From positions 30,863,912-30,927,911 of the forward strand of contig OZ026848.1 of NCBI GenBank assembly GCA_964023205.1: DNA of 64,000 nucleotides. Reading direction: 5' to 3'. The position numbers were made by a program, and so were the translations under genes. Source of the DNA: Lutraria lutraria. Lineage: Eukaryota > Mollusca > Bivalvia > Venerida > Mactridae. The notes beneath the pieces were generated by a model. It made no database searches and had not been told where the DNA came from. It saw only the letters and a program-made list of their open reading frames with translations. Within the stretch, counting starts at the first letter, position 1, and each line of letters begins with the position of its first letter. Shown here one piece after another: positions 1 through 64,000 of the stretch.

Positions 1-8
1 GTTATTAT

Positions 9-177
9 AGGATTAAACTTTCATTTCTGGTCGTTTATCGATGTGTAAACTCCCTCAGACCTCATAACACATTGAATAAAGTCCAAAGGGCTTTATGTGA
101 AATGTATGTTATGAGGTCTGAGGGAGTTTACTCTTCGATAAACGACCAGAAATGAAAGTTTAATCCTTTTATTTTCA
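9..177. repeat. Foldback element with 64-66 bp arms
   Basis: Positions 9-72 and 112-177 are near-perfect inverted copies of each other around a loop of about 39 bases. A third, partial copy of the left arm lies in direct orientation at about 334-400. This looks like a foldback or MITE-type element. No coding capacity is seen, and no target-site duplication could be defined because the left arm begins at the window edge. Confidence 0.75.
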
Positions 178-1114
178 ATTAAATTCATTTGTTTTATCAA
201 ATTCTTACAAATGTCCAGCATGAACCGCTAAAACTCTTTAGCTGGTAAAATCTTATACATGTATCACTTGATGACGTCATGATATGACGTCATCAGATAG
301 GAATGTAAATAGTAAAGTAGTGTGGTTCATTGTAGGATTAAACATTCATTTCTGGTCAATCATGGAAGTGTTAACTCCCTCTGACCTCATAATACACATT
401 GAATAAAGCCTGTAATACTGAATCTGTAATTGGTTGTTTTATGTTTTACAGTTCACATAATTAGTCAAAAGTAGTCCGCCGATGATGTACAGAAATAAAA
501 GTTTCCGATTGAAAAGGAGTTTATCGAAGTGTAAAATCCCTCCATTGACCAATCAAAATGCGTAGATTTGTAAGAATTGGAAATAATAATTTGGCAAACA
601 ATTGGTTTCGGTCCTATTCAGATAAGCACAAACCTGGTGTGTCACAGTGTGGCAAAGTTTTATGGATACATTACTTTTGATTGCATTTGATGGATTTGGG
701 GTTTAATGTCACCATTGCAAAAACTTGAAAACTACAGTATTCCTGTTTAATAAATATTTGAAAACCTGGTTTGGTGGCATTACCTTGTTTCTTGTCTTCA
801 TTTGTCTACAGCAGCTAGCTGTTTATCCCACAGCAAGATAGTTTAAAAACTGAAGTATTTGGTGAATATTTTGCGCAAAATAAACAAGGAAGATTTATTA
901 TCAGCGGGATGTGTTTATAATCTTGATGTTATCAGCCTGCCTTTTATGCATTCAGGAAAATAAATCTCTCAACTGAATGCAGTAAAAAGGAAGTTAAATA
1001 ATATGAGCTATGTTATACAGTTGAGTCTCGTTATCTCAAATTCCTAGTGACTGTGGAAATTAGTTTCAAATAAACAGAATTGAAATAAACAGTCACTGCA
1101 TAATTTGATGGGTC

Positions 1115-1432
1115 CAGGGATTTTTTTGGGGCGATTTTATAGCCGAAATTCGGTCATATTCCAAATGGAAAATAGTATATTTTTTCCCAATTCACAGACA
1201 AAAATTCCCAATCCCTCCAAAAAAAAGTTTTTTTATTTTTTTTAAGAAATTTTTATAAGTTCAATAACATCACTATTGGTAGTAAATTACCTTATTCTGC
1301 TACTGTTTTATGTGTAAATAAGTAGAGTAAGTTGAACATTGCAAAAATTGTATTTATGCATTTTCCCCTAATTTGATTAAAACACCGCGAAAATTCCCAA
1401 TCCCAAGGGTATTGGTCATATTCCCAAATTAC
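1115..1432 (+). repeat. Dispersed repeat family 1, copy 1
   Basis: This segment of about 320 bp recurs at about 4711-5023 with many shared blocks, including GATTTTATAG followed by CGAAATTCGGTCATATTCC, and CACTATTGGTAGTAAAT. The two copies have the same orientation and small indels. No ORF, tRNA promoter or terminal repeat is evident, so the class is unknown. Confidence 0.7.
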
Positions 1433-2044
1433 ATCTAATACTATGTATACATGTATGTTTGTCCGTCCATCCAAATTGTGGTGTTCCTCCATTCAAATTT
1501 TGGTTTCCGAGCAATAACTCAAGAAACATTTCATGGATTGTTTTCATATTTTACATGAAGGTGTATAATAATAAAGTTCATGCCAAGATGGATTTCCATT
1601 AAAATCCAAACATTTTCACAGGAGTTATGGCCCCTTTTTGACATAGCTCTCAGCGGGGGCATTCGTACCCGCTGGACACATTTCTAGTTTACATTTGAAT
1701 CACAAATAAACAACCATCAATGTGCATTGTGGTACATTACTGAAGAAAATTTATTTTGAATTAGTAAACCGTCTTGGTCGATAAAAATGAGAAAATTTCA
1801 AAATTGGCGTAATCTAATGGGATAAAATGTTGGGAAGACTCTATAGTTCATTTGCATATAGGGCTTGAATGGTTACATTAAAAAACTGTGAATGGCATTA
1901 TCTTGTAAATAGAATAATTAGTTGTTTGTTCTTCTGTTTTATATCTGTGTAAACAATTTAGATATTTCTTTATTTGGCATGATTTCTTATTTCTGTGGTT
2001 TATTTAATACTTCACTACCATTAAATGATTGTATATGTTTTCAG

Positions 2045-5000
2045 TGGCCTATTCGACATGGTATTGTAGACGACTGGGATTTGATGGAGAGATTCTGGGA
2101 GCAAGCAATATTTAAATACCTCCGTTCTGAGCCAGAGGATCATTACTTTTTACTGGTAATACCTAATGTACAACATTCAATTGTGATACATGCTGTTTAT
2201 TGTACCTCCACCCACTATCAGTGGTGTAGGCTATACTGGAATCACGTTAAAGGGGCATGCCCTGGAACTGAAGCGTCTCGAATAGCAATCAAATTGATAT
2301 CATTTTAATGCCTAAATCAATTAATGAAAGCCCTGTAAAATATTTACGAAATATCCCGCTAGTTTACTCAAAATACACATTTTAAGATTGACCAAACCTG
2401 CCGAGTTCGGCCTCAGAAATTATTCGTCATTTGCACTACTCGACCCTTTTGGGATCTGTCAAAACCGAAAACATTGTGGAAAAAATGTCAACAAACTGAA
2501 TTGGTAAGTATTTCTCATGTTATGTTCACTTGAAAGGTTACATGCTCAGTTAAACTCTCAGACGAATCGGAAATATCGCTGTCATCAATAAAAGGCTGAC
2601 AGCCTTTTATTCAAACCGACATACAAATAACGACGCGTGTGTTATAGGGTCATTTTTGAACGCACATTCTTCTTTGACTTTTCGGTAATAATTGGTTTTG
2701 CAAGTGACAAACGCATTTTTGGTGTACGAAAAAGCAAGACACAGCAGTTCCTGGGCATGCCCCTTTAAATGTCCTATCACGTCCTGTCGCATTTCATTTA
2801 GTGTTAAATCTGTAAGTTTGATATTTATTGCTAGATTTCACCTACATTAGATGGTGTGTCCCAATCTGAGGTCAAAGCCACACATTAAGGTCGAAGGTCA
2901 AAATGGAGTTTTCTTTGCCTGTGCTGGTGTGTTGTGCGCAAACCCTAGGGTAGTAAGAACCTGATCAAAGTGGCATGTTGGAATATTTTTGTCACGTCTG
3001 TGACAAGCTCTAGTTTGTCTCAGTTAATCTTCAGTGCTGATGTAGTGTGTTGTACTTAACATGTTCTTTGAGTAGAACTTTGACACATTACTCGACATAT
3101 CACTTGATAACTTGCATTAGCACACATCAAAGTCAAGTACTCAACAAATCATTTAGACTAGAGTTACGATCTAATTCTCGAAGTATGGAAACTTTTCTCT
3201 TGGGTCATTACAATAAAAAACAATGCCAAAGAGTTTTAACGATTTGAATACTGTATAATTATATTAACTGCAGTAGAATTAACATACAGTAATGATCTGC
3301 AGTCAATAAGTATTGTATTTAATGCAGTTATAATACACTACTTCATACAGGTTAACCTAAAATATAAATAATCACTGTTTAGTATTCAAATATGAAAGAA
3401 AGTCTTTATTGTCACAATTTGTGTGACTAAAATTTCCTTTTTGAATTGGGTGAATGGAAAAAACAAATTGGTTCAAAGATGTTTCTTGCATTTTGAAAAC
3501 TGTAAAAAGGTTTGTTTCCTTATGTATAGAAATAGCCCGCAGTCATGGTCCAGTGGTTAGTGCACTGGATTTGTAACCTGGCAATCCATGTTCGATTCCT
3601 GGTTGCAGCAGGCCATACCCTTCCATTAGAATTTGACAGATATGTCAATTTTTTCGAGAAGTTAGTACTGGTTAGAATACTGTCCAGGAAAACTTGTAAG
3701 GTGAATCACCCGCCATATATATTTGAAGAATTGTTGAAATACAGCGTTCAATTGAAATAAAGATCTAGAAATAATTAATAATATATTGAATTTAATTAAC
3801 AAACATCTTAACTTTTCCAGACTGAACCTCCATTGAATACACCAGAAAATCGAGAATATACTGCGGAAATTATGTTTGAGTCTTTTAATGTTCCAGGACT
3901 GTATATTGCCGTTCAGGTAAGTTTTTATTTATTTATTGAAAATTGAAATCACAGACTGTTAAATTTGTGACAATCAGATTGATATCAGAAAACTTGTAAT
4001 GTTAAGTGTGGGGCAGTGGTCAATAGTTAGAGTGCTGGACTTGTTAACCTGCAATTTGGGTTCAAATCCAGGTTGTGGTAGGTCATACCCTTCTATGAAA
4101 ATTTTATGAAAAGTGTTGCAGGGGTGACAATATTCTGGATATATCCGGAATTCCAGATTTATCTGTCCTGAAAGAGCTATGATTTCTGAACAAAATAGAA
4201 GTTATTTGATGAAAATATCTCAAGAAATGGCAAAGTTATGGTCAATTTAATCTACTCTGAAATGACGTTTAAACCCTCTTAAAAGTTAACTGTAGGAGAT
4301 CATGTGTGTTGTAATTAAGGTACATTGTTCAACTAATGGGAGACCCATACCTCCGCAATACTCTGAACCTGTCCACATTCCACATTGTCTGTTTTTGATA
4401 TTGTATTAATGTGATTATATACTATGACTGTACATACATACTAAATGTAATTATTTGTCATCATTAATCTGTCAACCTGTGTTTTGCTTGATTGACAACA
4501 TGTGTACTTGATCAGTATTTACCAACTGCACTTAATTTACTATGTTAGTAAATGTATTGGGAGTTATTATTTGTCTGTCATAGTAACTGGGGAATTTATT
4601 ATTGTGTTTTATGTTCAAGGTGTTGGATATATCGTAACATGATGTGCTTGATGGTGTTAGCTGTCATAATCTTACCTTAATATTGAGTGTCATTAGTACA
4701 GGTCTATTATTACCATGGATTTTTTTGGGTGATTTTATAGTCGAAATTCGGTCATATTCCCAATGGAAAATAGTATCTTTTTTTCCCAATTCACAGGACA
4801 AAAATTCCCAATCCCCCCCCCCCCAAAAAAAAATGTTAATTATATAAGTTCATTAACATCACTATTGGTAGTAAATACCTTAATCTGCTACTGTTTTGTG
4901 GGAGAATAAGTAGAATAAGTTGAACATTGCAAAAATTGTAGTTACACATTTTTCCCAATTTCGATTAAAACACTGCGAAATTCCCAATCCCAAGGGTATG

Positions 5001-8000
5001 GGTCATAATCCCAAAATACAGAGAAAAAACCCTGTCTAAGAAGGATCTACTACTTAAAATGGCAGAATGATAAAACTAGGGAGTTTTATTTTCAAAAGCT
5101 TTTTAATTCTCATACAAATGTCACGTTGCTATATGTTAACTTGTTGAAAATGTTAAAATCACTGACAGTGATTTATGTTTGTGATTGTGTAAATTGTGGT
5201 ATGCTTGTTCACATACATGTATGTATGACTGACATCCTGCATAGGTGATCCTAACACTCCTAGGTATAAATTTTGAAGTAAACTAAGCAAGTGATATTAT
5301 TTTAAAAGAAATTTATTTCCAAATTTTAATTTCCTAACTGACTGACTGACTGACTGACTGACTGACTGACACTGACTGACTGACTGACTGACTGACTGAC
5401 TGACTGACTGACTGACTGACTGACTGACTGACTGACTGAATGAATGAATGAATGAATGAATGAAATTGAGTTTATTAAATAATATTATAAAGTGTTAAAC
5501 AAAAATAAACAAAGTAAGAATGATTTTTGCATTTAGATTTTTTATCTCTGAGGTTTAATTTTGCATATAACTATAGGGTCATATGGCAGCATGTGGCTGT
5601 AATGGTTTAGGGAAGACCCCGGAAGTACACCTGAGTAGAACCACTGGCCTTCCATAGTCTGGCTAGACATCTTCCTCTGCACATGTAAATTTTTCTGCAG
5701 TGAAGGGGTAGTATTAAATAACTAGACACAGACCGTAACTACTTGACCATGGAAGCTCCCTCACGCTATCATTGCACAAATGTGTGATACAGACAGTCAA
5801 ACCTGTGTTAGGGTCCACCTCCGAGTTAAGGCCATCATGTGATAAAGGGCCATTCTTTAGTAAACCGCCATTGATTATTTAGAACATAATGACATGCTGA
5901 AAAAGGCCAACTGTCAATATAGGCCACCTTTTGTCTTCCCCCAAGGATGGCCTTTGTTTGCAGGTTTGACTGTATAGATGTACATGTTTGTATAAGATGT
6001 GTGTATCTACTAGTTTTTACTTATAAGATATTCAACTAGGAGCCAGAGGGTGTTAAATGTTTCATGGAGTGTTTTATTATCTTGATGACATTTAATCAAA
6101 GTAATTAATGGCTGATTAGACTTTTTTAACAGTAGCTATGTACATTCTGTTTTCTTTTTGATGAACTTTAGGCTGTATTAGCTCTTGCTGCATCTTGGAC
6201 ATCTCGTCAGGTAGGGGAGAGAACTCTTACAGGAACTGTGATAGATTCTGGTGACGGAGTTACCCATGTCATTCCAGTAGTGAGTATCATGACTTTTTTC
6301 ATCTCATACAGTGTATATATGTGTGTATATTTGCTACATTAAAAATAGACATTTTAGGCCATTACAGTCCATTTAGTACTTTAGATATGAATCATTATTT
6401 AATAATTCAATTACTTTTCTTTCAAGTATTAGATTTTTCTTTATAGACAATTATCCAAATTTTACTGTGAATTAAAAACGATAATTGGGTTTAACTTCGC
6501 ACCAACAGCCAGAGTTATCTGGTCACTTCCAGCTTTAATAGTAGATGAAGACCTTTGGAAGAATTACTTGACATAGGTTAGCTGGACAGCTTGCTAAAAG
6601 GGATTTGAAATCTCAACATTGAAGGGCTAGCGATTAGTTGCTAGTCAGATACTCGACCATGGATGTCACCTTTTCGTGCCTTTTATACCCTAACTATACT
6701 TCAGTTGAAATTATGTTACAATTCTCAGGGGTGACAATATTACAGATATATCCGGAATTATCTGTCCTGAAAGAGCTATGATATACGAGCAAATTACAGT
6801 TATTTGATGAAAATATCTGAAGAAATGACGAAGTAATGGCCAATTTAATCTGCTCTGAAGGATTTTCTGTTATACAAACTGGTTTGATATGGAAACAGTG
6901 TGGTTGAAGACTCTTGTTTGGCAAAAAAGGTCGGCAGCATTTGATTTTCAGGATTTTTTATTTGGCTCTATTGACACCCCTGAATTCTACTGTTTATTGA
7001 TGTATATTTATTAGGCTGAGGGCTATGTTATTGGAAGTTGTATCAAACATATCCCCATCGCTGGCAGAGACATCACATACTTCATTCAACAGTTATTGAG
7101 AGAACGAGAGGTTGGCATTCCTCCAGAACAATCCTTGGAAACAGCAAAAGCTATCAAGGTAAGTTCTTGGCTCCATATTTTTTATGAAGCAAAGTCACAG
7201 AAACACTTACAAAACTCTTTTAAGTTGTAAATTTTGTTCCTTTAGATAAAAAGTTAGGTCAAGCCTTATATTTTGAAACAACGTCTATTTGATGTATGCT
7301 GAAAATTTTGATGCCTTTTACTTGGTACGTAATCAATGACCAAGAGTATACGGACCCACAGTCATAGAATAATTATGAGACATGAGTCTATTATGTATGA
7401 ACAAATTATTGATAACATTGTATTGCTTTACCAGGTTGTTTATTTTGTTATACATTAATTGTACTATAAGACATATACTAGTTTAAGCTTGTAAGCTTCT
7501 ATATGTTAGGCCATCGTTAAAGATAGTTTGTTCGAGGCATCCCTTCCTACTCACCAAAGACGGTTCTACCCAACCTTTTTTGGGCCTTTAAGCAAAAGTT
7601 TTTTCTATATATGAAAATGGCATTCTTTCTCATACTTTGGGTTCAATATAATGAAAAATAAATTGTAAAAAAGTATTTCCTACCTACCTATCCACTGAAA
7701 ATTATCTTGATAGGGTTACTGAAAAAGACATTTTTTAACGATGGTTTTATATTGTAATGATTTGCTGCAATAATCTGCCTTAACTTTAATTTAATGATTT
7801 TATATTGCAGGAACGATATAGTTACGTTTGTCCTGATATTGCAAAAGAATTTGCAAAGTATGATCAGGATCCTGGTAAATGGATGAAACGTTATGAAGGC
7901 ATTAATTCAATATCAAAACAAAAGTTTGGTGTGGATGTTGGATACGAACGATTCTTAGGCCCAGAAATTTTCTTCCATCCAGAGGTAATCTTAACTTTAC

Positions 8001-10980
8001 TCGACCACTGATTGTGGTTGCTATGGTAACATAAATGTCAAAATATGGTCGAAAATCTTAATCTTGTGATGATTTAAACACTTTTCCAAGTTTTCCAATG
8101 TGACCCTGTCACTGGGGAAAGTACTGTAAATCACTTTATATTTGCGTGATCTTTATTTCGCGTTTTTGCCTACCCTGAACATATTCGCGTATTTATGAAT
8201 TCGCGTCTGAAGGCTCTTAATTTAAATTTCGCGAAGGCTTTGAATTATAATATAAATAAATAGATAAATAAAACGGGTTAAACATATATCATGCATTACC
8301 TGCAAAAATTAAATCGTCCAAGCCTGTTACAATCAAACAAGTATTGAATAAAGAAAAGTGACAAACTGTCAGTTAATCCCTTTTGTTATCTTAAGAAATG
8401 TGTTTAAATTTCCAGTTTATATTAATAAATCTACGCGGATTTATGAATTCTCGAATGCTTCCATTCGCGAATAATAGCGAAAATAAAAACATCGCGAATA
8501 ATACCGGATTAACAGTACCCATCTCAGACGCAAGATTGAAAACTAATTAATCTACTAATTGCACTCACTCCACAAAGTCAGGATCAATGTCCCCAGTCAC
8601 TATGGAAATACACAGACAATTCAACTGCTTTTCCAAGTCAGCTTGATGAAATTTTGTAAGCGAGTAGATATGTAAATAGATGGCAATATTGAGATAGTGT
8701 ATGTAAGTACTTTACCAATCTAAAAATTATATTTTTGAAGACCTGTTTTCTAAAATAATATGCATTAAAGATACTTGTTTTGTGTTTAAATTGAATCCAT
8801 CAACGTACATTTTGTTTTTCCAGTTTTCAAACCCAGATTTTACGACACCTATATCAGAAGTAGTTGACCATGTGATCCAGCAAAGTCCTATAGATGTGAG
8901 GAGAGGTTTATACAAGGTTTGTTATCTGCTTTGTTTGTTATCACCCGCCAAAGGCGGAGGGTTATAGGTTCGGAGTTGTCCATCTGGCTGTTAGTCCTTC
9001 CAGACGGACATCCAGCCTTCCGGAAGGACTAACAGCCGGATGGGCGGGCAACGCATATGGTTAATGAGCAAAACTTGTAACCCAGCAATCAGTTAAATCT
9101 ATTTAAACAGTGGGGAAAAACTGTAAATAAATGGGTGTAAAAATATTTTGTGCTTATGTCAGTCAGTAATATGTTTATGAAGTATGGTAGCTGTATGGCA
9201 GGAATGTGATTTTTCATGGATTTCAGCCATTTGGTTGAAAATGGGTTTCATTTTTATATTCGCCCATTTCAAAAACGGGTCGTATTATGGGAACACCCAC
9301 AGCGGACGGGCGGATGGGCTATCGGTGTGACCGTCCACAACAGTTTTATTCGGATTCTCAACAAAGTTGATGGAAATGTTAATGGCCATAATATCTCGAT
9401 CAAGTTCAATAACCACTTCTGAGTTATGCCCCTTGATAGGCGTATTTTGTGACCTGGCACTCTTGTTGTGAAGCATGAGCACCATTGAGAAGATATGAGG
9501 GCTGGTAGTAGGTGTATGAAATATCTTACAACAGTATTGAGTTTTCATGCAATCTCTTTCTGTCTGTAATCGACAGGTTTTACCTCTGCTTGTCTGATTA
9601 GTAAAGTATGGCTGTTCACCATTATTTTGGTATTGTACAGAATTGTTACTTACAGTGACTCAATTCTTTCAATAGCTAACTGTTTCATGATATGGTGATT
9701 ATATATTTACTGTTTTAATAATTATTTTTCAGAATATTGTCCTCTCAGGTGGCTCAACTATGTTCAAGGATTTCGGAAGAAAGTTGCAAAGAGATGTAAA
9801 GCGTGTAGTTGATGCAAGATTGAAAATCAGTGAAGAACTGAGTGAAGGTAGAATCAAGGTATGTGTGGTTTGGGGTATTATTGTCATAATTTATGTGAGT
9901 CTGATTTTTCCTTTATTCCGATGATTTTTTTTTTAGACTCCTCATATTTTATCCAGCTAGATCTGTTTAGTGGCTGGGGTATTTTACAAGATGGGTGGGG
10001 TATTTCCTACATTTAAGCATTTGTTCAATCACACTGCCTGAAAGATGGAATTAGGGGTTGAAAGTTCGAGTGTTCCAGTGTTGCTTAATAATGAATTGTT
10101 AGCTTGCTACTGAATTATTTCGCATTACATTGACAAAATGTAGAAAGGCGAATCGCGCATACAAAAAGATAAAGGATTTTGTTTATAATAGTGTCACCCC
10201 TAATTAATACAGACCTGAGTTAAATAAGTAAATAGTGTGGTTGAAGATCTTTTGTTCGGCAAAAATTGTTGGCCACATATGATTTTCAGGATTTTTAATT
10301 TAGCTGTATTCACACACCTGAGTGAACATGTGTGCGTAAAAAGTTGTTGACTACTTTTAGTTAAAGAATGTTCACCAAGAGACCAGTGGTGATAGAGGTC
10401 TTTTTGGTTGAATTTATTAAGCAAAAACGTGAGAAATAGCGTAATGATTGTTATGTGATTTTTTTCCAGCCAAAACCTATAGATGTACAAGTTATAACCC
10501 ATCATATGCAAAGATACGCTGTTTGGTTTGGTGGCTCTATGTTGGCTTCAACGGTATGTTTATGCATTTATAAATTTTATTTTATAAACAACAGCATTGC
10601 CAACACTACTTAATAACAATTCAGAAGGGAAACTATTAATGAATTACAGAATCATTTCATTGGTTATATTATTAGACTGTGAAATTATATTATACTATAA
10701 TATATAAGCGTTGTATTACAGAATAGATCTGTGTATAAGAAATAATATTTATATGCCTAAAAATTCTGTGTATGATAAATCCATGTATAATAAATCTATG
10801 TACAATAAATCAGTTTGACGCTTAAAAATATACATTTTAGAAATCCTGCGTATAAAAAATCAATGTAAGTCTCTCTTATTTCAGCCGGAATTCTACCAGG
10901 TATGTCACACCAAGGCCGACTATGACGAGCATGGACCAAGTATATGCAGACATAACCCTGTGTTTGGTACAATGTCATAA
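2045..10980 (+). CDS. ACTR3: Actin-related protein 3 (Arp2/3 complex subunit), 5'-incomplete
   Basis: Nine exons: 2045-2155, 3821-3916, 6172-6279, 7015-7158, 7811-7984, 8824-8916, 9733-9858, 10470-10553 and 10885-10980 (TAA). Together they encode 343 residues, the C-terminal four-fifths of a protein usually near 418. Arp3 pairs with Arp2 to form the first two subunits of a branched actin filament, nucleated by the seven-subunit Arp2/3 complex in the cytoplasm. Family hallmarks seen include WPIRHGIV at the start, then [12 protein letters not shown] of the actin-fold phosphate-binding loop, [10 protein letters not shown] of the second loop, [18 protein letters not shown], and a terminus ending in HNPVFGTMS. 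All eight introns are phase 0 with GT-AG ends, and every exon is a multiple of three. The first roughly 75 residues lie upstream of the window. The gene identity is certain. Confidence 0.97.
2247..2768. mobile_element. TTAA-flanked MITE with 24-bp terminal inverted repeats
   Basis: The ends at 2247-2270 and 2745-2768 are inverted copies differing at one base. Each starts TTAAAGGGGCATGCCC reading inward, so TTAA lies at both outer edges, as expected of a piggyBac-type target. The body of about 520 bp has no transposase frame, so it would be non-autonomous. It sits in the ACTR3 intron just after the first exon. Assignment to piggyBac is inference from TTAA alone. Confidence 0.6.
3537..3765 (+). 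mobile_element. tRNA-derived SINE, full-length copy
   Basis: The head has an A-box-like TAGTGCACTGG at 3558-3568 and a B box GTTCGATTCC at 3590-3599, the internal pol III promoter layout of tRNA-derived SINEs. A body follows, ending in a phrase (GAATTGTTGAAATACAGCG and on) that recurs in diverged form at about 33502-33615. It is intronic in ACTR3. Confidence 0.7.
4009..4110 (+). mobile_element. tRNA-derived SINE, head fragment
   Basis: This is a second copy of the SINE head, with an A-box-like TAGAGTGCTGG at 4028-4038 and a perfect B box GGTTCAAATCC at 4059-4069, followed by the shared GGTCATACCCTTC. After about 4110 the sequence departs from the copy at 3537 and runs into dispersed repeat family 2, so the body is truncated or replaced. 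Confidence 0.65.
4117..4270 (+). repeat. Dispersed repeat family 2, copy 1
   Basis: This begins GGGGTGACAATATT and contains TCTGTCCTGAAAGAGCTATG. A close copy starts at about 6727, which continues to about 6975. The distal half of that copy is repeated again at about 10190-10325. All three are in ACTR3 introns. The class is unknown; no terminal repeats or ORFs are seen. Confidence 0.65.
4711..5023 (+). repeat. Dispersed repeat family 1, copy 2
   Basis: This is the partner of the copy at 1115-1432, in the same orientation and similar length. It carries a C-run followed by an A-run near 4815-4835, where the other copy has only the A-run. Both copies are intronic. Confidence 0.7.
5334..5464 (+). 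repeat. (ACTG)n then (AATG)n microsatellite
   Basis: About 105 bases of ACTG tetranucleotide repeat, with one internal slip near 5370, are followed by about six AATG/TGAA units. One base change converts the first unit into the second, suggesting that the second array grew from a mutated unit of the first. Confidence 0.95.
5572..5762 (-). mobile_element. Degenerate tRNA-related SINE, minus orientation
   Basis: The segment carries TAGAACCACTGGCCTTCC and ends on the plus strand with CTTGACCATGGAAGCTCCC, which resembles the reverse complement of a tRNA head. A second related copy lies at about 6487-6670, sharing GACCATGGA near its end and the GAAGACC phrase. The head is too decayed to score both boxes, so this is a family-level inference. 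Confidence 0.45.
5793..5973. mobile_element. Short MITE, family with ACAGTCAAACCTG ends
   Basis: The ends at 5793-5805 (ACAGTCAAACCTG) and 5961-5973 are perfect inverted repeats around a 181-bp element with no coding potential. Related, more decayed copies in this window lie at about 25726-25888, 38083-38274, 46409-46500 and 53580-53682. All share the AAGGCCA or GGCCTTT phrases and usually the CAGGTTTGACTGT end. Confidence 0.7.
6487..6670 (-). mobile_element. Degenerate tRNA-related SINE, minus orientation, second copy
   Basis: Starts near TTTAACTTCGCACCAAC and contains CTTCCAGCTTTAATAGTAG and GAAGACC, ending with CTCGACCATGGATGTCACC. It shares its end and layout with the element at 5572-5762. 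It sits in the ACTR3 intron before the exon at 7015. Confidence 0.45.
6727..6975 (+). repeat. Dispersed repeat family 2, copy 2
   Basis: This is the longest copy of the family. Its first half matches 4117-4270 and its second half (GTGTGGTTGAAGA, GATTTTCAGGATTTTT) matches 10190-10325. It may be the nearest thing to a complete element in the window. Confidence 0.6.
8122..8517. mobile_element. MITE with TACTGT termini
   Basis: The left end TACTGTAAATCAC and the right end, which reads inward as TACTGTTAATCCG, are imperfect inverted repeats extending about 40 bp through shared TTATTTTCGCG-type blocks. The element is 396 bp and rich in CGCGAAT motifs, with no ORF. The TA at each edge fits a TA target as used by Tc1/mariner-type elements. 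It is intronic in ACTR3. Confidence 0.55.
8980..9043. repeat. Hairpin with 22-bp arms
   Basis: Arms 8980-9001 and 9022-9043 are inverted copies with one mismatch (CCATCTGGCTGTTAGTCCTT in the left arm) around a 20-base loop. It lies 64 bp downstream of the ACTR3 exon ending at 8916. It is GC-richer than its surroundings and is probably part of a larger decayed repeat. Confidence 0.75.
10190..10325 (+). repeat. Dispersed repeat family 2, copy 3 (distal half)
   Basis: Matches the second half of the copy at 6727-6975, including GTGTGGTTGAAGA and GATTTTCAGGATTTTT. It lies in the ACTR3 intron before the exon at 10470. Confidence 0.55.
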
Positions 10981-13430
10981 GTGATGGCTGACTATTATAT
11001 AGAAAATTCTTCAGAAACAATTCTGCAGCTCCTGTTTTAATAATGATATTCCCATAAAGAAAATTGTATGTTTTACATACATAGCAAAAAAGATAAGTCA
11101 CCTGATGTTTGCGTGTCATGTGACACATTGATACAGTCTAAAGGAGTGATAGTTATGGTTGGTTACCATGGTAATGCGAACTATATCGTACTGCTTCCTA
11201 CAATCATGTTATTCTGCATTCTGTTTGATCATATCATTATTTTTGAAGATTTTATAAAAATATGAATTTGAACAAAATTTCTTTTTTTTATCAAAAGTAT
11301 AATTATTTGTTTGTTTAAAAAGATGTCCTGAAGTTAGCAATATTATACTTTAACTTGACATTCTTGTTGCTTCTGTTGATTTTATTTCTTTGTTTAAAAC
11401 TATTTTGAAGTAGTTTTATCTTTAACTTGAAAATATTGAAAAATGTTAAAAGTGCTATGTTTCTTTTGTGTAATGTATGTATGGTTGAATAATTATAAGC
11501 TCAAATTATGAAATATTCTTCAGTCAGGATTTGCACATAATAAAGGTACATTTAGTTACCATAGTTATGGTTTGTTATTGTGTGGGTATGATGAGCTAGG
11601 TAAACAATATTGTAAGTCCATATCAAGAGATGGCTTTGTGTACATTTGGTATTGTTTAAATTATAAGTGTTGAAGGGGAATATGAAATGGCTGAGAAAAA
11701 TGACATTATATCTCTTAATTAGTGCTATAACCAGTTTCTTTGTTGTTTCAACAAAGAATATTGATGCAACCCTCAACACATTCCATTATTTTTGTCATAT
11801 GATATTTGAGTTCACAGTTGTATTGTAGTATTAATGAATCATCTACTGACCAATGAAATTGTGTTTAACAACTAATTACTCTTCAGTTGAAGTCAGAAAC
11901 ATACATTGACTTGGTCAGCAATTTCAATTGTACCAGTAGAATGCATTATTCATGAACAAAGTTGCCTTTCTTCAGCTATGAAACCATCTAAACTTATCGT
12001 TATATCATAGTCATAAGATTAGTCTTAAGTTAATGATACACCATAGACTACTTGGGGAATGGTAGTTTCTGAAATGAAATATTGAAATACTTGAGAATGT
12101 AAGTCACTATTTGTTCCCATTACATTGTTTAAAGGAATGACCCCATCTCAGTTATTAATACCAAGTATCATATGAACGTGTGCATCATATGATTAATGTA
12201 TGTACACTTCTTCTATTCCAGGGTTTAATATTTGTATGTGTGACTAGTGCTATATTCAGTGTACTGTAAAATCCCTGTAAACTGACCTCCCTAAACATCA
12301 GATTCCCCTGAAAATGAGACGATGCATGCATCGAATCCCATTTTTTTTTCGGCATTTTTTTTATGTCTTGAGAAAAGCAGAATTCCCAGATAACTTGACT
12401 TATATCCCATACTGGGTGGGGTTCGGTTTTCAGAGGTGTTACTGTATAATTTTGATATTTAAGGCAACTGCTGATATATGTATAGTTTAAAGTTAACCAA
12501 TCATTGTTTAGTGATAATACCTTTTTATTATGCCTTGCATTTTATGCTCTGTGTCTGTAATGATGAATTACAAGTTAATTTATCATCGCTTACTGATAAT
12601 GGTGTATCATTTCACCTGTAAGTAATATATCCATGTACTTGTATTTAATACTTTACTTCAGGAGAACTATTTTTCTGGAGGATTTTCCTCAAACTTAATA
12701 ATATCTAAAAGTTTACAAAGTTTGCTTATTTTATTGTTTTTGTTTTTTTCATTACTGAATTTAGAATGTAGATTACTTTATGATTGATCTTCAACCAGCC
12801 TATGTGAATAGATTGTGACATTTGAAGATATGACAGTAATGTATGGGGCTAATATCACTGTTCTTCCAGGGAGTATAATATATGTGTAATCCATTTGTTG
12901 GAGTTGGTATCGACAGAAATGACAACTGCATGTGTTTTCCGTAATATGCCTGAATTTCTGTTGTTTTTTCAAAGGTCCGGACTGTGCTGGTTTTTTTCGC
13001 AGCACGGATGTTAAGTTTTCCAAATTTTCGAAATTTTCAACTTTGACCCATACAACTGTTAGTAGCTTCATACTGTGCTTAGATAAGGGCCAACAAAAGA
13101 AAGGTTGGTCTCTGACAAATACTATGAAGAGGTTATGTAGCTCTTGTTACTTCACTATCCATGTATTCTGTATATATTGTATATTTACTATGGTTTAGAA
13201 TGAATTATGCTATTGATTATATGCTGTGGAGATAATAGAACATTTCAGTACTGATAAAAAATAAATTATGTATACTTATTTCTTAATTCTTGTTTGTTAC
13301 TTGTATGTGGCTGGAACTTTGTTGCCTTGTTATCTTGGTTATTGAAATGTATGACATGATTTTGAGCAATGTTTCTATTTGAGTAGTGCATTAAAGATCA
13401 GTAAGTAAAAAGTCTAAGTCAACATACCTA
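10981..13430 (+). other. ACTR3 3' untranslated and downstream region
   Basis: No coding exon is recognised. The first good polyadenylation signal after the ACTR3 stop is AATAAA at 11539-11544, giving a 3' UTR of about 570 bases. Another AATAAA at 13260-13265 could serve a longer transcript that would end just before the minisatellite. The region is AT-rich with homopolymer runs. Confidence 0.5.
11539..11544 (+). terminator. ACTR3 polyadenylation signal
   Basis: Canonical AATAAA about 560 bases after the ACTR3 stop codon, the first in this orientation at a plausible distance. Use of the site is inferred. Confidence 0.5.
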
Positions 13431-15385
13431 AATCAGATCAGAGGTCATACTGGACACATCAGATATAATACTACTCACATCAGATATAATACTACTCACA
13501 TCAGATATAATACTACTCACATCAGATATAATACTACTCACATAAGATATAATACTACTCACATAAGATATAATACTACTTAAGTCACATATAATACTAC
13601 TCACATCAGATATAATACTACTCACATCAGATATAATACTACTTACATCAGATATAATACTACTCACATCAGATATAATACTACTCACATCAGATATAAT
13701 ACTACTCACATCACATATAATACTACTTATATCACATACAATACTACTCACATCAGATATAATACTACTCACATCAGATATAATACTACTCACATCAGAT
13801 ATAATACTACTCACATCAAATATAATACTGCTTACATCACATACAATATTACTCACATTAGATATAATACTACTCACATAAGATATAATACTACTCACAT
13901 CAGATGTAATACTATTAACATCAGATATAATCTATTACATTAGATATAATACTACTCACATAAGATATAATTCTACTCTCATCAAATATAATACTACTCA
14001 CATCAGATATAATACTACTCACATCAGATATAATACTACTCACATCACATATAATACTACTTACATCACATACAATACTACTCACATCAGATATAATACT
14101 ACTCACATCAGATATAATACTACTCACATCAGATATAATACTACTCACATCAAATATAATACTGCTTACATCACATACAATACTACTCACATTAGATATA
14201 ATACTACTCACATAAGATATAATACTTCTCACATCAGATGTAATACTATTAACATCAGATATAATCTATTACATCAGATATAATACTACTCACATAAGAT
14301 ATAATTCTACTCTCATCAAATATACTACTACTCACATCAGATATAATACTACTCACATCACATATAATACTACTTACATCACATACAATACTACTCACAT
14401 TAGATATAATACTACTCACATAAGATAAAATACTGCTTACATCACATACAATACTACTCACATTAGATATAATACTACTCACATAAGATATAATACTACT
14501 CACATCAGATGTAATACTATTAACATCAGATATAATCTATTACATCAGATATAATACTACTCACTTAAGATATAATTCTACTCTCATCAAATATACTACT
14601 ACTCACATCAGATATAATACTACTCACATCACATATAATACTACTTACATCACATACAATACTACTCACATTAGATATGATACTACTCACATCAGATATA
14701 ATACTACTCACATCAGATGTAATACTATTAACATCAGATATAATCTATTACATCAGATATAATACTACTCACATAAGATATAATTCTACTCTCATCAAAT
14801 ATAATACTACTCACATCAGATATAATACTATTCACATAAGATATAATACTATTAACATGAGATATAATACTACTCTCATCAGATATAATACTATTAACAT
14901 GAGATGTAATACTATTAACATGAGATATAATACTACTCTCATCAGATATAATACTATTAACATGAGATGTTATACTATTAACATGAGATATAATACTACT
15001 CTCATCAGATATAATACTACTCTCATCAGATATAATACTACTCTCATCAGATATAATACTATTCACATCAGATATAATACTATTAACATCAGATATAATA
15101 CTAATCTCATCAGATATAATACTATTAACATGAGATATAATACTACTCTCATCAGATATAATACTATTAACATCAGATATAATACTACTCACACCAGGTA
15201 TAATACTACTCACATCAGATATAATACTAGTCACATAAGATATAATACTACTCTAATCAGATATAATACTACTCTAATCAGATATAATACTATTAACATC
15301 AGATATAATACTACTCATATAAAACATGATATTACTCACATCAGATATAATACTACTCACATCAGAGATTAGATATGATACTACT
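13431..15385. repeat. Minisatellite domain 1: 21-bp units
   Basis: Roughly 90 tandem copies of a 21-bp unit with core TATAATACTACTCACATCAG and scattered substitutions. Because 21 is a multiple of three, open frames persist on both strands (13428-13898, 13921-14232, 14255-14503 and 14734-15234 minus; 14677-15372 plus). A marker variant, CAGATGTAATACTATTAACA, occurs at 13901, 14234, 14505 and 14713. The spacings of 333, 271 and 208 bp shrink by about three monomers each time, which is a higher-order repeat. Coding use is very unlikely. Confidence 0.95.
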
Positions 15386-18300
15386 CACATCAAATATGAT
15401 ACTTCTAGCATCAAATATAATACTACTCACGTAATATATAATACTACTCACATATTAAGATATAATTCTACTCATATCACAGTTGATACTAGTCACATTA
15501 ATTATCATACTACTCACATCGGACATTACCGATGATAATACATCAATTATGATATTTCACTCATCGGACATCAAATATGATACTACTCCCATAAGACATC
15601 AATATAATACTACTCACATCGGACATCAAATATAATACTACTCCCATAAGACATCAATATAATACTACTCCCATAAGACATCAATATAATACTACTCCCA
15701 TAAGACATCAATATAATACTACTCACATCGGACATCAATATAATACTACTCACATCGGACATCAAATATAATACTACTCCCATAAGACATCAATATAATA
15801 CTACTCACATCGGACATCAAATATAATACTACTCACATCGGACATCAAATATAATACTACTCACATCGGACATCAATTATAATACTACTCCCATAAGACA
15901 TCAATATAATACTACTCACATCGGACATCAATATAATACTACTCACATCGGACATCAAATATAATACTACTCCCATAAGACATCAATATAATACTACTCA
16001 CATCGGACATCAAATATAATACTACTCACATCGGACATCAAATATAATACTACTCACATCGGACATCAAATATAATACTACTCACATTGGACATCAAATA
16101 TAATACTACTCCCATAAGACATCAATATAATACTACTCACATCGGACATCAAATATAATACTACTCACATCGGACATGAAATATAATACTACTCCCATAA
16201 GACATCAATATAATACTACTCACATCGGACATCAAATATAATACTACTCACATCGGACATCAAATATAATACTTCTAGCATCAAATATAATACTACTCAC
16301 GTAATATATAATACTACTCACATATTAAGATATAATTCTACTCATATCACAGTTGATACTAGTCACATTAATTATCATACTACTCACATCGGACATTACC
16401 GATGATAATACATCAATTATGATATTTCACTCATCGGACATCAAATATGATACTACTCCCATAAGACATCAATATAATACTACTCACATCGGACATCAAA
16501 TATAATACTACTCCCATAAGACATCAATATAATACTACTCCCATAAGACATCAATATAATACTACTCCCATAAGACATCAATATAATACTACTCACATCG
16601 GACATCAATATAATACTACTCACATCGGACATCAAATATAATACTACTCCCATAAGACATCAATATAATACTACTCACATCGGACATCAAATATAATACT
16701 ACTCACATCGGACATCAAATATAATACTACTCACATCGGACATCAATTATAATACTACTCCCATAAGACATCAATATAATACTACTCACATCGGACATCA
16801 ATATAATACTACTCACATCGGACATCAAATATAATACTACTCCCATAAGACATCAATATAATACTACTCACATCGGACATCAAATATAATACTACTCACA
16901 TCGGACATCAAATATAATACTACTCACATCGGACATCAAATATAATACTACTCACATCGGACATCAAATATAATACTACTCACATCGGACATCAAATATA
17001 ATACTACTCACATCGGACATCAAATATAATACTACTCACATCGGACATCAAATATAATACTACTCACATCGGACATCAAATATAATACTACTCACATAAG
17101 ACATCAATATAATACTACTCACATCGGACATCAAATATAATACTACTCCCATAAGACATCAATATGATACTACTCACATCGGACATCAAATATAATACTA
17201 CTCACATCGGACATCAAATATAATACTACTCCCATAAGACATCAAATATAATACTACTCACATCGGACATCAAATATAATACTACTCACATCGGACATCA
17301 AATATAATACTACTCACATCGGACATCAAATATAATACTACTCACATCGGACATCAAATATAATACTACTCACATCGGACATCAAATATAATACTACTCA
17401 CATCGGACATCAAATATAATACTACTCACATCGGACATCAAATATAATACTACTCACATCGGACATCAAATATAATACTACTCACATCGGACATCAAATA
17501 TAATACTACTCCCATAAGACATCAAATATAATACTACTCACATCGGACATCAATATAATACTACTCACATCGGACATCAAATATAATACTACTCCCATAA
17601 GACATCAATATAATACTACTGACATCGGACATCAAATATAATACTACTCACATCGGACATCAAATATAATACTACTCACATCGGACATCAAATATAATAC
17701 TACTCCCATAAGACATCAATATAATACTACTCACATCGGACATCAAATATAATACTACTCACATCGGACATCAAATATGATACTACTCACATCGGACATC
17801 AAATATAATACTACTCACATCGGACATCAAATATAATACTACTCCCATAAGACATCAATATAATACTACTCACATCGGACATCAAATATAATACTACTCA
17901 CATAGGACATCAAATATAATACTACTCACATCGGACATCAAATATAATACTACTCCCATAAGACATCAATATAATACTACTCACATCGGACAGCAAATAT
18001 AATACTACTCACATCGGACATCAAATATAATACTACTCCCATAAGACATCAATATAATACTACTCCCATAAGACATCAATATAATACTACTCCCATAAGA
18101 CATCAATATAATACTACTCACATCGGACATCAAATATAATACTACTCCCATAAGACATCAAATATAATACTACTCACATCGGACATCAATATAATACTAC
18201 TCACATCGGACATCAAATATAATACTACTCCCATAAGACATCAATATAATACTACTCACATCGGACATCAAATATAATACTACTCACATCGGACATCAAA

Positions 18301-18640
18301 TATAATACTACTCACATTGGACATCAAATATAATACTACTCCCATAAGACATCAATATAATACTACTCACATCGGACATAAAATATAATACTACTCACAT
18401 CGGACATCAAATATAATAATACTCCCATAAGACATCAATATAATACTACTCACATCGGACATCAAATATAATACTACTCACATCGGACATCAAATATAAT
18501 ACTACTCACATCGGACATCAAATATAATACTACTCACATCGGACATCAAATATAATACTACTCACATCGGACATCAAATATAATACTACTCCCATACGAC
18601 ATCAATATAATACTACTCCCATAAGACATCAATATAATAC
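15386..18640. repeat. Minisatellite domain 2: 27/28-bp units with 870-bp higher-order duplication
   Basis: The unit is the domain 1 core lengthened by an insertion, giving a 28-mer starting CATCGGACATCAAATATAAT and a 27-mer variant with CCCATAAGACATCAATATAA. Neither or only one length preserves frame, and long ORFs vanish here. The block 15401-16080 recurs almost exactly at 16271-16950 (offset 870). Part of 16084-16270 recurs near 18313-18440, at an offset of about 2229. A diverged sub-block with CGGACATTACCGATGATA marks both duplicates. Confidence 0.95.
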
Positions 18641-21600
18641 TACTCACATCAAATATAATACTACACACATCAGATATAATACTACTAACATGATATATAA
18701 TACTACTGTCATGATATATAATACTACTAACATGATATATAATACTACTCACATCAGATACAATACTACACACATCAGTTATAATACTACTCACATGATA
18801 TATAATACTATTAACATCAGATATAATACTACACACATTAGATATAATACTATTAACATGATATATAATACTACTCACATCGGACATCAAATATAATACT
18901 ACTCACATCGGACATCAAATATCATACTACTCACATCGGACATTACCGATGATACTACTCACATCAATTATGATACTTCTCTCATCGGACATCAAATATG
19001 ATACTACTCCCATAAGACATCAATATAATACTGCTCACATCAAATATAATACTACTCACATAAAATATAATTCTACTCATATCACAGATGATACTACTCA
19101 CATAAGATACAATACTATTCACATAAAATATAATACTACTCACATCATAATTATGTAATACAACTCACATCGGACATCTAATATAATACTACTCACATCA
19201 AATATGATACTACTCACATAATATATAATACTATTCACATCAGATATTATACTACTCACATCATATATAATACGACTCACATCACATATAATACTGCTCA
19301 CATCAGATACAATACTACTCACATAACATATAATACTACTCACATGATATATGATACGACTGACATCGGGCATCATACGTAATACGACTCACATAGGTCA
19401 TCAAATATAATACAACTCACATCAGATATAATACTACTAACAAGATATATAATACTACTCACATCAGATATAATACTACACACATGAGATATAATACTAC
19501 TCACATGATATATAATACTACTCACATATGATATAATACTACACACATGATATATAATGCTACTCACATGATATATAATACTACTCATGTCAGATATAAT
19601 ACTACACACATCAGATATAATACTACTCACATGATATATAATACTACTCACATACGATATAATACTACACACATCAGATATAATACTACTCACATCAGAT
19701 ATAATACTACACACATCAGATATAATACTACTAACATGATATATAATAATACTAACAAGACATATAATACTACACACATCAGATATAATATTACTCACAT
19801 CAGATATAATACTACTAACATGATATATAATACTTCACACATCAGATATAATACTACTAACATGATATATAATACTACACACATCAGATATAATACTACA
19901 CACATCAGATATAATACTACAAACATGATATATAATACTACTCACATGATATATAATACTACACACATCAGATATAATACTACTCACATCAGATATCATA
20001 CTACTAACATGATATATAATACTACTAACATGATATATAATACTACTAACATGATATATAATACTACCCACATCAGATATAGTACTACACACATCAGATA
20101 TAATACTACTTACATGATATATAATACTACCCACATCAGATATAATACTACCCACATCAGATATAATGCTACTAAAATGATATATAATACTACTCACATG
20201 ATATATGATACTACACACATCAGATATAATACTACACACGTCAGATATAATACTACACACATCAGATATAATACTGCACACGTGATATATAATACTACTC
20301 GCATGATATATAATACTACTCACAGGATATATAATACTACACACATTAGATATCATACTACTGACATGATATATAATACTACTAACATGATATATAATAC
20401 TACTAACATGATATATAATACTACCCACATCAGATATAATACTACACGCATCAGATATAATACTACTAACATGATATATAATACTACTAACATGATATAT
20501 AATACTACTTACATGATATATAATACTACCCACATCAGATATAATACTACCCACATCAGATATAATGCTACTAAAATGATATATAATACTACACACATCA
20601 GATATAATACTACTCACATCAGATATAATACTACTCACATCAGATATAATACTACTAACATGATATACAATACTACTTACATGATATATAATACTACTCA
20701 CATGATATATAATACTACGCACATCAGATATAATACTACTCACATCAGATATAATATTACTCACATCAGATATAATATTACTCACATCAGATATAATACT
20801 TCACACATCTGATATAATACTACTAACATGATATATAATACTACACACATCAGATATAATACTACACACATCAGATATAATACTACTAACATGATATATA
20901 ATAATACTCACAAAACATATAATACTACACACATCAGATATAATATTACTCACATCAGATATAATACTACTAACATGATATATAATACTTCACACATCAG
21001 ATATAATACTACTAACATGATATATAATACTACACACATCAGATATAATACTACACACATCAGATATAATACTAGTAACATGATATATAATACTACTCAC
21101 ATGATATATAATACTACACACATCAGATATAATACTACTCACATCAGTTATCATACTACTAACATGATATATAATACTACTAACATGATATATAATACTA
21201 CTAACATGATATATAATACTACCCACATCAGATATAATACCACACACATCAGATATAATACTACTAACATGATATATAATACTACACACATGATACATAA
21301 TACTACTTACATGATATATAATACTACTAACATGATATATAATACTACACACATCAGATATAATACTACTAACATGATATATAATACTACTAACATGATA
21401 TATAATACTACACACATCAGATATAATACTACACACATCAGATATAATACTACTAACATGATATATAATACTACTAACATGATATATAATACTACTCACA
21501 TCAGATATAATACTACTCACATCAGATATAATACTACTAACATGATATATAATACTACTAACATGATATATAATACTACTAACATGATATATAATACTAC

Positions 21601-22420
21601 TAACATCATATATAATACTACACACATCAGATATAATACTACTAACATAATATATAATACTACACACATCACATATAATACTACACATCAGATATAATAC
21701 TACTAACATGATATATAATACTACTAACCTGATATATAATACAACTCACATCAGATATAATACTACTAACATGATGTATAATACTACACACATCAGATAT
21801 AATACTACACACATCAGATATAATACTACTAACATGATATATAATATTACACACATCAGATATAATACTACACACATCAGATATAATACTACTCACGTGA
21901 TATATAATACTACTAACATGATATATAATACTACACACATCAGATATAATACTACTCACGTGATATATAATACTACTAACATGATATATAATACTACACA
22001 CATCAGATATAATACTACTCACGTGATATATAATACTACTAACATGATATATAATACTACTTACATGATATATAGTACTACTCACGTGATATATAATACT
22101 ACTAACATGATATATAATACTACACACATCAGATATAATACTACTCACGTGATATATAATACTACTAACATGATATATAATACTACTTACATGATATATA
22201 ATACTACTAACATGGTATATAATACTACACACATGATATATAATACTACTCACATAAGATATAATACTACACACATCAGATATAATACTACTCACGTGAT
22301 ATATAATACTACTAACATGATATATAATACTACACACATCAGATATAATGCTACACACATCGGATATAATACTATTCACATAAGATATAATACTTCTCAC
22401 ATCAGATATAATACTACTCC
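18641..22420. repeat. Minisatellite domain 3: 21-bp units with alternating variants
   Basis: The array returns to 21-bp units of mainly two kinds, CACATCAGATATAATACTAC and AACATGATATATAATACTAC, mixed in recurring order. A segment near 19831 recurs near 20986, at an offset of 1155 = 55 x 21. A third, diverged copy of the domain 2 marker block (CGGACATTACCGATGATAC) lies near 18935-19100. Open frames of up to 421 codons (19547-20812 plus) run on both strands and encode heptads such as NTTHIRY and SDVSSII. I treat them as artefacts of the 21-bp period. The array ends sharply at about 22420. Confidence 0.95.
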
Positions 22421-23882
22421 GGAATAGGATAAATTATTGCCCATATAATTACTGTAAAAACGGTCGACATTTCTGGGGTGGGGGCAGTTCCTACGTCTTC
22501 GTACACTCCAGTACAAATATGTACACTCCAGGTTCTAATAAGTATACTACTGGAATTAACGTATATATTCCAGATATCGAACTATGCACTCCACACACAC
22601 ACGTACGCTCTTACACACTACATGTATGTTTACTGTCGTGTTTTTTTCAGTCAGGGGAATCATGCGACTCCGATTTGAAAATATGGCGGTAAAAATATTC
22701 GATCAATTCTCTATTTAAAACTTTTGTACTGAATAGCCTTTGTTTTTTTGTTGATGTTTTTATGTTGCTCAATCAATTGGCATACCTTGATTTAGGCGTC
22801 GAATTTAAAGATTTTTCGGCCGTTTTTTATTGATTCGGTATCACGTGATTCCCTATGCAGCGTTTTCTAGTAATTTTTCAGAACTCGGATTTTTTTGAAA
22901 TAGGTTGAAACGAAGCGTTCAAAAGAAACGAATGAAACAAAATTTAGTGCTATTTGTTATATACAAGTCATGGGTAATATTCAATAAGCTAAAATTGATC
23001 TGATATCTACTGTAACGGTTATCGGACGGTAATGTTTGCTCTAACATGCTATCGTAAAAACTAATAAAATATTCATTAAACAAACAAAAATATTAATATA
23101 ACAATATAGATTTTGTGTTTCAGCATTTTGTCAATAATTTGAATTTTAATAATGTTAGAGAAATGTTTACTAGAAAAGAAAATAGTTTGTACAGATAGGT
23201 ACGGATACTTACCAGATTTCGGATGTTTTATTCGGACGTATTGTAGTTAAATACAGGTATTCTTAATTCTGATATAAAATAAATTATTTATTGTCTGGTT
23301 GCCATTGCTGATTTTAAACCTTACGCAGTTTTATTGGCTTATATACATTATAAATGACACAACATGCGATGTTTTTAAAATCAAATTTCGGTTAAACTTT
23401 GGTTTATCTATGCTGATACTATTTACAACAAGTTGTGTGTTATAGATATGTTTTCATAATTATTACTCGTTAATCAATACACAGTGTTTGTGAAATTCGT
23501 ATGCATACATTACCCATTTTTGACACTATGGAATATATGGGTATCTACGGCGTAACCGTTCTGATTTCCGGACCCTCTGAAATCCGGAAACTTCTAAACT
23601 CCCCATGATTTTTTCTTGGTCCCGAATTTTCTATATTTGTATTGACTTTTGCATTTATCGAACTAATGGGGACCATATTAAACATGATAATTAAGGATCT
23701 ACTTAAGTTTAACAGTGGGAATTTGCAAATGAAGTTACAAAATGTGTATTGTTAGAATTAGAATTGAGGCTTTTAAATGCAAATTATATACTAAAGGAAT
23801 AAACGTGTAAAATTTAGGCCTTGGAACGAATGTATGACTGGTCACCGTAATACAAAGAGAGTCATACAACTAACTAGAAGTA
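22421..23882. other. Intergenic region / putative promoter side of the coiled-coil gene
   Basis: Unique AT-rich sequence after the minisatellite, with a short CA run near 22590-22600. I see no exon, repeat family or clear core promoter motif. The transcription start of the gene beginning at 23883 must lie here or in an unseen 5' exon. Confidence 0.4.
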
Positions 23883-26800
23883 ATGGAGGAACATCGAGTA
23901 GACGTGAGGAGACCTACGAGTAAGTACAAGAAGTTACAAAACTTGAGATTAATCTTAAATCTTGTCTCGTTTTGATACGTTCAAATAAAATGGTAGTTTG
24001 TGGAGATATAATTATAATATTTCTTTCGATGAACTGCTCAATATCAAATAAAACACTACACTATTTTATAGTCATGTAAATTTAAGTTTAGTCATTACAC
24101 TCCACTCATAGGCTATGGTGTGAAAATAATTAGTACCTAGATAAGCAATATTTAAATAAAATGGCAGTAATATTTAATAGGTACGTATTGGCGTTTATAA
24201 GTGAAAACAAAAACCTGAAATATACAGAAAATCTTGTGCAGACATTCCACCCAAGGTTCTGACAAAAAAGATCTCTTAAAAACAAGGGTATCGTAAGATG
24301 GCATACCGGTCTCAATTTCCGTCAATGTATACACAGGAGAATAATGGAGACGAAAATATATGCAAAATATAAAACAACATTTAATCGAATTCAACTATTC
24401 AAACACCATCATAGAATTATTCAAGTACAAGTATTGTATACACATAGCGGTCCAAATTCATTTCGTATTGTTTATTCGAAAGTCTTCATTGGAAACTGAA
24501 CGATAGTTCCGCTTTCCATATCCGTCACTCCCTCGGCGCGCATGAATCTTTATGCGGACCAAAGTACTACAAGTACATTTCTCTACATCCACCTCACAAA
24601 ATTTGTTGAACAAGTTCCCCGTCGATGTTGCATTACAAATGTATGTAAGTTAAGTTTCCATGAGTACTTTCAGTACTTTGATATTTGTACTACGTAAATA
24701 AATGTCGTAAATTATGGACAATATATAAAGTGGTTTTATGTGTGTTTTGTAGAGGTTCCAATATTTACAAGATTTGACAGAAATGCACGATCGTCTTCGG
24801 CCCCTCGTCCTGTTTTTAGGACCCCATTCCCTTCACAGAAGAAAAAGGTATTCACATTTTGTTCGTACTTCTTCACAGTATACATGTATTTAAGCAATTT
24901 ACATGTGCTCTAATTAACACAAAATAAAATAAACAATGAGCTTTTTCGCCAAGCTGTTATTGATAGAATTTTCAGTGTTTGATAAAAAACAGAGGAGTAC
25001 ATCTGGTTCGTTGAACTCCTTCGAAAGTAAAATCGACGGCTTAAAACTGATTATTTTATTTCGCACTTATCAGTCCAAACCAAACTCAGGGACATTCTGT
25101 TTAGTGTATGTCAACAAACGGTGGAATATATCTATTTATCACATAAAAGAAATCAGTTCGTTATCAGTACCGTTGAAAGTTCAAATTTAAATGAATACAA
25201 ATACATATGTACGCATATAATCAGTTTTATACTATGAAACATGTGTACCTCTGTAGGCTACTTAGGTTTTGCAATTATGTGGAAGGAATTAAAATGACTT
25301 TTATACTGCATTAGGAGTACATTAAATAGTAGGCAAGTTTATTTCTTTATTGTAAGTTAAATAGAGGTAAAAGTTTTAATTGTTCACGGTACGTATTCGA
25401 TCTAGAGTATGATCGGAGTTGCTAATACATTTTAATATTTGTACCAAAAGAGTGAACATAATATTGGTATTTAAACTTCTGAGTCAGTGAGAGATTGCAC
25501 CGCATTCGTGAAAAAAAGACATTGATTGACCGCGGTGTAAATTGAAACATGATACCTTTTTAACTGTACCCGCATATTCTTTAGCCACCGCCGCATTATA
25601 AATTTCATTACGACAAAGAGGTGGAAGGTTGGAGGGAGTGTACGTTACCAACTGCAACAACTCGATGGAATAAAGCAAGGAGCGCTGTACGTGTTGGAAA
25701 CTATGTAAGTAAAGTAACTCGAGTACAACCAAACTTGTGTTAGTGGCTACTTCACATAAAGGTCATCCTTTTTAAAAAAAATATTGATTTTTAGAGAGAA
25801 AAAAAAAACTGCGATTAAAAGCCAAATGTCAATAAAGGTCATACTTTGTCTTTCCCCAGGATGACCTTTGTTCACAGGTTTAACTCTATTTACGTATATC
25901 TTCATAGTATGAACAAAATCTACTCTATGTACAGTGATAATCTACATTGATCATTTGTTTCCAAGGGATGTCAATCAAAATAATTTCTGATATTCGAATA
26001 TTCAGAAACTTGAGTACGAATCTTCGAGCGTTTATTTTCACTGACCTTGTTTTTCAATACAGCAAAGGTTTCCTAAATCTGAAAAGGGGTCTTCTAATGT
26101 AAAAGAAACAAAAGCATCATTAATGCTCGTATTTCATAATAATAATCCCAATAAAAATATATTGTATATCTTATATAAGCTGTCCTTTTCACAGACGGAA
26201 AAATCAATCTTACAGTACGCGTAGATGAAGCAATACAATAAGTAGCCAAAAATCAAACATTGCGAGCTGTTAAGCCAAATATACACCACTTACATATGTC
26301 TCAAAGGCCATCTTGTTCATTCTGTTGCTTCTTGAACCAAAATCATCAACATTTTATACATATAAACAGTCACTTGGTCAGTTGTTGCATTCATTGCTGA
26401 GGTTTACAAAAACTTGTTGATCTTATTGCAGTTCATTGGAATAAAGAAAAAGCCGAACACATACCTGAACATAGACGTCAAGAAATTAGTACAAGCTACG
26501 AAACAATCAGTACGTATGTATTTATTTTATAAACAACAAAGGCCTATTCACAAAGAATGAACATTTGTTAATATTTACAATGGCGGTTTTTTGTATCCGA
26601 ATTCATTTGTCCGAATTGATTGTCAGTTTAATGGATTGTTCTTATTTCAAATTACTATTTCAGCGTATAGTTAAGTCAGCAAGGATGGCGCAGTCTGGTA
26701 CAGAGGGAGAAAATGATGTAGAATCCCTTGAGGTGATTATTTGATAAAAACAACATAATTATCTTTTAAATTATTGCATTCATATATTTTTTTAGTTAGT

Positions 26801-29800
26801 TTAAACTTTATTTCAAATTATATTTCAAACATACACACATACATGAATTGTGATAGTTACTAAGATAGGATATTTTGGATTGGAAAACAAGGATTACTTA
26901 TATAAATTCCTCTCCATGTGAAAGAAAGCTATGAGTCATGAAAAATACATGGTCAGTGATAAATATTTAATAATACATATCTGCAAAAATAATGTTAGAT
27001 GTTTGAAAACAGATTGTTTGAGAAAAAAATACTAGAAATGGTGGTTTCATGTTCACGGCACGCGGTCAGTCAGGAACAGGGAGACCGGCCTACTCAAATC
27101 GTTTTGTTGCTATAATGTAACGCTGGACGTCAAGAAACAAAGATTCGTTTTCTTCGTAGGAGAGTCTTTCAGAGCCATTCAAGAGGTTTGATAGGACAAA
27201 TGGACATTTGATGTTGGCAAAAGAAGTTGCTCGAGAGTTGGTATAGTTCGGACATCGCATAAGAAAGTGTTCGACTGTTTCTATGGATCCACAGGTACAT
27301 AAGGGAGAATCGACGAGAGACCGCCTGTGAAGGTCATGATTCAGAGAACTGCATCCGAGTCGGAGACGTGTGTGTAGAATTTGTCCGATGCGTGAGCCAC
27401 AGTTAAACAGAGGTAAAGACCTTGCTTTGTTTGTTTTGAGAGCTGATTTAAATGATTGCAATGTGAGTGCATTTTGTATAGGTGCAGGTAACTGATTCCA
27501 TTGACGTAATGTGTTTGGAAGAAATGAGGAGCTGTACGATTGTGTATTTATTTTAACTTGTCTTAAGTGTCTTAAGGTGTATGTGTTTTGTTGGTTTTGA
27601 TTTGTATTAGGAATCAGATTTGACAAATAGGATGGAGTGAGACCATGTATCATTTTATAGAAAAGAACAAGACGGTGATGTTTTCTTCTCTCTGTAAGGG
27701 TTTCCCATCTTGAGTAGTTTCTCTATGTTGCAGTATTTTGTAGCTCCTGTACAAATTCGCGCAGCTTCGACCTGGACAGATTCGATTTCATGTATTAAGA
27801 AGTCACTGCAGTTGTCCCACACAACGTCTGAATATTCTAAGATAGGCCGAATGAAAGAGATATACATCCTTTCAAGACACGATCGGTTTATTAGAAATTT
27901 AAGGGACCTCATTATGCCGATGCGTTGCCAAGCTTTCTTTAGAGTAAGTGAGATGTGGGTGTCCCACTTCAGATTTGAAGAAAAGGTAAGTCCTAAGTGT
28001 TTATGGCAGTTTACCTCTGCAATATTTACATGATTCATAGACAATGGAGGATGTATGGGCTTGTTTCTCTTCCTACTGAATATTATAGATTCTGTCTTCG
28101 AAGGGTTAAATGAGACAAGCCAGGCCTGGGACCATGCATGAATGGTTGCTAAGTCAGAATTTAACGTGATTGATGCTGTAGTTGGATCTTCTACTGTGAT
28201 GTAGAGACTAGTGTCATCTGCAAAGAGTCGTATGTTGGATTTGATTGAAGAAACGATGTCATTAATGTAGGTAATAAAGAATAGAGGACCTAAGATAGAA
28301 CCTTGAGGGACACCCGCGTTGATGGATAACCAAGAAGAAGTAGCATTTGCATAGACAACACGTTGCTTGCGATTGGACAAATAAGAAGAAACCCATGACA
28401 AGAGAGAGTCACATATACCAAGAGAAGAGAGTTTTGAAAGAAGACCACGATGCCAGACTCTGTCGAATGCCTTCGATATGTCACAAAAGACTGCTCGCAC
28501 TTCCTTTCCTTCGTCGAGTGCTTGACATATGTCGTTGTGAAGAAATGCTAGTTGGTTAACAGTCGAGTCTCCTTTGATAAAGCCGGACTGGAAAGGAGTG
28601 AGGAGATCGTTCATTACAAGATAGTTGTAAATATACTTATGGACACAACGTTCCATGAGCTTACCGATGCAGCTATGAAGGGAAATCGGACGATACTTTG
28701 ATGGTTTGGAAGGATCGGACTTTTTGAAAATAGGCGTTACATTGGCTAGTTTCCAGGAGTCGGGGAAGAAAGAGTTGGAAAGAAGTTTGTTATAGAACAA
28801 TGAAAGAGGAATTGCAAGTTCGTCTGTGGCCTCTTTGAGGAGTCTCGGGCTGACCATGTCGGGACCACATGCTTTGCTGGCATCAACTAGCTTAAGAGCA
28901 TCTTTGACGTCAGTTGGAGTGATGAAAATTTGTGAAAATGAGGACTCTGCTTGAAATATAGGAACGGGGGGAGCATTATTTTGATCTTCCACCGTCGATT
29001 GGGAACAGAAGAAGTGGTTAAGAAGGTCAGCTTTTTCTTTGTCAGTGGTGGCTTCGAGATTATTGTCAAGTAGTGTTGGTATTGTTTGTGATTGTGTCTT
29101 TTTTGTCAATTGTTTAGCTGTTTTGAACCAGACTTTAGCTGAAATGTTGGATGTATTTATTTTGTCAATTAGTTTATTCCTATAATTGTTTTTGGCTTGA
29201 TGTAGGTGTCTTGTTACTGTATTTCGTGCCTGTTTAAATGCTGCCCATGCTTCTGATGTATTTGATATTTTAGCTTTTTTATGTGATTTCTGTCTTTTTC
29301 TAATGAGTGTCCGAATTGTGTTGTTCATCCATGGAATGTCATTTGGTCGCACTGTTATTATCTTGTTTGGAATATTAGTAGTTGCTGCTGATGTGATTGT
29401 GTCTGTTATTGTGGCAGTCAATTCTTCGAGGGCGTTACTATTTAGAATGCTGTCCCAGTCTGTCGTCCGTAATTGTGCTCTATATTCGTCATAATTTCCT
29501 CTGTCGTAAAGCCAAATGCGACGTTTATACGTGGTGCCTGTTGGTTTATGAAAGAGAAGAACTGTTACTATTGGACAATGAAAACGAGTCAATTCAGGAA
29601 CAAAAGGGTCTGCAACAAAGCTAGAAATAACATGATTTTTGTTTTTAACAAATATAAGGTCTATGAGTGAGCTTGAGTGTTCCGTATAGTGTGTTGGGGA
29701 TGTTATGAGCTGCTCAGAATTGTATGATGACATTAGGTTAATTATCTTATTTGGTATTTGGCTAAGAATATTCATGTTAAAGTCACCGGTTACGATAACG

Positions 29801-32800
29801 TTATCAGAAGAAAAACTGAAGGCTTGGTCAATGCTCTGTTCAAGAAGAGTCCATGTGTCGTTGTTTGCATCTGGAGGACGATAAAAACCACCGAGTAAAA
29901 TGGTACGCTTACAAACAGTTAACTCAATCCACAGAGCTTCCAATCCGTTAATAGAAAGATCAGTTCGGATGATGGCATTGATACCTTCACGAACATAAAT
30001 AGCTACACCGCCACCAAGTCGGTTGATACGATCGCGACGGAATGGAAGTTGGAAGTTCGGAAGAGCGATATCGTTATCTGACACCGAGGAATTGAGCCAA
30101 GTTTCAGTAAAGACAAGAACGTCGTATGGTTGAGCTTCGACTTCCAGGATGTCAAGTTTGGGTCTGAGGCTCTGAATATTCACATGCATGATACTGAGTC
30201 CGCTCTTTAAAATCTGATGATAGTCTGAAAGAGAAGAGTTAGGTGAATCAGGTCCAGGGTTAGGGTGCACGTCTCCTGAAATGAGGACATGTAGAGGGCA
30301 CAAGTAAAGTAGCGTTTGTTTCTTGTAAAATAATGACAATCTTACAGTAAATAGCAATAAAAAGGTGCATCCGGATGGTACTGGGCGGCATCTAAATAAG
30401 AAGCTGTGAGCGGCTATGTCAAGGAGGATGGAACCGTATGCAGTATGTAATGCAAAATGCCGCCAGTAGAGATGCAGATGTTGTGGTATGACCAGCTACC
30501 CTGCTTCTGAAAAAGATCCGCGGGACGTGAACATGAACATTAATAGTGGGGAATAAAAAAGTAAATAATCTGATAAACGTGGGGAGTAAGTAAAGAAAAA
30601 AGGTTAATAATCTGAGGGATGTCATGATTATTGTTGATATGTCGGGTGATGAGAGTTAAGATACTACATTGAAGGGAATCACGAATTTCGGGTTGGTGCT
30701 TAATCGTGGAGCACAATTTTCAAATTGATAAGCAAACATTTATTTGACTAAGGTAAGATATTAGAGAAGTTGTATGTAATTAAGGAGTGAATTTTTTTTT
30801 AAATTTGTTATATTTTCACAAGGACAAAATGGCCAAAATATTTACCCCTAACAGTATATCATACATGTGTACATTTCTGATTTGTACAATCTTTCAATAT
30901 GCCGAGGCGTAAATGATTTAACTGGCATATAATTTTCGTCACATAATTTATTTTGCGATGCTGGGTTTATTCAGAGGTTATTCAGGCTCTGATTGACTAA
31001 GGCCAAAAAAAAAGAAATCAAACTGCAATTGCTTAACTGCTACCTAAAGTCGATCTCCAAGGATTTGTTGTTTTATTTCCTATCGAAATCCTGATGAACC
31101 ACAATCTCCAAACGCAAGATGTGTTAAAACGGCACCAATCAAATATGTTCTTTAATGCATAAATTACTACTTTCATTTTTCATATTATCGTTTAGAAAAC
31201 ATTGACTGAACCGTCAACTCTCAACCAACCATTCAATCATGGTGACAGAAGTTTAGCTGGTGTTTGGACATGTCCAGTAATGTCTAAAAATACTGAAAAC
31301 AGGTAATTTTAGTAGTAGACAAGAGTTGTACATACTGGTACTTGTTAAACGCACTCCCCATGATTTGCGCTCTGATTCTGGTTGCAGTATGCCTTAGACT
31401 GAACTCCCACATGTTGTTTAGTAATGTATCATTGTTTTCGTAACACCGGAGGTAAGTATGAGATTGGACGGACCCATCAAACTGGTTAAACACCAAATAA
31501 CGTTGCCACTGACCGTTCAAAGGTGGTACATACCTGCAAATTGCGTTTTTAATGGTCCTGTGATTTAGGTAGGTGTAATGTTGGAGCGTAATAACAAAAA
31601 CTAGATTTTAAGTCGACATCATAGTTTTTTTTTATTAAGCTCCAGTTTTTATTTTAAGAATATTATAAGACAAAAAATCTTCTCCGCACTAAGGCCGGTG
31701 ATCTTATATACTATCATAACTTTTGTCTACGTGTACCTAGATAAGTTGCCACGACATCAGTAAACAAATATTAAACAAACATGTTGATTGATATTACATG
31801 GTGAGATACAATAATAAAAGTTGATTTAGTATTGAGTAACACCATAATTACATTTTATACTACATTATTTGTTGTATAATACCATATATTAATATTACAC
31901 AACAGGGGCGTAGCTTGTCCTAAATAATGTGTAGGCACCTATCTAAGGGGGTCCGGGCATCTTTTCACCGTAGATTGCACGAGACGCATTCTGCAGCATA
32001 ATCAGGTAGGCCATAGCCTAACATATTTTAATATGAAGATCTTGCAGTTTTCCCTGAAAGATTAATTCATTTTGAGTTTTCAACTATCAATCGAATTTAC
32101 GCGAAAGTTGGCAACGTTTAGTAAGATCTACATTGTATAATATTCAAAAGTCATATTTGTTCCTATTCCCTTCGTACCTAAATATCTAAGGGAAACAACT
32201 CGAACTGACTTTTGAATCCAAAATAAATTTTCCCACGGGACCGGAAATTAAGCCTCAGTTTGCTTGTAATACAGAGCAAGTTTCAGTATGCCAGCAACCC
32301 CCTCCCCCCAAAAAATCGCCTGAAAAAATTACTTGTAATCCTGATTAATCTGATGTATTTATGTTTGTGTACAGAACTGATTATTGTTTTACTCTGTGTT
32401 TCAAGTGACACGTATTAGAAGAGTTCCTGGATCTCTTGGCTTATTTCAGATAATGGAATTATACTAAATTCACATATCGTTTTAAAAAATGTACTACAAT
32501 GGAAATAAGGGACACGGAAAATTCCACCCAGTCAAAAAAAACAACAACAACAGTCAAACCAACCAGTGTATACTTTTTTATTAGTCCAGGACTTTGTAAT
32601 TAAATATTTGTCTATTCAGATCGAAACATTTCGAATGGGACAGGCCAAAGACAGAAAGAAAAACTTTGGTGGAATCTGCATCCAAGTATCAGGCAATTTA
32701 TCTACAAAAACAGCTGAAGGAGAAAGATAAAGAGATGAGATTAATTACGAATCAGCTTCTAAAATCCAACAAAGAAAATGTTACATTGATCAGAGAACTA

Positions 32801-33839
32801 GAAGGGTAGGAAAATTATTTCATTTTAAACGGTAGAAAATTATACAAAGATTGTATTTTTAAAAACTTTTATCATGCTTATATTTTAAGTACATTGTACT
32901 GTTTATTAATAGTAAATAACTAATTCCTTGTAATACTGTTTATCAGATTATATAATTCACAAGCCGGTACATGCGGTAGGAGGGCGAGGGAGGGGGGGGG
33001 GGGCTCTTTTAGATTTTGTCTAACAAGGAGAAGAGAGAAAACTATGGCCCCTTTAATTATCATTATTTGAGGATTAAAACTGGATGATCAATAAACGGAT
33101 TGTATAAACAGACCCTGTACTGATGTCGTCATTATTTTCGAAGCAATAACAATCGTACATAAAAATGACAAAAAACAGTATATGAGTTGTTGCCCCTATC
33201 TAACATTCAAAATATGACTTCAGTCACGTGACCATCTGTCATTCGGTTTTTCTCGGTCGCATGCTATTCTGTAAAAATGTTACTGATAATCGAAAATATC
33301 CAAGTTATAAGAGGGAGATTATCATTGTAGAATAAAGTGGGGTATAATAAGTATACTAATGAATTAATAATGGAATCGTGCATAAAATACATATGATGTA
33401 TTTTCGGTTCTACACATGTAATCATCAGGGAGCCGAATTTCTATACGTCCATATTATATTTCATAGCATCTAGCATTTCAGAAGTTGTCGGTTCTTTGTG
33501 GAAGGGTAAGTTAGTATTGTTAGAAAACAGTCCAGAAAAAATTGTAAGGTGAATCGGCCGCCGTACATTACTGAAAAAAGGTTGAAAAACGATGTTGAAC
33601 CCAAAGCAAAAATATATAATGCGATGTCTGTAGAATGTCAATCAGCTGATCAAAAATGACCTTTACTGTTCCTTTTCAGATATCGTGGTAAAAACTACGA
33701 TGAACTCTACAAAGAAAATATAAATTTAAAGGAACAAGTGAAACGTGCATGCCGAGAGAACGTAACACTCACAGGACGGCTGCAGAAAGGAAATAACAAA
33801 GTTCTCCAAAAATTAAATACACGAAAGATATCTGCCTAA
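23883..33839 (+). CDS. Unrecognised basic/coiled-coil protein, eight exons, 283 aa
   Basis: Exons 23883-23919, 24753-24847, 25585-25704, 26432-26509, 26664-26732, 31196-31302, 32620-32805 and 33680-33839 join with consistent phases (1,0,0,0,0,2,2) and GT-AG ends. They give 852 nt: ATG, 283 codons, TAA. The N-terminal part (1-44) is arginine- and serine-rich with FTRFDRNARSSSAPRPVFR. Residues 45-133 are basic without a recognised motif. From about residue 178 to the end, charged heptad-like stretches (YLQKQLKEKDKEM, ENVTLIRELEGY, YKENINLKEQVKRA) predict a coiled coil. AATAAA follows at 33855-33860. A LINE lies antisense in intron 5. I recognise no family; a cytoskeletal or centrosome/cilium role would only be a guess from the coiled coil. 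The exact phase closure over eight exons makes the gene itself credible. Confidence 0.8.
27090..27653 (-). pseudogene. Frameshifted C-terminal part of the LINE ORF
   Basis: The 187 codons downstream of the break belong to the same polyprotein. They include the CxC...HFLMRCP cysteine/histidine segment (CTCGSIETVEHFLMRCP) commonly found near the C-terminus of CR1/jockey-type LINE proteins, and they end with a stop at 27090. The same frame is open upstream of this start back to about 27710, where it reads ETLTERRKHHRLVLFYK. That confirms a single small indel, not two genes. Confidence 0.85.
27655..30357 (-). CDS. LINE endonuclease-reverse transcriptase with N-terminal 2A-like motif
   Basis: This 900-codon frame encodes the retrotransposition enzyme. 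In order it has a short hydrophobic start; a 2A-like motif ending GDVHPNPGP at residues 28-36; an exonuclease-endonuclease-phosphatase fold with VNIQSL (59-64), TETW (84-87), GDFN (191-194) and SLIDLIFV (about 230-237); then a reverse transcriptase with CDISKAFDRVWH, GVPQGSILGP and the catalytic LFADD near residue 713. The endonuclease nicks genomic DNA and the reverse transcriptase copies the element RNA there. The frame ends early: after KYCNIEKLLKMG a small indel near 27704-27712 shifts it, and it stops at 27655. The C-terminal part continues in another frame (27653-27090). This copy is therefore probably inactive, although otherwise well preserved. Confidence 0.93.
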   Translation of the reverse strand: MLFTVRLSLFYKKQTLLYLCPLHVLISGDVHPNPGPDSPNSSLSDYHQILKSGLSIMHVNIQSLRPKLDILEVEAQPYDVLVFTETWLNSSVSDNDIALPNFQLPFRRDRINRLGGGVAIYVREGINAIIRTDLSINGLEALWIELTVCKRTILLGGFYRPPDANNDTWTLLEQSIDQAFSFSSDNVIVTGDFNMNILSQIPNKIINLMSSYNSEQLITSPTHYTEHSSSLIDLIFVKNKNHVISSFVADPFVPELTRFHCPIVTVLLFHKPTGTTYKRRIWLYDRGNYDEYRAQLRTTDWDSILNSNALEELTATITDTITSAATTNIPNKIITVRPNDIPWMNNTIRTLIRKRQKSHKKAKISNTSEAWAAFKQARNTVTRHLHQAKNNYRNKLIDKINTSNISAKVWFKTAKQLTKKTQSQTIPTLLDNNLEATTDKEKADLLNHFFCSQSTVEDQNNAPPVPIFQAESSFSQIFITPTDVKDALKLVDASKACGPDMVSPRLLKEATDELAIPLSLFYNKLLSNSFFPDSWKLANVTPIFKKSDPSKPSKYRPISLHSCIGKLMERCVHKYIYNYLVMNDLLTPFQSGFIKGDSTVNQLAFLHNDICQALDEGKEVRAVFCDISKAFDRVWHRGLLSKLSSLGICDSLLSWVSSYLSNRKQRVVYANATSSWLSINAGVPQGSILGPLFFITYINDIVSSIKSNIRLFADDTSLYITVEDPTTASITLNSDLATIHAWSQAWLVSFNPSKTESIIFSRKRNKPIHPPLSMNHVNIAEVNCHKHLGLTFSSNLKWDTHISLTLKKAWQRIGIMRSLKFLINRSCLERMYISFIRPILEYSDVVWDNCSDFLIHEIESVQVEAARICTGATKYCNIEKLLKMGNPYREKKTSPSCSFL
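31905..32235 (+). repeat. Dispersed repeat family 3, copy 1
   Basis: This starts with GGGGCGTAGCTTGTCC and contains GTGTAGGCACCTATCTA. A second copy starts at about 34213 and runs to about 34510, in the same orientation and with the same order of blocks through CCAAAATAAATTTTCCCACGG. Copy 1 lies in the intron before the exon at 32620, and copy 2 lies downstream of the gene. Confidence 0.7.
32992..33003 (+). repeat. Poly-G run
   Basis: A run of twelve G after a purine-rich stretch (GGCGAGGGAGG), in the last intron of the coiled-coil gene. It could form a quadruplex with the G tracts just upstream, and it is a likely sequencing or assembly slip site. Confidence 0.8.
33502..33615 (+). mobile_element. 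5'-truncated SINE body
   Basis: Matches the 3' body of the SINE at 3537-3765 (AAGTTAGTA, CAGTCCAG, TTGTAAGGTGAATC, and a tail with GATGTTGAACCCAAAG) but lacks the tRNA-like head. It is located 65 bp before the last exon of the coiled-coil gene. Confidence 0.55.
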
Positions 33840-33854
33840 CTTGTGTACAGGAAT

Positions 33855-33860
33855 AATAAA
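33855..33860 (+). terminator. Polyadenylation signal of the coiled-coil gene
   Basis: AATAAA 15 bases after the TAA at 33837-33839. The very short distance implies a 3' UTR of only about 40 bases if this signal is used. Confidence 0.5.
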
Positions 33861-35112
33861 TGTAATGTCACAATGTCATAGGAGTTAGTACTGCTAATTG
33901 AATTAAGAGGAATCAATACCCTCAAAAGCCCAACGTAGCAGATTTTCTTCATAGCAATTTAGAGCAGCCAAGTTCTGTTCATTTTGATATGTAATAACAT
34001 TCGCGTGTCTAAAGTAATGAGCTGTCTTTTGTAGATAAAAAGTGTTATAATTTGATCATTGCAGTAATGTTACACAGTTTACTTCCCTTCTTTAAAAATG
34101 CACCATTTACAGTTGCAAAAAAAATCTAAAAATCCGTCTGACAGCACAAGAATTTTCAACAAATGTGACAACTGCTAGTAAGTGATATTGTTACATAGGA
34201 ATGAATTTGTTAGCAAGGGTGTAGCTTGCCCTATAATAATGTGTAGGCACCTATCTATGGGGGTCTGGACATCTCCCAGAGACGCATTCTACAGCATAAT
34301 CCAGTGTGCCATAGCCTCACATATTTTAATATGAGATCTTGCATTTCCCCTGATAGATCTAATCATATTGAGTTTTCAATTATCAAATGATTTTCCACGT
34401 AAGTTGCAAACGTAAAGTAAGATCTGAATTCAAAGGTCTTCCTATTCCCTCTAAGAGAAACAACTCGAACTGACTTTTGAATCCAAAATAAATTTTCCCA
34501 CGGTCCTCGCGATCGGTCACATCTTTATATAATATAGTTATTGTGATTATAACCTTCTATATAAATGTTTGACATTTAGATAAGGATATTAGTAAGGATG
34601 TTATATTAATGAGTTGAGGCTGAAAAACTGGAAAATAAAGTCATATTCACATTTTGTGTTTTTTAATAAGGGAGATAATTTGAATGTAGTAGTATGGTAA
34701 TTTGGTTAAAAATTCTCCGTAATCTGAAAATATTTTTATCAATATTTCTTAGATTCTTTGTCTTAGGATGACATTAATTGCATATTTATAGAGTTATCTT
34801 TAAATAGGCTATACAAGCAGAAATAATATCGAATTTCAGAATTTGAATTTGAACAATATTATTTACACATTTGAGTGAAAGTTGCATTTAAGGTCTTCCC
34901 AGAGTAATGGAGCTCGGGATTTATCGGCATATATCGCCACATGCCGCCCGTTCCCGTGATACGAAGAACGTTTTCCGTATACGGCCGTAATGATCCATTG
35001 TAAGTTATTTAATGTACAGAGTGGACTATAATACTTTCTAGTACAGAATGTAGGTTTATGCAGGTTAAATCGTATAAAAAAATACGCAAGTTAATTTTTT
35101 TTTCTTGAAATA
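33861..35112. other. Intergenic region between convergent genes
   Basis: No exon is seen. The stretch holds the second copy of dispersed repeat family 3 (about 34213-34510) and unique AT-rich sequence. The coiled-coil gene (plus) and the galectin-like gene (minus) converge here, with their polyadenylation signals about 1.25 kb apart. Confidence 0.5.
34213..34510 (+). repeat. Dispersed repeat family 3, copy 2
   Basis: Shares GTGTAGGCACCTATCTA, the CATATTTTAATATGA block and CCAAAATAAATTTTCCCACGG with 31905-32235. It is slightly shorter because of internal deletions. Confidence 0.7.
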
Positions 35113-35118
35113 TTTATT
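35113..35118 (-). terminator. Polyadenylation signal of the galectin-like gene
   Basis: AATAAA on the minus strand (TTTATT on plus), about 165 bases past the stop at 35281-35283. The distance and orientation fit the five-exon gene upstream. Confidence 0.45.
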
Positions 35119-35280
35119 TTCCAATGATGTCATAGGAATTCCCCAGCTGACATTACAGTCATCCAAGACAAACAGCACTTTTTATTTACAAACAAGGGAT
35201 GATGAGAAACAGAATAAGTGGCCGTAACTGTTGCTAATATGAAAGGTTCCATGTTCACCTGTCGATTAGTGTACTCAAAT

Positions 35281-38200
35281 TTACACGCCAACAAATTCGA
35301 TCTTATGCAAGAGTAATCCTGCAGAATGCGGGAATAGCAACTGTCTGGCATTTTCTGGGGCAGTACGATGGCTGTATTGAACCGTCGTATTACCATCTAA
35401 CAATATCTGAAATATGACAACAAAGTATTAAAAGATAATCGGTACTTGTACATTTAATCTAGCTGTTTCTATGTGATACTAGGTGCCATTGAATTAGTAT
35501 TTAGATTTATTGTTTAACTTTTCATATTACTATTATTCATTGACAGAAAATCTTAAACCTCCAAATCTTAGTACTAATATACTTATGTATTGATTAGCCA
35601 TTGTTTTAGATGTTTTCATGTTCTCTATCGTATTAGGGGTTGAGTGTTTTTTTCTGCGATGCTTTCAAGTCGGGGTCACGTGATTCGTCAAATTTGAATA
35701 GCTCTATAGTTCCAGATGCAGTAAATTTTCGATATTATGACTACTTTTGAGATATTAAGAAAAACACTCATTATTAATCTCGAATATAGAAGAATTAAAA
35801 AAAGGTCCGACCAAAGTGTTAGTGTTAAGGTAGGGTAAATATTGAAATGTCACTAAAAAGGGCTTAATGTACCTGCATGTCATCGGTCAGAGCTTCTAAT
35901 GTGATATTATATGGTGATGGTCTGGCTGCGAAAGGGTACGGGATTGTACCGTGATTCCTCCACCCTCCACGGTATGATTTAAAAACCACGTCGCTTGGAA
36001 CTAAAACAATAAATGCGGCAATAGACTATACATTTAACCTACAAGAAAATAAATGATATCACAACTTTAGAATTCTGCGCTAATGCTTTAACAGTAGTTT
36101 AGTTTCCAGTCAAGCCGATAGGAGGCAGAGTCAAATTGCTGTGTTGAGTACAAGCTGATACAAATGCAGAAGATTTTTCTTGCATTGATAATTAAATGAA
36201 GATCACGCATTTATTTGTGTATCATAAGTATATCAAAGAATGAACATACTGAGTCAAATGCATGTTCTTAGTATTACATACCTTTTGTTGGCCGCAATAA
36301 CATACTAGCCAACACAACTTCCGGATCACTATCATACACACTGAAAGTTTCTTCAAACATGTCCATCAGTCTAATGTTGCACGAACTATGAACAGATAAA
36401 CAACATGAATGAAACGAAATTCTATAAATACAAATAAAAATTCCATAAAAAGTGATAATTTCTAAAAGTTATATTAGTAGTAACTTAAGTTTTGTCAAAG
36501 GATTGACGAATACCCACAAACGCTGGTTTGATACAGAATATTTAAAATTTGAAGTATAAAGGTTACTGACGACTGTATTTATAAAACAGATAAGTAGATT
36601 TTTGCGGCTTATCGTAGTGCGAATTTGTTTCAATTAAGCGATTACAGAAGAATGAAACTTCTCATAACTAACGATGTATCACTTACTCAAAATTATCCGA
36701 TGTGAATTCTATGTGCATGCTGATGTAGGAACCAGCACGGAACGTTATTGGGAGTTTCATTCCACCACCGAGAACCAGCTGAAAGAAATGTTTTTGCAAT
36801 ATAAATTACAATAAACCTTTCACAGTGCATTGTTTATGATCAGAAACCATTAGGTTAATTTGATATGTCAAAGGTCATTCTTCCAACACATGTATTTTGA
36901 GTGACTTGGGTGTACTCGCTAATAGTTGTGAAGAACAAGAACCATCCAGGAGTAGTGGTCCCTGACTGTATATGAAAAACCGTAAGTATAAAGTGAGCGT
37001 AAAATCCAAAACATTTAGTGTTTCTTCTTTCAATAATCAATATCACTAAATTTTCATGGATACCTTTTACCCTCACTGTTACAAAGTTATGCTTGATGTT
37101 TGCCTTAGAATACAGTACCCAAGATATCATTAATCAAACATTCCTACAAGATGAGGTTAAGACCCAATCAAAACTGTGACATCTAGAGTGTAAGCAAAGT
37201 TTTCCTGTGATTTGACCCTGTGACTTAGTCTTTGGCCCCAAATGAAAATGTCCAAGATATCATTAAGACAAACATTTTACAAGATTTAGTGAAGATCCTG
37301 TCAAAACTGGGACCTCTAGAGTGTTAACAAGGTTTTGATTTTATTTGACCTATTGACATAATTCTAGACCCAAAATTACATTGTTTGCACTTTTCCAATG
37401 AGACATACATTCTGAAAAAAAAGAAGACCCAATCAAAACTGTGAACTGTAGAGCGTTAATAACCCTAAAGTATCGACGTCTGACATTAACTGGTCCTACG
37501 TATCCAGGTGACCTAAAATTACCCCAGAGAGCGTTCACTTTCAGCAAGTCTACATTATGGAATACATTTCACTTCATGTCACTCGTAACCACTCTACCAT
37601 GTTATTAGACCATGCAAAATTAATGTTTCAGTCACATGGGGATAAAAAAAATTATTTTATAAGTTAATGTTCTGGCTTTGCCTTTGTCTTTGCTGGGTAA
37701 AAACAATTCAAAGAGAATCATTGATAATTGAATCTACCGCAGGGAAATAAGAAAAATAAGTATCATTGACGATTGTATATGCGTAAGTCGTAACATTAGA
37801 CAACTCAGATTAACTAACAGCAGATTACGAATAATACATTATTTGGAAATTATGTGAACAGACTGGTATCCGAATCAAGTTCTGAACTTTGTTAATATAT
37901 AGACAGGCATTATTTAAGTATGGATCCTCTGGATCTCTCTATTTGAGAGGTTTTAGGGTAAATTGAAAGGAGAAATAAGACTGCAATATACAAAGAATAT
38001 TCAAGATAATATTTTGGAACTAAATATCCTATCATCAGTCTTACGATATAAAATTGACAGAATTTATGCCATGTTAGTACTGAACAGTCACCTCAATATT
38101 AAGACCACTATATATCCTCCCAAAGGTGGTCCTTTTACAGAAGTTGTTTTGTATTACAAATTTTGTACATTCAAACCTGTGATCAATGGCCAACTTGGGG

Positions 38201-40418
38201 AAAAACAAAAAATGTGGCCTTTATTCATAGGATGGCCTTTAATCGGAGGTAGCAGCTAACACAGGTTTGACTGTATTTCAAAAGTGTTTTAAACAAATAA
38301 AATTGGCTTTTCCTTTTAACTTTTACAATGTGGTGATAATTTTATATATTTTTTTTATCTTTTTATTTATGCTACAGTATGTCACATATTTGAAAGTATA
38401 CATACTACAAACAGTGTCAAGAAGATAATTATTATCTGAACAAACAATAAGTGTATATATACTATAACAAGAAGAAATGGTTTGAACAAGAAAGTGTATG
38501 CATACAATATACTGTAGTTCTATTTAATTTAGAAGGAATAAATTAGAAAAAAGTCAAGTTCATTAGAATAAGTACTTAATTACTGCCAATGAAAAAGCGA
38601 TATGAGCGAGAGAGCAAGAAGAACTAAATAATGCAATTATCATATTCAGTCTTGGTAAAATATATATATATGAAAGTGAAATTTACCTGTCCTGTGTCTG
38701 GACAAGCGCTGCCAGGGGTGACCAATTTTTTTCTATCTTATGAGAAGTGAATGTTTTTCTGCCATTATATATTTCTGACTTATAAGTAAATGAGACTTGA
38801 TGTTTAAAATCGACAATATTAGGATTACTGAGGGTAATTTTACATTTGTATATGTGATATTTTGCAATTAAGATGATTTTATTTAAAATTGTTGGGAATG
38901 CATTATTGCCAAACAAGATGTGAAGTTTAATCCAATTTGTTTCAATGTTTACTTTTAATCCAGTCTTTTACATTTTCCCAAAATATTTATGTAGAAGGAC
39001 ATTCATAAAATAAGTGTTGGATTGTTTCAGGGGAGTCTTTACAGAAAGTACAAAGATTATCAGTCCTAAGACCCTTTTATGTAAGAGACAGTTTGTTCCT
39101 AAAATTTTATGGTTTATTTTAAACTGAAACCATTATAAATTTGAGTCTTTAGTGGATTTAAAAGGGAGTAAGTAGATATTTTCCCAGTTTAGTACATTTG
39201 TATTTGTATCCCTTTCCCATTTGATTATTGCTTTTGATTGAGATATATGCCTACTAACAAAATATCATAAAAAATCTACATCCTTTTTAATTGCAATTAT
39301 ATAGTTTAATAAATAATGGTTGGTTTGGCAATAGATCATTTGTGCCTTTATGTTCTTTTTTAATAGTATTTAAAATATTATCATAGAGTGTATTATATTA
39401 TTGTATTTCTAAGAAATTTGTTGCAACTGAATATCTCGGCATGAATTCTACAAATGTATAAACATTTCCATTATTCTTCATTAAGTCGTTAACTAAAAAA
39501 TAGTCCTTTATTCACATATATTTTGTTATAAAATGTTTTACCACCAATTTTTAAAAAAAAATTGTAACATACTGGTAAAGATAAAAATTCATACCAAGTT
39601 CGTACGACATAAGAGTCAAGCACTGATACATGGCTTGTACAAACATCTTGCCAGAATTCATTTTTAATGCCCTGAATTTTTGTTTTAATACAATTTGGAC
39701 CGAATTAGTATAACAAAGTAAAAATGGACAAATAGTATTGATAAGATGCAAATATTTACCATCTTTTCATAATTCACTTAGCCATGAAATTTTTAAAGCA
39801 TTCATAAGATTTTCTAGACTGATAACTCTTATACCACCTAGTTCAAAGTCTTTAGTCATAATATTTCTTTTTACTTTATCAGGAGCATTGCTCCATACAA
39901 ATTTGAAGAATAAATTTTGTATAGCTAGTTATCAATTCCTGTTTAGGGTAATCAAATGGTTCAATTTTGGTAAAGCAAATGTTTTAATAACTGTATTTTT
40001 ACCAACTGGAGTTAAAATTCTGTTAGACCAATTGTTGAATAGTATTTTAATTTCATCTATTTCTATTTTACAATTAGTTTCAGGATTTTTGTTCAAGTCT
40101 AGCGTAAATGTAACGCCTAACATTTTATATTCTTACCGGAGTTTCGTAGATTTGAACAACACGCCTTTTCTCATAATATGTTGATCCAGTTGTATAAGCC
40201 GGGGATGATCCCCACGTCCAATCTAAATTCGTGCACTCGTTCGATTCGTCCACCGCTACTGCCAAATAATCAGCGCTTCTTCCGGCGATACTAGAGCAGG
40301 CAATGTTCGCTTCGCCCTCGCCAAATACTTTGGCAAATTCTGTCATCACTATCACCCCACTTACAAACTTCATAACTAATAAAATCATATAAAATTCGAG
40401 TTCCTTTTGCCAATACAT
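35281..40418 (-). CDS. Secreted galectin-like protein, five exons, 243 aa
   Basis: Exons on the minus strand: 40418-40137, 36778-36687, 36385-36282, 36000-35873 and 35406-35281. Phases agree (0,2,1,0), giving 732 nt with a TAA stop. The N-terminus (MYWQKELEFYMILLVMKF and on) is hydrophobic and looks like a signal peptide or anchor; initiation at internal Met residues is possible. Residues 41-94 hold two cysteines (CSS, NECTN) and no known motif. Residues 95-243 resemble a galectin fold: LPITFRAGSYISMHIEF, NIRL, then GGWRNHGTIPYPF, a PYNITLEAL strand, LLDGNTTVQYSHR and a final HKIEFVGV. The usual sugar-binding HxNPR and WGxE residues are not conserved (WRNH is present), so sugar binding is uncertain. 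In molluscs, galectins often act as secreted pattern recognisers. The gene model is strong; the fold assignment is moderate. Confidence 0.72.
37118..37462. repeat. Tandem repeat, ~133-bp units
   Basis: Two full units and one partial start at about 37118, 37251 and 37390. They share CCAAGATATCATTAA, CAAAACTG, and CTAGAGTGT followed by AACAAG or AGCAAAG, then a TTTGACC phrase. The pattern resembles a widespread invertebrate dispersed repeat and is intronic in the galectin-like gene. Confidence 0.6.
38083..38274. mobile_element. Decayed copy of the ACAGTCAAACCTG-ended MITE
   Basis: It ends with CAGGTTTGACTGT at 38262-38274 and carries the internal GTGGCCTTTATTCATAGGATG block typical of the family. 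The left end is degraded (AACAGTCACCTC near 38092). It sits in intron 1 of the galectin-like gene. Confidence 0.55.
38683..40133 (-). pseudogene. Decayed LINE reverse-transcriptase C-terminal region (L1/Tx1-like)
   Basis: Frames on the minus strand carry recognisable fragments in order: KMLGVTFTLDLN...LFNNWSNRILTPVGKNTVIKT (about 40133-39935), a cysteine-rich stretch LCTFCKDSPETIQHLFYECP (about 39065-39005), then NKIILIAKYHIYKCK near the end (38683-38916). These are typical of the C-terminal third of L1-type LINE ORF2 proteins. Several stops and frameshifts separate them. The element is 5'-truncated and begins within a few bases of the splice donor of exon 1 (40137) of the galectin-like gene, in the same orientation. 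It fills much of that 3.4-kb intron. Confidence 0.75.
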
Positions 40419-40510
40419 TGTCACAATCAACTCGTATTTTACACAAATTAAAAACTCACCGCAACAAATAACAAACAACTGGCCGAGATAAAATTGCTCT
40501 CGACATTGTA

Positions 40511-40561
40511 GGCCCCGCCCACTCCGTTAGCACGTATGAGCTATAAGCATCTGGTGGGCGG
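40511..40561 (-). promoter_or_regulatory. Inverted GC boxes upstream of the galectin-like gene
   Basis: Two GC-box-like motifs in inverted orientation lie 90-145 bases upstream of the chosen start codon (40418), in otherwise AT-rich DNA. Their position fits Sp1-type promoter elements; no TATA box is asserted. Confidence 0.35.
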
Positions 40562-41734
40562 GAAAATGTCTTGTTATGGGTGAATCAGTCAGGGCAAGTC
40601 GGGTATCATTAAGTTCGATTCGAATACAAATGTCGCATTTATGAGCGAGTATAGGGAAATTTGTTAATGTATATTTGTTAACTTTTAACTTTAGAATAAG
40701 AGTTTTATTACCTGGTTAATCACGATTTAGGTATCAAAAACAATGTCTGCATACAAGACAGTTATACCTGGGATATACAGACGCTGTGTTAATTTAAAAT
40801 GAAAAGTTAATGACATTGTCCATGTTCGAATGTAAAACATACATTTCATCTTAATCATCTGTCCTAGTAAAGTTCGATTCAAAACATGTTTAGACAATTA
40901 AACAACAACTATGTTTCGCCCGAATTTATCATTTTGGTTTTTGGTAAGTTTAATAATAAATGGAAACAGTTAACGAATGGAACAAGCAAATAGGGCTTTC
41001 CTCCAAGAACTAATCTCAGGGTCCAGACTCTTCCTCTTAGAAAATGTGTCAAGGTTATGTTGACCACATTTACGGATGTGTAATTTGACAATTTTGATAG
41101 AAGTTGATAAAGCTTACACTGAACACGTGCAGCACGTGTAGGATGCGTGTGTATCAATCATCGATTCTTAACAAGCCAATTGGATAGCGATCCAATGTTA
41201 CCAAATAATCACGGATTACAGACCCTTATACGGGAATTCATTTCTAACCATTAAACTGTTGTTTATTTTCATTGAATATGTAGAATAAATCAATTACCAT
41301 AAGCTTTTCAGAATTGTGTAATTATGGAATTTATAAATATGAAATTAAAAGCGCTATATAATCATAGAAAAGGGAGAGTACTTGTTAGTAATATTACCTC
41401 CCTTTATGATATAAAGTCAGTTATATGACTGATATGACCTGTGTCGAATATTTCAAAATGTTGTATGGTTGAATCTTAATATTGAATCAATTATGCTTGC
41501 AGGTCACACTTTATAAAGATCAGGTACCTCTAACTTTTGTTCATATTCACTAAAAAGGTGGTGCATCAGGGTACGGTCATTCTTAAGTCCTTTCTAAATA
41601 TATTATTATATCTAACGTGTGGTTTACAGAGTATAATAATGAACATCAGTTTGATGCAAGTGAGTGTTGTGCTGTCGCAAGACACTGGTAACGGGATAAT
41701 TGTCAAAACTCGTCTATTTTCAAAAGCATATCTA

Positions 41735-41990
41735 AGAGGCAGGTAAATTGCTGTCGTATTTGTAAGTATTTGACGTATTTACAAGCACTTACTCGTATAT
41801 GAGGCTAGAAAATTGCTGTCGTATTTTAATACCCTCCCTCCGTATTAACTCGTATTTACAAGCAGATAAGAGCCTAGAAAATTACTGTCGTATTTGCGAG
41901 CCCCGCCTTTTATGTTTATACGTATTACAAGCACATACAAGTCTAGAAAATAACTGTTGCATTTGTAAGCCCCGCTCTCTGCGTTCTACG
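41735..41990 (+). repeat. Degenerate tandem repeat, ~65-70-bp units, four copies
   Basis: Four copies of a unit containing TAGAAAATTGCTGTCGTATT and TCGTATTTACAAGCACATA begin near 41742, 41806, 41876 and 41945, with growing divergence. No flanking inverted repeat is seen. Confidence 0.7.
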
Positions 41991-43250
41991 CATGGGAATT
42001 GTCATATGAAAATAATGCTTAGGTACCACACATAATACATGGTCACAAATAAACCTCCACGTCAAACCATATCGCACACATAACTTAAAGTCCCATTAGC
42101 ATTTTGCTATATAAATTATGCAAAAAACAAACAATTGCTGATATTATCCCAAGACTTTCCAAATGCAATGGGCACGTTGCTTACCATATAAACTGATCTC
42201 CAGACAGAAATGGCAACGCAACTACAACGTGACGAGAAAAAACAGGCATTCCATGAGACTGCTTTGGGAAAAAATTCCAAGGTGGTGTTCACCGGACCAA
42301 ACCTCAATTTGTAAGATATACTACTAGTAAGCAATTTGTGTCCGTTAATCAAGTTTCTTTATCAAGTTTATCTCATTATACTAAAGGCGTTGTTGCAACC
42401 ATTCTTGTAATCTTGTAATAAAAACCAAACTTGTAATAATCCTATATATGACAATTATTATTTATAAGGACAGACGGTATATGAAACATGAAAGTAATTT
42501 TAACTGTGGTATTGACGTAATTATGGTCGGCACATGTTACTTAATGCAGCGGAACATATCGGTAGGTTAATTCACGAGAGCAAAACTTAAAGGTGACTTC
42601 AACTTGAAAATTTTATTACAAGAATGGTTTGACATAGCAATCATTCTTGTAATAAAAACCAAACATTTAATAATAATAAAAACAAGTTGACCAACTTAAT
42701 TCTCATAATGACTTATAATGCCAGAAAAATGTAGAACATGAAATTTTAATTGTCTTGGTTATTAAGCATTACTTCCTCAAGGATTTGATGGACATACTTG
42801 TTCAGCGTTGCGTTCCACGAGTCATTCGGTATTTAGAACAAGCAGCGTTATCGTCATACGTCCAAGTTACATCATGCATGGTTAATTTGTTTTTGCATAT
42901 AAAGAAACATATTATTTTCACCAATAATCAGAAACTCGATTAAGAATTTAAGAGATATTTGATGAATTATGAACATTGACGTAATTAGTCTTTTGACGGG
43001 ACTAAGTTTCAAGCCACATATTTGTTCGCTATCTAGAAATATATATCCAACATAAAATCAACAATATAAATCTATAAGATAACGATATCTTATTGCTCAA
43101 ATAATATTAAAAGGCAGGACATGATGGTAACGAAACTATTTATTTATTATGCATCTTTTGATAAATATTTAATCATGATTTTCTGTCAACTAAATATGTA
43201 CGTATATGTCATACATAGCAATAGAAAAGAATATATTACAACTTGAAATC

Positions 43251-45772
43251 TTATGTAATATTTTCGTATATTTCCTGAGTATCAAAGTTTGTCAAACTGT
43301 CCAGGTTTTCATAATGTTCCATTTCTACGGTGGAGCTGTAGGGAGATACACAAATTAATTTAGAACTTAATATACAATTATATTCTACAACACACATTAA
43401 TAAAACACATGCTTTAAAGTGAATTAAAGGTATATAGAGTGTAAAGAAAATACTTAGATATCTCATTATACAAGTAACTAATCTACGTATTTCCTTATAC
43501 AAATAACTTAAAAATACAGATTCACACGCATTAATCAGTTCATTATTTGTTGCAATATATACTTTAAATGGTAACTCACATGTCCGTTTCATGCTCATGT
43601 TGAGTTTTTGTTATATTTCCCATCTTATCAACCGTTTTTGTAGTGATACCTGAAGTATACACATATGATATGGTTTTGTCTGTTGTTACATACTATAATA
43701 TTGAAACATAATAAGCTGTCACTCCTACAATTCTGAATAGTTGACAAGTTCAATTAGTCACGTATTTTCAGCCATAAAATGGTACGCGGTTACATTAATT
43801 GGGAGATGAGAGATCATTTCTGACAATTTAAGAGTCAACTTCGAAGAAAAAGCACTAAACTTGTACATATTTGTTGGTATGTTCATTGCCTGCTATCAGC
43901 TTCAGTGACATGGTACTGGACAATGAGAAAATGGCAAATGGAAAAGACATAGAAAAGTTGAAGATTGGACCAAGCAATATAAGGTATGATGCTTTGATAC
44001 TCGAACAGACAGGTTCGTGTCGAGAAAGTATGCAAAGGTAACCATTATTAGTGGGCAAACTGAAACAATTTCCACGTATATTTTCTATGGTGTAACTTTG
44101 TACTCGGCATCACCAATAATACAAATGATTTTTAATCAGTAATTAGAATCATTTACTCAATGTTAGCAAAACACGTCAATAGAACATATTTAAATTAATT
44201 ACAGATATACATCGGTTAAAATCTATTCAATGTTTGAATATGTAAATATATAAAAAAACAGATTATAAAGTCAACTATATTTTATATAGGCGTTACTTGA
44301 ATGGACATTTTTTCAAAAAGTTTCACCACCTTTAACATGTATGACAACAGATCGGTTGACCGTTCTCCCTGTAAAATTCTGTGTTGCAGTACAAACGTAT
44401 TCTCCAGACATATCAGATGTTATTTGTCCAAGAGAGAGAATGTTTGATGAACTACGTCCCCAATCAACATCACATGATGGAGAACATTCAGCTTTGCATA
44501 TTATATCAGCCAGTGTATCTCCAGATGACAAAAAGTAGGCTGCGATCTCAGGTAATAAGGATATGCTCCATTCTAATAATAAAATGTGCCCATAACATTA
44601 AGATTTCAGAAATTAAATTACTTAATTTGAGAAAAATGTTTACTTTGTCAATATTCAAAGCAATTGATTTACACAGTAACGTACTCTATCAAAAAGTGAT
44701 TTGTAAACATTCAATTCAGAAAATCTACCGTTTACTTCATATTTATTTTCAATCAGATACGAACCAATAAATAAGAAAATCATTAGTAGTGAACGTGCCA
44801 CTTTCACTGAAAACAAAATGCACATACATGTCACAATGTACGTATAAATGTTGCGTTTGATATTCAACACGAGACGAATCAAACTATACAAACCATTGAC
44901 TTCAACGTAAAGACTTCTTTCTACCACCCGTTCAGTACCATTTATTGTAGCCCGACACGTATACATCCCTTTTGACGATTTATAAACCTTTCCGAGACTT
45001 AGAACATTCCCTTTACCAGATCTGTCCCAGGTTATCTCACACGATGGGTTGCAATCCGTGGAACATGTAATATCAGGTAAAACATCTCCTCTTGTAATGC
45101 TCTATGGGCTCAACTGAAGAAAAGACAAACACACTTTTAGTGTTTACATAACAGAAAAACACACATTGAATGTGCTTACCGATTATAATACACATAAGAC
45201 GTTAATTCATGGACGATGTGATTTTGTAAATACATTTTTTGTAAGGTGTTTATTTCAAACTCAAATTACAACCTCTCTTCAACGCACGAATCAAACAATC
45301 ATGATTCTATCAATGTTTGAAGTTTTGTACTCCCTTTGTATTTGTATGAATTTGTAAAGATGTGAATAAAAGATTTCCAAACATCAAAGACTTTCACACA
45401 TACGTAAGTCCTTGCAAACATGTCATCATATTGAGATTGAAATAGCCATGCGTAACTTCCTGTCCTATTGTTTAATTATAAAAGAACTTACACAATACGC
45501 TCAGGGTCAGGTTTATATCATGGACATCACCATTATCTTCTGTGATACGATATGTCACATTCTTTGCATTCAAATGTCTCCGTATTCTCATAATTATCAT
45601 TCGTCCATCTTGTTCTATGGAGTCTGTTTATGTGAAGAATGCCGACCATTTAACAGCCATGTCGCTGTAGCATTTACACGAGGTCTGACCATACTTGAAG
45701 CAGGTGGTGTTGCATCAATATAAGCCGGTAAAAATTCCTCAAATGTTGTAATGTTTTGTTGGTTCAAAATAT
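43251..45772 (-). pseudogene. Copy B: broken duplicate of the Ig-ITAM receptor
   Basis: Exon equivalents of copy A are present at 45772-45492, about 45113-44894, 44572-44330, 43649-43580 and 43335-43251. The first is one base shorter than in A; the shift creates a TAG at 45617-45615. The second has lost the first roughly 35 bases of the exon and is out of frame from its acceptor. The transmembrane exon is missing: a deletion of about 580 bp relative to A has its junction near 44127. No signal-peptide or first-domain exon is found upstream, where homology to A is interrupted near 46050. The last two exons are intact and keep the YENL...YENI tyrosine pair. It is a pseudogene by these breaks, although a soluble or partial transcript cannot be excluded. 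Confidence 0.85.
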
Positions 45773-47559
45773 CTAAAAAAAATACATACCATTATGAAGA
45801 TTGAAGATATGTTTTTGATATGTTGTCAACAAACCTTTGGAGCCATAACATGCTCAAACACTTAAAACATACATAATTATCAATATAATTATCAGTCAAT
45901 ACATGTAATAGTATAAAATAGACTTTTCAAGGCCAATATCTGGTCCATTATAATACAAATGTACGTACCATAAAGGATGTATTTTACATACTTACTTACT
46001 ACGGAAATACCATGGTGCATGCTTAAGTCCAAGCATAATACATGTCTCATACTAGGTTTCAACAGTGTTAATAACATCAATGAAATTTCGCGACTGTCTT
46101 TTTAAAGACATTTCTTGTTTCAAAATGTTTTACTTTGGGAATGGAATAACAAACAGAATTTCGGAATCGAATGATGTATGGATGATACAAAGTATATACA
46201 ATCGTATGGCACATTCGTCAAAATATGTATTTGATGTTTAGAGGTGTTGTGTTGGTAACAGTTTAGGTGCAGATATAACGTTTACAGTAGTTTGTTAGTC
46301 AGGCAATAGAATACACCAACGATCATTCGTTAGTTTGGTTTTCTTGTTTATAAAATACCTCCTGCATAATATAAACTGGAACCACTGACCGTCAGATCTA
46401 TAGAATGTACAGTAAAACATCTGAAAAAAGGCCACCTATGGGAAAGACAAAATATGATCTTTATTGACTGGTGATCTTTATTTAGAGATCATTTTCTTCT
46501 GTTCTTCTAATTCCGCTGTTCAACTTCATTAGTGTTTTTATGAGTTAACTATTATCTGATAACAATGTAACAGGGAGTTACTGATTCAGGGAAAGTACAT
46601 GCATTATGAGATATAACATACCCTGCTAAGTTGGTATAAACCTTTTACAAAATAACGCAATAAATAGTTTCTGTATTTATTTATTGTTAATATCAATACA
46701 TAATTAATACACAATGATGAAATAACATCATTACATATTCAATGAATTAATTCTATAAAAGTTAGAACAATGGACTATTGGTTAATCAAAATAAAATATA
46801 TCAACTTAAAAACTAAAATTATAAACTATTGCTATATGATACATTAATGTTATTTTTTGTTGTTACCACAAGATGATGCATACAACACAATACAAGCCAG
46901 TATTTTTCTTCTGTGTAACTAATGTATCTTGAGTAACCTTCAAGTGACAGAATAAAATCTTATTTGAGGTCCATCTTAAATGACCACATTAATTCAAGTT
47001 CTAATGTTGTATAATTAAAGCTCGATTTAAATACTAGTAGGCATTATTTATTACTTTCCGAACAACAATATAAGTTTTAAGAGGTTTTATATTTCATACA
47101 AGAACAACTGAAACAATCCTTTTGCATAAGTAAAGCATACAGCTATACATTGTACTTAATGAATTGTTATGAATTTGTTGACAAAAGCCATATTGGTTTT
47201 CGAAGCTTTAAGTCTACTTGAAGCATGGACTAGGCAAAATCCTCAATGAAAGTTAGCTACAAAATGTATAAGAATTAGTTATCTAATTATGCTGCTGAAA
47301 AACTGTTACTAGTGGATATGTCATGACAACCATTTAGGTTGCTTTCTGATGTCTGCCCATTGATGTCTTGTGCATTTGATTTTACTATTTGAACTTTTCT
47401 GAAAACTTAAAAACGTTATTACTGACAGATATGTCTTGTTGATTTGTTTGTTCATTTCTATTGTTTTTAAGTTTCTATGAGCTAAATCAAACAACAATGA
47501 AAGTTAATGTGTGTGCAGAAATTAGAATATTTGAACGCAGTTCAGACAAATATAAGCAA

Positions 47560-47772
47560 TATGAATATGTAAACATGCAGGTTATAAATACAAGAAACAA
47601 CTTATAATAGATGAACATATAAATAATATGAATATGTAGACATGCAGGTTATAAATGCAAGAAACAACATGTAATAGATGAACATATAAACAATATGAAT
47701 ATGTAAACATGCAGATTATAAATGTAAGAAACAACATAATTATTTTAATTGATGAACATATAAACAATATAA
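47560..47772 (+). repeat. Tandem repeat, ~68-bp units, three copies
   Basis: Units start near 47562, 47630 and 47697, each with GAATATGTA, ACATGCAG, TTATAAAT, AAGAAACAAC and GATGAACATATAAA. The third has a short insertion. It lies about 0.5 kb beyond the 3' end of copy A. Confidence 0.8.
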
Positions 47773-48152
47773 ATATATTTAAATCATGTCGAAAATACTT
47801 GATCAAACCTGCGTTAAAGGTCAAATGTGATGACAGCGTACAAGTATGTCATTTACATATCTATAAAAAATATGAAATAATTACCAGAATAAAGATTAAT
47901 TACCCCTCAAGGCCGCGCTTCTTGTCTGATAGTGACCTTTGTTCAAATGTTAGACTTCATGGTATAATTACAGCTAGAAATTGCTTACTAAATTTGATGT
48001 GTTTACATAATGAAGGTACAATGAAAACTGTTCAGTTATTACACAGCTGTCACCTATCAATATCTAATATAAAATAAACTCTCTATAAATCTTTTAGTCT
48101 TCTCTTTTTCTAGCACATGTAAGAAAATCCAATTATACAGTTGAAATGTGTA

Positions 48153-48158
48153 TTTATT
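48153..48158 (-). terminator. Polyadenylation signal of receptor copy A
   Basis: AATAAA on the minus strand (TTTATT on plus), about 100 bases past the stop codon of copy A. Use is inferred. Confidence 0.4.
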
Positions 48159-48257
48159 AAGTATTTAAGTTCAAATGGAAAACAAAAAGATAAGTCAACT
48201 AGTTAAGGAAAATCACAAATACGAACAATGGAAAAAAATATATCACAACTTAAAATC

Positions 48258-51200
48258 CTATGTAATATTTTCGTATATTTCCTGAGTATCAAAGTTTGTC
48301 AAACTGTCCAGTCCTTCATAATGTTCCATTTCTACGGTGGAGCTGTAGGGAGATACACAAATGTAGAAATTTTCATATAATTATATTCCATAACTTAAAT
48401 CAATAAAACAGATGACTTAAGGTGAATTAAAGGTACATAGAGTGTAGAGGACATACTTATAAAGATCTCATTATACAATCAACTAATTTACATGTACTCA
48501 TTTCCTTATATAAATAACATAACAATACAGGATCACACGCATTAATTAGTTCATTATATGTTTTTCTTTAAACGTATATTTTAATTGTTTACTCACATGT
48601 CTGTTTCATGCTCATGTTGAATTTTTGTTCTGTTTTCCATCTTAACAATCGTCTTTCTTGCAATACCTGAAGTATACACATATGATATGGTTTTGTCTGT
48701 TGTTACATACTATAATATTGAAACATAAGCTGTCACCCCTACAATTCTGAATAGTTGACCAGTTTAATTAGTCACGTAATTAAAGGTATAAAATAGTACA
48801 CGGTTACATTGATCTGGAGATGAGAGATCATCTCAGACAACCAAAGAGTCTACTTCGAAGAAAAAGCACAAAACATGCAAATAGTGTTGGTATGTTCATT
48901 GTCTAGTGTTGGCTGAGTTACATGGTACTGGATATTGAGAAAAGTGCAACTAGAAAAGACATAGAAAAGTTTAAGATGGGAGCCACTCCCGCCCAGCAAT
49001 ATAAGGTATGTTGCTTTGATAGTCGAATAGTCAAAGGTTCCTATAGAGTAAGTATGCAAAGGTAATTATTATTAGTGGACAAACTCAAACAGTTTCCTCG
49101 TGTAATTTCTATTTTGTAACTTTGTATTCGGCATCATTAATAATACAAATAAAAAAGCATCACATAACACATGAGTAGGTGTGTCTTGTGCACTGAAAGC
49201 TGTGCAAATAACAAAATGCGTCATGAATTGAAGACCAGCCTGCACGTTGTTATAAGGTGAGGAAATGTACATTTTGTGCAGTGCACTTTCTCACCATCTT
49301 TTTCAACCGCGACATATTTTTCTTTCTACAGATGTGCGTATTGTGTTTGATTTATTTATGTTTGCATTAAATTTGATGGAACATTTTAGACACAAAACAG
49401 CCAAACCAAGGACTGATTTGGAATTCGTAATTAAATAAAAGTTTAAGTGGTGTCGTCTCTGTGCCAATGGGTAAATCCCGGGTAATAGTTCACAATTTTG
49501 AATTATTGACATATGTCAGGAGAGTAAAGACAGACTGACTTGATTATTCTTTAAGACTTAATACAACATACCTTTCAAACAAGAACAGTTCCTGTCAGAC
49601 GTTCTGAGCCAGTATAGAGTAAACACGAAAATGAATATCAATGTGACACCTTGCATTGTTCCCAATATGGCAACGGCCGCAATGAATGATGTTTCATCTA
49701 AAACATTATGTTGTATGAACTGGATTATTGCTTTTTAATTAGTAATTAGAACCATTTACTCAATGTAAGCAAAACAATCGTCAATTGAACATATTTAAAT
49801 TCATTAAAGATATTCATCAGTTAACATCTATTCAATGTTTCATTGTGTTAATATAAAAAAAATAGATTATAAAAAATCAACTATCATATAATGTTATACA
49901 TATTGGCGTTACGTGAATGGAATATTTCATTTTTCAACACCTTTAACATGTATGACAACAGATCGGTTGACCGTTCTCCCTGTAAAATTCTGTGTTGCAG
50001 TACAAACGTATTCTCCAGACATATCAGATGTTATTTGTCCAAGAGAGAGAATGTTTGATGAACTATGACGTCCCCAATCAACATCACATGATGGAGAACA
50101 TTCAGCTTTGCATATTATATCAGCCAGTGTATCTCCAGATGACAAAAAGTAGGCTGCGATCTCAGGTAATAAGGATATGCTCCATTCTAATAATAAAATG
50201 TGCCCATAACATTAAGATTTAAGAAATTGCATTACTTAATTTGAGAAAAATGTTTACTTTGTCAATATTCAAAGCAATTGATTTACACAGTAACGTACTC
50301 TATCAAAAAGTGATTTGTAAACATTCAATTGAGAAAATCTACCGTTTACTTCATATTTATTGGTAACATTTTTGTTTTCAATTAGATACGAACCAATAAA
50401 TAAGAAAATCATTATTAGTAAAGTGCCATTTTCACTGAAAACAAAATGCACATACATGTCACAATGTACGTATAAATGTTGCGTTTGATATTCAACACGA
50501 GACGAATCAAACTATACAAACCATTGACTTCAACGTAAAGATTTCTTTCTACAACCCGTTCAGTACCATTTCTTGTAGCCCGACACGTATACATCCCTTT
50601 TGACGACTTATCAACTTTTCCGAGACTTAGAACATTTCCTTTACCAGATCTGTCCCAGGTTATCTCACACGATGGGTTGCAATCCGTGGAACATGTAATA
50701 TCAGGTAAAACATCTCCTCTTGTGACAATATAGCTTGTCCCTGAAGGGCTGAATTGCAATGGCGAATATGGGCCATCTGAATATGAAAATAATTTATTCA
50801 AACAAATATATTACTATGTCACTCGAGTGGTAATGTCATATAAGAAAAGACAAACACACTTTTAGTGTTTACATAACAGAAAAACACACACATTGAATGT
50901 GCTTACCGATTATAATACACACATACAAGACGTCAATTCATGGACGATGTGATTTTGTAAATACAGTTTTTATCGAATTACAACTTCTTTTTTTCAACGT
51001 ACGAATCAAATGTTTGAAGTTGTGTACTCCCTTTGTATTTGTATGTATTTGTAAAGATGGGAATAAAAGATTTACATACATCGATGACTTACATACATAC
51101 ATACATACATACATAAGTCCTTGCAAACATATCATTTTATTGAATCTGAAATAGCCATGCGTAACTTCCTGTATTATTGTTTAAATATAAAAGAACTTAC

Positions 51201-53992
51201 ACAATACCCACAGGGTTAGGTTCACATCATGAACACTACCATTGTCTTCTGTAATACGATATGTCACATTCTTTGCATTCAGATGTCTCGGCATTCTCAT
51301 AATTATCATTCGCGCATCTTGTTCTATGAAGTTTGCAGTCCGTGAAAAATTCAGGCCATCTAACAACCATGTCGCTGTAGCATTTACACGTGGTCTTACC
51401 ATACTTGAAGCACGTGGTGTTGCATCAAAATAAGCCGGTAAGAATTCCTCAAATTTTGTTATGTTTTGTGGGTTCCAAATATCTGAAAATGCATGCCACT
51501 ATGAAGTTTGAAGATATGTGGTTAATACGTTGTCAACACTTTTGTAGCCGTAACATGCTCAAACACTTAAAACATACATATTTATGAATATACAAATGAG
51601 CAAATTCATAATACAAACTTTTTTTCAAGACCAAAGTCCGGTCCATTATAATTAAAATCTGCGTATCATCAGCGATGTTTTTCTTTACATACAAATAACC
51701 TTACTTACTACGGAATACCATAGTACATGCTTAAGTCCACGCAAAATATTTGTCTCAAATTATTTTTGTTACAAGTACATATTTGACGAGATTCCATAGA
51801 TTAAATATCGTGTTTACAAATATCATACCACACGGGGTACCAAGTTATTTTCAATTGAACTATATTAAACAGTTATATAATGATAAGAAAACGTACAATA
51901 CCTAAGACAAACAGTTCCCAACAATGTCTTGGTAACAAACGAAGCTCATAAATACCATAATCGTCAATTGTGACATTATATAATGTTATGATTAAAGCAC
52001 TTTCATTAGTGATTGTTAAGTTGACTCTGTCATCTTTACTGTAAATACGCAGTGGAGGTAAATAAGCGTACAACAAGGTTTTATACGAAGGCATTCTTCT
52101 ATAGAATGTCACCCTACGCACTACGTTCGCAGTGATGTTAACAGTAAACGTCGCATTGTCTTCATTCTGCACAAATAATGTATTATTGAAATCACATCCT
52201 GAAACAAAACCAGTGTTAACGGTACCAACATGTACAGTGATACAAAAATGATAATGTTAATTATGTCAAGAAATGTTTTATACCTGTAAGCAATAAGTAA
52301 CAATAAAATAGTTTGACACAAATCAATACCTAGGATAACACGATAAAGCTGGTCATAGTTCCACTTATTTCTATTGTGGATCTAAACGTACTGAAACAAA
52401 TAAAGGGATGATCGATGGTCGAGTGGCAAAGCGCTGGACTACTAATGGCCATTGCGTTGTTCGATTCTCGGCTCTGCCTTTCGAATTTCTCAGGGATGCC
52501 TTCTCAATGTCCCATCCCAGTAAAGAGACAAGTACCGTGTCTAGATCATCACGGGGAAAAGGGGCGAGATGGGTGTCGGTGCTTTGAACCGGTCACGATA
52601 AAAACTAGGGATATATACGGATATAAATTCCTAGTCCTCCTGCGTCTTATATTCCCCCGCTCTCTGTGTCAGCTCTGAAATGGCCATAGCTATCCAATGG
52701 GCTGCTAAACAACAAATAAATAAAATGGAAAAGAAACAAGCAAATATAAAAATTCTATTTAAAAACAAATTTTGATACAAATGTTATAAATAAGGTCTGT
52801 CTAATTATCTACATTACGTTTAAGCTGTTGTGACATGCAACTGTTACAATGTTGTAAGAAGTCAAGTTGATGTGGAATTTAATCAATTTTAGTGTTGCAA
52901 GCAGCATATACATTTGTATGTTTATTCAATAATAGATCTACACAAAACAAAGACAAAATGACAGTTTATATATGTATACATCCGTGCATGTAATATATCA
53001 TATTAAACAATTTGACATAAAACATGCAGCACAATTACATTGTAATAAGCCTTTTAAATCGAGAATTTGTATATATACCTTACTTTATAATCATTATAAG
53101 TACACCAAAATGTTTTTAGAAGGTATTTCTCTCAATTTTCTTAAATCTAAGTGATAAGTCATTCCTTAGCTTATAAATTAAGCAAATGAGTTTTTCAAAA
53201 CAAATTACGAAATAACAAACAGCATATCGGACTCGAATGTTGTGATGATACAACTGTATAATTATACATTTTCGTATGGCACATTCGTCAAAATAAGTAG
53301 TGTGCATATTGTGTCGGTGACAATTTTGTTGCAGATACTGTATTTTCATTTATCTTCGTTGGGCTCAATTTTCGTGGTTTTTATTAAAATCGCCATTTCG
53401 TGGGGATATAAATTCGTAGATTTTGATTTTTGAAAGGAAAAGCATTACCTCTGCATTTAAATTCGTGGGATTTGATTTCGTGGATGAGCAGACCCACGAA
53501 ATTCACGAAATTTAATCTCCAACGAAGATTAATGATTCCACAGTATTACATTTACAGCAGTTTGTTAGTCTTTATTTAGAGGTTATTTTTCATCTTAATA
53601 ATCAATGACGATTTTTAAAAGAATGGCCTCATTCTCAAGGTGGCCTTTTCGGAGGGGACTGAAAACACAGGTTGATTGTATAGCAACAATTTCAGAAACA
53701 TTGCTGTTTATATTAGTCACACAATAGGTTGAAACGCAAATGTTAAATTCGGATGATCAATTCGACTAAGCTCGCATGACAACATCCGCCATATTGATTA
53801 TTGATATTTCAAAATTACTATGACTGGATGCACGCGACGCTTAGGTCAATATGTGGTACCAAAGGGTCATTACTATATAATATAGATATAATGGTGATTT
53901 AAAAACTTACTCGATGTAAATCCATCTACTGCACATACATTTACAACTAAAAACACGGTCACAAAACATAACAACGATTTGTAATCCAACAT
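48258..53992 (-). CDS. Copy A: Ig-superfamily receptor with ITAM-like tail, 480 aa
   Basis: Eight minus-strand exons: 53992-53911, 52198-51902, 51482-51201, 50776-50522, 50186-49941, 49697-49572, 48666-48597 and 48342-48258 (TAG). They close exactly in frame (1443 nt). Exon 1 is a signal peptide (SLLCFVTVFLVVNVCA). Exons 2 and 3 (residues 28-220) are Ig-like with NATATWLLDG and DDYGIYEL but lack the canonical cysteines. Exons 4 and 5 (221-387) are Ig domains with C-x3-C-x3-C-x3-W and MYTCRA or EYVCTA. Exon 6 has a transmembrane helix (about 392-416), then RNCSC. The tail has Y461EGL and Y476ENI, 11 residues apart, an ITAM-type spacing. This suggests a surface receptor signalling through Src/Syk-family kinases; the ligand is unknown. 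All boundaries through the transmembrane exon are phase 1. It is arranged head-to-head with copy C. Confidence 0.88.
51088..51113. repeat. (CATA)n microsatellite
   Basis: Six perfect CATA units in the copy A intron between exons 3 and 4. The equivalent place in copy B (near 45400) has only one or two units, so the array expanded after the duplication. Confidence 0.85.
52406..52725 (+). mobile_element. tRNA-derived SINE (Ser/Leu-like head)
   Basis: The head has the A box TGGTCGAGTGGC at 52417-52428 and the B box GTTCGATTC at 52459-52467. A GC-richer body of about 200 bp follows, and the tail CTGCTAAACAACAAATAAATAAA is a typical A-rich SINE end. It is a different family from the SINE at 3537. 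It lies in intron 1 of copy A, in the antisense direction. Confidence 0.8.
53336..53545. mobile_element. MITE at a TA target, with an empty-site paralog
   Basis: Inverted termini of about 27 bp (TACTGTATTTTCATTTATCT inward on the left; TACTGTGGAATCATTAATCT inward on the right) enclose 210 bp with several CGTGG and CCACGAAAT blocks. Copy B keeps the uninterrupted site near 46266-46290 (GCAGATATAACGTTTACAG), which shows insertion at TA in copy A after the duplication. No transposase frame, so non-autonomous, probably Tc1/mariner-type. Confidence 0.8.
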
Positions 53993-54237
53993 TTTGTCAC
54001 TGAGCTTTAAACTCCGCCGTCAGAAGATGAAATATGAGTGCATCTATTGTTTATAGAAGCCCGGAAGAGACGCACAATTTTACCTGTGTATGCAATAACT
54101 TCCCCCTTTATTATGGTTACAGTACGGACTGACATACTTCTGGAAAAGCACTGAAAGTACTGATGGAGAGTCTTAGTACAGAAATGTTGGAATTTAGTTT
54201 TTGGACATAATTATGTTGTCATATTAATATTTGAAGA

Positions 54238-54470
54238 CTGTTCAAAATCCCAATTTGTTAGGACTTCGCATAATGTCAATATTTTAGTACTGTGCATTAT
54301 GCCAAGATTTGATCAGAATTCATCACATCAAGATATAAGAATAGTTCATCATGTCAACATGTACTTAACAGTTCATAAAACCAACATGCAACTGATTGTT
54401 CATTGTGTCAATATCATAGGACTGTTCATCTTACCAGCATTATGATGGCAACAATGGTTCATAATGTCAT
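54238..54470 (+). repeat. Degenerate ~27-bp minisatellite
   Basis: Nine imperfect units on the theme GTTCATAATGTCAATAT with a TAGGACT-like end, spaced 25-33 bases. It lies about 250 bases upstream of receptor copy A and could be part of its promoter region. Confidence 0.6.
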
Positions 54471-55157
54471 TTATGAGTGTACAGTAGTAACATCTGCAAG
54501 TTGTGCAATTTTTTTATTCAACATGATTTCGTTTACACCAATAATTGCAATTTATATGCATGTATCCAAATTAAGAATGCTTTCCAACCAAATAAATAAA
54601 TGTACACAGACTCGTGGTACCTGCGCTTAAACAGGACTCATATTAGCAACTAATGTCTATCAAATGTTGAAATTGCGAATTAGCACTTTGATCTGCTCGT
54701 TCATGATCAAAGCGTGTCTGGTGCAAATGTTATCACTGTTTTACCCAATTTATGAAACCTTTTGAGATAAACTGACAGAACACTTTGACAATACAATAGT
54801 TAGAAAACATCTGATTTCCATAAACGTATGGTCATACCAAATAATGTACAACAGAACTATCTTCAAAAGCATGAATAGCATGCACTTATTTGTTTATACT
54901 AACCTGTATTTTATCAAAGTTATCCGAATGGTTTTTGTTGTTCAGTATAGATTAACTTACTACAGAAAAGAATATTACTAACTGATTAAGTATTTTCGGT
55001 TTGATTCAGGTAGATGACAGTCATTTCATAGCTTTGATTGTATTCATACGATTTCTACACAACATAACATAATAAATATTTATTTATAACTAGATGAAAA
55101 TATACTCACAGTCCAACAAGAGAATACAAAGTCACTAATGAGAGAAGTATTGACTTT

Positions 55158-55294
55158 TATGCACATTATGTCCTTATTCTAAGGTTTATTTAGGTTATGA
55201 TATAGACACACGAGTGCAAGATATTTTATGTACATGATGCCTTTATTCTGAGGTTTATTTATGCCAAGATATAAATACATCTGTGCAGGCAATT
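55158..55294 (+). repeat. Tandem duplication, ~68-bp unit
   Basis: Two adjacent units share TTATTCT, AGGTTTATTTA, and GATATA with GTGCA near the end. Divergence is about 20 percent by eye. Confidence 0.65.
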
Positions 55295-56496
55295 AACTGT
55301 TAAACACAGGTGGACTTAATTCCATGTTTGATTGCATATCTCATATACTAGTATATATAATGAACCTGACATCCCTTGTAATGCTTTTGTTTTGTCATTA
55401 ACCATGTGTAAAATTTTGTCTGATCTTGTGTCTAAATGTGTCGCTGTTATATACACGATTCGGAATTTATAAAAAATTATCAATGAGAACAAGAACTGTA
55501 ACCCTTCCCGCAGATATGTGTGCAAATTCGTGCAAAAAACTTACTTGCCATGATATTGTTAATATCATGCTTGTATGGCTAATTGAGCTCATGTTTACTC
55601 TTCTTAGTGTGTTTGTTTTTCAATAATTATCCAAAAATGTTAATATTGCGTGACAATCAACATTAAATTAAAATGCTTTGAAAAGTTTTTTATATTGAGA
55701 ATTTATTTCAATAATTTCGAATTCTATTCAATAACAAATGTTCATACCTTGCCTAGTGTTATTATTGCTGTCTGGAGCTGATTTTTATTCCTTTTTGGAA
55801 TATTTACTTATTTAATGATAATATGCATTTTATGTTACATTGATACAATCGCGTGTCATTGACTAATCAGGGGCAATTTTACCTCTTACTAATTTAGTTT
55901 ACTTTATTCAAATTGATATTAATCCGTAGATAATAATCATAATCATAAGCCGAAAAAAATATTTATAAGTGTAATGCCGTCTGTGGTACATTGATTTTTT
56001 TTTGCTTTCATGAGAATCATGCGTATTTTTTTCACAATTGTCCTCATAGCAACAAGCCTCCGATGTTGTCTTTGCGAAATACAATATACGCGATTCTATA
56101 CTGAAAATAATTTGATAATGTACGTAATTTTACCTGATAACCTAGTAATCAGAATCTGTAATCGACTACATTGTTCTTATAATTATTTTATTTCACTTAA
56201 ATTCTATTACTAGGATATTCATTAAACTTCATCTTCATTCGCTGTAGTTTCTCCATGATTTATATTTTCTTGTTGCTTTTGTTTTTCATGTCTTGCATAT
56301 TCTCCTTTATTTCATAACAATGTCTTCTTTTGTGTATAAATTACCTAAGTTCTTTATTGCCCTTCGGTGGAAATGAAGTGTATGATATATGGTTAAGCTA
56401 TAATTATTCACCTCTTCCGGGTTGTCGATCAAGTAACATGCGCTTTTGGATTGAAGTTCATGATTCTCAGTGCGAAGTCTTAAGATTAGTGACAAA

Positions 56497-59400
56497 ATGT
56501 TTAATTGTATAACAGTTATATGTTTCGTTGCCGTGGTTGTAGTTGAGAATGTGATTGCAGAGGATGGATTTACCTCGCGTAAGTTCGTTTTAAAAACTAC
56601 CATTACATTAATTTCATAAAGTAATGGTTTTCATTACTTAATAACGTCATGTGCGGCACTGGCATATTTAGATTGCGTAAACCATTATTATCTGTATGTG
56701 GAATCCTTATTTATTTTTCATTATTCATATTCTAACCATTTCCCAAAACATGGTACATAGGAACTACAGTACACAAAATGAGCATATAAAGTGTACAAAC
56801 TAAAATATAATACTGACTAAAAATTTTTATCTGTAAAATTGTAAAATGATATAAGTAAAAAATGGAAACCATGTCACAAACGTTAAAATAAAAGGGTAAC
56901 ACAAAAATACATCCTTATAAAATGAATGTAAATAACCAAGGAAAAAACTGCAAACAATAATTAAATATGAAAAAAAAGAAAATGGAATAAAAGTTATCTT
57001 AGAGATAATTATTATCACAGACTTTATTTACTATCACAGAATTTACATAGTTATCTAAGAATTGTTGATATTCAAAATGTTTATGGTAGGCCTATCACAC
57101 ATTATGAAACACCCTGTATGTATGGCTAAGAAATAAAAATAATTCAATGTAGCGAATGTCGGCGGACATCAACTTCTTGTGACTTAAATCTTAATTGAAA
57201 TACAACACTTAACTTATGAACACATTTAAACATCTGACTGATATTTGGTTAAAATGTATGAAGATGTCGATGTAACTTTTAAACACTATAATAATAAAAG
57301 TATTTGTCGCTGGGTGTAATTTGATATACAAGAATATGTAAACACGTGTAGAGTATAAACAGTTTGTGCAGGAGCCTATTATTGTGCAACAATTGTCTTT
57401 ATCTGTTCAAGGATACATCATTTCAAGCGTAACTCCAAACCTAATCGCAATGTGATCAGGAAATAATCATCAAGTAGTTGCCTACATAATATAATCAGAA
57501 TAAATCAGGGAAATTGTGTCAACTTGAATGTGTCAAATTTGTTGTAGTTCCCAATAGGACTGATGGGCACGTGGAATTACTTCTATCTAGATAAAACAGT
57601 TAGCTGTTCCAACAGGAATTGACTAAGGAGCGTATTTGATAATCAAGTACCAAGTCAGATAATTGAGGATATTTAGCACGTTCGATCATCCAACAAACTA
57701 CTTTAGATGCTATATCTGAAGTGAAATTATCACAGCGAAATAATTTATCGGCCGAATCTCGAACCCAAACCTCTGCAATTAACAGTCCTGTTCTGTAGGA
57801 ACACATTTGTCTCGGAGCACATTTGTATAACGTAAAACCAATGCGATCTCATTTGTCTCACATGAGACAAATGGGGACCTCAAATGTCTAGCAAAACAGA
57901 CACATTTTTGTGACTAATGTGCTCCGATCAAGTTTTTTAAGGGACAGGAAAGCACATTTATCATTTATTTAATGAAACAGTAAACATTAATGATCCGCCG
58001 TGTTTAAAGTCTTCAAGCCATAGCTTTTAATATCAAAATGGAGAAAACGATTTTACCTAATGTGCAGTCGATTTATATACAATTAAATGCACATTAATTA
58101 TCGATTGCATACATTTGTGAAAATCCCGATTTGGAGATAGGACACAGATGGAAGTAATTGATAGACTTAACAATGACTATAATTCAACGCGACTAAGTTA
58201 GTCCTTATACAAGAGACGTTCAATAATATTTGTCACTGTGCTTCTAGTAAATGTTGCGTGAGAAATAGTTTATAATTGATGCATTGAAGTTAAAGGGGTA
58301 ACATGACTATATAAACCACTAGATGGCGCTGGGGCATGTTTCATATCAGAGAACCCTTTTTGGAATTTTTTAATAAACTTAGGAAATAAATACTTTGAAA
58401 ATTCTCACAAACGTATTTTACTCCATGTCAAATCATTTCATCCAAAAATCTTAGTTATATATTAATATTATTTGTTACTTTGAGAAAAAGTTTAAACCTG
58501 TCAAGCGGAAAATTTGAATTTCCCAGGAAGTGTGGCTACTTGCTGATAAACGCTCTGTTTGTAAACAGAGGCACCAGATATAGTTCAATTTTTTAGGTCA
58601 GCAATGTTATTGTATACATGGACGATCTCATTTATACATGTTTAGGTAACACGAATACTGTTGTAATTTGCTATAGACCAATTTATGAAGCTTTATAATC
58701 ACTGTCCTTTGTGGCGCAATTGGTAAAGCACAAAGTTGGTGAATGTCACTGCGTCTGACGGTAGGCTTCATTTTTATTTTCATTTTTTTTTCATTTTTAA
58801 TAAAAGTTAACTTTATATGCATCGATAAGAAATTATTATTCATAGGTTTTTTATTTTTAAATTGTTCCGTTAAATTAACAAAAATATAATAACCTCACAT
58901 TGGTAATTAGGATTTATATATTTCAATTGTGGAGTGATAATACAATAAGTAAAAATCGGTCACGTTCAGGTGTTTAGTATTTTTACATAGTGTTTGAAAT
59001 TATTCATTTGCATTCGCGATTCCGTCCAGTAACATGTATACAAGAAATAAAAAAGAGGGATACACCAGAGAACAAATGCATTTCTTCTTTCCCTTTTCTC
59101 TTTTGAAAATTGATAAAAGGGTGCTATTCAATGTATATACATACATGTAACAATAACAAACATAGTTCAATTAATTATTTATAAAAATAAATGGATACAA
59201 TAATTTAAAAAGAAAGTGCCATTGATTGAGTTCGGACCACACACATCTGCTTCATTTTGTAAAACTGTTATGTATGTACAATGTACATGCCACCTTATCC
59301 AATACACCATGACTCTGGTTCAAGTGAATTACACTTTACTACGGATTTAAATTATTTGGGCAATCAATTTACAGTGATAACCTTTACAATGGTATCGTCC

Positions 59401-62400
59401 AGTATTCTATAAGAAAATTGAACTAACAGGAGTACAGTAGTCAGTTGATGACTCACCCATTATTGTTCTATTTTTAACAACAGAGAGTTTAACAGACAGG
59501 TAGTATTAGGCATAAAAGTTTACATAGCCCAACCAACAAGAGTTTCCCCTTTAAATCCAAATACACCCTTATTCAACTCACTGACTCACACACTAATTCA
59601 CAAAAAAATTATAAGGGATTCCGGAGAATTATTAACATTTCCTGTCTAATACATTTTCAAATGGACCTCGACCATGATTGTTCAAGTTGTAGCACTTTGG
59701 TCAAAATTGGCTGGGCCTCGTTTTGTTTTATTTTACATGGAAAATCTTTAAAAAATACTTTTGGTAGAAACTACAATGCTTAGAGCTTAGATATTTCAGA
59801 TGTAGCTTTATCTAGTGGACCTCTGTCAAGTTTGTTCATATTATGGCCTTGTGGTAAAAGTTGGCCCCGCCCCGGGGTCACTTGGTTTTACATAGGCTCA
59901 TATAAAAAAAACTGTTTGTCTCTCAGGACCTTTTTCTAATAATGATATAAAGATATCATGTCCCTCTTGTTGATTAATGAACACTGTACAACTGTTTTTA
60001 TTACAAACAAGTCATGATCACGCATACTAGAAGTTTGCGCTATAACGCAAATGCGCTTGTCAATTATTGTACAGTTGTTGACTAGTGAGCTATTGTATTT
60101 GATGTGATAACTCACCGGAATTTTTTACCGAGGCGAAGCTTTATGTATAACTAATTACAAAGGAAGGTGAATATATCACAAACAATGAATATTGTTCTGA
60201 TTCTCTTTTTTACTTGAAGAATTCCGAAACATTTATTAAATATCATGTTACACTATTGAATATAAAAATTTACGTTTCACGATTAATCTGACTTTCACCC
60301 AATCAAACTGTATTTATTTATAGATTGAAATTCAGAACTTCCGCTGTAAGAAAAAGCAAGCATTAAGTATGGATTTCAATATTTGGTCTTCCGTACCGTT
60401 TTATAGTCCATCATATGAACGACTTCGGTCATAATCATGTTAGCATTTTTCAAAGGTGATATTTGGAATCGTTAATTAAAACTTCATTATGGTATGCACT
60501 TTTAGATTTTTGGTATCCACAAAAGACAACATACGAGGAGAATGTACTGGCTTATATTGATGCACCGTCATCTACTTCAAGTATGGTAAGGTCACGTTTA
60601 AATGCTACAGTGACATGGTTGTTAGATGGTTTGAATTTTTCAAAGACAACAGACTTTATAGAACAAGATGGACGAATGATAATTATGAGAATGTCGAGAC
60701 ATTTGAATGCAAAGAATGTAACATATCGTATTACAGAAGACAATGGTAGTGTTCATGATGTAAACCTGACCCTGACGGCATTGTGTAAGTCTTAGTATTT
60801 CTTTATACATTAGGACATATATCATGTATAGCTATTACATTCTCTATATAATTAGTATTAATTACATGTTAAATACCATTTTATTCAGATGTATATCTCA
60901 TTAATTGTGTAACGCTTTTGTGTGTTTACTTTACCACTACTGCAAACATAAGTAGTATCCTGCTTGTTTGAATTATACGTTAAGTAAAATAATTGTAGTT
61001 TGAGTTTGAAGTAAGCACCGTACAATTAATTAAAAAATCACATCGGTAAGCGCATTCAACGTGTGTGTTTTCAGTTTTGTAGACACATCGAAATCATGTT
61101 CATCTTTTCTTCTGCAGTTGTACTCAGTGAAGCATTAATACCACTCGAGTGACATAATTACATATTTGTTTGAATAAAATATTTTCATATTTAGATGGGC
61201 CATATTCACCACTACAATTCAATCCTTCTGGAACAAGTTATATTGTCACAAGTGGAGATGTTTTACCTGATATTATATGTTCCACGGATTGTAACCCACC
61301 ATGTGAGATAACCTGGGACAGATCTGGTTTAGTGAATGTGCTAAGTCTCGGAAAAGTTGATAAATCGTCAAAAGGAATGTATACATGTATGGCAACGAGA
61401 AATGGTATAGATCGTGTGGTCGAGAGAAGTCTTTACGTTGAAGTTAATGGTTTGTAAAATTTGGTTTGTCTCTTGTTCAATGTCAAAGGCTCAACATTGA
61501 TACACTGGCTCATGTATGTGCCACTTGTTTTAAATAGTAATGAAACGTACACAAGTAATGCATTTCATTATAAAAAATTCATTATTGAAAAAATATGTTC
61601 ATAAAGTTACTTAATTTAACGCTTGCAACAATTGCTTTCTAAAACAATTGCTGTAATTAAAATGAGTCTAAACAGGTTTAATCGACAAAAAGCAAAATCC
61701 TTCTACCACATAGTTTCAAATACTATTTAATACATTATTTATCCAATTCATATAACGTATTCTTTTAGACGAAACTTCATTCATCGCGGCTGTAATCATA
61801 TCGATGCAATGTGTAACATTGATATTCATTTTCGTGTTTACTGTATACTGGCTCAGAACGTCTGACAGAAATTGCACTTGTTTGAAAGGTATGTTGTATT
61901 GAGTTTAAATCATAATGCAGTCAATGTATACTCGCGCGTTTCACTACTATCCTGACATATGTCAACAATTCAAATGCGCACTACTAGCCGGATTTTACTA
62001 TTTGGCTCAGAAATGGATGGCTCCACTTATTTTCAATAAAAAATACACTGCTGGATTCCACTGGTTTTTGTCGGAAGTGTTGAAACAATTTACAATTCAA
62101 ACGTGGATCATACAAGTTACATATAATGCATACTATTTTATCAATTCGTACAATTATTAAAACAGCAGGTCCTCTGTTACTGGGTGTCAGACTCAGACTT
62201 CCCAAACAACCGAGCTTTTTTTCATTTGTTTTTGTTTCGTTACGACTAGTACAAAGTAACACAGAATAGATGAACAAGATCTTCAAGTCATTCCACCGAT
62301 TGTATTTTAATAACTTTTCTATATATTTTCCAGTTGCACTTTTTTCAATGCCCAGGTCTATGTCACTGTCAAAAGCATACCAACAATATTTATATATTTA

Positions 62401-63024
62401 GTGCTTTCTCTTCGAAGTTCACTCTTCGATCGTCAGAAACGATCTCTTATCTCCCAATCAATATAATCGCCAACTATCTATATATTAAATCACGTGACTA
62501 ACTACACAAGTCAACTTCATAGAACTGTCTACTTGTAGGGATGACAAGAATATATGTTTATAATTAACTTTAAGGTACTACAGCAAAGGAGGTTGACAGG
62601 ATACAAAACGGAACAAAAACGCAACATGGGCATGAAACAAACATGTGAGTAAACAAATAAAATATACATAGCTACAAATTATATACTAATGCGTGCCAAA
62701 CTGTATTATCAAGTTATTTTCTACAAGGAAAAAAATAGATTAGTTGATTATAATATTGATTTGATCTTTGTTTTTTCGTGAACCTTAAAGTAAACAAACA
62801 CTAATAACACGATACGTATAAATAAGTTCTCTATTCTCTATCCGGTATTTATTCAAGTGTTTATTTCATCTGTTATAAAACCTACAATTATATGTAGATT
62901 TTATGATAATGTATCTCCTTTTAGTTCTACCATAGAAATGGAACATTATGAAGGACTGGACAGCTCGAGAAGCACAGGACCTGGTACTCAGGATGCTTAC
63001 GAAAACCTTAAGTTAGGTGTGTAA
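56497..63024 (+). CDS. Copy C: reduced Ig receptor paralog, plus strand
   Basis: Exons 56497-56578 (signal peptide, with DGFTS as in copy A), 60506-60784 (cysteine-free Ig-like), 61195-61449 (Ig with C-x3-C-x3-C-x3-W and MYTCMA), 61769-61888 (transmembrane), 62575-62644 and from 62925. Phases agree throughout. It lacks equivalents of A's first domain and of its second cysteine-bearing Ig exon; I found neither in the 3.9-kb first intron or the 0.3-kb gap before the transmembrane exon. The tail reads MEHYEGL, then 13 residues, then YENL, one residue longer than a strict ITAM spacer. If exon 6 is read through, the stop is TAA at 63022-63024 (301 aa). Alternatively a donor at 63017 splices to a possible exon at 63976 that leaves the window. 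It is divergently transcribed from copy A. Confidence 0.78.
57811..57930. repeat. Nested foldback
   Basis: An outer inverted repeat (CGGAGCACATT at 57813-57823 and its complement ending near 57927) encloses a 24-bp near-perfect palindrome at 57850-57873 (CATTTGTCTC...GAGACAAATG). The motif ACATTTGTCTC also recurs just upstream at 57802-57812. Probably a small foldback transposon remnant. Confidence 0.65.
59640..59990. repeat. Dispersed repeat with GC-rich core
   Basis: A locally GC-rich stretch (GGCCCCGCCCCGGGGTCACT) lies in a framework of phrases (ATGGACCTCGACC and TGGACCTCTGTCAAG, ACTTTGGTCAAAATTGGC and GTGGTAAAAGTTGGC) that repeat within the element about 180 bases apart. This looks like an internally duplicated repeat of a kind common in marine invertebrate introns. 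Confidence 0.45.
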
Positions 63025-64000
63025 AATATAATATACATACTTTTATATATGTATTTACTTGACTTAAAGTCTGGATTGAATTTGATGTATCAGAAGATGC
63101 ATATACAATACATTAAAAATGTTTCTTATCCAAATGTAATCTTGAACAATACCTAGTGACTATGAAATATCTAATCGCATTCCACTCGAAAGAAATCGAC
63201 TGGCATAAAAATAAGATTAAACCAAATGCTAATACTGCAATATTTATTTCATTATAGATACTGTGGCTGGATTGATCTGATCTTTTCGTTACAGTTGAAA
63301 GTTTGTGTCGAAAGAAACTACCCATAGTTGTACAGTTCACTTGACTCTTAATTACGTAAAAGGTTAACATACAAAAGAGGGCAACACGTACATTTAACAA
63401 TTTAACTGATAGCCGAGGTTGTGAAAAAAACGATTCGTCCGTAAAGGCATCGGCGACATTTCACAGCATTCGTTGTACAGAGAAACATTTTAAATGATAA
63501 AGTATAAAAATACAGTTTATTCCAGAAATTCTAATTCTTATACTAAATATTGTTAGATAAACGCTTAGTAAATATGACATTTAAGCTCTTGTCAAGAACT
63601 TGCATGTATGCACTTTATATCGCTTATTGTCATATTTGTTTAGTTCGCACTATAATTGAAATTTGACATTGTTTGATTTTGTTTGACTATTATAATTTTA
63701 TTTTTACGTACGCACTGACTTAAATTGCTTAAGGTTTTTTTCACAATAGATTCATTTTCATGCATAATTTATGTTCATTATGTCATCCAAATATTGCACA
63801 ATGTTATTCTCAATATTGACAAATAACTGCTGCCTAAATATTGAACAGCTTAAATTTTACTCAATACTATTTTATGTTATGTATTTCTATGCGTAAATAT
63901 ACCCTATAGTTGAACTTTCCAACAAAAGACCTTAATGTGTAATAATGTTTTTATATTTTCTCATCTATTATATAGATAAGTGTGTGAAAGAAACTGACTG
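63025..64000 (+). other. Downstream of copy C; possible further exon at the window edge
   Basis: Mostly AT-rich DNA without a recognised exon. At 63971-63975 TATAG could be an acceptor followed by an open phase-1 stretch to the window end. If used with the donor at 63017, it would extend copy C. There is no way to decide from the window alone. Confidence 0.3.

Follow-up and report, generated by a model that had tools for sequence, protein, structure and literature searches.

Gene structure and predicted protein

The gene designated copy B occupies positions 53992-48258 on the minus strand of the window, the whole 64,000 nt stretch of Lutraria lutraria DNA that was analyzed. Its eight exons, joined at GT-AG boundaries (7 of 7 introns, phase 1 for six and phase 2 for the last), yield a 1443 nt coding sequence, stop codon included, for a 480-residue type I membrane protein. 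No internal stops are found, in agreement with a preliminary description of this DNA in which eight exons closed in frame. The signal peptide and single transmembrane helix of that description are likewise borne out by hydropathy: the maximum over 19 residues begins at residue 7, making the N-terminus hydrophobic, and a second peak consists of 19-residue segments with starts at 392-398. A type I, Ig-type receptor whose own chain bears the two-tyrosine tail is thus the topology supported by the predicted protein. The cleavage site given for exon 1 is a guess; homologues of this exon are present in copies D, F, G, H and K of the family described below. The features of copy B, all on the minus strand, are as follows.

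53911-53992, minus: exon 1, start codon and putative signal peptide (MLDYKSLLCFVTVFLVVNVCA/VDGFTS), from hydropathy; donor GTAAGT
51902-52198, minus: exon 2, probable membrane-distal V-set-like Ig domain, from splice sites and Pfam
51201-51482, minus: exon 3, conserved domain, a candidate Ig domain at most, from splice sites
50522-50776, minus: exon 4, Ig domain with cysteines CxxxCxxxC...C, from an Ig_3 match at residues 231-288
49941-50186, minus: exon 5, second cysteine-rich Ig domain, from similarity to exon 4
49572-49697, minus: exon 6, predicted transmembrane helix at about residues 392-416, from hydropathy; core without a basic residue
48597-48666, minus: exon 7, juxtamembrane cytoplasmic stretch, from the splice model
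48258-48342, minus: exon 8, end of the tail (YEGL-x11-YENI) and stop codon, from the splice model and motif scan
48309-48320, minus: first tyrosine motif, YEGL (Y461), from the copy B translation
48264-48275, minus: second tyrosine motif, YENI (Y476), from the copy B translation

Ig domains of the ectodomain

Searched against Pfam, the whole copy B protein matched Ig_3 with 41.3 bits (cut-off 30) and I-set with 26.6 bits (cut-off 23.7). Ig_3 covers two stretches, the better of which lies in exon 4, and exon 5 is similar to exon 4 of the same copy (38.6% identity, E 9.4e-20). By these sequence matches the assignment of exons 4 and 5 as Ig domains is firm. Exon 2 reaches 25.7 bits with V-set, just under the cut-off of 26, and six of its seven relatives give a V-set match at E<=1, so that it is probably an Ig domain as well. 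Four Ig-like exons had been claimed for the ectodomain, and it is the remaining one, exon 3, for which no support was obtained: no Ig match was obtained in Pfam or PDB with the eight relatives searched, nor any match to the Ig exons of the family itself. The structure predicted for exon 3 consists mostly of strands at low confidence (pLDDT 51.7), leaving an Ig fold there unproven. Exon 2 modelled alone gave a pLDDT of 37.7, and both models were kept out of fold searches. Among solved structures, the Ig domains closest in sequence are in many cases those of adhesion molecules.

Tyrosine motifs and transmembrane segment

The tail of copy B ends in YEGL-DSLTNFDTQEI-YENI (residues 461-479), which places Y461xxL and Y476xxI 11 residues apart, as previously described, and matches the ITAM pattern applied here, YxxL/I-x6-12-YxxL/I. 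When the 63-residue tail was shuffled the pattern appeared in 421 of 100,000 sequences, and in random 64-mers in 655 of 100,000; chance could therefore yield a lone ITAM pattern in a single tail. As the sole origin of the motif pair chance was rejected, because the second motif accompanies the first in eight of the nine tails of the family. Scanning the copy B tail for ITIM ([ILVS]xYxx[LIV]), ITSM and NPxY patterns returned none of the three, and one YxN was found, within YENI, which we take to be a Grb2-type site as well. Glutamate stands at -2 of both tyrosines, and the residue at -3 of the first is methionine rather than acidic. The longer classical ITAM consensus has an acidic residue at that position, where accepted ITAMs also vary.

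The transmembrane core lacks a basic residue in seven of eight copies, copy B included, while copy D has an arginine. A receptor paired with an adaptor was rejected on this ground, and because the segment is without a basic residue nothing points to an adaptor for copy B. The earlier view that the receptor chain carries its own ITAM is accordingly retained.

Paralogues of the receptor

Copy B is one of eight family members found within approximately 84 kb, and one further copy is located on another chromosome. Two of its neighbors lie within the window.

43254-45773, minus: copy A, degenerate paralogue with exons 3, 4, 5, 7 and 8
56497-63024, plus: copy C, on the opposite strand, with a candidate exon 1 (56497) and exons 3, 4, 6, 7 and 8

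Copy A has exon 3 broken into two frames and a stop in exon 4; exons 1, 2 and 6 were looked for there and not found, and its tail reads YENL-x11-YENI. The tail of copy C reads YEGL-x13-YENL, and exon 2 was not found in this copy. Within the stretches read, exon 5 is present in copies A and B only, and exon 7 gave only weak matches in copies D and I, whose whole-CDS translations lack it and run out of frame. Copies D and G contain second exon-4-like exons, and a stop-bearing exon-6-like stretch is found in copy D at 72180.

Across this genome the first YxxL is kept in all nine tails examined and the second YxxL/I in eight, copy D having lost the second motif and kept the first. The eight complete tails divide equally by spacing, x11 in A, B, H and I and x13 in C, F, G and K (one residue at the exon 7/8 junction of the copy K model is probably wrong, with the tail motifs unaffected). 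The x13 tails fall outside the x6-12 window, and the ITAM assignment made earlier is therefore limited for the family as a whole, whereas for copy B it stands. HYEGLD is identical in eight of nine tails (codons compared without copy A), with synonymous changes only (GGA/GGT, CTG/CTA/CTT, GAC/GAT and CAT/CAC). Six copies, A, B, C, F, G and H, have YxN in their second motif; K (YADL) and I (YESL) lack it and keep the leucine at +3. A relative at C17:35.39-35.41 Mb was considered as a further tail and rejected: Ig exons were found, and no tail exon was recognized by eye in a listing of the three minus-strand frames downstream, for which reason it is not counted among the nine.

Divergence among copies

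The number of Ig exons varies among copies. Exon trees are discordant and dS is unequal, which suggests exon exchange or gene conversion among the copies. Exon 2, the distal one, is the most divergent Ig-type exon and has the highest pooled pN/pS, 0.70 versus 0.26 for exon 4, the pooled pairwise values being non-independent. This ratio stays below 1 (pooled, seven copies), with no sign of positive selection. Exon 8, at 0.47 from few codons per pair (24–32 in the pairs listed), lies near exons 3 and 6 and is not exceptionally constrained overall. The dN/dS sample consisted of six copies for exon 1, seven for exon 2 and eight for each of exons 3, 4, 6 and 8. It did not draw on copy A, on the additional exon-4-like exons of D and G, on exon 5 or exon 7, or on the copy at 35.4 Mb. 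Pairs for which dS was not computable are excluded from mean dS, and exon 6 of copy I is cut at a wrong donor in the exon table.

Relatives and SH2 proteins

At E<=1e-3 and 1e-5 the only protein-database relative was P0002 of the clam Mercenaria mercenaria, named ‘CEACAM20-like’, which indirectly supports the molluscan origin proposed as probable in the preliminary description. With P0002 as query (E 1e-20) no further relatives were obtained from a collection that may hold few bivalve proteins, and no orthologue of copy B in another species was found in the protein-database searches. Conservation of the two tyrosines is thus seen among the paralogues of this genome, and it is within this genome that it answers the refuting condition set earlier, a failure of the two tyrosines to be kept. 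P0002 resembles copy B in having Ig domains of the C-x3-C-x3-C type and a tail read as YVDL-x11-YDEL; however, identity is 29% over 49% of the query, and it is not a whole-protein orthologue.

A survey of the genome for SH2 domains listed 43 matches. SHP2 is present with both SH2 exons, as are PLC-gamma-type tandem SH2 exons, and no Syk is shown among the 23 of the 43 listed matches that were read. The SH2 exon at C20:15183625 was considered as Syk and left without assignment. Its nearest PDB match was PLC-gamma, followed by SHP2, p85 and ZAP-70, and PLC-gamma was a better match than either ZAP-70 or SYK; the exon downstream has a non-kinase look by eye. PMC5978004 reports that Syk/Zap70 homologues co-occur with Bcl10 and CARD-CC, and that Bcl10 is found in molluscs.

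Comparison with known receptors

Receptors that carry an ITAM in their own chain are already described, human CEACAM3 and the Draper protein of the fly among them, and CgIgIT2 of the oyster Crassostrea gigas is reported as another. ‘BCR-like signaling’ is, judging by its title, the subject of a further oyster paper (PMC6994640). In the review PMC11999971, CgIgIT2 is a single-chain bivalve receptor with Ig domains, one transmembrane helix and a motif called ITAM in the receptor, as in copy B; it differs in the five Ig domains reported, and the two are compared by description only. While the text of that paper says ITAM, the title of its reference 93 says inhibitory. PMC2110893 describes CEACAM3 and the dog CEACAM1-related receptors as single-chain Ig receptors with a C-terminal ITAM, multiplied in a species-specific manner, some copies lacking the ITAM, and gene conversion is discussed. 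Their first YxxL is interrupted by a phase 0 intron (PMC2110893), whereas in copy B both motifs lie in exon 8 and the first is not so divided. The likeness of copy B to the CEACAMs would be one of architecture alone.

Draper-I of Drosophila differs in having a CED-1-type ectodomain, made of EGF/EMI repeats, instead of Ig domains. It is similar as an invertebrate receptor with the ITAM in its own tail, and PMC4503800 places Src42A and Shark downstream. Hydractinia Alr and Botryllus fuhc, set beside copy B by description, are invertebrate Ig receptors with ITAM/ITIM or hemITAM motifs according to PMC12065747, yet they belong to other phyla and their candidate role is in allorecognition. In these sources single-chain ITAM receptors are reported from mammals (PMC2110893), fly (PMC4503800) and oyster (PMC11999971); candidate receptors of a cnidarian and a tunicate likewise contain ITAM motifs (PMC12065747). 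New here is an eight-copy cluster, plus one distant copy, with x11/x13 tail spacing and Ig-exon variation. This clustered single-chain ITAM-like family adds a bivalve case to those of fly, cnidarian, tunicate and oyster.

Possible signaling role

Copy B is probably one of a tandemly arranged family of single-chain, tyrosine-signaling surface receptors that would activate through Src-/SH2-type coupling. The distal V-type domain would bind a ligand and the receptors would cluster, a Src-type kinase would phosphorylate Y461 and Y476, and SH2 proteins would dock on the phosphorylated tyrosines. A Syk- or Shark-type kinase could span both sites where spacing permits, while Grb2, PLC-gamma or PI3K-type proteins could take single sites. 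The output would on balance be activating, as in phagocytosis by hemocytes or recognition between cells. Transcription, ligand binding, phosphorylation, partners, the sign of the signal and an immune role are what we infer from the DNA.

The x13 spacing of half the complete tails, the YxN of six second motifs, the lone first motif of copy D and the PLC-gamma and SHP2 exons of the genome are all consistent with a different use of the tail. The tail may offer two independent SH2 docking sites, one for Grb2 at YEN[LI] and one for PLC-gamma or SHP2 at YEGL, feeding MAPK or adhesion signaling with no single tandem-SH2 grip. We regard this as unlikely, though a serious contender, since leucine or isoleucine stands at +3 of both motifs in eight of nine tails, x11 falls within the ITAM window in four copies, and K and I keep leucine at +3 without YxN. 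Less probable again are inhibitory receptors whose tyrosines recruit SHP2 and dampen signaling: the ITIM pattern is missing from the copy B tail and glutamate occupies -2 of both tyrosines, against which stand the two SH2 exons of SHP2 and the naming of CgIgIT2 as an immune inhibitory receptor in the reference title cited above. Because SHP2 is present, some small probability of an inhibitory outcome is kept. That these are adhesion or neural-type IgSF proteins without immune function, their tyrosines serving as YxxPhi endocytosis signals, is very improbable; YxxL/I is compatible with the AP-2 endocytosis motif as well, and the nearest solved Ig domains are often those of adhesion molecules, yet the two motifs are kept jointly near the C-terminus, and local copy number with exon exchange would be unusual for neural adhesion genes.

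The locus might, as a tentative and rather doubtful extension, resemble vertebrate paired-receptor clusters. A shared tyrosine tail would be joined to a distal V-type domain that varies and to differing numbers of Ig exons through exon exchange and gene conversion, and x11/x13 switching or loss of the second motif would tune or redirect the signal, in germline-diversified recognition of self/non-self or pathogens. With its divergent distal domain and more homogeneous inner exons, the locus is a candidate for generating diversity of recognition in the absence of somatic rearrangement. Because x11, x13 and second-motif-lost copies adjoin each other, the locus is also a natural series for the spacing limits within which tandem-SH2 kinases read an ITAM.

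Gene structure and cytoplasmic tail of copy B

Copy B, the putative Ig receptor gene, lies in G000:C17:30863912-30927911 (the window, in a genome totalling 728.5 Mb), and the eight-exon chain given in the preliminary description was recovered, on the minus strand, at exactly the same coordinates. All seven introns are flanked by GT and AG, six in phase 1 and the last in phase 2.

Exons of copy B in the AG/GT-bounded model (window positions)
53992-53911, minus strand, exon 1
52198-51902, minus strand, exon 2
51482-51201, minus strand, exon 3
50776-50522, minus strand, exon 4
50186-49941, minus strand, exon 5
49697-49572, minus strand, exon 6
48666-48597, minus strand, exon 7
48342-48258, minus strand, exon 8

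The 480-residue translation contains 18 N-x-S/T sites, a hydrophobic N-terminal leader and a single additional peak of hydrophobicity, in the 19-residue windows that begin at residues 392-398, in agreement with the leader and single membrane segment that had been proposed. The tail (...EMEHYEGLDSLTNFDTQEIYENIT) has one YxN and carries the two expected motifs, at Y461 and Y476, with 11 residues separating them. The pattern YxxL/I-x6-12-YxxL/I arose in 421 of 100,000 shuffles of the 63-residue tail and in 655 of 100,000 generic random 64-mers; judged alone against chance the motif is suggestive, not decisive, and it is the comparison among copies, beyond the chance rate of one tail, that carries the weight.

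The start of the stretch at 52400-52660, within intron 1, resembles a tRNA-derived SINE by eye, and ARAGORN found no tRNA across the window. A tandem repeat (67-base unit, 2.8 copies) is located at 47550-47738, about 0.5 kb downstream of exon 8.

Receptor family and conservation of the tail

With the whole copy B protein as query, a genome search at E<=1 yielded 54 matches at the level of exons, of which 40 fall on C17 at 30.907-30.989 Mb, five on contig C3 near 35.73 Mb, four on C17 near 35.40 Mb and five, all weak, elsewhere. Within 184 kb read around the window, two minus-strand copies (A and B) and six plus-strand copies (C, D, F, G, H and I) were resolved, spanning 43-127 kb in window coordinates; copy K is a separate member on C3. 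The number of Ig-type exons differs among copies: copy B has exons 2-5, copies F, H, I and K have exons 2-4, copies D and G each have an extra exon-4-like exon, and exon 2 of copy C is absent in the stretch read. Copy A is degenerate: its exon 3 is split across frames, its exon 4 contains a stop, and exons 1, 2 and 6 were not found in the stretch read. The relative near 35.4 Mb on C17 has Ig exons, and no tail exon was recognised there.

Tyrosine motifs in the nine tails compared
Copy A: YENL-x11-YENI
Copy B: YEGL-x11-YENI
Copies C, F and G: YEGL-x13-YENL
Copy H: YEGL-x11-YENL
Copy I: YEGL-x11-YESL
Copy K: YEGL-x13-YADL
Copy D: YEGL, then QYLE and a stop; second motif missing

The first YxxL is thus present in 9/9 tails and the second YxxL/I in 8/9. 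The hexapeptide HYEGLD is invariant in the eight tails compared by codon (all except A), yet its codons vary at His, Gly, Leu and Asp, a pattern of selection on protein. Against a simple ITAM reading, however, the spacing exceeds 6-12 in four of the eight complete tails, this limit being the consensus used in the preliminary description. The ITAM of Fc-gamma-RIIA has a spacing of 12. That the tyrosines act as separate docking sites is possible, if doubtful.

Domains and divergence of the ectodomain

By Pfam, the whole copy B protein is a member of the Ig superfamily, matching Ig_3 at 41.3 bits (cut-off 30), with exon 4 holding the stronger of two matched stretches, and I-set at 26.6 bits (cut-off 23.7). 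Of the four Ig-like exons proposed, exons 4 and 5 hold: they share 38.6% identity, and the profile of this domain type, which bears a C-x3-C-x3-C...C cysteine pattern, clearly matches Ig chains in PDB (best E 4.3e-16, carcinoembryonic antigen). Exon 2 is borderline, at 25.7 bits against V-set, slightly below the cut-off of 26; V-set is matched by 6/7 exon-2 relatives at E<=1, and their profile weakly matches many Ig chains in PDB (best E 5.6e-05). Because profile searches with exon 3 and its relatives found no Ig family match and the confidence of its predicted structure is low, we name it a conserved domain rather than Ig.

Mean dS among copies is 0.31 and 0.37 for exons 3 and 4, compared with 0.82, 0.78, 0.74 and 0.86 for exons 1, 2, 6 and 8 (exons 3, 4, 6 and 8 being measured on an identical set of eight copies). 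Exon trees conflict with one another: D joins F and G for exon 2 (support 0.955) and joins I for exon 6 (support 0.998, exon 6 of I being slightly mis-bounded in the input), and several remaining nodes are poorly supported. The conflicting trees and the low dS of exons 3 and 4 together suggest that the copies have undergone exchange or gene conversion. Exon 2, the distal domain, is the most divergent Ig-type exon, although its pooled pN/pS of 0.70 is below 1 and its divergence does not prove positive selection; the ratios for exons 1, 3, 4, 6 and 8 are 0.60, 0.42, 0.26, 0.44 and 0.47.

Related receptors

The sole homologue found in the protein collection was Mercenaria mercenaria P0002, annotated as CEACAM20-like, with 29% identity to copy B across 49% of the query. 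Judged by sequence it is a related protein and not an orthologue, and its tail (YVDL-x11-YDEL, counted manually) shows an ITAM-spaced tyrosine pair in a related clam Ig protein. This homologue favours a bivalve, or at any rate molluscan, source for the window. In the portions available of the respective sources, human CEACAM3 and the CEACAMs of dog are described as single-chain ITAM receptors (PMC2110893), as is Drosophila Draper, which has Src42A and Shark downstream (PMC4503800). ITAM/ITIM or hemITAM motifs are reported in candidate allorecognition receptors of Hydractinia and Botryllus (PMC12065747) and, according to a review, an oyster Ig receptor has an ITAM (PMC11999971). As such receptors are already reported in mammals, fly and oyster, the family adds to a known class. 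In the parts available, PMC7430831 and PMC5877582 refer to the oyster paper, mention a Siglec-like protein of oyster and are silent on the copy B family. Nor was the family found in titles and abstract openings among the open-access matches listed, which is weak evidence of absence. From the material available, the CEACAMs of dog come nearest in style. However, an intron splits their first YxxL, whereas both motifs lie within one exon in the copy B family, and the resemblance therefore looks convergent.

Proposed signalling and SH2 partners

That the copy B family encodes an activating single-chain receptor is rather probable. Ligand binding by the distal domain would cluster the receptor, a Src-type kinase would phosphorylate the tail, and SH2 proteins would then gather on it. 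In x11 copies a tandem-SH2 kinase could span both sites; in x13 copies and D, docking at single sites may weigh more. The transmembrane core is free of basic residues in 7/8 copies, which fits a receptor signalling alone. A pattern scan of the copy B tail found no ITIM, ITSM or NPxY; inhibitory tyrosines appear improbable, and a role in trafficking or adhesion only is highly improbable.

An SH2 search of the genome gave 43 matches. Among the 23 stretches read, SHP2 is matched by a pair of exons at C16:22.30 Mb (best E 1.7e-36) and PLC-gamma by another pair at C8:5.71 Mb (E 4.2e-20); none was shown to be Syk or Shark. Further SH2 domains presumably resemble Csk, Src-type, p85 and RasGAP, by eye. 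Three tandem SH2 exons at G000:C14:20158885-20162185, Csk-like by eye, either belong to one gene that carries more than one SH2 exon or are duplicates of each other at the locus. Since CARD-CC and Bcl10 are reported to occur together with Syk/Zap70 homologues in invertebrates, and molluscs are listed among the Bcl10-bearing lineages (PMC5978004, in the part available), a Syk gene would be expected here.

Other sequence features

A minisatellite array of about 9 kb, with periods of 21 and 28 and a unit resembling ACATCAgATATAATACTACT, occupies 13455-22419; several of its frames lack stops on either strand, giving long spurious ORFs. At 27093-30495 (minus strand) a non-LTR retrotransposon-like frame of 946 codons has endonuclease- and reverse-transcriptase-like text by eye and is followed by a shorter overlapping frame. 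Among the Ig-domain matches listed, five of equal score spaced about 2.7 kb apart at G000:C9:8865929-8876959 are perhaps a young tandem array of a different Ig family, and dense matches across about 180 kb at G000:C20:16297000-16477000 suggest a second large Ig gene cluster.
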